Below, in pieces: positions 1 to 64,000 of a stretch of DNA of 64,000 bases; position 1 is the first letter of the stretch, and each line of letters starts with the position of its first letter. The translations under genes were made by a program, and so were the position numbers. The notes beneath the pieces are model-generated. The model saw nothing but the letters and a program-made list of their open reading frames with translations. It made no database searches and had not been told where the DNA came from. The DNA is taken from assembly GCA_964017185.1 (NCBI GenBank), contig OZ024874.1, positions 52,232,856-52,296,855 on the forward strand, in the 5' to 3' direction. The DNA comes from Rugalucina vietnamica (Eukaryota > Mollusca > Bivalvia > Lucinida > Lucinidae).

Positions 1-2990
1 TCATATGAAATGACCACGAGTGTAAGATTCGTTTTATCATATGACTTCTAAAATAGGATTTTATCGCCTTCGAAGTGGACATATTTTCAATGAAAATTTA
101 CATTGTTGTTACGGACGTCGTCAATGACGTTACGTATTCCCGCAAAAGTGTTATTACACGTGTGGTCATACGATTTTTATGACATGGCGTTATCCACTGG
201 AAAACAGCGACGTCATATGATAAATGCAGTTATTTAGCGCTTTGTAACTATTTATGATGCATGCAACGATATTTCACAAAAACGTTCACGAGCGCTGCGT
301 AAAGTCCTAGGAGCTATGTAATTTACCTCTCGGAAAGCAGCCTATCTTTGCTAAGGAACTAGGAAAATAAAAATGTCGTCAATGAGCTTAAGATTTTTCT
401 CACTGTTGAAACCCGTTATGCAAGACGATTTCACAGTAAAACGTTACAAAAGGAATATGAAAATATTCACGTTTTTATTCACGTTTTCGGTATTGTCGAT
501 AGACACTTTCATTTTAAAAAAGCGCTTTAAACGCCACGAACCGTTGCATAGACGACAAAGAGTTCGCGTTATGCAACTCGCACTTGTATACTCATGTACA
601 TTAATTCAGCATATCAAACTGTCTTTCAATTTATCTACCGTACTTGTGTATAGAGCAAGTGAGAGTTCACCAAAGTCGGGGACAATTATTACATGTAAAT
701 GTATTTAAGGCCTCGTCACACATAAGCGAAAATAGAATCCATCGATTTATTGCAAAAATTATTTCTTGATTGTTTGATTTGTTGCTTTACGTACCTTTCA
801 ACCGTAAACGTTCCGGCATGATCATAGCTGTTGTATGGCAGATAAGGCAATATAGCAAACGAACAAAAGCTAGTTTTCTCAATTAAACGCAAGTCTACGT
901 CGAGAGAATTTCGCTTAGTATGTGGCGAGGCCTTAAAATACTTTTTAAGGGGTGTTTACAGATTTATTATGTTGTTGTTTGGCTCATTATGTGTTTGTCA
1001 CTTCCATTCAACTATTGGTGATCATATATATATAAGAATCTCAAATGAATATATAAATTATCCTATTTTGGTTTTAATTTAAAAATCCAAGCGACGTCAT
1101 TAAATTTAAAATGCTATGGCGGACCAAAGTAAGAATCAAAGCCACTGTTGAACCGTAATTTTGAACGCAATTCAGTTGGTTATAGCCCTTGCACACTTTA
1201 CCAGTCTTGAGGTATTTTTTGGGATTGGTCATCCCGATGGGTCTCCAGAGTACATTTATCGTAAAATAGCATATACGGGTATACTGAGGAAAAGGTTTAG
1301 TTAGTAACTTTGACCAGCCCGGTTACTATAATCCCAGCCGCTTGCCTTCGATGTTCCCCGTCATTAAATTTGCGAAGTCAGTCTATTTCTAATTCTGGAA
1401 AGAAGTCCTGTTTATTGGCAACCTCTACGTTAACCTTTTGTTTGTGTATTCAATGAAGCAAAAATAATTTATGTAGTTTTCTTGGCTTCGAAGAGAATCG
1501 ATTAAATCCTTGGTGGCTTATTAGCATTTTTGACTAAAAAGGACTATAATTTTAGATTTCGCAAAAACGTAAGAAAATCTAAATCTAACTCGATGTAATT
1601 TCCCGCCTTTTACCTAATACAATGTACAACATGTTGTATAAATTATAAACAGCCGTTACGGCTCCGCATTCAGAGATAATGTTCCAACCAGACACCAGCT
1701 GTGCTAATTAGAAGAGTTCCTCAACACTACTCGCTTAAAATTATCAACGACAAACTGAAGCAGGCGAGACTGCAGTTTAATACATCGAGCTACAGTGAGA
1801 TCGGCCTTGAAAAATCACACAGATATTCAACTGAAATGAGGCTTCAAATTTGCATGTATGTGGTCGTGAGTTTTTCCAAGGCTTGGAATACACCATCTAA
1901 AACATGTAGCATTGATGTCATGGCCAATCTCAGTTTGCTTTTGCCATTCAGTGATTCATGAGGAGCATTTATTTTATACGAGTCTCTGTTCTGGAAGGGG
2001 TATCTGTTGATATGAGCTTTTCATATCGACAGAAACCATATGCACTCGTCCGTCATTGTTGAGTCGTGAGTCTTTGTAGTGTCACTACCACTACATGTAT
2101 CACACCAAGCGACCAAGACGATGCGGCTAAAATAAATGACCATTTGACTACGACGCCAATTTCGCATTAATGATATTAAGCATTCATAATATCAAATTAA
2201 TACAGGCCTGTATTTTAATTCTTATAACTTGCATATGTTCTTGCCTACGTTACGAAAATAGTATGAAATACAGACAATCAAAGACAATTGCGTTTTTTGT
2301 TGTTTTACTTTTTGAGCACGTCCGTAGAGTATCTTGAACGCCTGCATGATCATTACACAGATGCATTTCGTTTTTCACTACGCCTGCATAGCTGTATAAA
2401 TATCAGCATGAAATGCATGCAGTTTTACAGAGGTGTTTTCATTGAAATAAACCAGACACAAGCATTTGACTTTGTGCATACGCTATTTATCTAGATCCCC
2501 AAACCAAGACTTTGATGCATAAAAACAATCTACGTAAATGATCAAGTAAATTTTAGCATTTTCTGTCATAGTTTAGCCTCAGTAAACATGCATGCATAAA
2601 TGAGCTATATGCGCATATGTAGCCGTAAGTTGGCACTGTCTGTTAAAGATTTGGCCAACATTTCACCATGTTTAGAGCATAAAAATTCAGATATATAAAT
2701 ACGGTATCCACGTTATGCACTGATCCTGGGTAAATGTTCAGCTAAATGCATATATGAAACAATGTTTGCCCAACTATGTGAGATTCAGGAAATTTCAATA
2801 CAAAATGCATACATGTTTACCAACACGATAAATATTGAACATACATTTACCAGAGATTTATTCATCGTATAAAAGTCATTAAACACATGCGATATGCACT
2901 ATCTAATTATGCGGTATGTAAAGTGGTATTTCATATAGCTTCAGAATTTATCACATATTTACGTACGCCAACAAATTTCGGTAAAATTAC
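1..2990. other. AT-rich DNA, no gene seen apart from the MITE at 706-936
   Basis: ORFs here are short with no recognisable composition or splice context. CATGCAT-like words are frequent at 2380-2830. Confidence 0.5.
706..936. mobile_element. Short MITE with TAAGGCCTCG ends
   Basis: Left TTAAGGCCTCGTCACACATA then AGCGAAA. The inverted right end reads TTAAGGCCTCGCCACATACT then AAGCGAAA. About 230 bp, AT-rich inside, no ORF. Confidence 0.65.
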
Positions 2991-2994
2991 CTTT

Positions 2995-3399
2995 TCATGC
3001 AGTGGAAATTCTCTTGAAAGTTATGTCCTTCCAAAGTTTATGTCCAGGGCCAGAAATTTCAATAGCCTTTTCTGCCTCAATTACTTTAATCGACACTTTC
3101 CTGCCTTGAATGTGAGATGTCACAGTGAAAGTGTTTTCAATCTTCCATGATGAACAGTCAAATTCATTCTCTAGCATACCCATAAAGTCCTTGAATAAGA
3201 CTGGAATGCTGAACTTGATGACAACATTCTGTTGAGAAAGTGAAACATGGTAGAAATGTCCTTCAAATCTGTCGACGATAGAATTGTCCACTTCAAATGA
3301 TGAAATTCCTGTAGAATGATCAGATGTAGAAATTCCATTCATGGCATGTGATTCTTCCATTGAACTGAATACACTATCACTGACTGATTCTGATCCCAT
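2995..3399 (-). CDS. Small complete ORF, 134 aa, unrecognised
   Basis: The start ATG at 3399 has a good context (CAAAATGGG) and an in-frame TGA at 3409-3411 just upstream. The stop is at 2995-2997. A polyadenylation-type AATAAA lies on the same strand at 2857-2862, about 135 nt past the stop. The N-terminal 45 residues are Ser/Asp/Glu-rich. The rest looks folded, with alternating hydrophobics (FYHVSLSQQNVVIKFSIPVL, TFTVTSHIQGRKVSIKVI, IEISGPGHKLWKDITFKRIS). I do not know the function. The ending at KRISTA could be a natural C-terminus or a truncation of a longer domain. The upstream 63 bp tandem repeats begin just outside the ATG. It may be a nested gene within NAV or a separate short gene. 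Confidence 0.5.
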   Translation of the reverse strand: MGSESVSDSVFSSMEESHAMNGISTSDHSTGISSFEVDNSIVDRFEGHFYHVSLSQQNVVIKFSIPVLFKDFMGMLENEFDCSSWKIENTFTVTSHIQGRKVSIKVIEAEKAIEISGPGHKLWKDITFKRISTA

Positions 3400-3416
3400 T
3401 TTGAAAATTCAAATTT

Positions 3417-3640
3417 CCAACACACAAATGATTTTCTAAAACCTTTTAAGTTATCAAACTCTGATTTTTCACTTTCTATATATTCCACATTTAGAGAAAC
3501 TTTAACACTTCCACACAAATAATTTTCTAAAACACTTTCTATATATTCCACATTTAGAGAAACTTTATCACTTCCACACAAATAATTTTCTAAAACACTT
3601 TATATATATTCCACATTTAGAATAACATTAACACTTTATT
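3417..3640. repeat. 63 bp tandem repeat, about 3.5 units
   Basis: Units from CACTTTCTATATATTCCACA at 3470-3532 and 3533-3595, with partial units on both sides. It lies immediately upstream of the 3399-2995 ORF on the minus strand. Confidence 0.85.
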
Positions 3641-4194
3641 CCATATTGGCACATAACATTTAGCTTATCAAATTTCTAAGAAGAGAATATATGGTAAATC
3701 CAAGAGTTATCAGAGCTCTGAATAACACATGTTGCCTCTTTGAATGCTAATCACAGAATGTTTATCAACTATTAAATTAATAAAACTTGAATTTTCTGTA
3801 AATATTCAAGCAAAAAATGTGTTTATTTATTTCTTTTTAATTAGAAATGTGATATTTAAGTAAATAATATTGCATTCAATAACATAATTGCAACCTTTTT
3901 CTTACTTTTGATATGAAAATGGATTTCCATATGCAAATTTCCATTCACAAATTCTTGTCATCTTTGAAAACTTCAGTTATATAAAGTTTTTCTGGCCTGT
4001 TATTATCTCTGAATAATTATAAAACAAAGGGGTATTTTACTTGAGGTTTCTATGTTTGTGTAGATGTGGATACTAATGAAAATTCAAATAGCCCAGGAAC
4101 ACAAGAGGAAAAAGGACCTTTCTTTATTTCTAATGGAACTTACCAACAGAAAACTTGACTATGTCATTTATCACATAGTCTCCAAAGATGTATG

Positions 4195-4300
4195 GATGCG
4201 CAGGTGGGTAGATGTGCAAATGTGCAGATGAGCAGATGTGCAGATGTGCAAATGAGATGTGCAGATGAGCAGATGTGCAGATGAGCAGATGTGCAGGCTT
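4195..4300. repeat. GATGTGCAGATGAGCA minisatellite
   Basis: Imperfect 8/16 bp units of GATGTGCA and GATGAGCA. Confidence 0.8.
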
Positions 4301-4373
4301 GTCTATACTCAAGGATACTTACCTACATGCAACTTAGCTAGTTCATTTTTAAACTGAGACCCAGGGTGCGCAC

Positions 4374-4582
4374 CTCTGGCCACATTTTCTGAAAACTTCT
4401 GGCCACTTTTTCTGGCCACACTTCAGGCGCTTACCGCTTATTTGAAGTGTGGCCAGAAAAACGTGGCCAGAAGTTTTCAGAAAATGTGGCCAGAGTGCCA
4501 CCCATTACTACTTGAAGTGTGGCCAGAAAAACATGGCCAGAAGTTTTCAGAAAATGTGGCCAGAGTGCCACCCATTACTACT
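4374..4582. repeat. Inverted repeat plus 70 bp direct duplication
   Basis: The arm at 4374-4425 (CTCTGGCCACATTTTCTGAA...) is inverted at 4443-4495. The 70 bp from 4443 is repeated at 4513-4582 with one visible change (ACGTGG/ACATGG). Confidence 0.85.
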
Positions 4583-4640
4583 CACAAATATATCTGACAA
4601 TAATGTATATCCAAATCACATGCATTTACTTCATGTCACA

Positions 4641-5540
4641 GTGTCAAACATTAATCTGAGGATTATATTCAAACCACATGCAAATCTTCAAATCATGGTC
4701 AGGACATCTGTACAGTTTGAAAAGAATCAGAATAAAACTGTGGGAGGAGTTTGCACACAAGGTACACATTATGTCCATTCACTTTCATTGTATAAATGCC
4801 TGAAAAACGACTAAGTTCAAATTGCGAAAAAGTGTCAAAAATTAACCTGAGGATTATATCCAAAGCACATGCATATCTTCAAAGCATCATAAAGACATCT
4901 GTAAAGTTTCAAAAGAATCTTAATTAAAAACTGATGGAGGAGTTGCGCACACAAGGCACCCACTGTCCATTCACTTTCATTGTCAAAATACCGAAAAACG
5001 ACTAAGTTCAATTTGCAAAAAAAGTGTCAAAAATTAATCTGAGGATTATATCCAAACGACATGCACATCTTCAAAGTATGATGAAAACATCTGTAAAGTT
5101 TCAAAATAATCGGAATAAAACTGTAGGAGTAGTTGCGCACACAAGGTACCCTTTGTCTATTCACTTTCATTATCAAAATGCCCGAAAAATGACTAAGTTC
5201 AAATTGCAAAAAAAAGTGTCAAAAATTTATCTGAGGATTATATCCAAACCACATGCACATTTTCAAAGCATGATGAAGACATCTGTAAAGTTTCAAAAGA
5301 ATTGGAATAAAACTGTAGGAGGAGTTGCGCACACAAGGTACCCACTGTCTATTCATTTTCATTATCAAAATGCCCGAAAAATCACTAAGTTCAAATTACG
5401 AAAAAAGTGTCAAAAATTAATCTGAGGATTATATCCAAACCACATGCACATCTTCAAAGCATGATGAAGACATCTGTAAAGTTTCAAAAGAATTGGAATA
5501 AAACTGTAGGAGAAGTTGCGCACACAAGGTACATACTCCT
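4641..5540. repeat. ~191 bp tandem repeat, about 4.7 units
   Basis: Units start GTGTCAAAAATTAATCTGAG at 4641, 4832, 5024, 5216 and 5407. The shared core includes CACATGCACATCTTCAAAGC and GTTGCGCACACAAGGTAC. Confidence 0.9.
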
Positions 5541-5547
5541 TTAGGGG

Positions 5548-5612
5548 GACGGAAGGACGGACGGAAGGACGGATGGAAGGAAGGACGGACGGACGGAAGG
5601 AAGGACGGAAAG
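5548..5612. repeat. GGAC/GGAAGG microsatellite closing the 191 bp array
   Basis: GGACGGAAGGACGGACGG-type runs, followed by CTTCGAAAAGGCGGGGGAC, which seems to be the end of the same composite element. Confidence 0.8.
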
Positions 5613-6043
5613 CCAAAAACTATGTCCCTCCGCTTTTCTTCGAAAAGGCGGGGGACAAAAAAGTTACTACAATACGAACTATATATGGCCTACCTGAACA
5701 ATGAATGAATGACAAACAAAAGAATGAATGAATGAAATTTACTGGTGATTTTGATGATTTTGAATAAGAGTTTTATATTGGGCCAACTCTTCTTCATTAA
5801 AATAAATTGTGGACATTTTTCGTCTCTTTCTTATAAGCTTTTTTATTTATTTATTTTTTTTTTTTTTCCAAATTCCAAAGTTGGATTATTGCAAATATTT
5901 GATTAGTACACTTTGCATAACGCTTGTTTCTATGAATATGAAGCACATTTTTGGATAATCATTTATTTTATCAGTAATGTCGAAATCTATGAAATAATGT
6001 TAACTAGCTGTTTACTGCAACCAATTCTATGTTTTTTTTTTTT

Positions 6044-6580
6044 GTCTACGCGCCAGCGCGTAGACTACTCTAATGTTTGAGATTGACCTACTTACAAGAC
6101 AACTCATACACCTCTCTACAACTGCAACTGCACGCTTTGAGTCTAGTGGCTTGACCATCGTGTTAGTAGGATTCCGGGTCGTTTCGCCAAGGACCGTGTA
6201 AACACCCAAAAACACCCATGCAAACCTCCCTTTGGTTGGTAACATTTGTACCAATGGTGCAGTTGGTACCAAAAATTGGGCAAATTGTAAAATTCGTGGA
6301 ATTGGTGCATGATTGCATTCTATCTAAGCAACAACGGAATGAAATGAACCGACGGGTCAGGTATGAAAGCTTTGACCGCGCCCCACCTGTGTAGCCAATT
6401 ACATTCTATCCAAGCCACAACGGAATGAAATGAACCGACAGTATTGTGACGGTCGATTGTCAGTTATGAATGCTTTGACCGCATAGCGTTTTATTTCTGT
6501 TCAGACAAATGCACCACGATGAAATGGGAGTACGGTCAGATTATTTGACATTCTAATTTATATATGCGAAGCGTAGACCA
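6044..6580. mobile_element. Probable MITE with GTCTACGC ends and internal duplication
   Basis: Left GTCTACGCGCCAGCGCGTAG; right GCGAAGCGTAGAC. Inside, CATTCTATC(T/C)AAGC(A/C)ACAA, CGGAATGAAATGAACCGACR and GCTTTGACCGC occur twice (from about 6315 and 6405). No credible ORF. Confidence 0.5.
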
Positions 6581-6692
6581 AGCTTTTTGTTAAAGCTTAT
6601 ACCTGTTTAGTAATATATTTCTTAATTCTGTGTAAACTCTCTCGTGTCATGCACATGTATTGTCCTGTCTGCAATTTTCAGAACAGTCAAAG

Positions 6693-6973
6693 CATTACGA
6701 AAACTTGCCCATACAATCAACAGAGATTTTACGAGCTTTAAAAATTGAAAATTTTCAGCTGAACATTTTAGATATTTTTCTTATTTTTGCTCAAAACATA
6801 GATTGTGGGTACATGTTAGAACCGCCTCGGCGAGGCAGTTCTAACGAGTACCCACAATGTATGTTTTGGAGCAAAAATAAGAAAAATATGTATACCCCTT
6901 TATACCTCAGTTTTACAATATAAAAGTGGGGTTTGAGGGGGGTATACTTTGCACGGACATGTTTTCCTGATGT
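6693..6973. mobile_element. Family A foldback MITE, copy 1
   Basis: The central palindrome is built on GGTTCTAACGAGTACCCACA with a CGAGGC core, extending outward through AAAATAAGAAAAATA. The outer ends are related to ATTACGAAAACTTGCCC and its inverse. A 25 bp direct repeat (24/25 match) flanks it at 6668-6692 and 6983-7007. Confidence 0.8.
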
Positions 6974-7899
6974 ACTGTCCAATCTGCAATTTTCAGAACG
7001 GTCAAAGATTTGTCAACACTGTTGATGAAAGTGAGCCGCTAAATTTAGCTAAGATCATTAAAATCTGTGATCTAAAAACAGAATCCTCAATCGTATGTCC
7101 ACACTGTGTAAACTTTTTCCTGTTCTATGACAATGACTTGCTCTACTTGCAGCCGACAGTTTAGAGATAGAACTGGCCGTCACCAACATGCATGAACCTT
7201 ATTCAAGAGATAAGAATGGTCCTTCTCATTAGTGACAAACGAAGGACCATAATGAGGTTGACCTGCACATCAAAAGATGCAGCACCCTTATGTTTCTCAG
7301 GCACTATTAGTGCAAACTCCTGGGAAAATCCTGCAGTTCTCTTGCTAAAACATGCATGAAAATCCAATTCCTCATAAACAATTTATCTTTTGGCAGGCAA
7401 TTTTATTTCAATCTTTGGAAATGATATGCTTTGAATTTATTGGGTAAAAAGTTCATCATGAAAAAGCTTTCTGTTTTGATTACTTTTATCCAAGATTTCA
7501 GCATGGTCATAAAATATTACAACTTCCATCAGTTTTAAGATTTTAAAGTATACTAAATAGAAACTTAATAAAACTTCTGCCTAGCATTTAATATCACTTA
7601 TCTTCCGGTGCATCATATAAATGATATTGAAGCCATCTTCTACAAAGTATAAATCAGATTTGGGAAAATATTTCATTTTACCTATATGACTGTAAGATTA
7701 TTACTTTATAAAATTCAGAACTTGTGAAATTCAGACAGTGGTCAAAGGGAAGCTATCTAGTGTGATATACAAGTACGTGCTTTTTATTATAAATTGGCCA
7801 AACAGAAACATTATTATACGTGACCAAAATCATGCATGAATGCCAGCAAACTATAACTACAATGGCCTAAAAGATACATATGTATACATGAGAACTTAC

Positions 7900-8100
7900 A
7901 GATGTCTTTGCTTTGTTCTTTTTATAAGAATGGTAGGGATAGTACGCAGGGCTGTCCCAGTCATCGTACAGGGACTTACACCTGTCCGATCCCAAGCTGG
8001 GTGAACAAGACCCCGGGGTCTCATGGTAACTATGGTGACCCCTCTCCTCCATTACGATATCCAGTTTCTGATAGCCTTGTTTGTTCTTGAATTTTAACAT
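7900..8100 (-). CDS. Candidate NAV cassette exon (201 bp)
   Basis: The donor ACATCT|GTAAGTTC at 7899 is strong. The best acceptor is TATGACTCAG right of 8100, with a weak pyrimidine tract, so the right edge is uncertain. With that acceptor the exon is exactly 67 codons, phase 0-0, beginning MLKFKNKQGYQKLDIVMEER and ending YHSYKKNKAKTS. It is more GC-rich than the flanks and free of stops. It follows the 36 bp candidate in order and phase. I do not recognise the peptide; its basic end could replace the Lys-rich segment after the NAV coiled coil, but that is a guess. It could also belong to another minus-strand gene. Confidence 0.5.
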
Positions 8101-9223
8101 CTGAGTCATATCACCTCCATGCACATTTCACATACAGTCATGTTCATTAAATGAATATTTTGTTTGAGTAAGTTTTTTTCTATTTCAATAATCTAAGAGT
8201 TTTCCTAGAATTCACTTATGTTGTTTTTTTTTTTTATCTCTTTGTCAACTTATATATTGCATGTATTTACTTTTCAATTGCCAGTCTGTATTATGTCAGT
8301 ATAGGATCCAATCTATTTTTCAAATTCCATTGCATTTGAATTGAAAATAACACAATTCATATCAGAGATAAGCCTAAGTGGAACCTAACATTAAGCAGTC
8401 CGCTGGTTTAAAACCGACTGTCCCATTATTTACATATTTCTTTTACTCCATCCACTTCGTCAATAGAAAACATGTTACAAGTACCTTCCCATGGTCAGGA
8501 GATAGAAATGATAGCATTTATTATTAATACTTAGCATTTTTTACTCTGCTGATTTACAGGAGCATTATGATTTAGTCTTGATGTTCGTCTCCCTATGAAA
8601 TAATCCTCATCTTACAGGTTGTTCAACTTGGAATTCTTTTGTTTCCTACACCTCATGTTAATTGAAACATCCTGTCAAAAAACTCTCCAACTGTTAATCA
8701 CTTTGCATCACAAAACATTACAATTTTTAATGAGTTTTCCACCTTTTTTTCAGAAACCAGAATTGCAAAAATGTTTTTTGAGGTGAAATCCTAACCGGTA
8801 ATGGACAGCAAAAACTATTGCAATGTATAAAAAGTTCCTGTCTAGAATATACAGGTACACATAGGAACAATCGGTAATTTTGGCACCAGTCGAACAATTT
8901 GCTAAAGATATCCTCGTAAAACCTGTACGATTGACTTCAGTTCAAGTTCATTAAAATAAAACAAATCCTAGTTGATAAAAACTGACGAGCATGCAAGGAA
9001 AGCCATGGGAAACTTGCAAAGAAATTTCGAGCAGACAAACCAACAATTAGGAAAGAGATTACAATGAATAACCAAGGACTTTAGCTAAAAAATGAAGAAT
9101 AATTTTAAAACACATACTGAGATACATGCACTCATCAATTTCAAAATCCAATATCTTGCACCGTTTCATGTACATTCCAACATTATATACATGTACTACA
9201 AAACCAAGTATAGCTTTTGAATG

Positions 9224-9453
9224 ATCTTATGGGAAAACCAACAATCTGCATAAGCAAAAACAAAGGCGCAGATCAGCTTCACAGTAACTGCGAAGCTGAT
9301 CAGCGCCTTTGTTTTCGCTGCACAGTTAGTACAATTCCTCTACTTTCTAAATATGAAATTCCAAGCTTCTAGCCTGCTTCTGTGACTGTACAGCCTGTTT
9401 TGTGTCGGACCTGGTCGGAACACAAATTGTTGGTTTTCTCACGCACAGGCTCA
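9224..9453. mobile_element. Family B hairpin MITE
   Basis: Defining layout: end GGGAAAACCAACAATCTGCA, hairpin of CAAAGGCGCAGATCAGCTTC and its inverse, then AAGCTTCTAGCCTGCTTCTG and TGTGTCGGACCTGGTCGGAA, and inverted end TTGTTGGTTTTCTCACG. Hairpin at about 9263-9316. Confidence 0.8.
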
Positions 9454-10486
9454 ACTTGATAATTAAGCAGGACTCTGGAAGAAAGAAATGAGATGCACTA
9501 GTGTTCCAAATGTCATAAGACAAGAACGTCCCTGGAACCAGAGCTGTCAAATCTGAAGCAAGTTTGTCCTCTGATCAGTTTCATTAGAAATCCCAATGTT
9601 CATAACACTATAATTGAGAAAGTTAGGCACAGAAGATTAATGTTCAAGCATTAATAATCTGTGAAAAGCATGATAATCCACTTGCACATCCAAATTTTCA
9701 TCCAAAGAAATTTGACCTATTTCATTTTAAGCAAAACAACTTTCTAATGTTGACAAGAAATGTTCATGCCACTCTTATATTCAGTTTTGCCATTCTAATA
9801 TTCAGTTTTGCCATTCTAATATTCAAGGAGCAAATCAACCTCAAACAAACACCTTGTATTCACTGAGAAATGCAACAATAGTTTAGCGCCAACAAGAGCT
9901 TATCTTTATCTTCTAGATCCAGAAACAATATTTTTTTCAATCCATTTACAAATTTTTCCACCCTGGCTTATCTGATAAGCCCAGTTTTTGACAATTCTTA
10001 CGTCAATTCAACCTGTGCTTCATTTCTGGTCTTTAAAAAACAGGTTTATTTTGTCTTAATCATGAATCATGTTTTTCTTCAAAATTCGTATTGATACAGC
10101 TTTAAAATATTTTCTTTGGCAGCCGAATTGTTATAATTCATTGCTATGTAGAACAGGGGAGGTTCTTTTTAACTTAAACTGCTTGTGTAAGCTTATGGTT
10201 AGAAAAATATGATTGCCGAAAAATATGATTTTTTTTTCATACAATGTCATATTAGTCCCAGAAAATGAAAATTCTATACATATCTTAATTTGGAAATTTT
10301 TAATTTGAGAATGCAACCCATTTTGATAATAAAATGTAGAAGAGGCAAGTCCAGGATTTCTGGAAAGGTTTCCAGGAGGCTCAAATTCACCAAGAGTGGT
10401 TCACTTATATCCTTTATTTCAGCTCATTCTTCTTCCATAATCATTGCAAACCCCCATGAGCCTTAATCAGCTACTGAGCATCAGGA

Positions 10487-10757
10487 AAACATGTCCGTGT
10501 AATGTGACCCCCTTAAACCCCACTTTTATATAGTGAAAATGGGGTATGCAGGGGTATACCTATTTTTCTTATTTTTGCTCCAAAACATAGATTGTGGGTA
10601 CTCGTTAGAACCGCCTCAGCGAGGCGGTTCTAACGAGTACCCACAATCTATGTTTTGGAGCAAAAATAAGAAAAATATCCAATTTTTTTCAAATAAAATT
10701 TTCAAATTTTACAAGTGAAAAAAATCCCTGTTTATTGCATGGACAAGTTTTCCTGAT
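10487..10757. mobile_element. Family A foldback MITE, copy 2
   Basis: Near-perfect palindrome around CCGCCTCAGCGAGGCGG at about 10610-10626. The arms run through TACCCACAATCTATGTTTTG and outer CATCAGGAAAACATGTCCG / GGACAAGTTTTCCTGATG ends. Confidence 0.85.
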
Positions 10758-10764
10758 GGTATAG

Positions 10765-10978
10765 TCAAGAATACAACAACACACCAAGAAGGCTATGGTC
10801 ATCACACAGGTTTCCATTTATTCTCTGACACTTTTCCACCAGTTGGTCTATATCATCACTAGTTCTTTTAATGTCTGCCATTTTCTCCAGGTGATGGGAA
10901 AAGTGAGTGACAGTGACATTGGTCTTGATTTGCTTTTCATCATCTATTTTGATATCATTTTTTTCTTGATAGGAAAAT
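10765..10978 (-). pseudogene. Coding-like fragment between two family-A foldback copies
   Basis: About 70 codons are open on the minus strand, from a family-A arm at about 10980 to a TGA at 10765-10767. They read FSYQEKNDIKIDDEKQIKTN, then HFSHHLEKMADIKRTSDDID and QLVEKCQRINGN. The composition is that of a real soluble helical protein rather than MITE sequence. It has an A copy on one side (10487-10757) and a half copy on the other (10980-11105). I do not recognise the protein. It may be a host gene fragment carried or trapped by the element, or an exon of an unrelated gene. Confidence 0.35.
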
Positions 10979-10979
10979 C

Positions 10980-11105
10980 TACTCGGTTCTAACGTGTACC
11001 CACAATCTATGTTTTGAGCAAAAATAAGAAAAATATCAAAAATTTTCCTCTGAAAATTCTCGATTTTTGAACTGAAAAAAATACTGTATATCATATGGGC
11101 ATGTT
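10980..11105. mobile_element. Family A, half copy
   Basis: Only the right arm (GGTTCTAACGTGTACCCACA onward) and the GCATGTTTTCGTAATGC end are present. Confidence 0.7.
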
Positions 11106-12139
11106 TTCGTAATGCTTGCCTCAGTTGAAATCACATCAACACCGTTTTCACATGTTGCGGTTTGTATTTTATCAGGTATTACAACATCATAGCTCCGAAT
11201 TCAGGTGCTGAATCAAAGATAAAGAGAGAAATAAAGAGGCAAAAAATATGAAGACATAACTTAACAATGAAGGAGAACAGCTGTTTGGTATGTTTGTTCA
11301 AGTCAAGGTTCAACATCATTTCGCTCATGTAGGCATAATGAGTCTAAATGCCTCTGAATAGTGAGTTGGAATAGAAATTGAGCCAATGAAATGTCTGCGA
11401 GCAGGGCTTTGACATTAAACTCAGATGGCAGTAACCTGTGGCTTCTATTTCCTACATACATGTATAAGCTTATGAAGCCAACTATTTCTCAGTAATATAA
11501 CAACAAAATAATTCCCTCCCAATTTCTGATTATAAATTACATCCATTATTTTATACCCAGAAGATAAAAGGCTCTAGAAGACTGCTGGACATCTCTTTTC
11601 AACTTTCCGGGATTTTTCCAGGATTATATTTATCATCTATTTCATCTAATTCTTCACTTGATTTCATGTAGACTTTCTGATTTTCTGATGAGTTTTTCTT
11701 ATTCATGTGCTTTTCAAAGTTTTGCTTACCAGCAAAATGCTAATCATCACATTTCTGTCCAATTAAAGCAATAGCATAGCACTTTCTGCGGACCTTAGAA
11801 TTATAATTTAGATCTTTTTTATAATAACAATTTCCTTCATTTCACCTCAATGGTTGCTATATCTTTTACAGAGTTCTGTAACACAGAGAAGACAATATTC
11901 TCTCTCATATGAAATTAGTAATCTGTGTTAATTAAAAACATACAAGTTTATAAAACAAGTTTAGCAGTGGAGAAAAAAATGATGGGCTTTATTTATTGTT
12001 CCTAGCTAGGTTTTCAAATCTGTATCTAGCTACAAAATTAATATCAATCTTAAATCTATATTCTATCAATAAAGTATTAACTTAAAGATAAAAGAGAAGG
12101 TTCTTGGAATCTAAGGGGTGGTCTCGATAATACAGCTCT

Positions 12140-12380
12140 ATATGAGCTGCGATGCGAGAAAACCTGTCTTTGGGAGTTCCGACCAGGTCTGACACAAACC
12201 GGACTGTACAGTCTCAGAAAAAGGCTAGAAGCTTGAGATTTTGGATTTAAGAAGAAGAGGAACAGTACTAACCGAGAAGCGAAAACAAAGGCAATGATCA
12301 GCTTCGCGGTTACCGCAAAGCTGCTCTGCACCTTTGTTTTCTCCTTGGAAAAATCCGGTTTTCTAATGACGCAGCTCATA
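12140..12380. mobile_element. Family B hairpin MITE
   Basis: Opposite orientation: GAGCTGCGATGCGAGAAAAC, GACCAGGTCTGACACAAACC, the hairpin with CTTCGCGGTTACCGCAAAG, and end GACGCAGCTCA. Confidence 0.8.
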
Positions 12381-13579
12381 TATTTGTGAAGTGAAAAAAA
12401 AAAAGAATTTTGTATCATCATACAAATCGATTCAGTTAGAAATCTTACAGATTTGAATTTGGTTGATAATGTTTGCAAGAACTAACTATATCCTCCGTTT
12501 GCAAATTCAAAGTTCATGCTAATAAAGATTTACTCTAGAAAACATCTTGCTAAAAATTCGAGATCTATGTGAATAATTTGAAAAGGAAAATTGCAAAATA
12601 AAATTATGCAAAGTTTTTTCTTTTTTTTTTTTTTTCTGAAGTTGCAAGAATAAGACCAAAGTCAGGAATTCAGAGCCCAATTATCATGCACAAAAAGCAA
12701 AATTAGACCATTCCATATCTTCAATAAAATAGACTATGCAGTGGAGCAGCTAAAAATGCAAGAACTAGATCTTTCAGCAGGTCAGCCTGGCTTTACACCA
12801 ACATAATCAAATCAAAATACCATTTGTATGAATCTCCAAGTTTTCTTAAAACTTTTTTTTACCAAGAATCAGATAAGGTGGAACCATTATCACAGGAACT
12901 ACATTTTATCTCACAGAGAACTATTTTTATTGCTTGCTACCTGATGCTATCATTTCCTTGAACAGAAACAAGAGATCAAAACTTACAGGTTACTGATAGG
13001 AACAGGTAGAAATAATGGGATTTTTTTTTTATTTTGCTAAAAAAAAAAGAAAGAAAGAAAGAAAGAAGGAAACAGAATGGCAACTAATGATGTCATATGA
13101 TGTTTGGTCATATTAGAAAAAGTAGAATCATTACAATTTGACACGACTGAAGTCTTTAAGTCCCTAGAACTTAGCCCATAGCACACAGCATAGAATGATC
13201 TATTGTTTCTATTCTTAATCTAAGATAGTCTTGTCTTGAAAAAATTGTTATGGGACATCATTTTAAGCGTGCCAAGGATCCAACCAGCATAAAACCCAAA
13301 TCTCTGCAACACCCAAGTCTCTTCTCGTAATTCTTATAGAGCTGAGAGCAAACATTCTGCTTAAAGTCTAGGGGAGGTAACTCAATTGTACACTTGAAAA
13401 CAGTCCCTCAAGTGTTGCAAACGCCATACATTGTAGACAAGTTATACCATTTCGCAATCAGAGCTTTAGCCTGAAACAATGAAGCCTGTGCATTCACAGA
13501 GCCTGATCAACAATTATTTGTTTATTGCTTAGAAAACCCAGTATGCTTAACTTGTTAGAGCAATTAGCATTTTATCCAT

Positions 13580-13858
13580 CACGATAACATGTCTGTGAAA
13601 TGTAAAACCCCACATACCCCACTTTTATATAGTAAAACTGGGGTATGCAGGGGTATACCTATTTTTCATATTTTTGCTCCAAAACAGATTGTAGGTTCGT
13701 GTTAGAACCACCTCGCCACAGCGGTTCTAACGTGTACCCACAATCTATGTTTTGAGCGAAAATAAGAAAAATATAAAAAATTTTCTACTAAAAATTTTAA
13801 TTTTTACAACTTTAAGGAAAAATCAGTATATTACATGGGCATGTTTTTGTGGTGTAAA
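13580..13858. mobile_element. Family A foldback MITE, copy 4
   Basis: Start CATCACGATAACATGTCTG, palindrome core CACCTCGCCACAGCGG, end CATGGGCATGTTTTTGTGGTG. Confidence 0.8.
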
Positions 13859-14423
13859 TAAAATATAACAGGCTACTTTACAACAAAGACAGTGATCACA
13901 CTCTTCAGATACAGGGGCTGATGGGCATCTTTCTTGTTTACAAGTCTTTCGATGACACCACTAAACGTACAAATGCACAAAAATTACTAACAGTCTAATA
14001 CCCGACTTACCTTTTTACGTTTGAATGCAGTAGCCAAATTTCACTTTTCAAACTTGTCACACTGTCTACACCCAAAGATATGACAAAATATTTTGGCATA
14101 CAAGACACTGGCATGTATGTAAGTGCAAAAAACTTTCTTCACATATTTTAATTCAAAATGGCTGTAAGTTCAGACTCGTTCATTAATTTTCATAAATAGC
14201 TGAAATATTTGTCAGTAAAACTTTGGAGACAGTCCAATTATTCCAAATTTCAAAGAAAATTCCAAGATAGAATCACAGACAATATCTCACAGTTCCTATT
14301 GGTTTTACATTTTACGAGCTATAATTTTTGATTGGGACATAAACCTTTGTAGATAATATTTCAATATTTTCTCTTGGTAATGTTTGAAAAAATAATAAAA
14401 CAAATGATAGAAAGATAATAAAC

Positions 14424-15936
14424 CAGAGGACCAATGGTCCTGTAAACGCGCATATACCAATAAACATGTTTGAATATTATGGTATTTAACTCCAGTGCAG
14501 GGGGAAGATGAAGCCCTAGGGCCATTTTCTTTTTTCAGAATCTTCAATATTCTGTCCATTTGGCAGTTTCCTGCTGGCTTTTCCCTTCAAATGACATTTT
14601 AACAGTTTTCCCAATTCAAATGCATAGGCAACCCATGTTGACCTTGCCATAACTTGGTCAAGGTCATCACATGGTCATGATTTATATACACATTAAAGTA
14701 CTTTAGCCATCGATGCTTCACGCCAAGTTTCCTTGAAATCAGTCTATTGGTTTCAGAGAAGAAGATTTTTGATGGGTTTTTACCATATATGGGCATGGCG
14801 GCCATCTTTGTCATGTGACCTAGATTATTTATATATACATTGATTCCCCCATTCTATAGATGCTTCACATAAAATTTGGCTTTGTTTGGCCAAGCGGTTT
14901 CAGAGGTGAAGATGTTTGAATATTATGGAAATATACATGTATATTGCCGCGGGGTGGGGGCACATGAGCCCCTGGGGTCCAATTTTTTTTCAGAATCATT
15001 AATATTCAGTCCTACTGCCAATTTCCTGCAAGACTTTCACTTTAAATTACATTTTAAAAGTTTTCCCCATTCAAATGCATTGGCGACCTATGTTGACCTT
15101 GCTGTAAAATAGGTCAAGGTCATCACAGGGTCATGATTTATATATACATTGTAGTGCTTGAGCCATCGATGCTTCATGCCAAGTTTCTTTGAAATCAAAC
15201 CACTGGTTCTGGAGAAGATAATTTTTGAAGGGTTTTTACCATATATGGGCATGGCGGCCATCTTGGTCATGTGACCTGGATTATTTATATACACATTGGT
15301 TCCCCCTTCCCATAGATGCTTCATGTAAAATTTGGCTTTGATTGGCCTAGCGGTTTCAGAGAAGAAGATGTTTGAATATTATGATAATATACATGTATAT
15401 TGCCCCAGGGTGGGGGCGGATGAGCCCCTGGTGCCCAATTTTTTTCAGAATCATTAATATTCAGTCCTACTGCTCATTTTCTGCAAGATTTTTCCTTTAA
15501 ATGACAATTTAACAATTTTTCCCATTCAAATGCAAAGGCGACCTATGTTGACCTTGCCGTAAAATAGGTCAAGGTCACCGCAAGGTCATGATTTATATAC
15601 ACATTGTAGTACTTGAGTCATCGATGCTTCATGCCAAGTTTGGTTGAAATCGGTCTAGTGGTTCCGGAGAAGAAGATTTTTGAAGGGTTTTTACCATATA
15701 TGGGCATGGCGGCCATCTTGGTCATGTGACCTGGATTATTTATATACACATTGGTTCCCCCTTCCCATAGATGCTTCATGTAAAATTTGGCTTTGATTGG
15801 CCAAGCTGTTTCAGAGAAGAAGATCTTTGAAAATGGTGGACGACGGACGACAGACGGACGACGGACGGATGGACGGACGACGGAGCATGGGTATACTATA
15901 AGCTCACCTTGTGAGCCTGACGGCTCAGGTGAGCTA
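14424..15936. repeat. ~455 bp monomer array, family C, copy 1 (about 3 monomers)
   Basis: Monomers share ATATATGGGCATGGCGGCCA, GGTCATGTGACCT, CATCGATGCTTCATGCCAAG and AGGTCAAGGTCA. The array starts at AGAGGACCAATGGTCCTGTA and ends with a GGACGACGGAC satellite, GCATGGGTATACTATAAGCT and CTCAGGTGAGCTAA. ORFs across it are spurious. Confidence 0.85.
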
Positions 15937-16269
15937 AAAATTAGGAAGTGACAAGGTATTGGGTTCATACCTTTTTTCTTTTAGATGTCATATGGAATTT
16001 GAGCTTGAACCATAATTTTCATACACCAATGATTACTTTCTACTTCTTTCTTTCTACAGTCTTGTGTATACAAAAACAACATTAACATGCTACATACACT
16101 GCATGCACATTAATTCCTTGACCCTTCTTTTTCTTACGTCGACCTGCAAGATCATAGAACTTTCTCTACTCGTTCTAAATAAGCGCAACACTGTTAAGGT
16201 CTAATCAACCACAACGCTTTTTTCGCATTGCCAGTTTGTGCTTTACATAGCCTTGCTGTTTGCATCATT

Positions 16270-16492
16270 TGAGCCGCCTCATGGGAAAACCAACAATCTG
16301 CATATGAGAAAACAAAGACGCAGAACCGCGAAGCTGATCAGCGCCTTTGTTTTCGCTACCCCGATAGTCCAATTCCTCTTCTAGTTAAATCAGAAATTTC
16401 AAGCTTATAGCTCTTTTCTGTTACTGTGCAGGCCGGTTTGTGTCAGACCTGTTCGGAAACCACATGGTTGGTTTTCCCACGAGGCAGCTCAT
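16270..16492. mobile_element. Family B MITE, hairpin partly deleted
   Basis: Good terminal inverted repeats TGAGCCGCCTCATGGGAAAA and GAGGCAGCTCA. Only one hairpin arm is intact. Confidence 0.8.
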
Positions 16493-16689
16493 TTGATAAG
16501 CACTATGATCTCTTCTGCAGTCTTGTTAATTCCATCATTTTAATAATGTCCCATAGATCCAACTGAATGATCAACAAAAGTAGCTTTTTGCTGTTGTAAA
16601 GAAATGTTGATTAGTAATGAAAAATATGCTGGAGGAAAAAGCTACAGTTTTGACCATACAGTTCATTAACAATATCTCTACTCTCATAC

Positions 16690-16725
16690 CTTATATTTCC
16701 CACCGTCCCAGTTATAATAAGGATG
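16690..16725 (-). CDS. Candidate NAV 36 bp cassette microexon
   Basis: A 36 nt open segment encoding HPYYNWDGGKYK, phase 0-0, lies between a good acceptor (ATTTTTCTGTTTCAAG) and a donor (ATAAG|GTATGAG). It is on the same strand and in the correct position downstream of the coiled-coil exon. Vertebrate NAV has no obvious counterpart between its TSQL and AHLV residues, so if real this is an optional or lineage-specific cassette. The aromatic-rich peptide resembles in style the next candidate exon (PAYYPYHSYKK). Support is splice signals, phase and composition only. Confidence 0.55.
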
Positions 16726-16949
16726 CTTGAAACAGAAAAATTGAAATTAGCTCCCATGTAGCAGAAATTAACGTCAAAATGGCAAAGGTGGTGTTAATAT
16801 GGAAAAGGGGAAACAACACAGGAAGCACTATGCAAGCTGAAAAAACTGGATTATCTTTCTTCCTCTATTCAAAGCAATTCCAGCATCTTCAACATTCAAA
16901 CTTCAGTTACGTCCCTTTCAGAGCATGCACGTAATGAAAACATTGTATA

Positions 16950-17370
16950 TGGCTTTATGTCCCAGTCAACAATGTTTCGGTCATGATGGGACAAAACCAC
17001 TGCTTCCTGGGTATTAACCAAACCACTGGGGTGCTTAAAGTGTCTTACTCAAGGAAAGAATGCTGTGCCAGAGTCCAGGTCCTGAGGTTATACAACTTTT
17101 TTCAAGCTCAGTTCAGCTGAGAATTAAATTTCAACTGCTCATAAATGTTGAAATAGTCAAAACTAGTGGAAAATTCAGGTTCAAAACTCAAAATCTAGTA
17201 ATTTATACTGCTCATAAATTTATCCTGCTCATAAATGTTAAGATGCCAACAATTGTTGGCATTTTAACATTTATGAGCAGGATAAATTTTAGTCTCGGCT
17301 GAGTTGAGCATAAAAAAGCTTTACAACATCTGGACCAGTATTCTACCTCTAGGCCACTACACTCCTATGA
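16950..17370 (-). mobile_element. SINE family S1, split by a family-E insertion
   Basis: The S1 tail/body is at 16950-17074 (GTCCCAGTCAACAATG, TCATGATGGGAC, CTCAAGG) and the tRNA-like head at 17338-17370 (TCTACCTCTAGGCCACTACA). They are separated by the family-E element 17075-17337. Confidence 0.6.
17075..17337. mobile_element. Family E foldback MITE, copy 1
   Basis: Ends CCAGGTCCTGAGGTTATACA and TTTACAACATCTGGACCAG. Inner inverted units of CTGCTCATAAATGTTAA and CTCAGCTGAG type, with the hairpin GCCAACAATTGTTGGC at 17245-17260. Inserted in an S1 SINE. Confidence 0.75.
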
Positions 17371-17529
17371 AGATTATGTCGGACATGCAGATATCACGTG
17401 CTATTCTTTGGTTGTGTCACTGCCTCTCCAAGCAGCTCAGATAGAAAAGAATGGGGGTCTAAGCTAAAGCAATCCCTTAGAAGCAAATTGTTGAAAGTTA
17501 AAAGGGGTTTTGGGGTCATCAGTACTTAC

Positions 17530-17604
17530 ATTGGTGTTCAACTGTGAGGTGAGGGTGGACACTTTCATCTGAGCAGTTTCTAGCTCTCTCTTCAACTTTC
17601 GAAT
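17530..17604 (-). CDS. NAV: NAV coiled-coil exon (75 bp)
   Basis: The acceptor is TTCTTTCAG right of 17604 and the donor CAAT|GTAAGTACTG is at 17529. It encodes 25 residues beginning IRKLKRELETAQMKVSTLTS and ending QLNTN, phase 0 at both ends. It matches the start of the NAV coiled coil (IRKLRRELDASQEKVxxLTSQL). In vertebrates the next residues are an AHLVAAFEQSL segment. I could not find that in the window, so the following constitutive exon probably lies below position 1. Confidence 0.93.
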
Positions 17605-17757
17605 CTGAAAGAAGAAAACAATGTCATCAAGAAAGCCTATCTCTGGGGTCCAGCCTACCTCTGAGGTCCAGCCTATCTCCAACTGGGGTCCACCTTGTCT
17701 CCGACTGGGGTCCAGCCTATCTCTGACTGGGGTCCAGCCAACTTTTTATCAGCCATG

Positions 17758-18004
17758 CTGGGTCCTCTCCCCAAGATTATAAAACTTCTTGACATGCTCA
17801 GCTCAGCTGAGACTAAAATTTATCCTGCTCATAAATGTTAAAATGCCAACAACTTAACATTTATGAGCAGGATAAATTAAATGCATTGGCAATCTTAACC
17901 TGAAGTTACAGTTTATTTGGGCTATTTCAACATTTATGAGCAGTTTAAATTTCATGCTCAGCTGAGTTGAGCATGAAAAAAAGTTTTATAACCTCAGGAC
18001 CTGG
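17758..18004. mobile_element. Family E foldback MITE, copy 2
   Basis: Same ends and inner units (ATCCTGCTCATAAATGTTAA and its inverse); right end TATAACCTCAGGACCTGG. Confidence 0.75.
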
Positions 18005-18255
18005 CTCCTGCTCAGGGACATACTATGGCAGCAGGGTTTAAAAAAAAAACCCTACCCTACCCAACTCTTGCTCTGCAGTCCAATGTTCTACCACCAAGCT
18101 ATCTCCCCAATACAAAGGATGACCCAAATACACATCTCTCTCAGAACTCAACCCATTTAGAAATGCATTGAAAATATCAAATCTCGCTATGTCTACAAAA
18201 GAGGCAAACAGTTTGTCTCTTAGGAAAATATCAGATATGATTGATTACGCAATGA

Positions 18256-18447
18256 GAAAAGTGGATTTTTGACTATGCGAAAACAAAGGCGCAGATCAGC
18301 TGTGCAGTAATCTTCGGATAGTACAATTCCTCCTCTACTTCTATCCAAAATTTCAAGCTTCTAGCCCACTTCTGTGAATGTGTAGGCCGGTTTGTGTCGG
18401 ACTTGGTCCGATACCCAGTAGATCGATTTTCTCGCAGCACGTTTCAA
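18256..18447. mobile_element. Family B MITE, hairpin half lost, flanked by 21 bp duplication
   Basis: The B body is present. Direct repeats ATATGATTGATTAC(G/A)CAATGA lie at 18235-18255 and 18448-18468 (20/21 match). Confidence 0.75.
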
Positions 18448-18734
18448 ATATGATTGATTACACAATGATTTCAGGCCAATTCCATGCCTAGGCTATGTTC
18501 CCTTCAAAGAAGTTTAAAATTATTGATTTGCCGTTTCTTAATTTTTGGCTTTCCTCCCAAATCTGAGATAAAGTTATGTTATACCATGCATAATTTCTAG
18601 CACTCAAACAAATACTGGGAAATATGACAGAATGGATCAAAGATATTTGATAAAAAAAATAAGCTTCCCAGCACAAGTATTTTCCTCTCCAACAAAAAAT
18701 CTTCTTGTGTAGTGCTGTCTCTTAGCCTGGTATT

Positions 18735-18907
18735 CCAATTTGCTGGTCAGTTGATTTAGGGTTTAATTTCCCACCAACAGCTAAGGTCATATGGACACGG
18801 GACCTCGGTTTATGGTCTCATCCGACAGACTGGAGAAGCCCGGGATCGAACCTGAGACGCCTAGATTACAAGGCGAGTGACATTACCAATGCGTCATGAA
18901 GGCTTAT
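18735..18907 (-). mobile_element. tRNA-derived SINE (family S2)
   Basis: Read on minus, it opens with a tRNA-like head: box A-like TTGGTAATGTCACTCGCC, then box B-like GGTTCGATCCC. A body with GTCTGTCGGATGAGACCATA follows, ending near TCAACTGACCAGCAAATTGG. The same sequence recurs at 63815-64000 on the plus strand and in part at 29205-29290. Confidence 0.75.
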
Positions 18908-19360
18908 ATGCCAATTTGGGTTTTTAATGTACAATGGTTTTTAAATGAACATGTGATGGAAACTCTATTTTTTAAACCCACATTCATTGTGTTGTGTGGT
19001 TCTGGTAATAAGATTACCAGTATAGTAGCTCAACTACGCAAGATTACCAAAGGCCTCAAGGCTAACAATGAATAATGTAATAGCTGTATTTTGTCAGATT
19101 TGACGTTTTCCTATTAACCATCAGGATGACCTATGACACTAAACAACACTTAAGCCAGCTGAAGCAAAACATACAAAACAACATTTTCGCCCCTAGTGTT
19201 CACCCAGTTTAAACTCGGACCAATATCTGAGCTTCTTCTTTGTGTAAAAAATGTAATAGAAAAGCTATTTCCCCAATGCTCTTGCATGATGAAACCCAAG
19301 GACTGTTCAGACCGGGTGTCTACCCAGGCTAATCCGAGATTTTGCTGGCCTTACATCATT

Positions 19361-19596
19361 TGAGCCACCTCGTGGAAAAACCAATAATGTGGTTTTCGAA
19401 CAGGTCTGACACCAACCGGCCTGTACAGCTACAGAAGCAGGCTAGAAGCTTGAAATTTTGGAGTTAAGTAGAGGAGGAATTGTACTATCCGAGTAGCGAA
19501 AACAAAGGCGCTGATCAGCTTCGCGGTTACTGCGAAGCTGATCTGCGTCTTTGTTTTCGCCTATGCAGATTGTTGGTTTTCCCATGAGGCGGCTCA
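19361..19596. mobile_element. Family B hairpin MITE
   Basis: Ends TGAGCCACCTCGTGG and CATGAGGCGGCTCA; perfect hairpin GATCAGCTTCGCGGTTACTG region. Confidence 0.85.
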
Positions 19597-20376
19597 TTTC
19601 ATGCACTAGCTCACAGGAATAAAGTACTATTGGAAATCCATCAAAACTATGGCGTCAGATTCATCAACTATCAGACTGGGTGTCACAATGACTCACAAAA
19701 AGTGGGACAGTTAACTCAAATTTTATGCATATGTGACAAGTTTGCTTATTTCACAATAAGACCCTATGTTGTGGGTACTCATTAAAATCTCCATGCCAAT
19801 TTGCTTCTAGTAAGTACTCACAAATGTCAGTTTTTATGGAGAAATGACAAAAATAATCTTTCTACTTTCCATAATTCTTTGACAAGTATGATGTGTCATA
19901 ATGTTTTCTTATTTTCCCTCATATTTTCATGGATTGGCACTGGATATAAACTCCAATAAATCATGTAACAGGAAGAAGCAATTTGCCAAAAACATTAACT
20001 GTCTTTCCGAAGCAACATATGCAAATTTTTGACAGCCCAAACCCTTCAGAGCAGCTAGCCATAAAAGGAGTCTATGGGTGCAGTTTATTACTCAGTATTG
20101 CTCTGTCTACCTTGATTGAGGGGCATAGTCACATTATTCTTGGACAGATTAACGGTAAACAATTATTTCCCTTAAAATGACATCTCTTCATAAAGATGAG
20201 GGGTGGCGTGGGGGTGGAGGGGTAGCTATACATATATTTTCATGACCAAAACATCACAATAGAAATATGTCAATGTTTGGCTACCACTTCAATATTCAGT
20301 AATCAGACAAATTGCCAACTGAGCTACTATGCCCGGTAATTTGGTAAAAACATATTCCCTTTTCAGCTGTATGTTA

Positions 20377-21190
20377 GACATAGACATAGACATAGACATA
20401 GAAACTTTATTTAACGTCGAATATGATTAACTACAACATAAGCCCAGTAGGGCTTTTATTTCGACAAACATATGTAAAATAATTAAAAGTAACAGAGTAT
20501 ATCACAGCATGCACATGTATATAATTACGATTATTTACAAGATGAATCACAGATAATAGGAAGTACTTTTATATCACGGCAAGCAAATTGTTATTTTTTT
20601 AAAATTAATATAATAATAACACATATAGTTATTTGAAGTGTTTATAGAGACAAAGATGCCTGGATCCCAATGGTTACCTTTGCTCGAAAACGAAAACTTA
20701 AAATAGGTGCAAGTCAAAATAAAATTAAATTTGGGGTCAGCAAGGAGACCACAAAGGGTAGGCTCCCACAGTAGCTCCTTACAGACAAGGACCAAAAAGG
20801 GGAGGAGGGAGAAATCTAAAAAATTTAATCAAAGGAAACTGTGGGACAAAGCATCCCAGGTCTCAGCAACCTATAAAATAAGAAAATGACACATAAAAAT
20901 TTAGGGTTTTGACATAACTGAATGAAAATGGAAAGAACATAACACAAGTAAAAAATGAACAAAGAATAAAATAAAACTGAACAAAGAATTTTCAAAATAA
21001 GAAATCAGGCAGAACAAGAAGGACACTTACAGTTGAGTCCGTCCCAGGCCCGGAGCAGCCTCCGGAACTGAGGATAAGATTCTGCCAATCTCAACTCATT
21101 TGGGAGGCTGTTCCAGATCCGGGCCGCCTCATACCGGAAGCTCCTTAAGCCGTACCTGGTACTGTTTACACGAGGGATCTGTGCCTGCAG
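20377..21190 (-). mobile_element. 5'-truncated LINE (CR1/Jockey-like) 3' end with TSD
   Basis: Minus strand 21190-21005 reads through the end of a non-LTR reverse transcriptase ORF: IPRVNSTRYGLRSFRYEAAR then IWNSLPNELR and a Cys cluster NCKCPSCSA before TGA at 21005-21007. The pattern P-R-V-x-(n)-GLRSFRY-x-A-A-R-x-W-N-S-LP is characteristic of the C-terminal region of CR1/L2/Jockey-type LINEs. The rest is a 3' UTR ending in a (CTATGT)n microsatellite tail at 20377-20402. The insertion is bounded by perfect 8 bp direct repeats GTATGTTA at 20369-20376 and 21191-21198. It is a dead fragment with no RT catalytic core. Confidence 0.88.
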
Positions 21191-21213
21191 GTATGTTAAA
21201 TGACAAAGCTTAC

Positions 21214-21237
21214 CTCATGATTCTGTTTTTCTTCAGC
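21214..21237 (-). CDS. NAV: NAV 24 bp microexon
   Basis: Exactly 24 nt, GCT GAA GAA AAA CAG AAT CAT GAG, encoding AEEKQNHE. The acceptor is CTTTGTTTCAG and the donor GAG|GTAAGC. It is phase 0 on both sides, so inclusion or skipping keeps frame. It joins ...VYST upstream to IRKLKREL downstream, reproducing the continuous vertebrate NAV segment STAEEKxxSEIRKLRREL. A microexon of this kind is a candidate for regulated (neural) splicing. A LINE fragment is inserted only 15 nt into the downstream intron. Confidence 0.9.
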
Positions 21238-21295
21238 CTGAAACAAAGGGAGACAAATTTGTAAAAAAAAACATAAGGTAAGAAATGTCTGCTCA

Positions 21296-21557
21296 TCATG
21301 AAAACATGTCCGTGTGCAATAATGTATACCCCTGGAACCCCACTTTTATATAGTTAAACTAGGGTATGCAGGGGTATACCGATTTTTCTTATTTTTGCTT
21401 CAAAACATAGATTGTGGGTACTCGTTAGAACCGCCTCGCTGATCTATGTTTTGAGCAAAAATATTGAAAATATCAAAATTTTTCTGGTGAAATTTTCAAT
21501 TTTTACAGGTGAAAAAAATGTCTGTATATTACATGGGCAAATTTTCGTAATGATACA
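21296..21557. mobile_element. Family A foldback MITE with collapsed centre
   Basis: The ends are TCATGAAAACATGTCCGTG and GGGCAAATTTTCGTAATGA. The right half of the palindrome is partly deleted after CCGCCTCGCTGA. Confidence 0.75.
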
Positions 21558-22219
21558 CAATCAGAAATTTGACAACAGATGGAATGGCAAAATGTCAACA
21601 CCCAGTTTTAACTGCTCTGGGTCTGCACAGTTTGCCAAAAATCTTTCTGTCCAAAATTTCAGAGCAATATGGCAATTACAAGTTGCAATAATTGGAACTC
21701 AATTTCGAATCTGAAACAATGAAACTGAAACAATTTCATTTCATCTAGCAATTTGTTAAAACAATGAAATTACCAAAGTTATAAAACTGAAATTACAAAA
21801 GAGCTCATAAACTAACAAATCAAGAATGAGAATTTTCCATTTCATCTGTGTTTTATTTTCTCCTGAGGTGAGCATTTTGAAGATAATAGGCCGTAATGGA
21901 TTATGAATGAGAGACCTATTTTTCAGTAATTTCCCCCAGGAAAAGGCAATTCCAGAATAAGTTCAATTTGTTGTATAATTGTGCCATTTTTCTCTCATTT
22001 TGTTTGAATTTCCGTTATGTAATATTGAACTTCCATTATCTGATATTGAAGTATATAAAAAATTACATGCCATACATGAGATCATGGTCGCCTCAAGGAT
22101 TGATGGCTCAGTGGAACCTTGCTATCCTGTAGTTATGTGCAACTACCTTCCTACATACCAGAAGCAGCTGAGCAAGCTCATTTGAAAGAGTTAAAGTAGT
22201 TGTTTTTGTTTTTTGTTTG

Positions 22220-22305
22220 AATTGATGCTTAATGTCCCAGTCAACAGCTTATGGTCATGTCGGGACGCTGCCTCCATTTTATGGGACTTTTACCCAAAAT
22301 TAGAA
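22220..22305 (-). mobile_element. SINE family S1, 3' fragment
   Basis: TTAATGTCCCAGTCAACAGC and GGTCATGTCGGGACGCTGCC match the S1 tail only. A similar short fragment lies at 29362-29405. Confidence 0.5.
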
Positions 22306-22353
22306 TGTCATGACATCCAAAAAGTGCTTCGAATATAACCACCCAACTAAACC

Positions 22354-24320
22354 AGAGGACCAATGGTCCTGTAAACGCTCACCTGAGATCAGCTGCATAT
22401 ACCAATAAACATGTTTGAATATTATGGTATTTAACTCCAGTGCAGGGGCAGATAAGCCCTTGGGCCATTTTCTTTTTTCAGAATCTTCAATATTCTGTCC
22501 ATTTGCCAATTTCCTGTTGGCTTTTTCCTTCAAATGACATTTTAACAGTTTTCCCAATTCAGATGCACAGGCAACCCATGTTGACCTTGCCATAAACTTG
22601 GTCAAGGTCATCACAGGGTCATGATTTATATATACATTGGAGTACTTTAGCCATCGATGCCTCATGCCAAGTTTCCTTGAAATCAGTCTATTGGTTTCAG
22701 AGAAGATGATTTTTGATGGGTTTTTACCATATATGGGCATGGCGGCCATCTTGGTCATGTGACCTAGATTATTTATATACACATTGATTCCCCCATTCTA
22801 TAGATGCTTCACTTTAAAATTTGGCTTTGTTTGGCCAAGCGGTTTCAGAGAAGACGTTTGAATATTATGGAAATATACATGTATATTGCCCCGGGGTGGG
22901 GGCACATGAGCCCCTGGGGTCCAATTTTTTTCAGAATCATTAATAATTAGTCCTACTGCCCATTTCCTGCAAGACTTTCACTTTAAATGACATTTTAAAA
23001 GTTTTCCCCATTCAAATGCATTGGTGACCTATGTTGACCTTCCCGTAAAATAGGTCAAGGTCATCACAGGGTCATGATTTATATACACATTGTAGTGCTT
23101 GAGCCATCGATGCTTCGTGCCAAGTTTCGTTGAAATCGGTCAACCGGTTCTGGAGAAGAAGATTTTTGAACGGTTTTTACCATATATGGGCATGGCGGCC
23201 ATCTTGGTCATGTGACCTGGATTTTTTATATACATATTTGTTACCCCTTCCTATTGATGCTTCACATAAAATTTCGCTTTGATTGGCCAAGCCGTTTCAG
23301 AGGAGAAGACGTTTGAATATTATGGAAATATACATGTATATTGCCCCGGGGTGGGGGCACATGAGCCCCTGGGGTCCAATTTTTTTCAGAATCATTAATA
23401 ATTAGTCCTACTGCCTATTTCCTGCAAGACTTTCACTTTAAATGACATTTTAAAAGTTTTCCCCATTCAAATGCATTGGTGACCTATGTTGACCTTCCCG
23501 TAAAATAGGTCAAGGTCATCACAGGGTCATGATTTATATATACATTGTAGTGCTTGAGCCATCGATGCTTCGTGCCAAGTTTCGTTTAAATCGGTCAACC
23601 GGTTCTGGAGAAGAAGATTTTTGAACGGTTTTTACCATATATGGGCATGGCGGCCATCTTGGTCATGTGACCTGGATTTTTTTATATACATATTTGTTAC
23701 CCCTTCCTATTGATGCTTCACATAAAATTTCGCTTTGATTGGCCAAGCGGTTTCAGAGGAGAAGATGTTTGAATATTATGGAGATATACATGTATATTGC
23801 CCCGGGGTGGGGGCGGATGAGCCCCTGGTGCCCATTTTTTTTTCAGAATCATTAATATTCAGTCCTACTGCTCATTTTCTGCAAGATTTTTCCTTTAAAT
23901 GACAATTTAACAATTTTTCCCATTCAAATGCATTCGCGACCTATGTTGACCTTGCCGTAAAATAGGTCAAGGTCATCATATGGTCATGATTTATATACAC
24001 ATTGTAGTGCTTGAGCCATTAATGCTTCATGCCAAGTTTGGTTGAAATCGGTCCAGTGGTTCCGGAGAAGAAGATTTTTGAAGGGTTTTTACCATATATG
24101 GGCATAGCGGCCATCTTGGTCATGTGACCTGGATTATTTATATACACATTGGTTCCCCCTTCCCATAGATGCTTCATGTAAAATTTCGCTTTGATTGGCC
24201 AAGCGGTTTCAGAGGAGAAGATCTTTGAAAATGGTGGACGACGGACGGACGACGGACGGACGACGGAGCATGGGTATACTATAAGCTCACCTTGTGAGCC
24301 TGACGGCTCAGGTGAGCTAA
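22354..24320. repeat. ~455 bp monomer array, family C, copy 2 (about 4 monomers)
   Basis: Same start and end as copy 1. The GGGCATGGCGGCCATCTTGG landmark recurs about every 453-455 bp. The left edge keeps GCTCACCTGAG, the inverse of the right edge CTCAGGTGAGC. Confidence 0.85.
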
Positions 24321-24828
24321 CCAACAAGGCTTATATGTATGGATAGTTTCATATGAACCACTTTTCCCGGGCAGGCTCAGACCTGAGCGGTTCACCAGTA
24401 ATCAGATGGCCAGTCAGTATTGAAGAAGCTTTGCCTGGAGGCACAAGCAGCCCATCTATTTCTTTAGGGTTTGTGGGTGACAAAAATCTGCATACACCTT
24501 CTACTCACTGAGATTAGGTCCTCAAATGGTGGATGGGATTGTAGGGTTTTCTGCCTTAAGGTGTTCAAGAAAGAGACTCTATCATGTGTATAAAGTACAG
24601 AAAGACAAATCAGTGCCCCAGATCACAATTTGGCAGAGCCTTGTGATCAATGCAAAAGTGACCCTTGTGACACATTTGTCTATACATACCTTACACTCAT
24701 GCATGATTCTAAAAGTGATATCACGCTGCAAGTGAGAACCAGAACTTTGGTTTGTGTATAGTGCCTTTCTAATATTAACTCATTTAAGCCTCAGGCGTCC
24801 CTTTTATGGGACATAGGCAAAAGGAATA

Positions 24829-24872
24829 GCCCCAGACGTGACGCCGCAGAACGCGGCGTCCATTCTGGGGCC
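24829..24872. repeat. GC-rich hairpin
   Basis: GCCCCAGACGTGACGCCGC and GCGGCGTCCATTCTGGGGC pair around AGAAC, within AT-rich intron; probably the remnant of a repeat. Confidence 0.6.
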
Positions 24873-25017
24873 ATTCTGTTTGCTTACAGAATTTTCATCG
24901 AAAAATTGAATACAATTTAAAAATCACCCCTGATGCCCCTAAAAATGAAAGTGGTCTCACCCAAATGATAACGATAGGAAAATCCATTTGTCAAATATGG
25001 ATTATTGCTATACTTAC

Positions 25018-25070
25018 AGTAGAGTAGACGGACGATGAGCTGGATACCAGGGACAATGATGAGCCGTGTA
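25018..25070 (-). CDS. NAV: NAV small exon (53 bp)
   Basis: The acceptor is TTTTTTTTACAG right of 25070 and the donor TACT|GTAAGTATAG is at 25017. With the leading C from the previous exon it reads LHGSSLSLVSSSSSVYST, 18 codons, ending in phase 0. This matches the NAV segment of type LHGSSMSLVSSTSSLYST that precedes the AEEK/PEEK and coiled-coil exons in vertebrates. It is too short to show as an independent ORF and is found only by splice logic. Confidence 0.92.
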
Positions 25071-25427
25071 CTGTAAAAAAAAAACAACATTTATCATCAT
25101 TCTCAATCCATAACAAAGTATGTAACAAACTCATGGTCAAGTTGAAGATTTTTATATGGTGGCATTTGATGAAATTTCTGTTCCAAAAATGTTTATGATA
25201 GTTGGGGTATTACAGTAAGTAACCAAACACAGACTAATCATGATCAAACATGAGAAAGCCTGTCTTTAAGCTTTCGCATCAGGTCAAAAACAGAAACCTG
25301 GCTGTACAGTAGTCCAAGTCTAGACTTTTGATACTATATGATGTAGAAGTATGTTAATATGTATGTAAATAAAATTTTATTAACTTAAAATTCTGTAACT
25401 TTTGTCAGTTTGTTTATTTTGCACAGT

Positions 25428-25602
25428 GCTTTAACATCCCAGTCAACAATATTTTCATCATATCAAGACAGTGTCACCAACGCCATGAACTATGTGGAGT
25501 TCATGGTTATAGACATAATGCAGGGCCAGTGGGATTTCAAACCAAGACCTCTAATTTAATACAGAGTCTGACCCTCTACCACTAGGCCACCACATTCCCC
25601 AA
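25428..25602 (-). mobile_element. SINE family S1
   Basis: CATCCCAGTCAACAATATTT, a body with an indel, then GGGATTTCAAACCAAGACCT (box B region) and CTCTACCACTAGGCCACCAC (head). Confidence 0.7.
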
Positions 25603-25781
25603 ATGCAGTACCTGCTATGAGCTAAAGTCATGTTTGAACTAATGTGGGAAGGTAACCAATTTTAAAAGGGGAAGTAATTGTCTCCCTTCGCAAAATTGGT
25701 TAACTTTCTGTTGTTTTTTTTTTTTTTTTTTTATTTTACCAAATAATAGTAATCAATATTGACCCAGATCACAATACTTAC

Positions 25782-27478
25782 GACTGTCTTCCTCATCCCC
25801 GTTAGCCTTCGTCAATGCCAGGGGACTGTTGTATGGCAGACTCGAGCTTGTGTTAGACCTCACAATCTGTTGTTGGATGGCTGGGTTAATGGCGGGACTA
25901 GACGTAGCATAACTCATCATCGGGTATGTGAACCGTGATGATGCATGGGAGCTATTGCTAGGGGTTGGTGACGTGGGTGGCGGCGGACTCTGTAGCTCCC
26001 CTGCACTGTTTTGTACTTGCTGTATGCTTGCGTAGTCTGACTGAGTGGATTTCATGCTGTTGGATCTTTGTAGGCCATAACCTTGGGACTGGGCCAGGAT
26101 TCTAGCACTAGCACCGCTCAGTGCCCTAGCCTGCTGAATCTGTGCCTGAATGCTCGACGCAGAGGACAAAGCATCCATACTTTCACTGTCCGATACATGA
26201 TGGTAAATCTGCCGACCGTCAGCCGTAACAACACCGGCATTGTTTCTAATCCAGTTTCCAGGACTACCTGAATTTCTTGGACTTCCCATGGCATATTCCA
26301 ATGGCACATAATGTCCGGCATGACTACCATTTAGTAGGCCAATGTTCCCCGGAATATGGACAGAACTATACGGACTATTATGCCGTGAGCCATCAGGCTT
26401 ACTGTACGTTGCATGTGGATTTGAGATTATTGTACTTCCACAAAAGTTTGCATTATCACCATTGGGAATCGGCATACGGGAACCAATCCCGCCTTTACGC
26501 CTTCCTAAAGAATTAGATTTATACATTTCCATTTCAGTTTGAGCTGCACTTGAGGATTTCGCTGTTCCGCGACCAGGCCTTTCCAAAGAAGCACTACTAT
26601 ATTGTGGATGGATAGCATTATTCTCTTTATTGTTATTACCATTTTGTCTCTGAGCCGCCTTGCTTTGTTCCTGTTTTTGTTTTGAGGTAGCGGTATGATA
26701 TTGTTGAGCTATTTGATCTAGGCCATGCTTTGCTAACCTTGATCCAACAGAGTTGGACCCACCTTTTCCACCACCGGGGCTCCCATTTGCAGTTCCAGGG
26801 GCACTTTTAGCACTCCCTACAGACCCTGTGCTGGTATTGCTGAGCGGGCGCCGGGCATATCCATACCCACCCCCACCAGCCTGCACCTGCCTAGCCTGCT
26901 GCATGTTCTGCATTTTACGCATCCTTTCCTCATAAATATGTGACTGATCAGTGTTTGTTTCGGAATCACATTTTGTTGACGGATATCCTTTTTCACTGCT
27001 AGCATAGTCACCAGTGGTGCTCTGAGATCTATAATGCCCGTGAATATCGGGCTGACTAGCATTTGAAAGTTTTCTTAGCCCCGCTACACTATCCTGTGGC
27101 ACGCTTCCACCACCCCCAGCGCGCCATTGTTCATAACCAGGGTACAAGTAAGCATAGTCCGCTGGATCACTGCTTAACAGTCTATTATTCTGCAAACTAT
27201 ACTTCCTCCAACCATGAACTGGTGTCCCTTGTCCGCCGGCATCACTTGCGTAATCCGTACCAAGAAAAGCACTGGTTCCTAAATTCGGTACCCTCTTCCC
27301 AGGCGAGGCTCGTAACTGAGCATTTGTTAGATTACGCAGGAGATCGTTTGGTCCCCGTTTAAGGCTGTTGTAAGGATCTGTCTGTCCAGAACCTGCTGTC
27401 AAGTTTCCCTCGTCAGTGCTAATCTCGTTGATGGCGTCGCTGATGTCGCCGCTACTGATCGAACTGCTGTCATCAAAA
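25782..27478 (-). CDS. NAV: NAV central exon (1697 bp)
   Basis: The acceptor is TTCTTCCAG right of 27478 and the donor CAGTC|GTAAGTA is at 25781. The first base T completes the Ser codon from the previous exon. Then comes FDDSSSISSGDISDAINEIS, closely like the conserved vertebrate NAV motif (W)DDSSSVSSGLSDTLDNIS, followed by NLTAGSGQ and about 550 residues. No Met is needed; the frame is open to the acceptor. The rest is a low-complexity Ser/Gly/Asn/Gln linker with basic patches (RRKGGIGSRMPIPNG), a short helical-looking AQIQQARALSGASARILAQ segment and LQRSNSMKSTQSDY, the last matching the NAV RSNSIKST phosphorylation-type motif. It exits in phase 1 (C), completed by TA of the next exon to Leu. 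Confidence 0.95.
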
Positions 27479-27997
27479 CTGGAAGAAATGAAAAATGGAT
27501 AATCAGAACATAATAAAAAGTTGTCAGGTTTCCATATTTTTGCTCAAAATTTTATGCATATATTTTTCTGTAGAAACATCTGATGTGGTGCTCATGTGAT
27601 CTTATTTTGGCCAGTCTTCTGAGAACACCCAAAATGTGATTCTTGAAAATTATCATCAAATACTTTCAGTGTGTCGATATAAGATCATTTGGCATCTTAT
27701 TTGTACATGACATGCATCAGCAACTTACTGAACAACCCTCTTCTTTAATCCCTGAACAATGTTTGTTGTTGTTGTTTGTTGTTTTGTTTTATTTGAAACC
27801 AAATAAGTAAACCCTATGTTTGTGATTTGCTAATTCTGAGAGAACTTACTGAACAACCCCTAAAGCTTGTTTTACATCAAATGATGTTATTCCAGTCTTG
27901 TAACCTTCAGGTAACATCTTTTGATCTTTACAATGATTCTATCTTACAGCCAATTACTGTTACCTAAAATTATTTTTGCAATCAATTGCTATTACAG

Positions 27998-28200
27998 TAA
28001 TTCTCTGTCTGGTCTGTCTTTCTGTTTGTTTGTCTGTCTGTCTGTCCTCCCATCCATCCATCGATCCATCCATTGATCGATCGATCGATCGATCCATCCA
28101 TCCATCCATCCATCCATCCATCCATCCATCCATCCATCCATCCATCCATCCATCCATCCATCATCCATCCATCCATCCATCCATCCATCCATCCATCCAA
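27998..28200. repeat. Compound (CTGT)n/(CGAT)n/(CATC)n microsatellite
   Basis: TCTG runs to about 28047, then CATC/GATC runs to 28199 with one interruption at about 28161. Confidence 0.9.
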
Positions 28201-28302
28201 CTGTCTGTGTGTCTAGTACGTTGTCTGTCTGACTTTACAATGACTCCATTTAGCATCCAATATTAACTTCTGCCTATTTTTATTTCTTTTTTATAATCAA
28301 TT

Positions 28303-28502
<200 letters not shown>

Positions 28503-28832
28503 CAATTGCATCTGTCCATTTCTCTGTCTTACTGTTATCTCTATGTGTATTCCAAATTCAGTAGGTAAAATTGTCAATGAGCATTTGAACAAATATACAT
28601 AGCATTTGACAAATTCTGAAAAAAAAATGACCTCAAAATAATTATAACATGGACTCCATGCCCCTGGAGAGAGGACGTCCCTTTACAGTAGCTGTAACTA
28701 TCCTCATTTCCATAATCAATCACTCATCCATCTCTCAGCTCATGATGATTGATCGGCTCTAATAAGATCAACATTAACTGCTGGAAACCATCAGAAATAG
28801 ACCAGAAAATACTTTATAGAGGACTAAGAGGA

Positions 28833-29050
28833 AACCAGCATTTTGCATATGCGAAAACAAAGGCGCAGATCAGCTTCGCAGTAACTGCGAAGCTGATCAG
28901 CGCTTTTGTTTTCGCTACATGGATAGTAAAATTCCTCTTCTTTCTTAATCTAAAATTTCCAGCCTCTAGCCATCTTCTGTGCTTGTACAGCTCGGTTTGT
29001 GTCGGACCTGTTCATAAACCACATTGTTGGTTTTGTCATGATGCAGTTCA
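28833..29050. mobile_element. Family B hairpin MITE with 16 bp flanking duplication
   Basis: Perfect hairpin CTTCGCAGTAACTGCGAAG. Direct repeats TAGAGGA(C/T)TAAGAGGA lie at 28817-28832 and 29053-29068. Confidence 0.8.
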
Positions 29051-29204
29051 CTTAGAGGATTAAGAGGAATACCAGAACTGATCAAAGTACCTGAGCAAAC
29101 AAAAAAACTAAGTAGCTCGGCAAACAAAAATCTTTTGGAAAACCTGTCAGAATCCACCGCTTTAAATGAGCAATGCCATCAGAAAACTTGCATTTGGTTG
29201 CTTG

Positions 29205-29290
29205 ATTTTGGTTTTAAAACCCCCAACAGCTATGGTTATACATTGACCAGACCTTGGTTTTAAAGCCTTATCCGAAGACTGGAGAAGGGC
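29205..29290 (-). mobile_element. SINE family S2, partial
   Basis: It shares the S2 body (ACTGGAGAAG, ACCTTGGTTTTAAAGCCTTA, CCAACAGCTATGG); the tRNA-like head is missing. Confidence 0.5.
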
Positions 29291-30300
29291 ACTGCTGTGC
29301 TTTTGACAATATACTCCGAGTAAATAGCAATCTTCAGTAGCGATGTTTATCTGATTGCTTAAAGTACTTTATGTCCCAGTAAACAGCTGTGGTCCTGTCG
29401 TGACATCATCTCAAGATATAAAATTCTGAAATATTCTGAAAATCTGTGATTTATATTACTTAGCTAAAATCATATGTGCCATGGAAAGAAATGCCAAATT
29501 TGGTGACCAATCCGATTAGAAGTACTTAAAATTTAAAAATAACAGAAATTTTCTATTTTTAAGCATGGCTTAAACTTTGCTAAATAGCCCATTTTAAGAA
29601 TGCAAAAAACCTTCACACCACTTTAAATCTGGAGTTGACAAGTTAAGACGAACTGACATTTTAAGAAATTTGCAGGAATCATCAGAATTAAGCTACTACG
29701 CCATGTCACGAAACTAAAAAACTATCACGTCACATGATCTGTGTGTTCAGCAAAGCCTCGTAACCAAATCATCGACAATGAATCAGACTCAGATCTATAC
29801 ACATTTAAGCACCTTGGTAGTAAATAAGTATTTTGCGGACGGTGTGGTCAAGGCCAACACGACTTGATTGCCGGAGCTGATTGGGACTGTTTGTTTCTCA
29901 TGCAGTGGTTCAATTAAACCCTCCAAGAGCGGCCGATCAATAGCTACAAGGCAAATAAGCTTTCAAGAAGAACAAAGCACAACATGATCTCTACGCAGTG
30001 TTGAAAAAACCTTACTCCTGCATTATGCAATCAGAAAGTACGCAGAAAAGTCTACGCTCCATCTCAGACTTGTAAAGATCAGTCATTATTTTGTATATCA
30101 AGACATATATGCATATTTCTATTCGTATTATATCAAGCCCTCAAACTGGGTTCTACAAATGTGCAAACTTGGATCCATGCAGCCGAAACCAAATCAGCGA
30201 CCCAAAATGCGTGATTATTTTCTTGCGAAAAGGCTGATCTGTAGGCGACATGCAATGACTCATAGTCTCAGATATGGAATATGCTTAAAGGCTATTAAAT

Positions 30301-30518
30301 GATCCTGTGCGTGAGAAAAACAACAAATTTGGTTCCGACCAGGTCCGACACAAACCGGGCTGTACAGTCACAGAAGCAAGCATTTCAGATTTAAGAAGAA
30401 GAGGGATTGTACTATCCAAGTAGCCAAAACAAAGACGCTGATCAGCTTCGCAGTTACTGCGAAGCTGATCTGCGTCTTTGTTTTCGCCTAAGTAGATTGT
30501 TGGATTTCCCATGTTTTG
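30301..30518. mobile_element. Family B hairpin MITE with 12 bp flanking duplication
   Basis: Perfect hairpin CTTCGCAGTTACTGCGAAG. Perfect direct repeats AGGCTATTAAAT lie at 30289-30300 and 30519-30530. Confidence 0.8.
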
Positions 30519-30718
30519 AGGCTATTAAATTAAAGTTCAATAGAATCAGGCAGCAAAAAGCATGACAGCTCCTAGACATTTTAAGAAGGTTCCGGAGAGA
30601 GATCAATTGAGGAGACAGAAGAAATTGGAGAGATGGGACATTGCATAAAGTAAAACTTCAGATAAACGGATCATGCTCCATCACGCAGTTTGGGCATATC
30701 GTTTGTAGGGGAGCATGG

Positions 30719-31015
30719 TTGTCTCAGGTGGTAGAGCATCAGACACTGTCTCGGAAAGAATACAGAATACAAATTTTATTCATAGTCGGACATTTTAACA
30801 AGTAAACATTAGCTATGAATACCTATTACTAAAATCGACTTAACTTATCAAATTAACCGACTTAGCATATCAAGTCCTGGGTTCCATCACTACTAAGAGC
30901 ACCATGTTGTGCTCTTAATGTGACTACCCAGATTATAATGGTTAATACCCAGGGAGTGATGGCTCCATCCTAACATGACTGAAACATTGTTGACTGTGAC
31001 GTTAATCCTAAGTAC
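30719..31015 (+). mobile_element. SINE family S1, interrupted between A and B boxes
   Basis: The head GTGGTAGAGCATCAGACACT is at about 30730-30750. The box B-like part, TCCTGGGTTCCATCACTACT, resumes near 30870, and the tail CATTGTTGACTGTGACGTTA ends near 31010. About 115 bp of unrelated AT-rich sequence separates the two halves. Confidence 0.55.
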
Positions 31016-31064
31016 GAATTTGTTTATTTGTAGATATCTGGGGAATAATGTAGTACTATATACT

Positions 31065-31201
31065 CGGCGAGGTGGTTCTAACGTGTACCCACAATCTATG
31101 TTTTGAGCAAAAATAAGAAAAATATAAAAAAAATCAGCTGCAAATTTTCAATTTTTTAAGCTAAAAATATGTTTTTGGCATGGAAAAGTTTTCATAATGC
31201 A
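31065..31201. mobile_element. Family A, half copy
   Basis: It begins at the palindrome core CGGCGAGGTGGTTCTAACG and keeps the right arm to GGAAAAGTTTTCATAATGC. Confidence 0.65.
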
Positions 31202-31384
31202 TGGGCAATTACCAAGTTTACAGGAGATTTCCTCAATCAAATGAACTTGGCAATACATGTACATGTAAATTTTGATTGTGGCCACTCCCTAAATTTTCCA
31301 TACAGGTACATGTTATGATTCTTTTGAAAACAAAATATTGTTTTAAATGTCAATATTGCCTGGCATTTAACCCATTGCCAATCT

Positions 31385-31450
31385 ATGAGCCACAACCCGA
31401 GAAAACCGGTCTTCTGCTTTTCGACCAGCTCCGACACAAACCGGCATGTA
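31385..31450. mobile_element. Family B fragment
   Basis: TGAGCCACAACCCGAGAAAA then ACCAGCTCCGACACAAACCG; the rest is missing. A second fragment lies at 32969-33035 (CCGCCTCGTGAGAAAACCTG). Confidence 0.5.
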
Positions 31451-31631
31451 TAGTGGATTCGAATTGGGTGGGAAATCTGTCCTATCGGACCGATTGCATA
31501 GTGACAGTATAAAATCGATTTTGCCACCGCGCGATACGTTATATTTATCCAGTCATGTGTGTACTAAAATACATTGAAATATTGGTTTTTACATTTCTAT
31601 AAATAGACAGCAGGCTTGTCCGATTTTATTG

Positions 31632-31788
31632 AGGCTTAACACTCCCCAGTCATCAATTTTTCAGTCATGTCGTGACATGCCAACGCTTCCTGGTTTTAAC
31701 CAGTTCTGTAGGGAGTTAATTTTGCTCAAGGCCACAACATGGTGGCGCCTGTTGGGTTAGATTCGTAGTCTAACACTACCCATGAAGC
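31632..31788 (-). mobile_element. SINE family S1
   Basis: CCCAGTCATCAATTTTTCAG, GCCAACGCTTCCTGGTTTTA and TTGCTCAAGGCCACAACATG match the S1 tail and body; the head is degraded. Confidence 0.6.
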
Positions 31789-32766
31789 TATAATGACATG
31801 AGGTATTGCCAAGAACGAATTTGACAGCAGGATATTCCCGAAATAGCACCACATGGCCCTTTCTTACTACATAGATCTCCTGATATGGCACGCACAACAA
31901 TGAGTGAATTCTGAGGCCAATGGCGATCAGCTGATCTGGTTTTGCTTTTGCTGGTAAAACTATTTCTCTTGACGCAGAGGGTACAATTCCATCCAAGACA
32001 AAAGCCACACACAGCTATGTTACCAGGAGCACATCCCTTAATTTGGTTTTTGGTGTTTTTCCCAACAAAGATAAATTTTGCGCTAACACAAGTATACATC
32101 ATATTAATCATTCTTATGAAGCATGCAGACGTCTCCATGTCAACATGAGTCAGCAACTTGGTAACAACTCTTTTCACAATGAACTTGGGTCAAAAGATCA
32201 AGTGTACATAATTCAGGTCACCATGTTCAATTTTGGTACTATTCAACAGGTGCGCTCAATTAAAGGAAGATTATGATCAATACACAACCTTGTAAAGCGA
32301 CAGCTATAAATTGTAGGTTCTATTTGCAATTAATTATTTGATAACAATCGTAAAGTGGTTTAGTGATAAACCATGTTGCTGAAAGAAATAAATCACCATG
32401 CTCCATTATGGACAAAGTCAAGACCTTGGCGCAGCGCTTAACTGCTAGGGACAAATGACCTTTCCTAAAAAGTGTGTCATTACAACTTCCTCTAAAAATT
32501 GATTGTAACCCAGTTCTAACTAAGGTGCCTTTCATATAAAAATGCAACAACCTTTACTTAAATATTGGGATGCATTTCAGTGCTTTTGCTACGCACAAAA
32601 TTTACCAGCTGACTCTCAAGTTTTAGAACAATCGTGGAAGCTACTAAGCAGATTAAAAAAGCTGGAGAATTCAGCAAGACTTCATGCATTTTATAGGAGA
32701 TATTTTTATTTGGTCCGTCCGTTCGAGAAAAGAAAGCTTCTGTTCTTTAAAAAAAGAACCTCGTGT

Positions 32767-32769
<3 letters not shown>

Positions 32770-32800
<31 letters not shown>
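32770..32800 (+). repeat. Poly(A) run
   Basis: An uninterrupted run of about 31 A. No retrocopy signature is recognised next to it. Confidence 0.8.
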
Positions 32801-32801
<1 letters not shown>

Positions 32802-33735
32802 GTATTTGTTGGTTTTGATTTTACAAACACACCAATTTTCTTGTGTAGGACGTATTGGAAATTTAGATCCTTGAAAAAAAAACTGTTCGAGCAATTTTTA
32901 GGGACCATTTCCAAGATAATTTTTGGTGTGCGAACTGCTAGGGTGTTCGAACTAATTGGTCATTTACCGTAAGTTCCGCCTCGTGAGAAAACCTGTCTTG
33001 TGGATGTACAGATACAGAAGATGGTCAGTGGCTTAAACTATGATAGATCTGTAGGTCTAGCGTATCGTCGGATATACTACCGTGAAGATCTCTTTGATAT
33101 GTCTGGCTGCACATGATAAGGATCAAAATCATCCAGATAAAGTTACGTGTGAACTAACAGCTTGATCTTGTGTTGCTGCTCATGTTGATCCGGATAAGTT
33201 TTTGCAAATTAGCTTATGGTCTGGTATGAACGCAGAAAAACGCTTACTATGTGTGGTATCTAGTCACAGACATTTCACCATCCCAGAATATTATGCTTAC
33301 ACTGCGGTGACCACACCGGTTTTCCAGAGACATCATTCATCGCGACTGGGAACAAATACCAACGCCAATGAAATCAATAAGCGACATTAGGAGGCATTCC
33401 TGCCAGGAAACATTTTTTTTTTTACCACGGATCAACATGATACCTCGGATCAACATGATTCGTGGTAAATTGTTCCCAGACAGGTATTTACACACTACAA
33501 ACTTATATTGACTTAAACTGCGTTAGTTGCCTCTGGCATGTGATCATCCTTTGTTCTGTGTGAAAACCCCGGATACCAGACCGGAAGCGATTCAGTAACG
33601 TTACCATTCGTGTTGTTCCCTGACGCCCCCTTAATTAATGTCGCTACTATTCGACCACCTCACCGCTGTGGCAAATTACTGGTTGGTTGAATCCCCACAC
33701 GGTGCTACATGAGTATGGTGAGGGACACAAGTCAC

Positions 33736-34170
33736 ACATACTCCAAAGCAGCGAAACGTACATAGCACATACGTAGCACATACGCCGTTGATACGCGAGA
33801 TACGCCACACGTACGTCGCTGATATGCCGTAGAAACGGAAAGAGAGTCGAGGATACGCCACACATACGTCACACATACGCCACACATACGTAGCAGATAT
33901 GAAAGGTACGTGGTACATAATGCCACGGTTACGTGGCATGTTGACCGCTACGTGTGTGAGGCGTATGAGCAGTATGAGCTACGTATCTATGGCGTACCTG
34001 CCACGTTGCTTTCGTATGTGTGACGTATGTACGGCGTATTGGACCTGCCACTTAATTGCTACGAAACTGCATACATGAAAAACGTAGCACCTCGGCGTAT
34101 GAAGAGTATGAGCTACGTATTGATGAGTATGTGCTATGTGTGTTCGCGTATGTACGACGTACGTGCGACG
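33736..34170. repeat. ACGTA-rich degenerate foldback region
   Basis: The left half repeats CACATACGCCACACATACGT-like words and the right half the inverse (GGCGTATGAG, TATGTGTG, GAGCTACGTAT). The two halves face each other around GCCACGGTTACGTGGC at about 33923. The ORFs crossing it have only repeat-like composition. Confidence 0.6.
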
Positions 34171-34822
34171 TACCATTCATATCTTGACAAGCTGTTGATT
34201 CGCGAGTCGATTCGCAATAGTGTGACAGCCCTATAAATCTACAACGTAGATATATTCTGTCCTTTGACTAAAGGTCATCACTTGTACTTGTAAAAACACC
34301 TGGCCACTCAGCATATTTTAAGTTTTAAGATGTTAGCTTCCTCGATTGGGCCTGTGATAATCGTCGGCTTTAATAATTTGTCATTAAATAGGATTACAAG
34401 TCATACTTGGAATCGCATTTTTTTTTTTTTTTTTTTTCGTGTGAAAAAAGACGGATGCTTGCCCGAACAAAAAGATAGCAAATGCAACAGAGATTATGCT
34501 TGGTAAAGCTATCGGTGACAAACTAAGATTACTATTTGTTAGTGTATCACATAATTGATGTTAGGAGCGATGCAGAAAAATCATGAAGTACATTCCTTTT
34601 GGTGTTTTGTCTCGAGAAGCGAACGTTTTGTCAAATCAGGCGGCCAAGATAATCTAAGATCTTTTAACATGAAATGAGAAGCGTTGCCCCTTGACCATAA
34701 GAGGGTTACAGGGTGACCACAAATATAGGAGCAGGATAATTTTAATTTTCTGAACGCAAAGCAAGTAAAATTGAAAACATCAACAAAAGATAATTCAGTA
34801 AGCAGCTGTCTAGGACTTGCCA

Positions 34823-35045
34823 GATTAAGTGATGGTCAATAACCATCGAAGTTTTAAGGATTAAGTGATGGTCAATAACCATCGAAGTTTTAAGGATTAA
34901 GTGATGGTCAATAACCATCGAAGTTTTAAGGATTAAGTGATGGTCAATAACCATCGAAGTGATGGTCAGTAACCATCGGATTAAGTGATGGTCAATGAAC
35001 ATCGAAGTTTGTTTTACCGTATCACGCACAGCGGCGTAAAAAACG
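34823..35045. repeat. 36 bp tandem repeat with internal palindrome
   Basis: GATTAAGTGATGGTCAATAA units at 34823, 34859, 34895 and 34931 plus degenerate ones. Each holds GATGGTCAATAACCATC. The terminal unit plus GTTTGTTTTACCGTATCACG recurs at 35605-35670. Confidence 0.85.
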
Positions 35046-35215
35046 GACACTGTCGTGACCACCAATTAGGAAAGATGGTCGGTCGCAACTTTAACCTTCA
35101 TGAACGTTCTTAAATTCTAAAACGATGAATACATAACTAAAGTCTCTATCAGACATGACATTTTTATATCATTATAATAATTGTATATACGTGTATCGAT
35201 GGCGATTTAAAGGAT

Positions 35216-35402
35216 TGCAGTTGCCTAGTGGTTATCCCGTCGAACTCCACATCAAGACGTCGTAGTTTCGATCACCACTGAAACCGGATTATGTCATTGA
35301 ACATTAACTTCCAATGTTTGATACTGGTTAGAATACCCTAGAAGCGATGTCTCTGTCCAGACATGACTGAAGAAACGTTGACTAGGACGTTTAACCAGAA
35401 AC
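35216..35402 (+). mobile_element. SINE family S1, diverged
   Basis: The head TTGCCTAGTGGTTATCCCGT, box B-like GTTTCGATCACC and tail ACGTTGACTAGGACGTTTAA follow the S1 order. Confidence 0.5.
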
Positions 35403-35686
35403 TGTCAAACTGACAATTTTCTGCACAGACCACGTAACCAACTCTTTGACGCCACTTTAAACACCGGAATAAGTGACGTTACTAGGAAGGAACGATGTCG
35501 TCATGTGACTGAATTTTCATGATAATATCAAATTCGCACCAAAATATCTTTGGGGGTATTAAACCTTATTCAAAATTTGCATTTGGTGACGTATATCATC
35601 ACGGTCGGATTAAGTGATGGTTAATAACCATCGAAGTTTGTTTTACCGTATCACGCACAGCGGCGTAAAAAGGAAATGATCCTTCT

Positions 35687-35870
35687 CAGGAGAAAACCAA
35701 CAATGTTGTTTCCGATCAGGTGCGACACAAATCAGGCTGTAGTCACAGAAAAGAGCTAGAAGAGGGAAATTTCGGATTTAAGAAGAACAACTGTACTATC
35801 CGTCGAGCTAAAACAAAGTCGCTGATCAGTTCGCATATGCAGATTGCTTGTTTTCTCATGAGGCGGCTCA
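35687..35870. mobile_element. Family B MITE, hairpin deleted
   Basis: GGAGAAAACCAACAATG, TTCCGATCAGGTGCGACACA and end TTTTCTCATGAGGCGGCTCA. Confidence 0.7.
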
Positions 35871-36218
35871 AATGTGGCTTTGAATTTGCTTATCGGGTTA
35901 TCTTTTACGCCTAAATTTTTGACGACATTAAGCCTCTTCAAACGAAACACTTTGAATACAAAGCTAATCATTTAAGCAGAAAGGCATTTGCTGTGATTGT
36001 ATTAAAGTTCCTTTCTTGTCTTCACCTGAACAAGGGTAATTAGCAATTTCGAACCAGCTGGCTCCTCGTAACATATCTCGTCAATATCAAAATGTAAATT
36101 CTATCATTAGACATGCTACTGGGCAGAGATCAGCAAAGCCCTATAGATGTTTCGTTTAGGCATAGTTTCCCTTTTTGTTAAGAGCTTCTAAAGCTGAATA
36201 TAAACCTTCAGTAAACAC

Positions 36219-36221
<3 letters not shown>

Positions 36222-36301
<80 letters not shown>

Positions 36302-36302
36302 T
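36222..36302. repeat. (CT)n-(CA)n compound microsatellite
   Basis: CT dinucleotides to about 36284, then CA to 36302. Confidence 0.9.
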
Positions 36303-36715
36303 ACAAGCCCGCGTGCACGCACGTATGCACACACGAAAACACGCATGCCTATACGCACGCACGCAGGTCTGCGAACACGCAGATGCAAACACCCACGTTG
36401 CTCCCAAAGAGTTGGCACAACTTATTTTCCCTGGAATAATAACATGACCTTAGTCAATTAATTTATTTTGCGCTCACACACACACATGCACGCACACTAA
36501 AATTTACGCAACTAATTGTAACGATATCCAGTCTCCGTATCAAACATCAAATCCAGGTGTAAATCTGACCATATCTCCTTAAATAGATTTTATCTGTGTG
36601 CATCTAAAAATAGAGCTCAATGAGTGTATTTAGGTAGTTTGTTTAATCAATACGACATCCCTTTCACCACAGAGTTTGCCCACACAATAGAAACTTTTCC
36701 CAGACAATAGAAAAC

Positions 36716-36914
36716 AGCTATACAGTCACAGAAAAATACTAGATGCTTGAAATTTTGAATATATGTAGAAGAGAGATTGGACTATCTGTGTAGCGAAAAT
36801 AAAGGCGCTGATCAGCTTCACAGTTACTGTGAAGCTGATCACAGTTACTGTGAAGCTGATCTGCGCCTTTGTTTTCGCATAGGCAAAAATCTGGTTTTCT
36901 CACAGCGTGGCTCA
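36716..36914. mobile_element. Family B MITE with duplicated hairpin arm
   Basis: The hairpin GATCAGCTTCACAGTTACTG is perfect, and a further ACAGTTACTGTGAAGCTGAT unit is repeated directly after it at 36839-36861. Confidence 0.75.
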
Positions 36915-39757
36915 TATATATTGAAAATAGCAACCTTCTTCTGGTCTGGTTAGGTAGCTCTACAATACTAAATCATCCAGCCTAGTGGACAATAATCATA
37001 CTGTAATTCATAATTCTAGTAAAATTATGCCATTATTTTCATTTACCACTCATAATTCTTTGTTTTATTCAGGAGCAAATAGACAAAAGCTTGGCCAATT
37101 ATATCTGAAGGGTAACAAGCAATGACCATCAGGCAAAAATGTCAGAAAATTCCACAGAGATGATCAAAGATTCCACAGCAATTACTACAAAATTAGTCAG
37201 ATTAACTTTCTCTTTGTGAGGAACAGTAATAAAGTGTAGTTTACATTTTATGCTAGAAAAGTACCATTGTCTATTACTAGTTTCATTTGAGTGAGGGTAG
37301 TACCAATATTGTATTTGTATTTGCAACTGACAAGCGTAGCGCATAGGAAATTCACACAGTATATCATTTTAGTTAAATCTGAAAACTGTACAGTCAGAGT
37401 ACAATATGTCTCTGAAACATTTTGTCGAAGCGACGAAAGCAATTTAGAGAATGGATTGTATATAAGGCTATGCAAAATAAACAGAATTCTATCACCTTAC
37501 CTAACTTATTTTATGTCCTTAGGAAATCCTGTTAGAACAATGCATCAACCAAAAATGACAATGGCTCAAAAACATGTCTGCAAAACCAGACAAATTGCCA
37601 AATACCCACTGAACGACAAAGTCATTATTTTGGCATGTCCGGCAATGGCAGCGATCAGCCGCAGCATCTGATCAGTGTTACTGACCACAAAACAGAAGCT
37701 AATTGTTCCTTAGATACCTGTTGTATGCAAAACAAAGTTTCTGATCATTAAATGTGGCTGTCCTGGTCGGTTTAAGTCTTTGCTGGGCTCTAAATCCAAA
37801 CTTTGGAATTGTCAGACTGCGGCTAAAATTTATTGAATTCCGCAATCCCATTAAGCATCTTTTGTCCAGTTCTCAGACGATGTCAAGTTATCGTGACTTA
37901 ATGAAGAAATATTAGATAACAAATCTTATACAACATAACAGATGCATGTCATGGACAATGCAGAAAACGCAAGACTTGCGGTTATTAACGTGACAATTAC
38001 TCATGGCCTCTTCACTATGGAGGACTTTTAATGGGGAGACACTGTCAAGTCTCAATGGTTTGGTTCAATTGACGTTTTACGACCCCTCCACGTTTTATGT
38101 AATTTTTTAGTCATTGTGAGCTGCATGACTACTCTTCTTCCAGTGCAAAACTCCAAAAACCATTAACCTGCAAGCAGTACCAATTCTTTTGTCAAAAACT
38201 GAAAAATTCTGCTCTTGAATCAGGCGAGGAGAAAGAATGCAATACAGATACATGTATTATGCTTTCCTCAACAAAGTTCCTCAAATGATATACTACAAAT
38301 TGTGGGTGTTGGAAGTTGACAGGCTAATAACCAATCTACACACCAAAGCAACCAAAACAGCCAAGTTCACAATAGAGTTCCTATTTTCAAATTTAATAAA
38401 TTTTGAATTTAACCTTAATTAGAAATCCAGACAGTCTGACATTAAAAATTATCCAATTTCTACAGAATTAATCAAAGATCCAATCCACTGTATTTCAGAA
38501 GTTTGATGTTCCAGAAATTTCAGGGGTTGCTTGTCAGATCACAAAGAAACCACATCTTGAGAAACCCTGAATTCTAATTTCAAATCAAGTATTGAAACTC
38601 AGGATATAACAAGTAAATTGTGAAAAAATGTGACAAATAGAAAGCTAACATGACATATGTTGATCAAACTGCCAAGGGTCTACAATCTGATCTCGGCTTA
38701 TTTCAGAATTTTACATGACACCTTTTAAGTTTCTTTAGTTAAGGCAAAAATTAATTCTTTATTTTGAACACACATGGAAATTAGATCCTTCATGATTGAA
38801 AAGTGTGATGTAAGTTCCAACTATAAATTGGAGTGGTTCAGAATTTATGAAAATTCCTACATGCCAATGAAAGAATGTATAAACAAAATACCATTATATG
38901 AAGACAGATTCGGATTCTTCAAGATCAAAGGGTATTTTATGGCAATTTGATGCACAATATGCTCAGGTATGTGCATCTAACCTAGCTGCACTAATTAACT
39001 GTCAAAACTACATTCCATGTTTTACAGAATCAGCTCTACATTGAGATGGCTCTGACAAATAACTATGTGCTTAGAGGAAATCGCCTCCCTTTGAAATAAC
39101 CCCTAATTTGTGCAAAAAGGATCTGATCAAGCCAAAAAGAAGCAGGATTTTTGCAAACAATTTAGAACTTATGGCAGACAAAATATGTGCATTCCTGATA
39201 ATTGCCAGGTAAAAGTTTTGATGCTTTTCTTTAGATCAATTTTCCAAGTTATCAGTAACTGCAGGAGGCAGACAGGGAGAGGTATTATTACCTACTCTTA
39301 TCATGTTCTTATCAACATAAGTAGAGATAACTAATTCCATCAAGTATTTAGCATACCCCTTCTCTGTGGTCTGAGCTACATGTTATGACACTTGGAGGAA
39401 TTGAGAAGCTGTCACTTATTCACTTATTTGAAGATATAACCATCAAGAGGAAAAGTTATAAATCATATTTGCCAAAGACCTGTCATACTTTCATAACTTA
39501 CAATGTTGAACAACCGCCCAGAAAAACAAGTCAGAAAAACAAAAGAATATTGTTCTTAGAAGCAAGTTTTTGCTAAATAAATTTGCCAGCTAGTTAATTT
39601 TGTATGTATTCCTTGAATGTGTGATCTATTATTGTAGTTCATTCTGCTTTATCAATATTTGAACATTCACTAAATACAATAAGTATCAAAATTAGAGAAA
39701 GGCGTAAAGAAGCAAAATTTCAACAAAATAAACAATAAATGCACCAATATGACCTAC

Positions 39758-40722
39758 CCAGAAGATGAAGATGTGACATAGAGACTTGAAAGTTGCTCAT
39801 CAGTAATTATCAGTCGTTTTGGATCATAAACAATCCCATTTTCAAATGACATTTCACTGTCAAATTCTGCTGAAGATGTAGATACATCCATTTCAAATTT
39901 TGGTGTCCTGAACTTTCTGCGATGTTTTTTCTCAGGTAATTCAGGTGGTTTTAGTTCACTGCCAATATTGACAAACATATAATTTACTTCTGCATTTAAA
40001 ATTTCATACCCTTTGTCAGTAAATTTATCTGAATCTCTATCTAATCCATTCCTTATAGTTTCACAATCATCACTTTCATTTTTCTTATCACTACTTAGTC
40101 CAGAGTCAATGCTTTCAACATCATTGTTATTCACTGCACTTGTGATTTCATTTGCCTCTTCTTCAATAACTTCAGGTAATAAACTTTGCTCTGCAACATT
40201 ATACCTGACTGGTTCAATTGTTGCTACAACTGTTATCATGTTTTTCTTTAGGATATCTTCTCCTTCTTCTGAATAGATATGTCCTTCTGTTTGTGCTTGT
40301 GGTAATATGCAATCCTTTTCCATGCCAACTGCAGTTTGAAATTCTTCTTCTTTAATACTGAATAGTGATTCTTCCATATTAACTTTTGCGGCAGGTTCCT
40401 TTACTTCAATTTCTTTTGCTTTCACATTTTCTTTATCTCCTTTTGATTTTGTCTTGCTAGGATATAAACTATTTCTCTTTATCTTTTCAGGATCACTTCT
40501 ATCTGAATCTGATCTTATATAATCAAAAACTTCAGCTGATTTGCTGCTAGCTTTTGTCTTTCCTTTTGCTTTACCCTTGTCATTCTGTTTTCCTTTTTGC
40601 TTAATTTTCTCCAGTTCTTGCTGTTTTCTCAGAATTTCTTCTTTTTGTTGCTGCAGTTCTTGATATCGTTTAGAATCAAAACGCCGCAGAAAGGCACCAT
40701 TTGTTCTCATTTTCGACTGCAT
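39758..40722 (-). CDS. Probable alternative first coding exon of a short NAV isoform
   Basis: A 322-codon ORF lies inside the 22.8 kb NAV intron. The ATG at 40722 has A at -3 (GAAAAAATGC), and an in-frame TAA at 40732-40734 lies just upstream, so the start looks genuine. The ORF reads on to a TAG at 39754, but a good donor, TCTGG|GTAGGTC, cuts just before it. The exon then leaves in phase 2 (GG), exactly what exon 27478-25782 requires (GG+T = Gly, then FDDSSS). NAV genes are known to use internal promoters for short isoforms, so I infer an alternative start; a nested single-exon gene ending at TAG is the other reading. The protein starts MQSKMRTNGAFLRRFDSKRY, then a Lys/Gln/Glu-rich probable helix (residues about 18-45), a Lys-rich stretch, an acidic middle and a Ser-rich end (DEQLSSLYVTSSSSG). 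There is no recognised domain. Confidence 0.65.
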
Positions 40723-41767
40723 TTTTTCCAGTTAAACTTATGTCTTGCTTCAGTCTCGGTGTTCAAATCAATTCAGAACCTCTGCTGAGCTTTCATGCTA
40801 TTAGTTCCAAGATACATTAATGTGACAGCCTAATGTAAGGAATATGTTTTTCTCCCAAAATTTGCCAATAACAGTGTTATGTCTAAACTGTGTATTGATT
40901 TCCAAAGAAACCATCAATTTTAACAGTTTTCATCGAAATATATTGAAAACTGTCCTGTTAGAAATATCTCAAACTATTGTACATGTATATCAATTTCCAA
41001 GAACACATAAAAGAAGAACGGCAATTAACAGATCAATGTCCAATTAAAATTCCAAGAAACAATGAATTCATTTCCATTTACACTTAAAACATCCATTTTT
41101 TGGACAGAAGCCATTAAAATCTCTCTAAAACACTTTGTAATGTCATTGTATTTTCTCATAGACTTTCATTGACATTTATCCTTCAAGATTCCATTCTCAA
41201 ATGACCCAAATTGTAACTGAATCTATTATTCAATTTCAGTCTCTAATAATTCAATTATCAGTTTATTCACATCATGGTGCCTATCAGTATTATCAGGATC
41301 AGAACCAGTATCAGTTACAGTCTAATCTCTGGAGATTCCTAAACAAATATGATACAAACCAGCCTGCACAGCTTCAAAGACTAGCCAAATTATTCAGATA
41401 TCATCTAGACTGAAGCTATGCTATTCTTTATGAGCAACTAAGCTCTGATCAGCTGTTTGATAATCATTGAGCAGGCTGATTTGCACCTTGTCAATTTTTG
41501 AACCAGAAAAATAAGCTAAAGAAGGGCTCAATTTCAGTGAGTCACTAGTCTCAATATCACTGACTGTTCTGGAATTCTTTTTTACTGGAATTCTTTGTTT
41601 AAACAGGATCATTAAACTCTGAGGTCTATATTTTGAACAATCTGTCAATCAATGTATCTCTCACAACTGAAATTGGCACTGAAAGTATTTTTACTTCAAT
41701 ATTTCATTTGAACTAATCCTATATTTTCCCAGAGATTTTCAAAGATGGCAACATTAAAAGCAGTAAA

Positions 41768-41808
41768 GTGTGTGTGTGTGTGTGGGGGGGGGGTGGGGGT
41801 GGGGGATC
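41768..41808. repeat. (GT)n followed by G-rich run
   Basis: GTGTGTGTGTG then GGGGGGGGGTGGGGGTGGGG. Confidence 0.85.
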
Positions 41809-41851
41809 AAGGGAGAAAGTCCTTGGATATGGCATGAGCAGTTAAGCCTTG

Positions 41852-41947
41852 GCTTGAGTAGCCATTTGCTGCAGTTTGGAGTAGCCATTTGCTGCAGTTT
41901 GGAGTTGCCATTTGCTGCAGTTTGGAGTGCCATTTGCTGCATTTTGG
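41852..41947. repeat. 22-24 bp minisatellite, four units
   Basis: GCCATTTGCTGCAGTTTGGA repeated with small indels (AGTA, AGTT and AGT spacers). Confidence 0.85.
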
Positions 41948-43206
41948 CTTTCCAATGGGGACTGCAGTTTCAGTCTACATTACTAAATTTCAAGAAGAAT
42001 ACAAGGCTTTTAAGTATACATAATTATAGTTATTGCAAAATGCTTTTCAGACAGTTTACTTAGAAGATGGATGGCCCTGTCTGGCAAAGCTAAATATGGG
42101 ACCCCTGGGATTTGTATGTTTTAAGAATGTACATTGCTAATGGACAGTAGACATGAAAACAATAGCTTCTGACAGTGACTGTCAAAATTATCACAGCAGC
42201 CAAACATAAAATAGTTTGCAATTTTAGAAGCAATATTCTTGCATCTGCAAAATTGACAGGCATCCCGCCACTTAAAGCATATAAATTGCCTGATGTCTAA
42301 TGCAGTGGAATTCACACATAATACTTATGCTCTCTGATGTACTTGTTAACTTTTATAAGCATTGTTCCCCATTGCAAAATATGACAGATCTTATCAACTG
42401 TCAAAGACAGAAGCAAGAATCCGCAAAGACATTAAGAGAGGCAACCACTATCAAAATTTTGGATGTTGAGACACACATTTAAAACATTCAATGTTTAAAG
42501 CAATATATAAATTGGTTGAGACTGTATCTATAATCCATATATCTTTCAATACACATGTCTCATATTCAGGTACCATCATAGAAATTCCATTAAAAGGTCT
42601 TTCATGAATTCAAAAACCTCTAGAAGATTATATTCCAAAAACTGAAAAGGTCCTTGATCAATTAGTCACAATCATTTTTGGAGAATCCTGTCTTTTGTAT
42701 CAATCAAATGAATTTTTTTGATAATTCCATTTGTCAAAATATTTCAACACATTTGGGAAGCAGTCACCACTTTTGGACCATTCCCATTATTAATAATTGG
42801 GGTATGGCAACTTGGTGCAGCATCCCAGTGCAGAGCAATGTAAGGAATGACTCATCTGACAACAGGGAAGTCAGGATGTCTGAATGCCTGCTCATTGTGG
42901 ATCAATAACTCAGAGAAGCTGGAACTCGACAAATGAAATCCAATCGAAACATGCAAATCATGGATTGGCATGCATTTCAAGTGACTGTGACGTCACAGCA
43001 AACCTTTAAACCCAATACCAGAAAGGGATATGACAGCGGCCAAAATATTTTTTCTTGCACTTAAGCTAAAAGTTTTAACAGGTCATGACCACAATATTAA
43101 TCATACATTCTACAGAATCAAATACAATAGATGAGTAATGACCTAACAACTTCCAATTCACATCTTGTAAAACAATACAATATGCTCTGGCAAGAATTGA
43201 AAACTT

Positions 43207-43406
43207 TGAGCCACCGCATGAGAATTCCAACAATTTGGTTCCGACCAGGTCCGACACAAGCCGGGCTGTACAATCACAGGAGATGGTTTAAAGCTTTACG
43301 AAGAAGGGAAATTGTACTATCTGTGAAGCGAAAACAAAGAGGCACAGCTGATCTGCGCCTTTGTTTTCGCATATGCAGATTGTTGGATTTCTGATGTGGC
43401 GGCTCA
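43207..43406. mobile_element. Family B MITE with ~36 bp flanking duplication
   Basis: Ends TGAGCCACCGCATGAGAA and GATGTGGCGGCTCA. The 36 bp segments at 43168-43203 and 43419-43454 match at 33 positions (shared core AACAATACAATATGCTCTG). Confidence 0.8.
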
Positions 43407-43935
43407 TATAGCATTTTATAAAACAATACAATATGCTCTGACAGAAATTGAAAAAAAAAATATGATGAAGTTGAGTAAAGGTATAGACAGGGCTGGAGCT
43501 CAGACAAAACTCCAGATTTTATGGAGATATAAATCATACAAACAGACAGAAAAACCATAAAATACCTGGTGATTTTATTGATCCTCAGAAAACAGTGTAA
43601 GAAATCTTGGAATAATTCAAAACAGGCCATGGATTCTTTTGTGAAAAACTGCAAGTTCTTGCACTTTGCAAACAATAAATGCAATGCTGAATGCCTTAGA
43701 AAATGCACAAGAATATTTCCATTGAAATGATTAGGCTTTTTTGTTTTTTCGTCCATCATTTCTACTACTGTATTCAAACGATCAAACAATTACTAATTTC
43801 CATCTAGTATGAAGTGAAGTCTGTACAGAGAGGAAAAGAGACATTGCAATGCGACAAAGACCTGGTTGACAGGTAATAGATAAAAACACATGAATCAAAA
43901 TCAAACATTGTGATGAAAAAGTAAAAGGTTTACCT

Positions 43936-44117
43936 AAAGTTTATGGAAAGCGGCATTTTATGGAAAGCAGCATTTTATGGAATGCGGCATTTTGACATGC
44001 TCTCAAGTTTATGGAAAGCAGCATTTTGACATGCTCTCAAGTTTATGGAAAGCAGCATTTTGACATGCTCTCAAGTTTATGGAAAGCAGCATTTTGACAT
44101 GCTCTCAAGTTTATGGA
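43936..44117. repeat. 34 bp minisatellite, left part
   Basis: Units AGTTTATGGAAAGCAGCATT plus TTGACATGCTCTCA, with shortened first units. It continues at 45214 after the inserted TIR element. Confidence 0.9.
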
Positions 44118-45213
44118 CAGACCCGTCAACTCTCCCGGGTATCCCGTTATTCTAACGGTTTTGCCATGGACTTACGACCTCCCGTCCGATTTCAATTTAA
44201 AACGCCAAACTAACGGATTTCGGGCTGTCTACCGGTTAATTTTAACATCCGAAACAAAAAAGAAAACATATCCCGGTTTTTCCGTGTTTACACAAACAAA
44301 GTCAAAGTCATTGCAAATTTCCGGTTGAATTCGGGAATTTTCGATCGTTCCGACTTCTATTTTTAGCCTATTCGGCAAGTCTCGGGTGTATTCGAGGTTC
44401 TCCGATCTATTTTAAGCATGAAATCGGTGAAAGATAAAACAATCTTTGTGATTGGCCATTAACTTTTTAGGCTGATTTCGGAACCAACCAGATTGCATGT
44501 AACAAATGATCATTGGGAAAACTACCAATATGGCCGCGCCCTTGGTAGAAATAATGCCGAAACTGATTTTTCGATCGAATTTCATCGTTTCTTTGCGGTT
44601 TTTGCATCATAGGCTTTATAGAAAATTGCACAAGCGAATTTTCAATACCTAAGGTATGACACCGTCTCAATTTTCGGCAAGTCTCGGGTGTATTCGAGGT
44701 TCTCCGATCTATTTTAAGCATGAAATCGGTGAAAGATAAAACAATCTTTGTGATTGGCCATTAACTTTTTAGGCTGATTTCGGAACCAACCAGATTGCAT
44801 GTAACAAATGATCATTGGGAAAACTACCAATATGGCCGCGCCCTTGGTAGAAATAATGCCGAAACTGATTTTTCGATCGAATTTCATCGTTTCTTTGCGG
44901 TTTTTGCATCATAGGCTTTATAGAAAATTGCACAAGCGAATTTTCAATACCTAAGGTATGACACCGTCTCAATTTTTCCTTGTTTTATGGGTTTAGTATC
45001 AGTAAATGCTAGCGGTATACTCCTTTTTTTTGCCAATAACAAGTATTGTCTTTTTGAAAAGCTGCAAAAAAATCTCCCTCTTGAAGAAAAAATCTCCCTC
45101 CTTGAAATTTTATAGGTCTTAAAGCGCGCGCGTAAGTTGCATGCTAATTTGAACGAAACATAGCTGTTTCGCGCAATCTCCCTCTTAGAATTTTCAGGAG
45201 GTTGACAAGTCTG
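44118..45213. mobile_element. 1.1 kb non-autonomous TIR element inserted in a minisatellite
   Basis: Left end CAGACCCGTCAACTCTCC; inverted right end CAGACTTGTCAACCTCC. The 5 bp repeat ATGGA flanks it (44113-44117, 45214-45218), and removing the element restores the 34 bp minisatellite unit. It holds a 302 bp direct duplication (44371-44672 and 44673-44974) with no difference that I can see. Superfamily not assigned. Confidence 0.8.
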
Positions 45214-45428
45214 ATGGAAAGCAGCATTTTGACATGCTCTCAAGTTTATGGAAAGCAGCATTTTGACATGCTCTCAAGTTTATGGAAAGCGGCATTTTGA
45301 CATGCTCTCAAGTTTATGGAAAGTGGCATTTTGACATGCTTTCAAGTTTATGGAAAGCAGCATTTTGACATGCTCTCAAGAATGCCATGAGTATGGCAGG
45401 GTCAAAATGCTCTCAAGAATGCCATGAG
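45214..45428. repeat. 34 bp minisatellite, right part
   Basis: The same units continue, degrade to CTCAAGAATGCCATGAG, then run straight into the GATA array. Confidence 0.9.
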
Positions 45429-48382
<2,954 letters not shown>

Positions 48383-48897
48383 CAGAATCAACTAATGTGA
48401 AGGAAAAAAACAATAGAAACAGTTTTAGACTGCAAATTATCCCAGTTAAAAAACTGTTCATAGCATGTTTCAGTCTGCATTCATCCCAAATGCATTTGTA
48501 AAGTTCTATGTTTCAACTACCATTTTGACTGCACCTCTTTTAAGTTTGCCACCTACGATCACCAATATCAGGTGGTCTATGTGTTTCAACAGAACACTTC
48601 AATTTTTTTGCACCAAACCCAATCAATCAGGTAACAAAAATGCATCAATGTTGCAAAATACAGAGAAAAGTTTACCTGTGTTTAGAAATTCCATAAATAA
48701 ATGAAGAAACAATAACAGTAGTGGCCTAGCAGTGAACCAATTACCCAGTAGATAAATAAATGATTTACAGGAACTGACAGACTCAGAGAATACAAATACC
48801 TGACTAACTTACAGGTAAGGAAGACAGTCATTTTTGCTTGGCTGTGTCAGTGAAATGTATGCATCAAAAGTGGTGGACTTGAGGCTGAAATTGCAGT

Positions 48898-49110
48898 CGA
48901 GCCGCCAACAATGTGGTTTCTGAACAGGTCCGACACAAACTGGTCTATACCTTCAAAGAATATGGCTAGAAGCTTGAAATTTGGGACTTAAGAATGTACT
49001 ATCCGTGTAGCAAAAACTAAGGCGCTGATCAGCTTCGCGGTTACTGTGAAGCTGATCTGCGTCTTTGTTTTTGCATATGCAGATTGTTGGTTTTCTCATG
49101 AGGTGGCTCA
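48898..49110. mobile_element. Family B hairpin MITE
   Basis: GAGCCGCCAACAATGTGG, GAACAGGTCCGACACAAACT, hairpin, end TTTTCTCATGAGGTGGCTCA. Confidence 0.8.
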
Positions 49111-49288
49111 TTTGTTTGCATTGTGATTCAATGGCCTACTTAACATTTTTGCAGTCATGTTACAATGCATGGTACCACCACTTTCAGGTGAGATAATTTG
49201 TCTTGCTCAATGAAACAACTGTCCGTCTCTTTAGTAAAACATCTCTCTTATGACGCAGTATATATCATCCAGTACAGGAGCTTATAAA

Positions 49289-49525
49289 TGAGCTGCCGTA
49301 TCAGAAAACCAACATTTTGCATATGCGAAAGCAAAGCTGCAGATCAGCCGTGCAGAAACTGCACGGCTGATCAGCGCCTTTGTTTTCGCTCCATAGATAG
49401 TACAATGCCTCTTCTTCATAAATCCGAAATTTCAAACTTCTAGCCTTCTTCTCTGGCTGCACAGACCGATTTGTGTCATACCTGGTCTGAAACCCAAATT
49501 GTTGGTTTTCTCACTCGAAGGCTCA
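49289..49525. mobile_element. Family B hairpin MITE with variant arms
   Basis: The hairpin arms read GATCAGCCGTGCAG and CTGCACGGCTGATC. Both arms carry the same changes relative to other copies, and pairing is kept. Confidence 0.8.
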
Positions 49526-50003
49526 AATGAAAGTTCTATAGTATTTTCTGGTAGTATCATCTTAGCTACCTGTACAGATTGTTTGATAACACTTGATGCC
49601 ATCTAAACAACTACTTTCTCAGAACAAAAAACATACTCCTAGTTTAGGGTTGTTCAGTAAGTTCTCACACAAAATTACAGGTAAACCTGATTTTGTTCCA
49701 AGGAGATGTAAATAAAATATGATTGAACTTTGGTGTGGCATTTTTAACTATGGATGGAAGGCATTCACTTGAATTTGTAAAGCAATTTGTCTTTTATCAC
49801 TTAAATCTATAATCAATATGTGTATATACTAATTGTATGTGGGTTTTGGAATGACTCCTATCCAAAGTGAAGACAGCTACAACAAATGAGATCCCTAGGT
49901 TTCTAGATAGTAAAAAATACTGTTTCCAGAATTTCAACAGTCTATTAATTGTAGACTTAGATGCCAGGCTACCTTCTATTGCTGCATATTTTGGTTTCTG
50001 TTA

Positions 50004-50221
50004 GACCAGGCCCCAAGGTTATAAAACTTTTTTTTTTCATGCTCAACTCAGCTGAGACTAAAATTTATCCTGCTCATAAATGTTTAAGCAGGAAAAATTA
50101 CAGGCGGATCTAAACCTGAAATTTCAAATTATTTGGGCTATTTTGTCATTAATGAGCAATTTAAATTTTAGTCTCAGCTGAGTTGAGCATGATAAAAGTT
50201 TTACAACCTAGGGACCTGGTC
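50004..50221. mobile_element. Family E foldback MITE, copy 3
   Basis: Left GACCAGGCCCCAAGGTTATA, right TTTACAACCTAGGGACCTGG. It ends 45 bp from the donor side of the large NAV exon. Confidence 0.75.
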
Positions 50222-50266
50222 AGAGAGCCCTCGCTCTTCCATACTATTCATTCAACAAAGACCTAC

Positions 50267-52751
50267 CTGTCTTCATCATTGACCCCGCTGCTCTTCTGCA
50301 TGCACTCCTTCACTGCCTGCATCCCCTCCCTAAACCTCTGCTGCAGTCGCCGGGCGTACAGCGATGCCCCACCCTCACTCATGTACCCAGAGTTCATATC
50401 CGCCTCCATCTGGTTTTTCTTGAGAATATCTCCATCTGACATGTAACCAGAGATATAATCATAATTCTCATAGTCCGAAGTTGTCTCGTCAAACGAAACA
50501 TTTCCCGAACCACTTGAGATTGCACGTTTTATTGGACTAGAATAGATTTTACCGATTTCCATCAGTGAACGGTTCATGCCAATACGATTTCCACCCACAC
50601 TGGTCATTGCGTAACATTGTCCTTGGGATACTGGTAATGGCATCTGTTTGTTAGGTGATGCGTAGCCTCTCATGTAGCCACCGTAATGTAAAGATCTATT
50701 CAGTGGCTGCATTGGTTGAATATCCAAAGTTTCACCGGAATCAGCCACAAATTTAGTGTTCTTATCAGTCTCTTTTGCACTTTTAGTCACATTGTCACTT
50801 TTTAACTTTTCCTTTTCATTTATTATGTCAGTATGCACCTCAGAATCAAATGTTGTCTCTTTCTTTTCCTTTTTCTCATGGGGCTGTACTATCGCCACAT
50901 TACTAGCCTGACGATTCATTTGCGTTCCCAGAACCTTAATTCCAAGTCTTGGCGAGTTCGCTGCACTAGAACTTAATATTACACTTTCAGTTGACGAAGT
51001 TGAACTACTAGCACTATGATTTGAGTCTGGAGTAGAATCATTCTTAACAGTTTCTTTAATATCAACTTGGAGTTCTTTTTGTGTTGGAGATGTTGGTTTA
51101 CCATTTTGAGTCACTTGAACGGTGTTTGTGTTACTTATATTTGTCCGTGTTGATGGGGGTGGTTCAGTCTTTGGAAGGGGTGGGGGTTGTGCTGATCTTG
51201 TATGAACCACTGATAACACAGCATCAGCACTTGTGTCAGTTTTCATTGATGGAGATGGCGTACTACACGTTGGTTTCACAACATTCACCGATTGAGAACT
51301 TATCAAATATCCATGAGAACTATCCTTATATGTTTTGTTCACACTAGTATTGCTTAAACTTTGTGAGGTGGCAACAGCCTGATTTGTCGGCTTAGCAAAA
51401 TGTCCCTCACCGATTCTTTCAATCTTACCATCATTGTATTCAATTTCAGTATACCGTGTCTTTGGCGTTCCAGGGAGATCCACAGGTATCCTTGGTGACT
51501 GTGTCGTCTGCTTTGATGGCTGACCTTGACCTTGAACCTGGTTGCTATGATTACTCTGGTTACGAGGCATGCTGTTCCCAGTATCTTTGTCAGATGAGGT
51601 ACTCCCATTTCTATGAGGAGGTACTGGGGGTGCTGGTGCACTCTGGGAAGACTGAGATACAGGTGCAGTATGGGATTGAGGAGAAACCATCTGTGATGCC
51701 GAACTTATTCCAGACCGACCAGATTTCTTTGGCAAAGTTGATGTCTGAATCTGGGAGCCTGGATGAGATTGAGTGTGTCCTTGTGTCTGAGACGGTGCAA
51801 CAGCATGGGTGGGCTGCAGACCCTCTCTTGTGCCCAATCCCCTCATTTTCTCCTCCTTAGATTTTGATGATTTCCCTGAAGAAGGTTTAGGAATCCCCTT
51901 TGAGCTACTGGAGGTTGGAATAGAACTACTGAGAGCTGATGTTTGTGTGGTAGAGATTCCTTGATTTGATGCTAATGATGTTGTTGAAGATGATTTTTGG
52001 CTTTTTACTCCCGATTTTGGGATCAAACTCCCGACTTTTGTCCCCCTGGTGAAAGTCTGAGATCCCGACTGAGGTAACTTGGATTGTTCAAGTCCCAATT
52101 TTCCCTGTGCATCCCCTTTGTGCTTCAAATTTGATTTCCGAGAACTTGATGTTGGCAGGGATGATACAGGGGTTGCAGGGAGGGAGCTGCTATATACGGG
52201 GTGGGACGGGGAGGGGGAAGATTGGCGAGAATGTTGTTGACCTATGGTTAAGCCTCCAATATTTTCCCGCTTTGCTGGTGTATTGACCCCACCCACCATG
52301 GGGCGGGGCTTGGCTGACACAGGACTGTCCAAGTCATTTGTGCTTGTTGCACTACTGCTAGCACCAGCATCAAAAGAACTTGTTGAATATGAAGAATCAC
52401 TCCTCGAACTTGTACTTAATGTACTTGTACTTGCACTTCCTGTACTTCCACCCTTTGCACTAGTTTTTATCACTCCACCACTTTTAGTCCGCGCTTTTTC
52501 TTTAGAATTAAAAAGTTTAAACTTATCTAGCATAGAATTCTGCTTATTGTCTAGTAGTTTTGATCTCTGATTCGGAACTTTATTCTGTGAAGTAGGTTGT
52601 GGTGTGGAAGACTGAGGGATTTTATGCTGCAGTTGTTTGTCCGGAGTTGCTGATTGGCTGCGTGGTGCTAGGCTCCGCCCACTTGGCGTAGGAATACCAG
52701 AAGTAGCTGGCGATGAGGCTCTCTGAGCATTGTGTGCCTCTGTGTCTGCCC
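50267..52751 (-). CDS. NAV: NAV large central exon (2485 bp)
   Basis: The acceptor is AAATTTTTCAG right of 52751 and the donor ACAG|GTAGGT is at 50266-50261. It encodes about 828 residues, Ser/Thr/Pro-rich and largely disordered. NAV signatures are LDKFKLFN near 52530 and, close to the 3' end, GYMSDGDILKK then NSGYMSEGGASLYARR, which match the conserved vertebrate NAV segment of the form GYMSDGDILGK...NSGYMTDGG. Three SxIP motifs of the EB1-binding type are visible: SGIP at 52690-52701, SLIP near 52020 and SSIP at 51916-51927. Each is followed by basic or Ser residues, fitting a microtubule plus-end tracking role. A proline-rich PPPLPKTEPPPS stretch is a possible SH3 ligand. The apparent ATG at 52533 is internal: the frame stays open to the acceptor. 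The exon leaves in phase 2 (AG), completed by T of the next exon to Ser, giving DEDS-FDDSSS. Confidence 0.95.
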
Positions 52752-53152
52752 CTGAAAAATTTAAGCATACAGAATGAAAAATAATTTTCCATGAACTTTG
52801 GTGTGAAAAATGTCATCTAGATTTCTGTTTGCTAACCTCTGATGCATAGGCTAGCTAGCTACCTAGCTATATCAAATACAAGTACAGGATAAACTATAGG
52901 CATTGTAATATTTAGATTCCTTCCAAGGGCTGATCCAGGGTTTCAGAAGAGGGGGTTCAAATGAAGAAAAGGGGGTTCATTTGCCTAATTTCACACAAAA
53001 TCTCTTGAAATACCCCATGAACATTAAATAATTTGGGTCCGGAGTGGGGTTCGAACCCCTTGAACCCCTCTCTAAATCTGCCACTGCCTTCAACTGTACT
53101 TATGTGTGTATGGGCATTGTGCACCATAGCTGATTTGTGTCATTATGTTTCA

Positions 53153-54583
53153 CATATCGTTGGCTCGTTGACAAAACCTCGTAACTGCACTTTTTTCAAA
53201 AAATCGTTTTTTCACATGGCGCGATTCAAAACATTCAAATTCAGCTTGTGACAAAGCCTTGTAGGTTTTGTCCAATGGGAAGTTAGTTTTTCGATGACCG
53301 AACAAAACCTCGTAATTACAAATGGTAAACGGACTTGAAAAAAGGTGACAAAACCTCGTATATGCAATTTAAAAAAATTTAAATACAAGAAAATCTTTAT
53401 CTTTTAGATATGCAAAAGTTGCATACGAGGGTCATTCAGGAATTAATGACAATGATTCCATTAAACTTCATTCTTAACACTTGTGTGCTTCTCATATACT
53501 AATACTTAAATTTGAAGATGCATGCTATTTAATGGTTCCTCCAAAAGTTCGCTAACATGCCAGTTCTGTGGTTGCTAGGCAACCAAAGAATACAAGGTAA
53601 ATGAGCTTGGACGCGACATACTGTTGTTTATAAAAGCTAGTACTTGCCTGGATGGAAGACCAGTATCTTGGATATGTTAACAACATTTCATGAGGATTAA
53701 ATATGTGGTTTTTGTAAGCATGACTGTCAATGGTATTGATCACAGTGACACTGTACCTAGTGTTTCAAAATGAATCAGCACCATCTCCAGTTCAAATTTA
53801 ACTGTATCAAATCTAGCTAGTCTTTTTAAAATCTAATACTTGTTCTATAACAGTCTCAGATTTTTTTATTTTTTGTTTTTGTTAAGAAGCCGTAGGAATA
53901 CCTTTAAGATTAAACACACCACTAGCTGTTGGAATTTATTTGATTGTTTCATTATCTGGTTTAAAACACACTGTTATGCTCAGAATGGGTTTATTTTGTC
54001 CTGTTCTGTTGTTGCTTAGCAACCGCGCGTGTTGCTAATCAGGAAATTGACATAAATGTTATGGTTGCCCTTGTTGACCTCTAATGCTTTTATTAATCAT
54101 CAAAAATCACTGATAAGACTGTCCAAGCACCAATCCTACACGTTTTACTTACCCTACCCCCATACAAAAATATGTAAAAATGGACTTTTTCGCGTCCATG
54201 GACACTTCAGGAGCCATATACAAATTAGCATAGCGTCAAATCTAGACATGATAAAAACACAAAATTTTCAGCGCGAATGCATAATATATGTGTCCACATG
54301 TAACATATCAAATAAAGCCGAGATTAATCATACTTTCCGAGATATGGATCCATTGTCATTAATTCTTGAATGACCCCCGTATGTATGATTTCTCATAAAT
54401 GCATTCTTTAATTCATCATAAGAATCTGCTTCTGGCTTTCATTTATCAAGTTTTGTATATACGACAATTTGTTAACATGCACAATTATATATCATTTATA
54501 TACAAGTTTTAGTTTTTTGCTTCTCCTGAAAAATTTGTTTTTTTTTTGCAGTTACGAGGTTTTGTCAACGAGCCAACGATATG
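53153..54583. mobile_element. Element with perfect 37 bp terminal inverted repeats
   Basis: CATATCGTTGGCTCGTTGAC at the left (53153-53189) is repeated inverted at 54547-54583, perfect over 37 bp. The left subterminal part holds further copies of ACAAAACCTCGTA (about 53302 and 53347). There is no transposase ORF. A mariner-like element sits inside it. Confidence 0.8.
53426..54379. mobile_element. Mariner/Tc1-like element nested in the 37 bp-TIR element
   Basis: TIRs CGAGGGTCATTCAGGAATTA (left) and, inverted, CGGGGGTCATTCAAGAATTA (right), with TA on both sides (53424-53425, 54380-54381). The terminal consensus and TA target fit the mariner group. About 954 bp; I see no intact transposase. Confidence 0.7.
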
Positions 54584-55189
54584 CATAACTATGTTATCTC
54601 ATGACTGCAATAATCATAGTTAATGAGATCATGTATTTTAGTATCTGGCGATATTTTTCCAATTGCCCTTCTGCTACTAACTTTTGAAATCAATGGCATC
54701 ATTAATTATATAAACATGGAAAGACAGTTTTACAGCCCAATATGAAGCAATATGATTCCAATCTATTAATCAAACATGAGTCATGCAGAATTAAAAGAGC
54801 CACTGTGTCACCATGTAGGATCAAGTGGGTCTTACAGTAACTCAAGCAGGGAAAAGTGAGATAATTCATCATTGACAAAGATGCAGAATTCAAACTGGCT
54901 TGCCTCCCTTGCAATACTGCATTTCTCAGTATCCATAATTCATATTTTTATAGTACCTTTATTGTTGCGTCAACTTGCTAAATTACATCCAGAGTTAAAG
55001 CTTAGTGTTCAAGCTTAATGTTCAAGTTTAAGGTCTTTTACCATTTTATCAATCATCTAAATATGGAAGTATTCTAGGCAAACTAGCTCATTCAGGAAAA
55101 CAGATAAAGCTAGCAGTGACATTATTTATCATTAGTTAAAAGAACCAGTTTAGGTCATCAGAGACATAATTGCCAGTCTGTTCCTATTT

Positions 55190-55472
55190 TGAGCCACCTC
55201 ATAGGAAAACCAACAATTTGCATATGCGAAAACAAAGGCGCAGATCAGCTTCGCGGTAACCGCGAAGCTGATCAGCGCCTTTGTTTTCGCTTCAGCTTCG
55301 AGGTAACCGCGAAGCTGATCAGCGCCTTTGTTTTCGCTACACGGATAGTACAATCCCTCTTCTTCCTAAATACGAAATTTCATGCTTCTAGCTGTCTTCT
55401 GTTACTGTGCAGTCCGGTTTGTATGACACCTGGTCGGAAACCACATTGTTGGTTTTCCCATGAGATGGCTCA
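55190..55472. mobile_element. Family B MITE with tandemly duplicated hairpin half
   Basis: Hairpin CTTCGCGGTAACCGCGAAG, followed by a second copy of GAAGCTGATCAGCGCCTTTG; both terminal inverted repeats are present. Confidence 0.85.
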
Positions 55473-55905
55473 TTTGATACAATCAGACTGAGAGGAGCTG
55501 CTTAGTTTTGCCGATTTTTCTTATGGTACAAAGAATTGAACACATTTATCGTACTATAACGGCAGTCATTTCTTTTTACAAGCAGTTGCATCCCTTGATT
55601 CTTTTCAATGATATGCCTATCACCAAACTGAGGAAGGCTGTAAGGAAAAAGAAACTCAGCACTTACATTTTCAGACTTAAACAAAATTCTTTGGAAACAA
55701 AAAATATCCCTGCTAATGCCTATGATCTTGACGCTGCAAAAATATTGAAACCTAGCACACCATCAAAAAGACCATAACAAAATCAATGCCAAAATTCTTT
55801 CTCTCCATACAAAATCTTGTGGAAACTGCATTTGCACGTCTTTTTTCTGAAGCAATAGTATCTCAATGTAAGTATGATTTTTAGCATCCTCTTGCAAAAG
55901 CCAAC

Positions 55906-56330
55906 CCGAGGACCAATGGTCCTGTAAACGCTCACCTGAGACCTGAGATATATACATGTACCAATAAACTTGTTAGACTAGAATGGTACAATGCATGTAT
56001 ATAACCCCAGGTCATCCTACGGTCATGATTTATATTAATTATGATGGGCTCGCGTCCCCAATGCTACATACCAAGTTTCGTGGAAATCAGCCCGCTGGTT
56101 CTGGAGAAGAAGATTTTTAAAGGTTTTTGCTATTTATAGCCATGGCGGCCATCTTGGTCATGCGACTTGGACCACTTATATAAACTTTCGTTCCCCCTTC
56201 CTAAGGATGCTCCACATGAAGTTTGGCTTTGATTGGCCAAGCGGTTTCAGAGGAGAAGATCTTTGAAATTGTGGATGACGCATGGGTATACTATGAGCTT
56301 ACCTGTGAGCCTTCGGCTCAGGTGAGCTAA
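55906..56330. repeat. Family C, short single-monomer copy
   Basis: Start GAGGACCAATGGTCCTGTAA, one shortened monomer with GCCATGGCGGCCATCTTGGT, no satellite, end CTTCGGCTCAGGTGAGCTAA. Confidence 0.8.
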
Positions 56331-56790
56331 AAATTTGAAAATCAGTTTACAAATAAATACATGTATCTTTGAAAAGTTTGCATATACAAGGGAGGTAACC
56401 CAAACATCTGTCAATCTGACTTCTAGTAATGTACTGTGTGGACCACATTTCACGGAATGGTTTGCAGTTTATCTGCAAAAATACTGTCATATCTTACTTC
56501 AAGCATATAAATTTACATAATACAAGTAAGACCTATTAAAATAATGTGTATATGTGTGCATATATTTTTTTCTTCTTATTTTTTGAACAATTTTTTATTT
56601 TCCAAAAAATCTTTCATCCAGTTTTCTTCTTATTCAAAAACAATTTGCACACTGGATATCCAGAAAAAACCAATGTAACTGAGAACAACCAATGCTGTTG
56701 AAACTAATATGCAACAATTGCGAGTATTTACCTGTCAGGGAGCAACTTTCCATGGATTACTCTAATCCAAGTTAAGTTGTTCCCATATAA

Positions 56791-57041
56791 GGGCCATTTG
56801 TTCAAAATTAACAACATCTTTAATTAACGATTCGTTAAAATTTCAAATGACAATATTACATAATTAATACAATGTCATTTTTTGTTGAAAAAATATGAGA
56901 ATCCTTTGCATTGCACACTAGGATTCTCACATTTTTTCAACAAAAAATTACAGTGTATTTGCCTTTGAAGTCGATATATAGTTAACAAATTGAGGAATTA
57001 ACGACAGCATTAAGCTAATGAAGTGTTGAACAACTGGGCCC
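56791..57041. mobile_element. MITE with GGGCC ends and a central 29 bp hairpin
   Basis: The ends GGGCCATTTGTTCAA and inverted GGGCCCAGTTGTTCAA are related. The inner arms at 56877-56905 and 56920-56948 (GAGAATCCT / AGGATTCTC cores) pair almost fully. The right end is 36 bp from the NAV exon edge at 57078. Confidence 0.65.
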
Positions 57042-57077
57042 TGATAGTCTCTGTTTAACAAGTGTGAAATACTGTAC

Positions 57078-57226
57078 CTAGATTGTTATTATTATTCTGT
57101 TGATTCTGTTGCTGCCTGGTCTTACTGGCCGACTGAGAACTCTGGGATTTGTTCCGCGTATCCTTCGACGAGGGGTGAGCTATAGTAGGACATTTGCTGC
57201 TCTGCTGCTTGCCATACGCTGGAAGT
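57078..57226 (-). CDS. NAV: NAV exon 1 of window (149 bp), Ser/Gln/Asn-rich
   Basis: The acceptor is ATAATTTCAG just right of 57226 and the donor CTAG|GTACAG lies at 57077. It enters in phase 2 (one base, A, completes the previous codon) and leaves with a single G. That G joins the first GG of the next exon to give Gly, so the frames agree. It encodes about 49 residues beginning LPAYGKQQSSKC and ending in a run of Asn after several Gln: polar, disordered, with basic and Ser residues typical of the NAV middle region. It has no recognised domain, so the call rests on splice signals, matched phase and position rather than similarity. A MITE begins 12 bp outside the acceptor and another ends 36 bp outside the donor. 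Confidence 0.75.
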
Positions 57227-57238
57227 CTGAAATTATAT

Positions 57239-57474
57239 ATGAGCATATGCATGAGAAAACAAACAATCTGGGTTCCAACCAGGTCAGACACAAACTGGCC
57301 TGTACAGTCACAAAAGCAGGCTAGAAGCTTGAAATTTTGGATTTAGAAAGTAGAGGAATTATACTATCCCTTTAGTGAAAACAAAGGCACTGATCAGCTT
57401 CGCAGTTACTGCGAAGCTGATCTGCACCTTTGTTTTCACCTATGCAGATTGTTGGTTTTCCCATGCGGCGGCTC
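57239..57474. mobile_element. Family B hairpin MITE abutting a NAV acceptor
   Basis: Ends TGAGCATATGCATGAGAAAA and CCATGCGGCGGCTC. Its left edge is 12 bp from the exon edge at 57226. Confidence 0.8.
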
Positions 57475-57800
57475 GTAAGTTGTTTGGTAAAATTTTGTAT
57501 GATAAAATCAACAAATTGTTGTTGTTGTTTTCTAATTCATTTATATTTTCGTTTCTGACAAAGACTCAAATTAAGCAGGGCATTGCACAGTGTGATTAGT
57601 CTACACTGTGTGTATCCAGAATTCATTTTAATAGCTACAGCCATCAGCTACCCATTTAGTGCAAAGTGAAGGCTCCGATCATCTCCTGCTTGGTTTGTTT
57701 AATTTCTTCACATCTCGGTCCACAACTTAACAGTCACATCCAGACAGAGCCAACGCTTCTTGGGAAGAGTAATCAGAGACCACTTTCCCAGAATGATCGT

Positions 57801-58008
57801 TTGTTTGTATTGAGGCTTAACGTCCCAGTCAACAATTTTTCAGTTCTGTCGGGACGGAGCCAACGCTTCTTGGTTTTAACCATTACTGTGGAAAGTTAGT
57901 GTGTCTTGCTCAAGGACACAGCACTGGGGATTGAACCCCAGACCTCTCGATTTGGAGTCCGATGCTCAACCACTACGATCTACCACTATGCCACCGCTCT
58001 CCCTCCAA
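57801..58008 (-). mobile_element. tRNA-derived SINE (family S1) with 9 bp TSD
   Basis: Read on minus: a tRNA-like head (GCATAGTGGTAGATC, box B-like GGGGTTCAATCCCC), then a body with TGGTTAAAACCAAGAAGCG and a tail GTTGACTGGGACGTTAAGCC. The direct repeat AATGATCGT flanks it at 57792-57800 and 58009-58017. This is the best-preserved S1 copy in the window. Confidence 0.8.
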
Positions 58009-58041
58009 AATGATCGTAACTGGGATATTTAGCTACAGAAA

Positions 58042-58321
58042 ACATCAGGTAAACATGCCCGTGTAATGTATACCCCCTTGAACCCCACTTTTGTATAGTA
58101 AAACTGGGGTATGCAGGGGTATACTTATTTTTCTTATTTTTGCTCCAAAACATAGATTGTGGGTACTTGTTAGAACCGCCTCACCGAGGCGGTTCTAACA
58201 AGTACCCACAATCTATGTTTTGAGCAAAAATAAGAAAAATATCAAAAATTTTCTACTGAAATTTTCAATTTTTACAACTTAAAAAATCTCTGTATATTAC
58301 ATGGGCGTGTTTTCGTAATGA
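58042..58321. mobile_element. Family A foldback MITE
   Basis: Perfect core CCGCCTCACCGAGGCGG with arms GGTTCTAACAAGTACCCACA; both outer ends are present. Confidence 0.85.
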
Positions 58322-59037
58322 AACAACAAAGCACCACTGTATGGCTGCACATTGACACTTACAACAAAGCGCAACTCGAAATCTTTTAAATACATTGATT
58401 TATATAATAAACCAGCACGCTCGTCGGCATACATTGATTTATATAATAAACCTGCACGCTCATCTGAAACTGTATTAAAAAGCAGCATTACAATAATCGA
58501 CAACCTTATTTAGAGAACTTTATAAAATCCTATAATTAATATCTTTCGATTCTGATTTCAATCTCTGTATTTTTAGACACAATTGAACCTGATCAGCTGT
58601 GCGATTGAAATCAATACGACAATAATTCAGGTGCACAATAATTGCGCAGTAAATCTATGAAATATTTGGACAGTCGAAAAGGGTGAAATTGTCTGTTTTA
58701 TTACGAAAACTTGCCCATGCAACATGCACAGATTTTCATATGTTGAAAAATTTTCGGTTAAAAATAATTGATATTTTTAATATTTTTGTTCAAAATATTG
58801 GTTTTGAATACACATTAGAACCCCCACTATTCCCCAGGGCTTTGGGAGGGTGGGGGGAACTAGGACATTATGACGAGATTCTCAGTAGACTCTATCCAAG
58901 GGAGCTGCTCATTATTCCCTTGTTGAAATCAATAAGAGACATAATATAAACATTGAAAATATCTTGCCAGCTGATCAGGGGATCAATTTTCATCATATTT
59001 CTGATCAATATTTTTAATTCAATTCCAAATGATTAAA

Positions 59038-59242
59038 CCAACAACATGCATAGGCAAAAATAAAGGCACAGTAACTGCACAGCTGATCAGCACCATTGTT
59101 TTTTGCTATACAGATAGTGCTATTCCTCTTCTAATTATGTCCAACAATTAAAGCTTCTATCCTGCTTCTGTGACTGTACAGGCCGATTTGTGTCGGACCT
59201 GACTGGAAAACCATATTGTTGTTTTTTCCATGACGCAGCTCA
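59038..59242. mobile_element. Family B MITE with 27 bp perfect flanking duplication
   Basis: The B body is present with a shortened hairpin. The 27 bp starting TTTTTAATTCAATTCCAAAT is identical at 59011-59037 and 59243-59269. Confidence 0.8.
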
Positions 59243-60029
59243 TTTTTAATTCAATTCCAAATGATTAAATCTGTCACTGGCTTTTCTGAGGCCCAGACTC
59301 ATTTTAACAGCTTGCAGGCTAAAGAATGAGCCATGTCATGTCTTCTGCCTTGCACAACAGAAGCAATACTATGTTATTTAGCATGCTATTGATACGCAAA
59401 ATTTTGTTGTCAGTTGCATAAAATTTAAAGCTGAAAAATACAAGACAGAGAGTTCATGTGGGTAGATGCATCCCCACCAAGCTTACAGCTTGCCTTCATA
59501 TCCAGGTACATGTAGTTTAAAAGTGATTATAAATGAAACATGCCAATAAACTGAAGAGACTGTCATCAGTATAGTGAAGCCAGGATCCGTACAAAAGATA
59601 ATCATAAAAGAAATTTTAACAAAAACTCACCATGTGACAAAAACACAAAAAGTTCCAAAGGTTTTGAGGACAAAAGAAACAATCATGGTGTCATGACACT
59701 ATGACAATAATACCAGAGTTGATCAGAGTTATGCCTACCTCCTTTTGTAATGAGAATCACTTCACAACAACACATAACAATCTGCTCAGAAAAATAATTC
59801 CAAAAATAGTCAAAATCAGAAATTTCCAAATATTGTCAGAAAATCTCATTTACTTCCCCACAATGATAGCTTCTCAATATCAGTAATCAATTTAAAGAGA
59901 GGCGGTGAAAAAAATCAATGGTTGTCACATCTGAGCCTGAAAGCCTTTCAGATCTTTCTCTCCATTATTACTTTGCATTCTGGGTAATTTTGCATGATTT
60001 TTGTCCTTCATGAATATCATCAGAATGTC

Positions 60030-60092
60030 AAACAGCTTGGACTCTGATCAGGCACGACAAATCGTCGTGCCTGATCAGGGTCCAAGCTGTTT
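60030..60092. repeat. Hairpin with GATCAGGCACGAC arms
   Basis: AAACAGCTTGGAC(T/C)CTGATCAGGCACGAC pairs with its inverse across an AAATCG loop; about 28 bp arms with one mismatch. Confidence 0.8.
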
Positions 60093-60950
60093 GCTAAGGC
60101 CATTAGCAGACGACCTAAGCAGATGGCACTCGCAGACGAAGTGTTAACAAAGACTCAATCAGAAGTGGCTCTAGATCTAAGTAAATAGCTCTTACAGATT
60201 AATTTCGCCATTTAAGCGTTTGAAGCAAGAGTGCGGTTGGTTAAGACAGTGATTGCAGTGATGATGCTACTACATTTTGTGGAATAGGTTAGACTTTGTT
60301 TGGCTCCAATCAGAACACTTTAAATGTCTTCAGGATTTCAAAATACTGGTACTGTACTTGTTGAAGTATGCAGAATCATTAACCACTTCATTTTTTCTAT
60401 GGGAAATTTCAAAGATGTTATAAATGATTGTGCAACTAGAGATAACTTTAAGAAGACAGTGCTGCCTTGCGTGCACTGATGCAAGATGCTGAAATGTCAA
60501 GTAGCATCTGGCTGTCCCTAGAAATAGTTTGTAATTACCGCCAATGTTTACTTAAATTGGAGAAATTAACACTTCTGTCTGCCTAAACAAACTGCATTGT
60601 CATGGCAACCATTTCCTGACATTTCACAAAAGTCCTAATCTTCTTAGTACAAGAAGTATTTATTTATGTAACAGAATAAATCTTCAAAGTCAAGGGGGCT
60701 TAAACTTGACATTTATGAGACATTTATTGCCTTGTGAATGAAAAACATTGACCTCTGTGATTGGGAAAAGATACTTCAAAACTTTTCTGCTGGTTATAAG
60801 CTACACTATTTCTTGACAAGAGGGTGGGTCAGATACTTATTCAGCTTACATGTTTTGCCCCCTCCCCTTTCCCAACACACCCTTTGCAAAAATGATGCTG
60901 TGGTCAAAGTAGTAAAATACAGGAGACTCATACACACACACACATGCACA

Positions 60951-60952
60951 TT

Positions 60953-61010
<58 letters not shown>

Positions 61011-61030
61011 GAATGAATGAATGAATGAAT
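60951..61030. repeat. (CTTA)n then (GAAT)n microsatellite
   Basis: About 15 CTTA units, then about five GAAT units. Confidence 0.9.
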
Positions 61031-61501
61031 TCAGAACAGGTCCTCAAGTTCAGACTGTTCTTTTGATAAATTGATAGCCCTTTTTGTGACTGTTCTAAAT
61101 GACTTTTCATGATTTTTTGCAAGGACACATAAGGGCTAGCACAAAAACTGAGGGTATGGGATCAAGAATTTCTTTGTTTGAAAATCATATTCATCATTTA
61201 GAATCGAGGATGATAGGAAAAATAAACATGAGACAGGCCAGAAGAAAACCCATCTTCAGCCACAGAGCTGAAATACTGCAGAATTTGACATGAGGTTAAC
61301 AACCAATGTATGCGGTATGTCAGGGAAAGTGGCACCCAATAATTAGAATTTTTGGCCCTTTATACATGAATGTAGGGACCCTTTAGATGTCACATGACAT
61401 AAGAAGGGGTAGTTGTATTGTGTCTCCTAGTCAGAATCCTTTTTACTCTGACAGAATTTAATCAGATGACACTTGAAATGAACAGCTGTGGGCATTATTA
61501 T

Positions 61502-61740
61502 TTGAGCCGCCTCGTGGGAAAACAAACAATGTGGTTTCCGACCAGGTCCGACACAAACCGGCCTGTAAAGCTACAGAAGTAGGCTAGAAGCTTGATATTT
61601 CGGATTTAAGAAGAAGAGGAAGTGTACTATCCAAGTAGCAAAAACAAAGGCGCTGATCAGCTTCGCGGTTACCGCGAAGCTGATCTGCGCCTTTGTTTTC
61701 ACCTATGCAGATTGTTGGTTTTGCCATGAGGCGGCTTATT
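61502..61740. mobile_element. Family B hairpin MITE
   Basis: Ends TGAGCCGCCTCGTGGGAAAA and CCATGAGGCGGCTTA; perfect hairpin CTTCGCGGTTACCGCGAAG. Confidence 0.85.
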
Positions 61741-61989
61741 TGTTTTTGAAAAACTGATATTCAATAAATTCCCTGCTGAGAATTTGAAGGGTTATTAAAC
61801 TGTTTGTCAATAAATCAATAAATGGAAAAAAAAAACTCTCTAAATCATTTTGCACATCATTTGCAAAATCCCCTGTTTATTCCAGGCTTTCATGTTCTAA
61901 TTAGTTTGGTTCTTACTATAGATTTTAAATGCTTTTCTTTCTTGCTAGTAATTTGCTTTTTTGCTAGGGAAGTTTTTGAAGTTATTTAA

Positions 61990-62714
61990 CCCTTACCGCG
62001 CGTCAAAATATTTTACTGATTGGGTGCTCACCGCTGACAAAGTCGGAGCCATTTTGTGATTTTCTACTGTTAGTGTTTAAACCCATATAACTTCTTTCAC
62101 AAACAAGCTACATTGAAAAACCAAATAAGAGATCGAAAGGCCATTGAATTATCTATCAAATAAACCAAAAATTATAAATGGATGTCTGTGAATAATACTT
62201 GTAGCGATGACACAACAAGTCAACTTCGCCGAAAAAAATCAAAATTTCCATTTCAAATCTGTTACGAAAGCTAATTTCGTATGAAAAAAGATGATGACGG
62301 GAGATATTTCCAATTCAATTTACCTTATTCATATCCTCTGACATCCAAAACACAAGAAATCCTTGTCAAAGTCATTATTTTGAAGTAATATTCAACTTTT
62401 TATCACCCCCGTATCGGCAATATTTCCTGTGTCCGCCATTGCAAATTCATGAATGAAATCCAAAACGAAAGTAATATTTTATTGATTTCATTCCGCATAA
62501 CAAAAAATTCCATTATATGTTCCGTATAAACCTTACATATGCTCAGTACAGGGCCTATTGAGGAAGTCTCTGTATTATAAAATGGGTCCTCCCATAATTC
62601 CTCGGTCAGACTCGATCGAAAACGAAAGTAGGGAGAAAAACGACTTCAGTTGTTTGCCGCGTTGACAGACCTTACATTCGGGTACGACTTTAGTCGTTCA
62701 CCGCGCGGCAAGGG
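61990..62714. mobile_element. piggyBac-like MITE with TTAA duplication
   Basis: Termini CCCTTACCGCGCG and, inverted, CCCTTGCCGCGCG, flanked by TTAA at 61986-61989 and 62715-62718. CCCTT termini with a TTAA target are the piggyBac signature. At 725 bp with no transposase ORF, it is non-autonomous. Confidence 0.8.
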
Positions 62715-63004
62715 TTAATCATTTTTTCTTGTGTAGATTTTTTGTTTTGCACTTTAAAGCTTTGTAGATGATGAAATGCATATCAATGTGTTTTGTATTA
62801 AGAAAACTTCTAGGCCATAGGGGCTCATAATTCAAACTATTTTTTTTTTTTTTATATAAAAACCACAAAAATTCACTTATTCATTTCCTATTTTCTGAAC
62901 ATGACAAAACTCAAATTTTATAGCTACTATTGGTTATTGGATAGCAACAATTGATCAATGAAAATACATTGAACCCCTATAGCAAAATCAGCTCATCAAT
63001 TTAC

Positions 63005-63294
63005 ATCATGAAAACAATCATGTCCGTGTAATGTATACCCCCTTGAAACCCACTTTTTATGTAGCAAAACTGGGGTATGTGTGGGTATACCTATTTTTCT
63101 TATTTTTGCTTCAAAACATAGATTGTGGGTACTCATTAGAACCGCCTCGGCCCCTCACCGAGGCGGTTCTAACATGTACCCACAATCTATGTTTTGAGCA
63201 AAAATAAGAAAGATATCTTTTTTTTTTTTTTTAATTTTCAACTTTTAAAGCTCAACAAATCTCTGTTCATTGCATGGGCAAGTTTTCGTAATGA
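63005..63294. mobile_element. Family A foldback MITE
   Basis: Core CCTCGGCCCCTCACCGAGG, both arms and ends (CATCATGAAAAC... and GTTTTCGTAATGATC). Confidence 0.85.
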
Positions 63295-63814
63295 TCTAAA
63301 ACCAAGTAGGGGAAATCATTTCAAATGTAGCTTTAAAATTTCTTTTTAGCATTTCCCAAAGGAAGATTTGGAGATAATTTTTTTCATCTTCTTTGGAGAT
63401 AATTTTTTTCAAGTGGTTAACCAATACTCAGTTTGCAGCCTTCCACCAGCAACTGACAAGTAAAAAATGTGCTGGATTTTTTACTTTAAACTTCTCATTA
63501 CAAGTTAAGACCACAAAAGTAATTGATTTGTACCCCATGCAGCTGGTTGTCCCTTTTATCTGATCAGCCTAAAAGTTGAGGCGGGGTCAAGTACTGAGAT
63601 CTGATGTTAGTCAGGTGGTCAGTCAATTTTCATCTTATTTATGATTACCAGTAGTCACCTTAAAGCTAGTAAATTATTGATGGGGGGTAAAATTTTAATG
63701 AGGTTGTCAAAATTTGACACTTTCTTAATAATAAATACTGGATAACAAGGTTGAGGTTTTAAACAGCAAATGCATAATCACCAATTTGGATGCATTCACC
63801 AATTCTTTGGAAGC

Positions 63815-64000
63815 CTCCATGGTACAGTAGTAATGTTACTCGCCTTGTAATCCAGGGGTCCCATGTTCGATCCTGAGCTTCTCCAGTTTGTCAGATGAGA
63901 GTATAAATCGAGGTCCCGTCTCCTTATGATCTTAGCTGTTGCTGGGATGTAAACCCCAAATCAACTGACCAACAAATTCGAACCCACTGACAACTGCTAT
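63815..64000 (+). mobile_element. tRNA-derived SINE (family S2), runs to window edge
   Basis: Box A-like TAGTAATGTTACTCGCC and box B-like TGTTCGATCCT are followed by the same body and the tail TCAACTGACCAACAAATTCG as the copy at 18735-18907. Confidence 0.75.

Follow-up and report, generated by a model that had tools for sequence, protein, structure and literature searches.

Target duplications serve to classify transposons and to infer their mode of insertion, and the question raised by this locus is whether long direct repeats of variable length beside some copies of a hairpin element, termed here Family B, reveal how the family inserts. The original prediction for the 64-kb stretch of DNA analysed (the window, on which all counts rest) was that five copies are flanked by direct repeats of 12, 16, 21, 27 and 36 bp, and that such lengths point to nick-and-repair, target-primed or foldback-type insertion, possibly a distinct mobility mechanism, in place of cut-and-paste transposition with a fixed short duplication. 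The observation was confirmed; the interpretation was partly supported.

Family B copies were gathered with an nhmmer profile built from six copies, giving a working set of 15 copies of at least 198 bp with the right end kept, while three pieces were set aside: 36716-36916 (a left part), 31383-31454 (the right-terminal 72 bp) and 41337-41489 (an internal piece). The element is 236 bp long, with terminal inverted repeats (TIRs) of about 28 bp, an inner hairpin in its left half and the ends TGAGCCGCC..GGCGGCTCA; read in the direction of the copy at 59038-59242, its consensus starts TGAGCCGCCTCATG and finishes GGCGGCTCA. The exact length of 236 bp was found in 5 of the 10 copies with both ends. 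The TIR arms of these ten were identical at 18-26 of 28 positions, and an arm matched its partner in the same copy better than it matched arms of other copies (22.5 against 20.8 of 28; p 0.0012). When folded, the complete copy at 19353-19597 surpassed all 200 of its shuffles, both as DNA (z -7.8) and as RNA (z -10.0). Damage to the inner hairpin is common (copies beginning at 16270, 18256, 35677, 43207, 59038 and 55190), with one arm missing in five copies, and the 55190 copy has an internal 47-bp tandem duplication. A comparison of 18 reading frames of the window with Pfam returned no transposase and no reverse transcriptase, its six matches all lying below the Pfam cutoffs. No exact Family A or Family B pattern (Family A being a second hairpin family, described below) was found in viral contigs or GTDB genome contigs, as expected for a eukaryotic repeat. 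Rfam gave no match at the gathering score, and the 31 matches with E up to 1 included no hammerhead; a hammerhead retrozyme was rejected on these results.

The two-ended copies without a long repeat are the following:

61503-61738, minus strand: complete copy, 236 bp, 2-bp duplication AA
19361-19596, minus strand: complete copy, 236 bp, 2-bp duplication AA
49289-49525, plus strand: complete copy, 237 bp, 2-bp duplication AA
16270-16491, plus strand: two-ended copy, 222 bp, 2-bp duplication TT
55190-55472, plus strand: two-ended copy with the internal 47-bp tandem duplication, 2-bp duplication TT
35677-35870, minus strand: two-ended copy, 194 bp, 2-bp duplication TT
57240-57475, minus strand: complete copy, 236 bp, 2-bp duplication TA
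12143-12378, minus strand: complete copy, 236 bp, 2-bp duplication TA
9218-9453, plus strand: 236-bp copy with a divergent left tip, flanks TT/AC unmatched, no long repeat

Identical 2-bp flanks were found in 8/10 copies with both TIR ends (AA three times, TT three times, TA twice; p 0.002 on permuting the right flanks of the ten), and symmetrical shifts of both edges by 1-3 bases left only 0, 0, 1, 2, 1 and 0 of 10 flank matches. An offset scan covering duplication lengths of 2-9 showed 2 bp to be the fixed length that suits the Family B ends best, this match being tied by another 8/10 position that lies inside the TIRs and is element sequence. The base following the 2-bp repeat was T in 9 of the 10 copies. 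The two exceptions to the 2-bp rule are 43207-43406, which bears a 43-bp repeat, and 9218-9453, with its odd left tip. As eight of ten two-ended copies have identical 2-bp flanks, the usual Family B duplication is short, fixed and 2 bp long. The original interpretation stood for the five long lengths, which are variable and do not look like the product of one fixed staggered cut; it was incomplete in that most two-ended copies do have a fixed short duplication. With TIRs and a fixed short duplication in evidence, the favoured assignment of Family B, judged from its sequence, is to the putative non-autonomous TIR DNA elements (MITEs). The right flank reads WWTGA in four ordinary copies (16270, 19361, 49289 and 55190), the target there repeating the element's own first bases TGA, and AATAA stands on both sides of the 61503 copy.

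The five copies with long repeats are arranged as follows:

59011-59037, plus strand: left 27-bp direct repeat, 27/27 identical to 59243-59269
59038-59242, plus strand: Family B copy c59029 (nhmmer match 59029-59247), left TIR short by about 18-20 bp, one arm of the inner hairpin lost, an exact ..CTCA at the right end
59243-59269, plus strand: right 27-bp direct repeat, beginning directly after the element's right end, 0 mismatches
28817-28832, plus strand: left 16-bp direct repeat, 1 mismatch to 29053-29068
28833-29052, plus strand: Family B copy c28820, about 13-15 bp of the left tip missing, 2 nt between right terminus and right repeat
29053-29068, plus strand: right 16-bp direct repeat, pairing with 28817-28832
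18235-18255, plus strand: left 21-bp direct repeat, 1 mismatch to 18448-18468
18256-18447, plus strand: Family B copy c18252, about 11-12 bp of the left tip and one inner hairpin arm missing, 1 nt before the right repeat
18448-18468, plus strand: right 21-bp direct repeat, pairing with 18235-18255
43161-43203, minus strand: 43-bp direct repeat on the element's right side, 5 mismatches to 43412-43454, 3 nt from the right terminus
43207-43406, minus strand: Family B copy c43407, a TIR present at either end, unmatched 2-bp flanks (TA/AA), separated from its repeats by 5 extra nt (left) and 3 nt (right)
43412-43454, minus strand: 43-bp direct repeat on the element's left side, pairing with 43161-43203
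30289-30300, minus strand: 12-bp direct repeat on the element's right side, 0 mismatches to 30519-30530, overlapping the element's last base
30301-30518, minus strand: Family B copy c30514, about 10-11 bp of the left tip missing or altered
30519-30530, minus strand: 12-bp direct repeat on the element's left side, pairing with 30289-30300

All five predicted pairs were found in place when the window sequence was re-read; they adjoin the element, and four of them are far above chance. The 43168/43419 pair, of 36 bp with 3 mismatches, can be lengthened to 43 bp (43161-43203 / 43412-43454) at the cost of 2 further mismatches, 5 in all. In an anchored test of the 15 working copies, with the right repeat required to start no more than 3 nt from the right end of the element, the five long-repeat copies scored 66, 54, 38, 36 and 26 and the ten others 6-20; the maximum among 210 cross-copy null pairs was 28, one pair reaching 26 and none 36. 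Among the copies without a long repeat, the score of 20 at 16270 was matched by 8/210 null pairs and that of 18 at 12379 by 17/210. The fragments 36716-36916, 31383-31454 and 41337-41489 were left out of this test, and their flanks are without a long repeat. A local test of 16 copies gave 25, 34, 40, 56 and 61 for the five and 12-19 for the eleven others, against a maximum of 26 in 240 cross-copy null pairs (one reaching 25); of 4000 random window places, which may include Family A and Family B copies, 60 reached 25, 22 reached 34 and 6 reached 56. A scan of the window for direct repeats (spacing 80-1500 bp, exact seed 11, ungapped, listed arrays masked), below whose limits the 12-bp and 16-bp pairs lie, listed 21 pairs, and the only three with a spacing of 200-260 bp were those at 18231, 43161 and 59010. 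On the anchored and local tests, chance similarity as the source of the long repeats was rejected firmly for four pairs and less so for 30289/30519, the weakest (anchored score 26; 1/210 null pairs as good), where the left repeat overlaps the expected place of the left tip and the match may be partly element sequence.

The long-repeat copies differ from the others at one end. The right end lies at, or at most 3 nt from, its normal terminus in 5/5, and the left TIR is short by about 10-20 bp in 4/5 (c28820, c30514, c59029 and c18252, with c30514 possibly only altered). Among the ten copies that have no long repeat, a clear loss of the left tip is seen in none, 9218 being doubtful. For copy ends judged by eye from flanks and alignment, the association of left-tip loss with a long repeat (4/5 vs 0/10) gave a Fisher p of 0.004, calculated by hand, which becomes 0.017 if 9218 is counted as tip-less and 0.036 if the fragment 31383-31454 is added too. 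As four of the five long-repeat copies are tip-less and the fifth breaks the 2-bp rule, long repeats accompany abnormal left ends in Family B; found in 5/15 tested copies, four of them left-truncated, and in none of the other ten, they are a minority state and not the usual signature. The original use of long variable repeats as a mark of the family is narrowed to that minority, and taking them as the Family B signature would assign the wrong mechanism.

At the four tip-less left junctions, microhomology of 3, 4, 3 and 2 nt was found (combined p 0.0045), figures that depend on junctions set by hand. Right junctions fell in the target class AA/TT/TA followed by T in 3/5 long-repeat copies (p 0.009), as did 8/9 ordinary-copy junctions (p 1e-7), the background being 0.10 in both cases. 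Mismatches between the paired repeats were fewer than the terminal branch predicted in 3/5 copies (P 1.7e-5, 0.008 and 0.046; the other two 0.13 and 0.19), a soft argument from age, as terminal branches drawn from only 15 copies overestimate the age of insertion. The 27-bp repeat is perfect although its copy (59038-59242) is 19% diverged from the consensus.

Taken together, the shared right-end position, the trimmed left end, the microhomology and the variable length of the duplicated stretch suggest that flanking sequence was copied by synthesis and the ends were joined by microhomology. Our preferred reading, with a probability of roughly 0.53, is that Family B is a MITE with a usual 2-bp duplication and that its long repeats are by-products of microhomology-mediated repair at the left end. 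Normal insertion would duplicate AA, TT or TA, usually followed by T. In the long-repeat copies, the right end would be joined at its normal terminus or up to 3 nt from it, while the left end would either be left unjoined (one-ended insertion) or be cut at a later time, the element not being fully excised. The left flank would then be extended at its free 3' end by copying 12-43 nt from the other side of the target site, with the target strand itself or an uninterrupted homologue serving as template, and the trimmed left TIR would be re-joined by pairing over a few nucleotides; the length of the repeat would be that of the copying step and not of an enzyme stagger. A transposase as the initiator, the copying step with its polymerase, and the timing of these events, at insertion or after it, are what we infer. 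A later cut with repair from the homologue would account for the perfect 27-bp repeat in a 19%-diverged copy, as would a diverged source copy, and repeat mismatches below the terminal-branch prediction in 3/5 are as repair after insertion would give. The nick-and-repair idea in the original prediction agrees with these repeats.

Several observations count against repair. The lesion is on the same side in 5/5 copies, where a symmetric transposon should vary (two-sided chance 1 in 16), and the right repeat starts 1-3 nt off the right terminus in 3/5 (c18252, c28820 and c43407). One strict microhomology is only 2 nt long, the 30289 repeat has the one null pair in 210 as good as itself, and the 18 window frames held no transposase by Pfam, nor was an autonomous partner found in the window. 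The repair reading is further weakened by two damaged pieces, since damage alone brought no repeat to either:

48905-49111, minus strand: Family B copy whose right TIR carries an internal deletion, long repeat absent
31383-31454, minus strand: 72-bp right-terminal Family B fragment, left part missing, no long repeat

Family A, of which the window holds six full copies and three fragments, bears on the same point through one copy:

6655-7007, plus strand: Family A copy flanked by a 38-bp direct repeat (6655-6692 / 6970-7007, 4 mismatches); the element, 6693-6972, is complete at both ends, and its final three bases, ATG, also belong to the repeat

The five other full Family A copies have no long repeat (scores 13-19), and an offset scan of five copies found no fixed duplication, reaching 4/5 only inside the TIRs and at most 2/5 outside them. 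As the long-repeat copy of Family A has both ends, tip loss is not obligatory for long repeats, and the repair reading is weakened for Family A.

The main rival is target-primed insertion of the LINE type, in which RNA of the element would be copied into the target by a LINE enzyme, the 2-bp copies belonging to a second, DNA-mediated route. It shares the geometry of the repair reading, predicting a 3' (right) end that stays constant, a 5' (left) side truncated to varying extents with microhomology, and long duplications of variable length, and it explains the one-sidedness better: the same polarity in 5/5 long-repeat copies is natural for target-primed reverse transcription. Left truncation in 4/5 of these copies, left-junction microhomology, the 5 extra nt left of c43407 and the existence of a 72-bp right-terminal fragment (31383-31454, itself without a repeat) also agree with it. 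However, none of the five long-repeat right ends carries a poly-A or repeat tail, the right end coincides with, or falls close to, the DNA terminus that the 2-bp copies use and is mostly in the same target class, left loss is limited to about 10-20 bp in 4/4 tip-less long-repeat copies, and no Pol III box rises above shuffles. For A-box and B-box patterns, the best B-box match was equalled by 239 and 240 of 1000 shuffles on the two strands and the best A-box match by 952 and 982; ARAGORN found no tRNA in the window. A Pol III SINE was rejected, with boxes no better than shuffles and no 3' tail at the five long-repeat right ends, and on the whole a LINE route appears unlikely, if worth keeping in view.

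Variable lengths could also come from the enzyme itself, in a distinct form of mobility with nicks set from 2 to about 43 bp apart, the 2-bp copies being merely the commonest class; this is the bolder side of the original prediction. Long repeats in both families, their range of 12 to 43 bp and the presence of both ends in the Family A case and in c43407 are consistent with this, whereas lengths in the copies tested are either 2 bp or 12-43 bp, no clear case falling in the gap, and a wide stagger alone does not predict a damaged left tip with long repeats in Family B; we regard it as distinctly improbable. Slightly less improbable, and still a long way from likely, is one insertion machinery serving hairpin families A and B, with only the right end joined enzymatically and the left always finished by host copying and microhomology, so that the 2-bp cases (often at WWTGA targets matching the TGA tip of the element) and those of 12-43 bp would mark opposite extremes of a single target-primed, DNA-templated process. 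The element might, lastly, be filler DNA in the repair of a staggered double-strand break, or have landed where the two units of an older tandem duplication meet. A passage of PMC2869330 describes transposed Arabidopsis genes with long repeats around the moved DNA, and its authors there favour insertion of a recombination circle; but the right repeat begins at the TIR terminus or no more than 3 nt from it in 5/5, which neither random filler nor a duplication already in place would produce, and this origin is highly improbable. The counter-explanation put forward with the original prediction, a single short duplication with the five repeats as older tandem duplications, thus held in one half: the short duplication was found, while nothing shows that the repeats pre-existed, and their placement beside the element ends argues that they did not. 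If genome-wide data uphold the pattern, Family B would be a natural record of failed or half-finished transposition and of host repair.

Elsewhere, the window has a G+C content of 30-42% in 4-kb steps and a frame at 50263-52812, without a Pfam match, that we take to be neuron navigator exons. A 67-bp direct repeat (34976-35042 / 35605-35671, 629 bp apart) resembles a neighbouring 36-bp tandem unit, and its right copy (35605-35671) ends 5 bp from a Family B copy. A 302-bp unit forms two identical tandem copies at 44371-44976, and a GATA tetranucleotide array of about 740 units occupies 45429-48386. A 455-bp repeat occurs as arrays or a single copy at 14514-15861, 22458-24259 and 56009-56271, with short GGAC repeats following the first two; these arrays with their GGAC units recall the Helentron-type elements of bivalves and molluscs, to which they may be akin. 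With the navigator-like frame, they make a mollusc or a relative the probable host.

Among known systems, TIR transposons and MITEs with 2-bp duplications resemble Family B in their short element, TIRs, fixed 2-bp duplication and AT-rich target. Family B differs from such 2-bp MITEs (Tc1/mariner, ISL2EU) in that its duplication is AA, TT or TA and no transposase is linked to it. A literature search returning mainly listings and the opening lines of abstracts yielded no MITE family that mixes 2-bp and long duplications. The Tc1/mariner duplication is TA. It is named as general in a passage of PMC8277862, and Tc1/mariner was rejected with 6/8 matched Family B duplications being AA or TT. ISL2EU, whose duplication is given as AT in a passage of PMC4482050, was likewise set aside, AT being found in 0/8 matched copies. 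Foldback and Mutator-type elements share with Family B inverted repeats able to fold back; excerpts concerning Tm1 (PMC3169594) and FB4 (PMC8277862) give duplications of mostly 9-10 bp, and this class was rejected on the best fixed length of 2 bp among the 2-9 scanned.

For full-length L1, a part of PMC2912911 reports a duplication peak at 14-16 bp, with microhomology in nearly 80% of truncated L1 and extra 5' nucleotides in some cases. Target-primed L1 and Alu insertions are like the long-repeat copies of Family B in their variable duplications and a truncated 5' side with microhomology, whereas Family B has no tail or Pol III signal and most of its two-ended copies have a 2-bp duplication. 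The normal duplication of HERV-K is short and fixed, and Mamedov et al. are said to have described, in 2004, unusually long target duplications at some HERV-K LTRs. Some copies with long duplications in an element of normally short duplication are thus common to both, but HERV-K, unlike Family B, is a retrovirus. In alternative transposition of maize Ac, as set out in a portion of PMC4270019, intermediates are rescued by re-replication and end joining, some of it with microhomology, and variable duplications result. The Ac reactions involve two elements and kilobase segments, whereas Family B shows 12-43 bp at one end; they nevertheless resemble the repair proposed here for Family B, in that copying and end joining together leave duplications of variable length.
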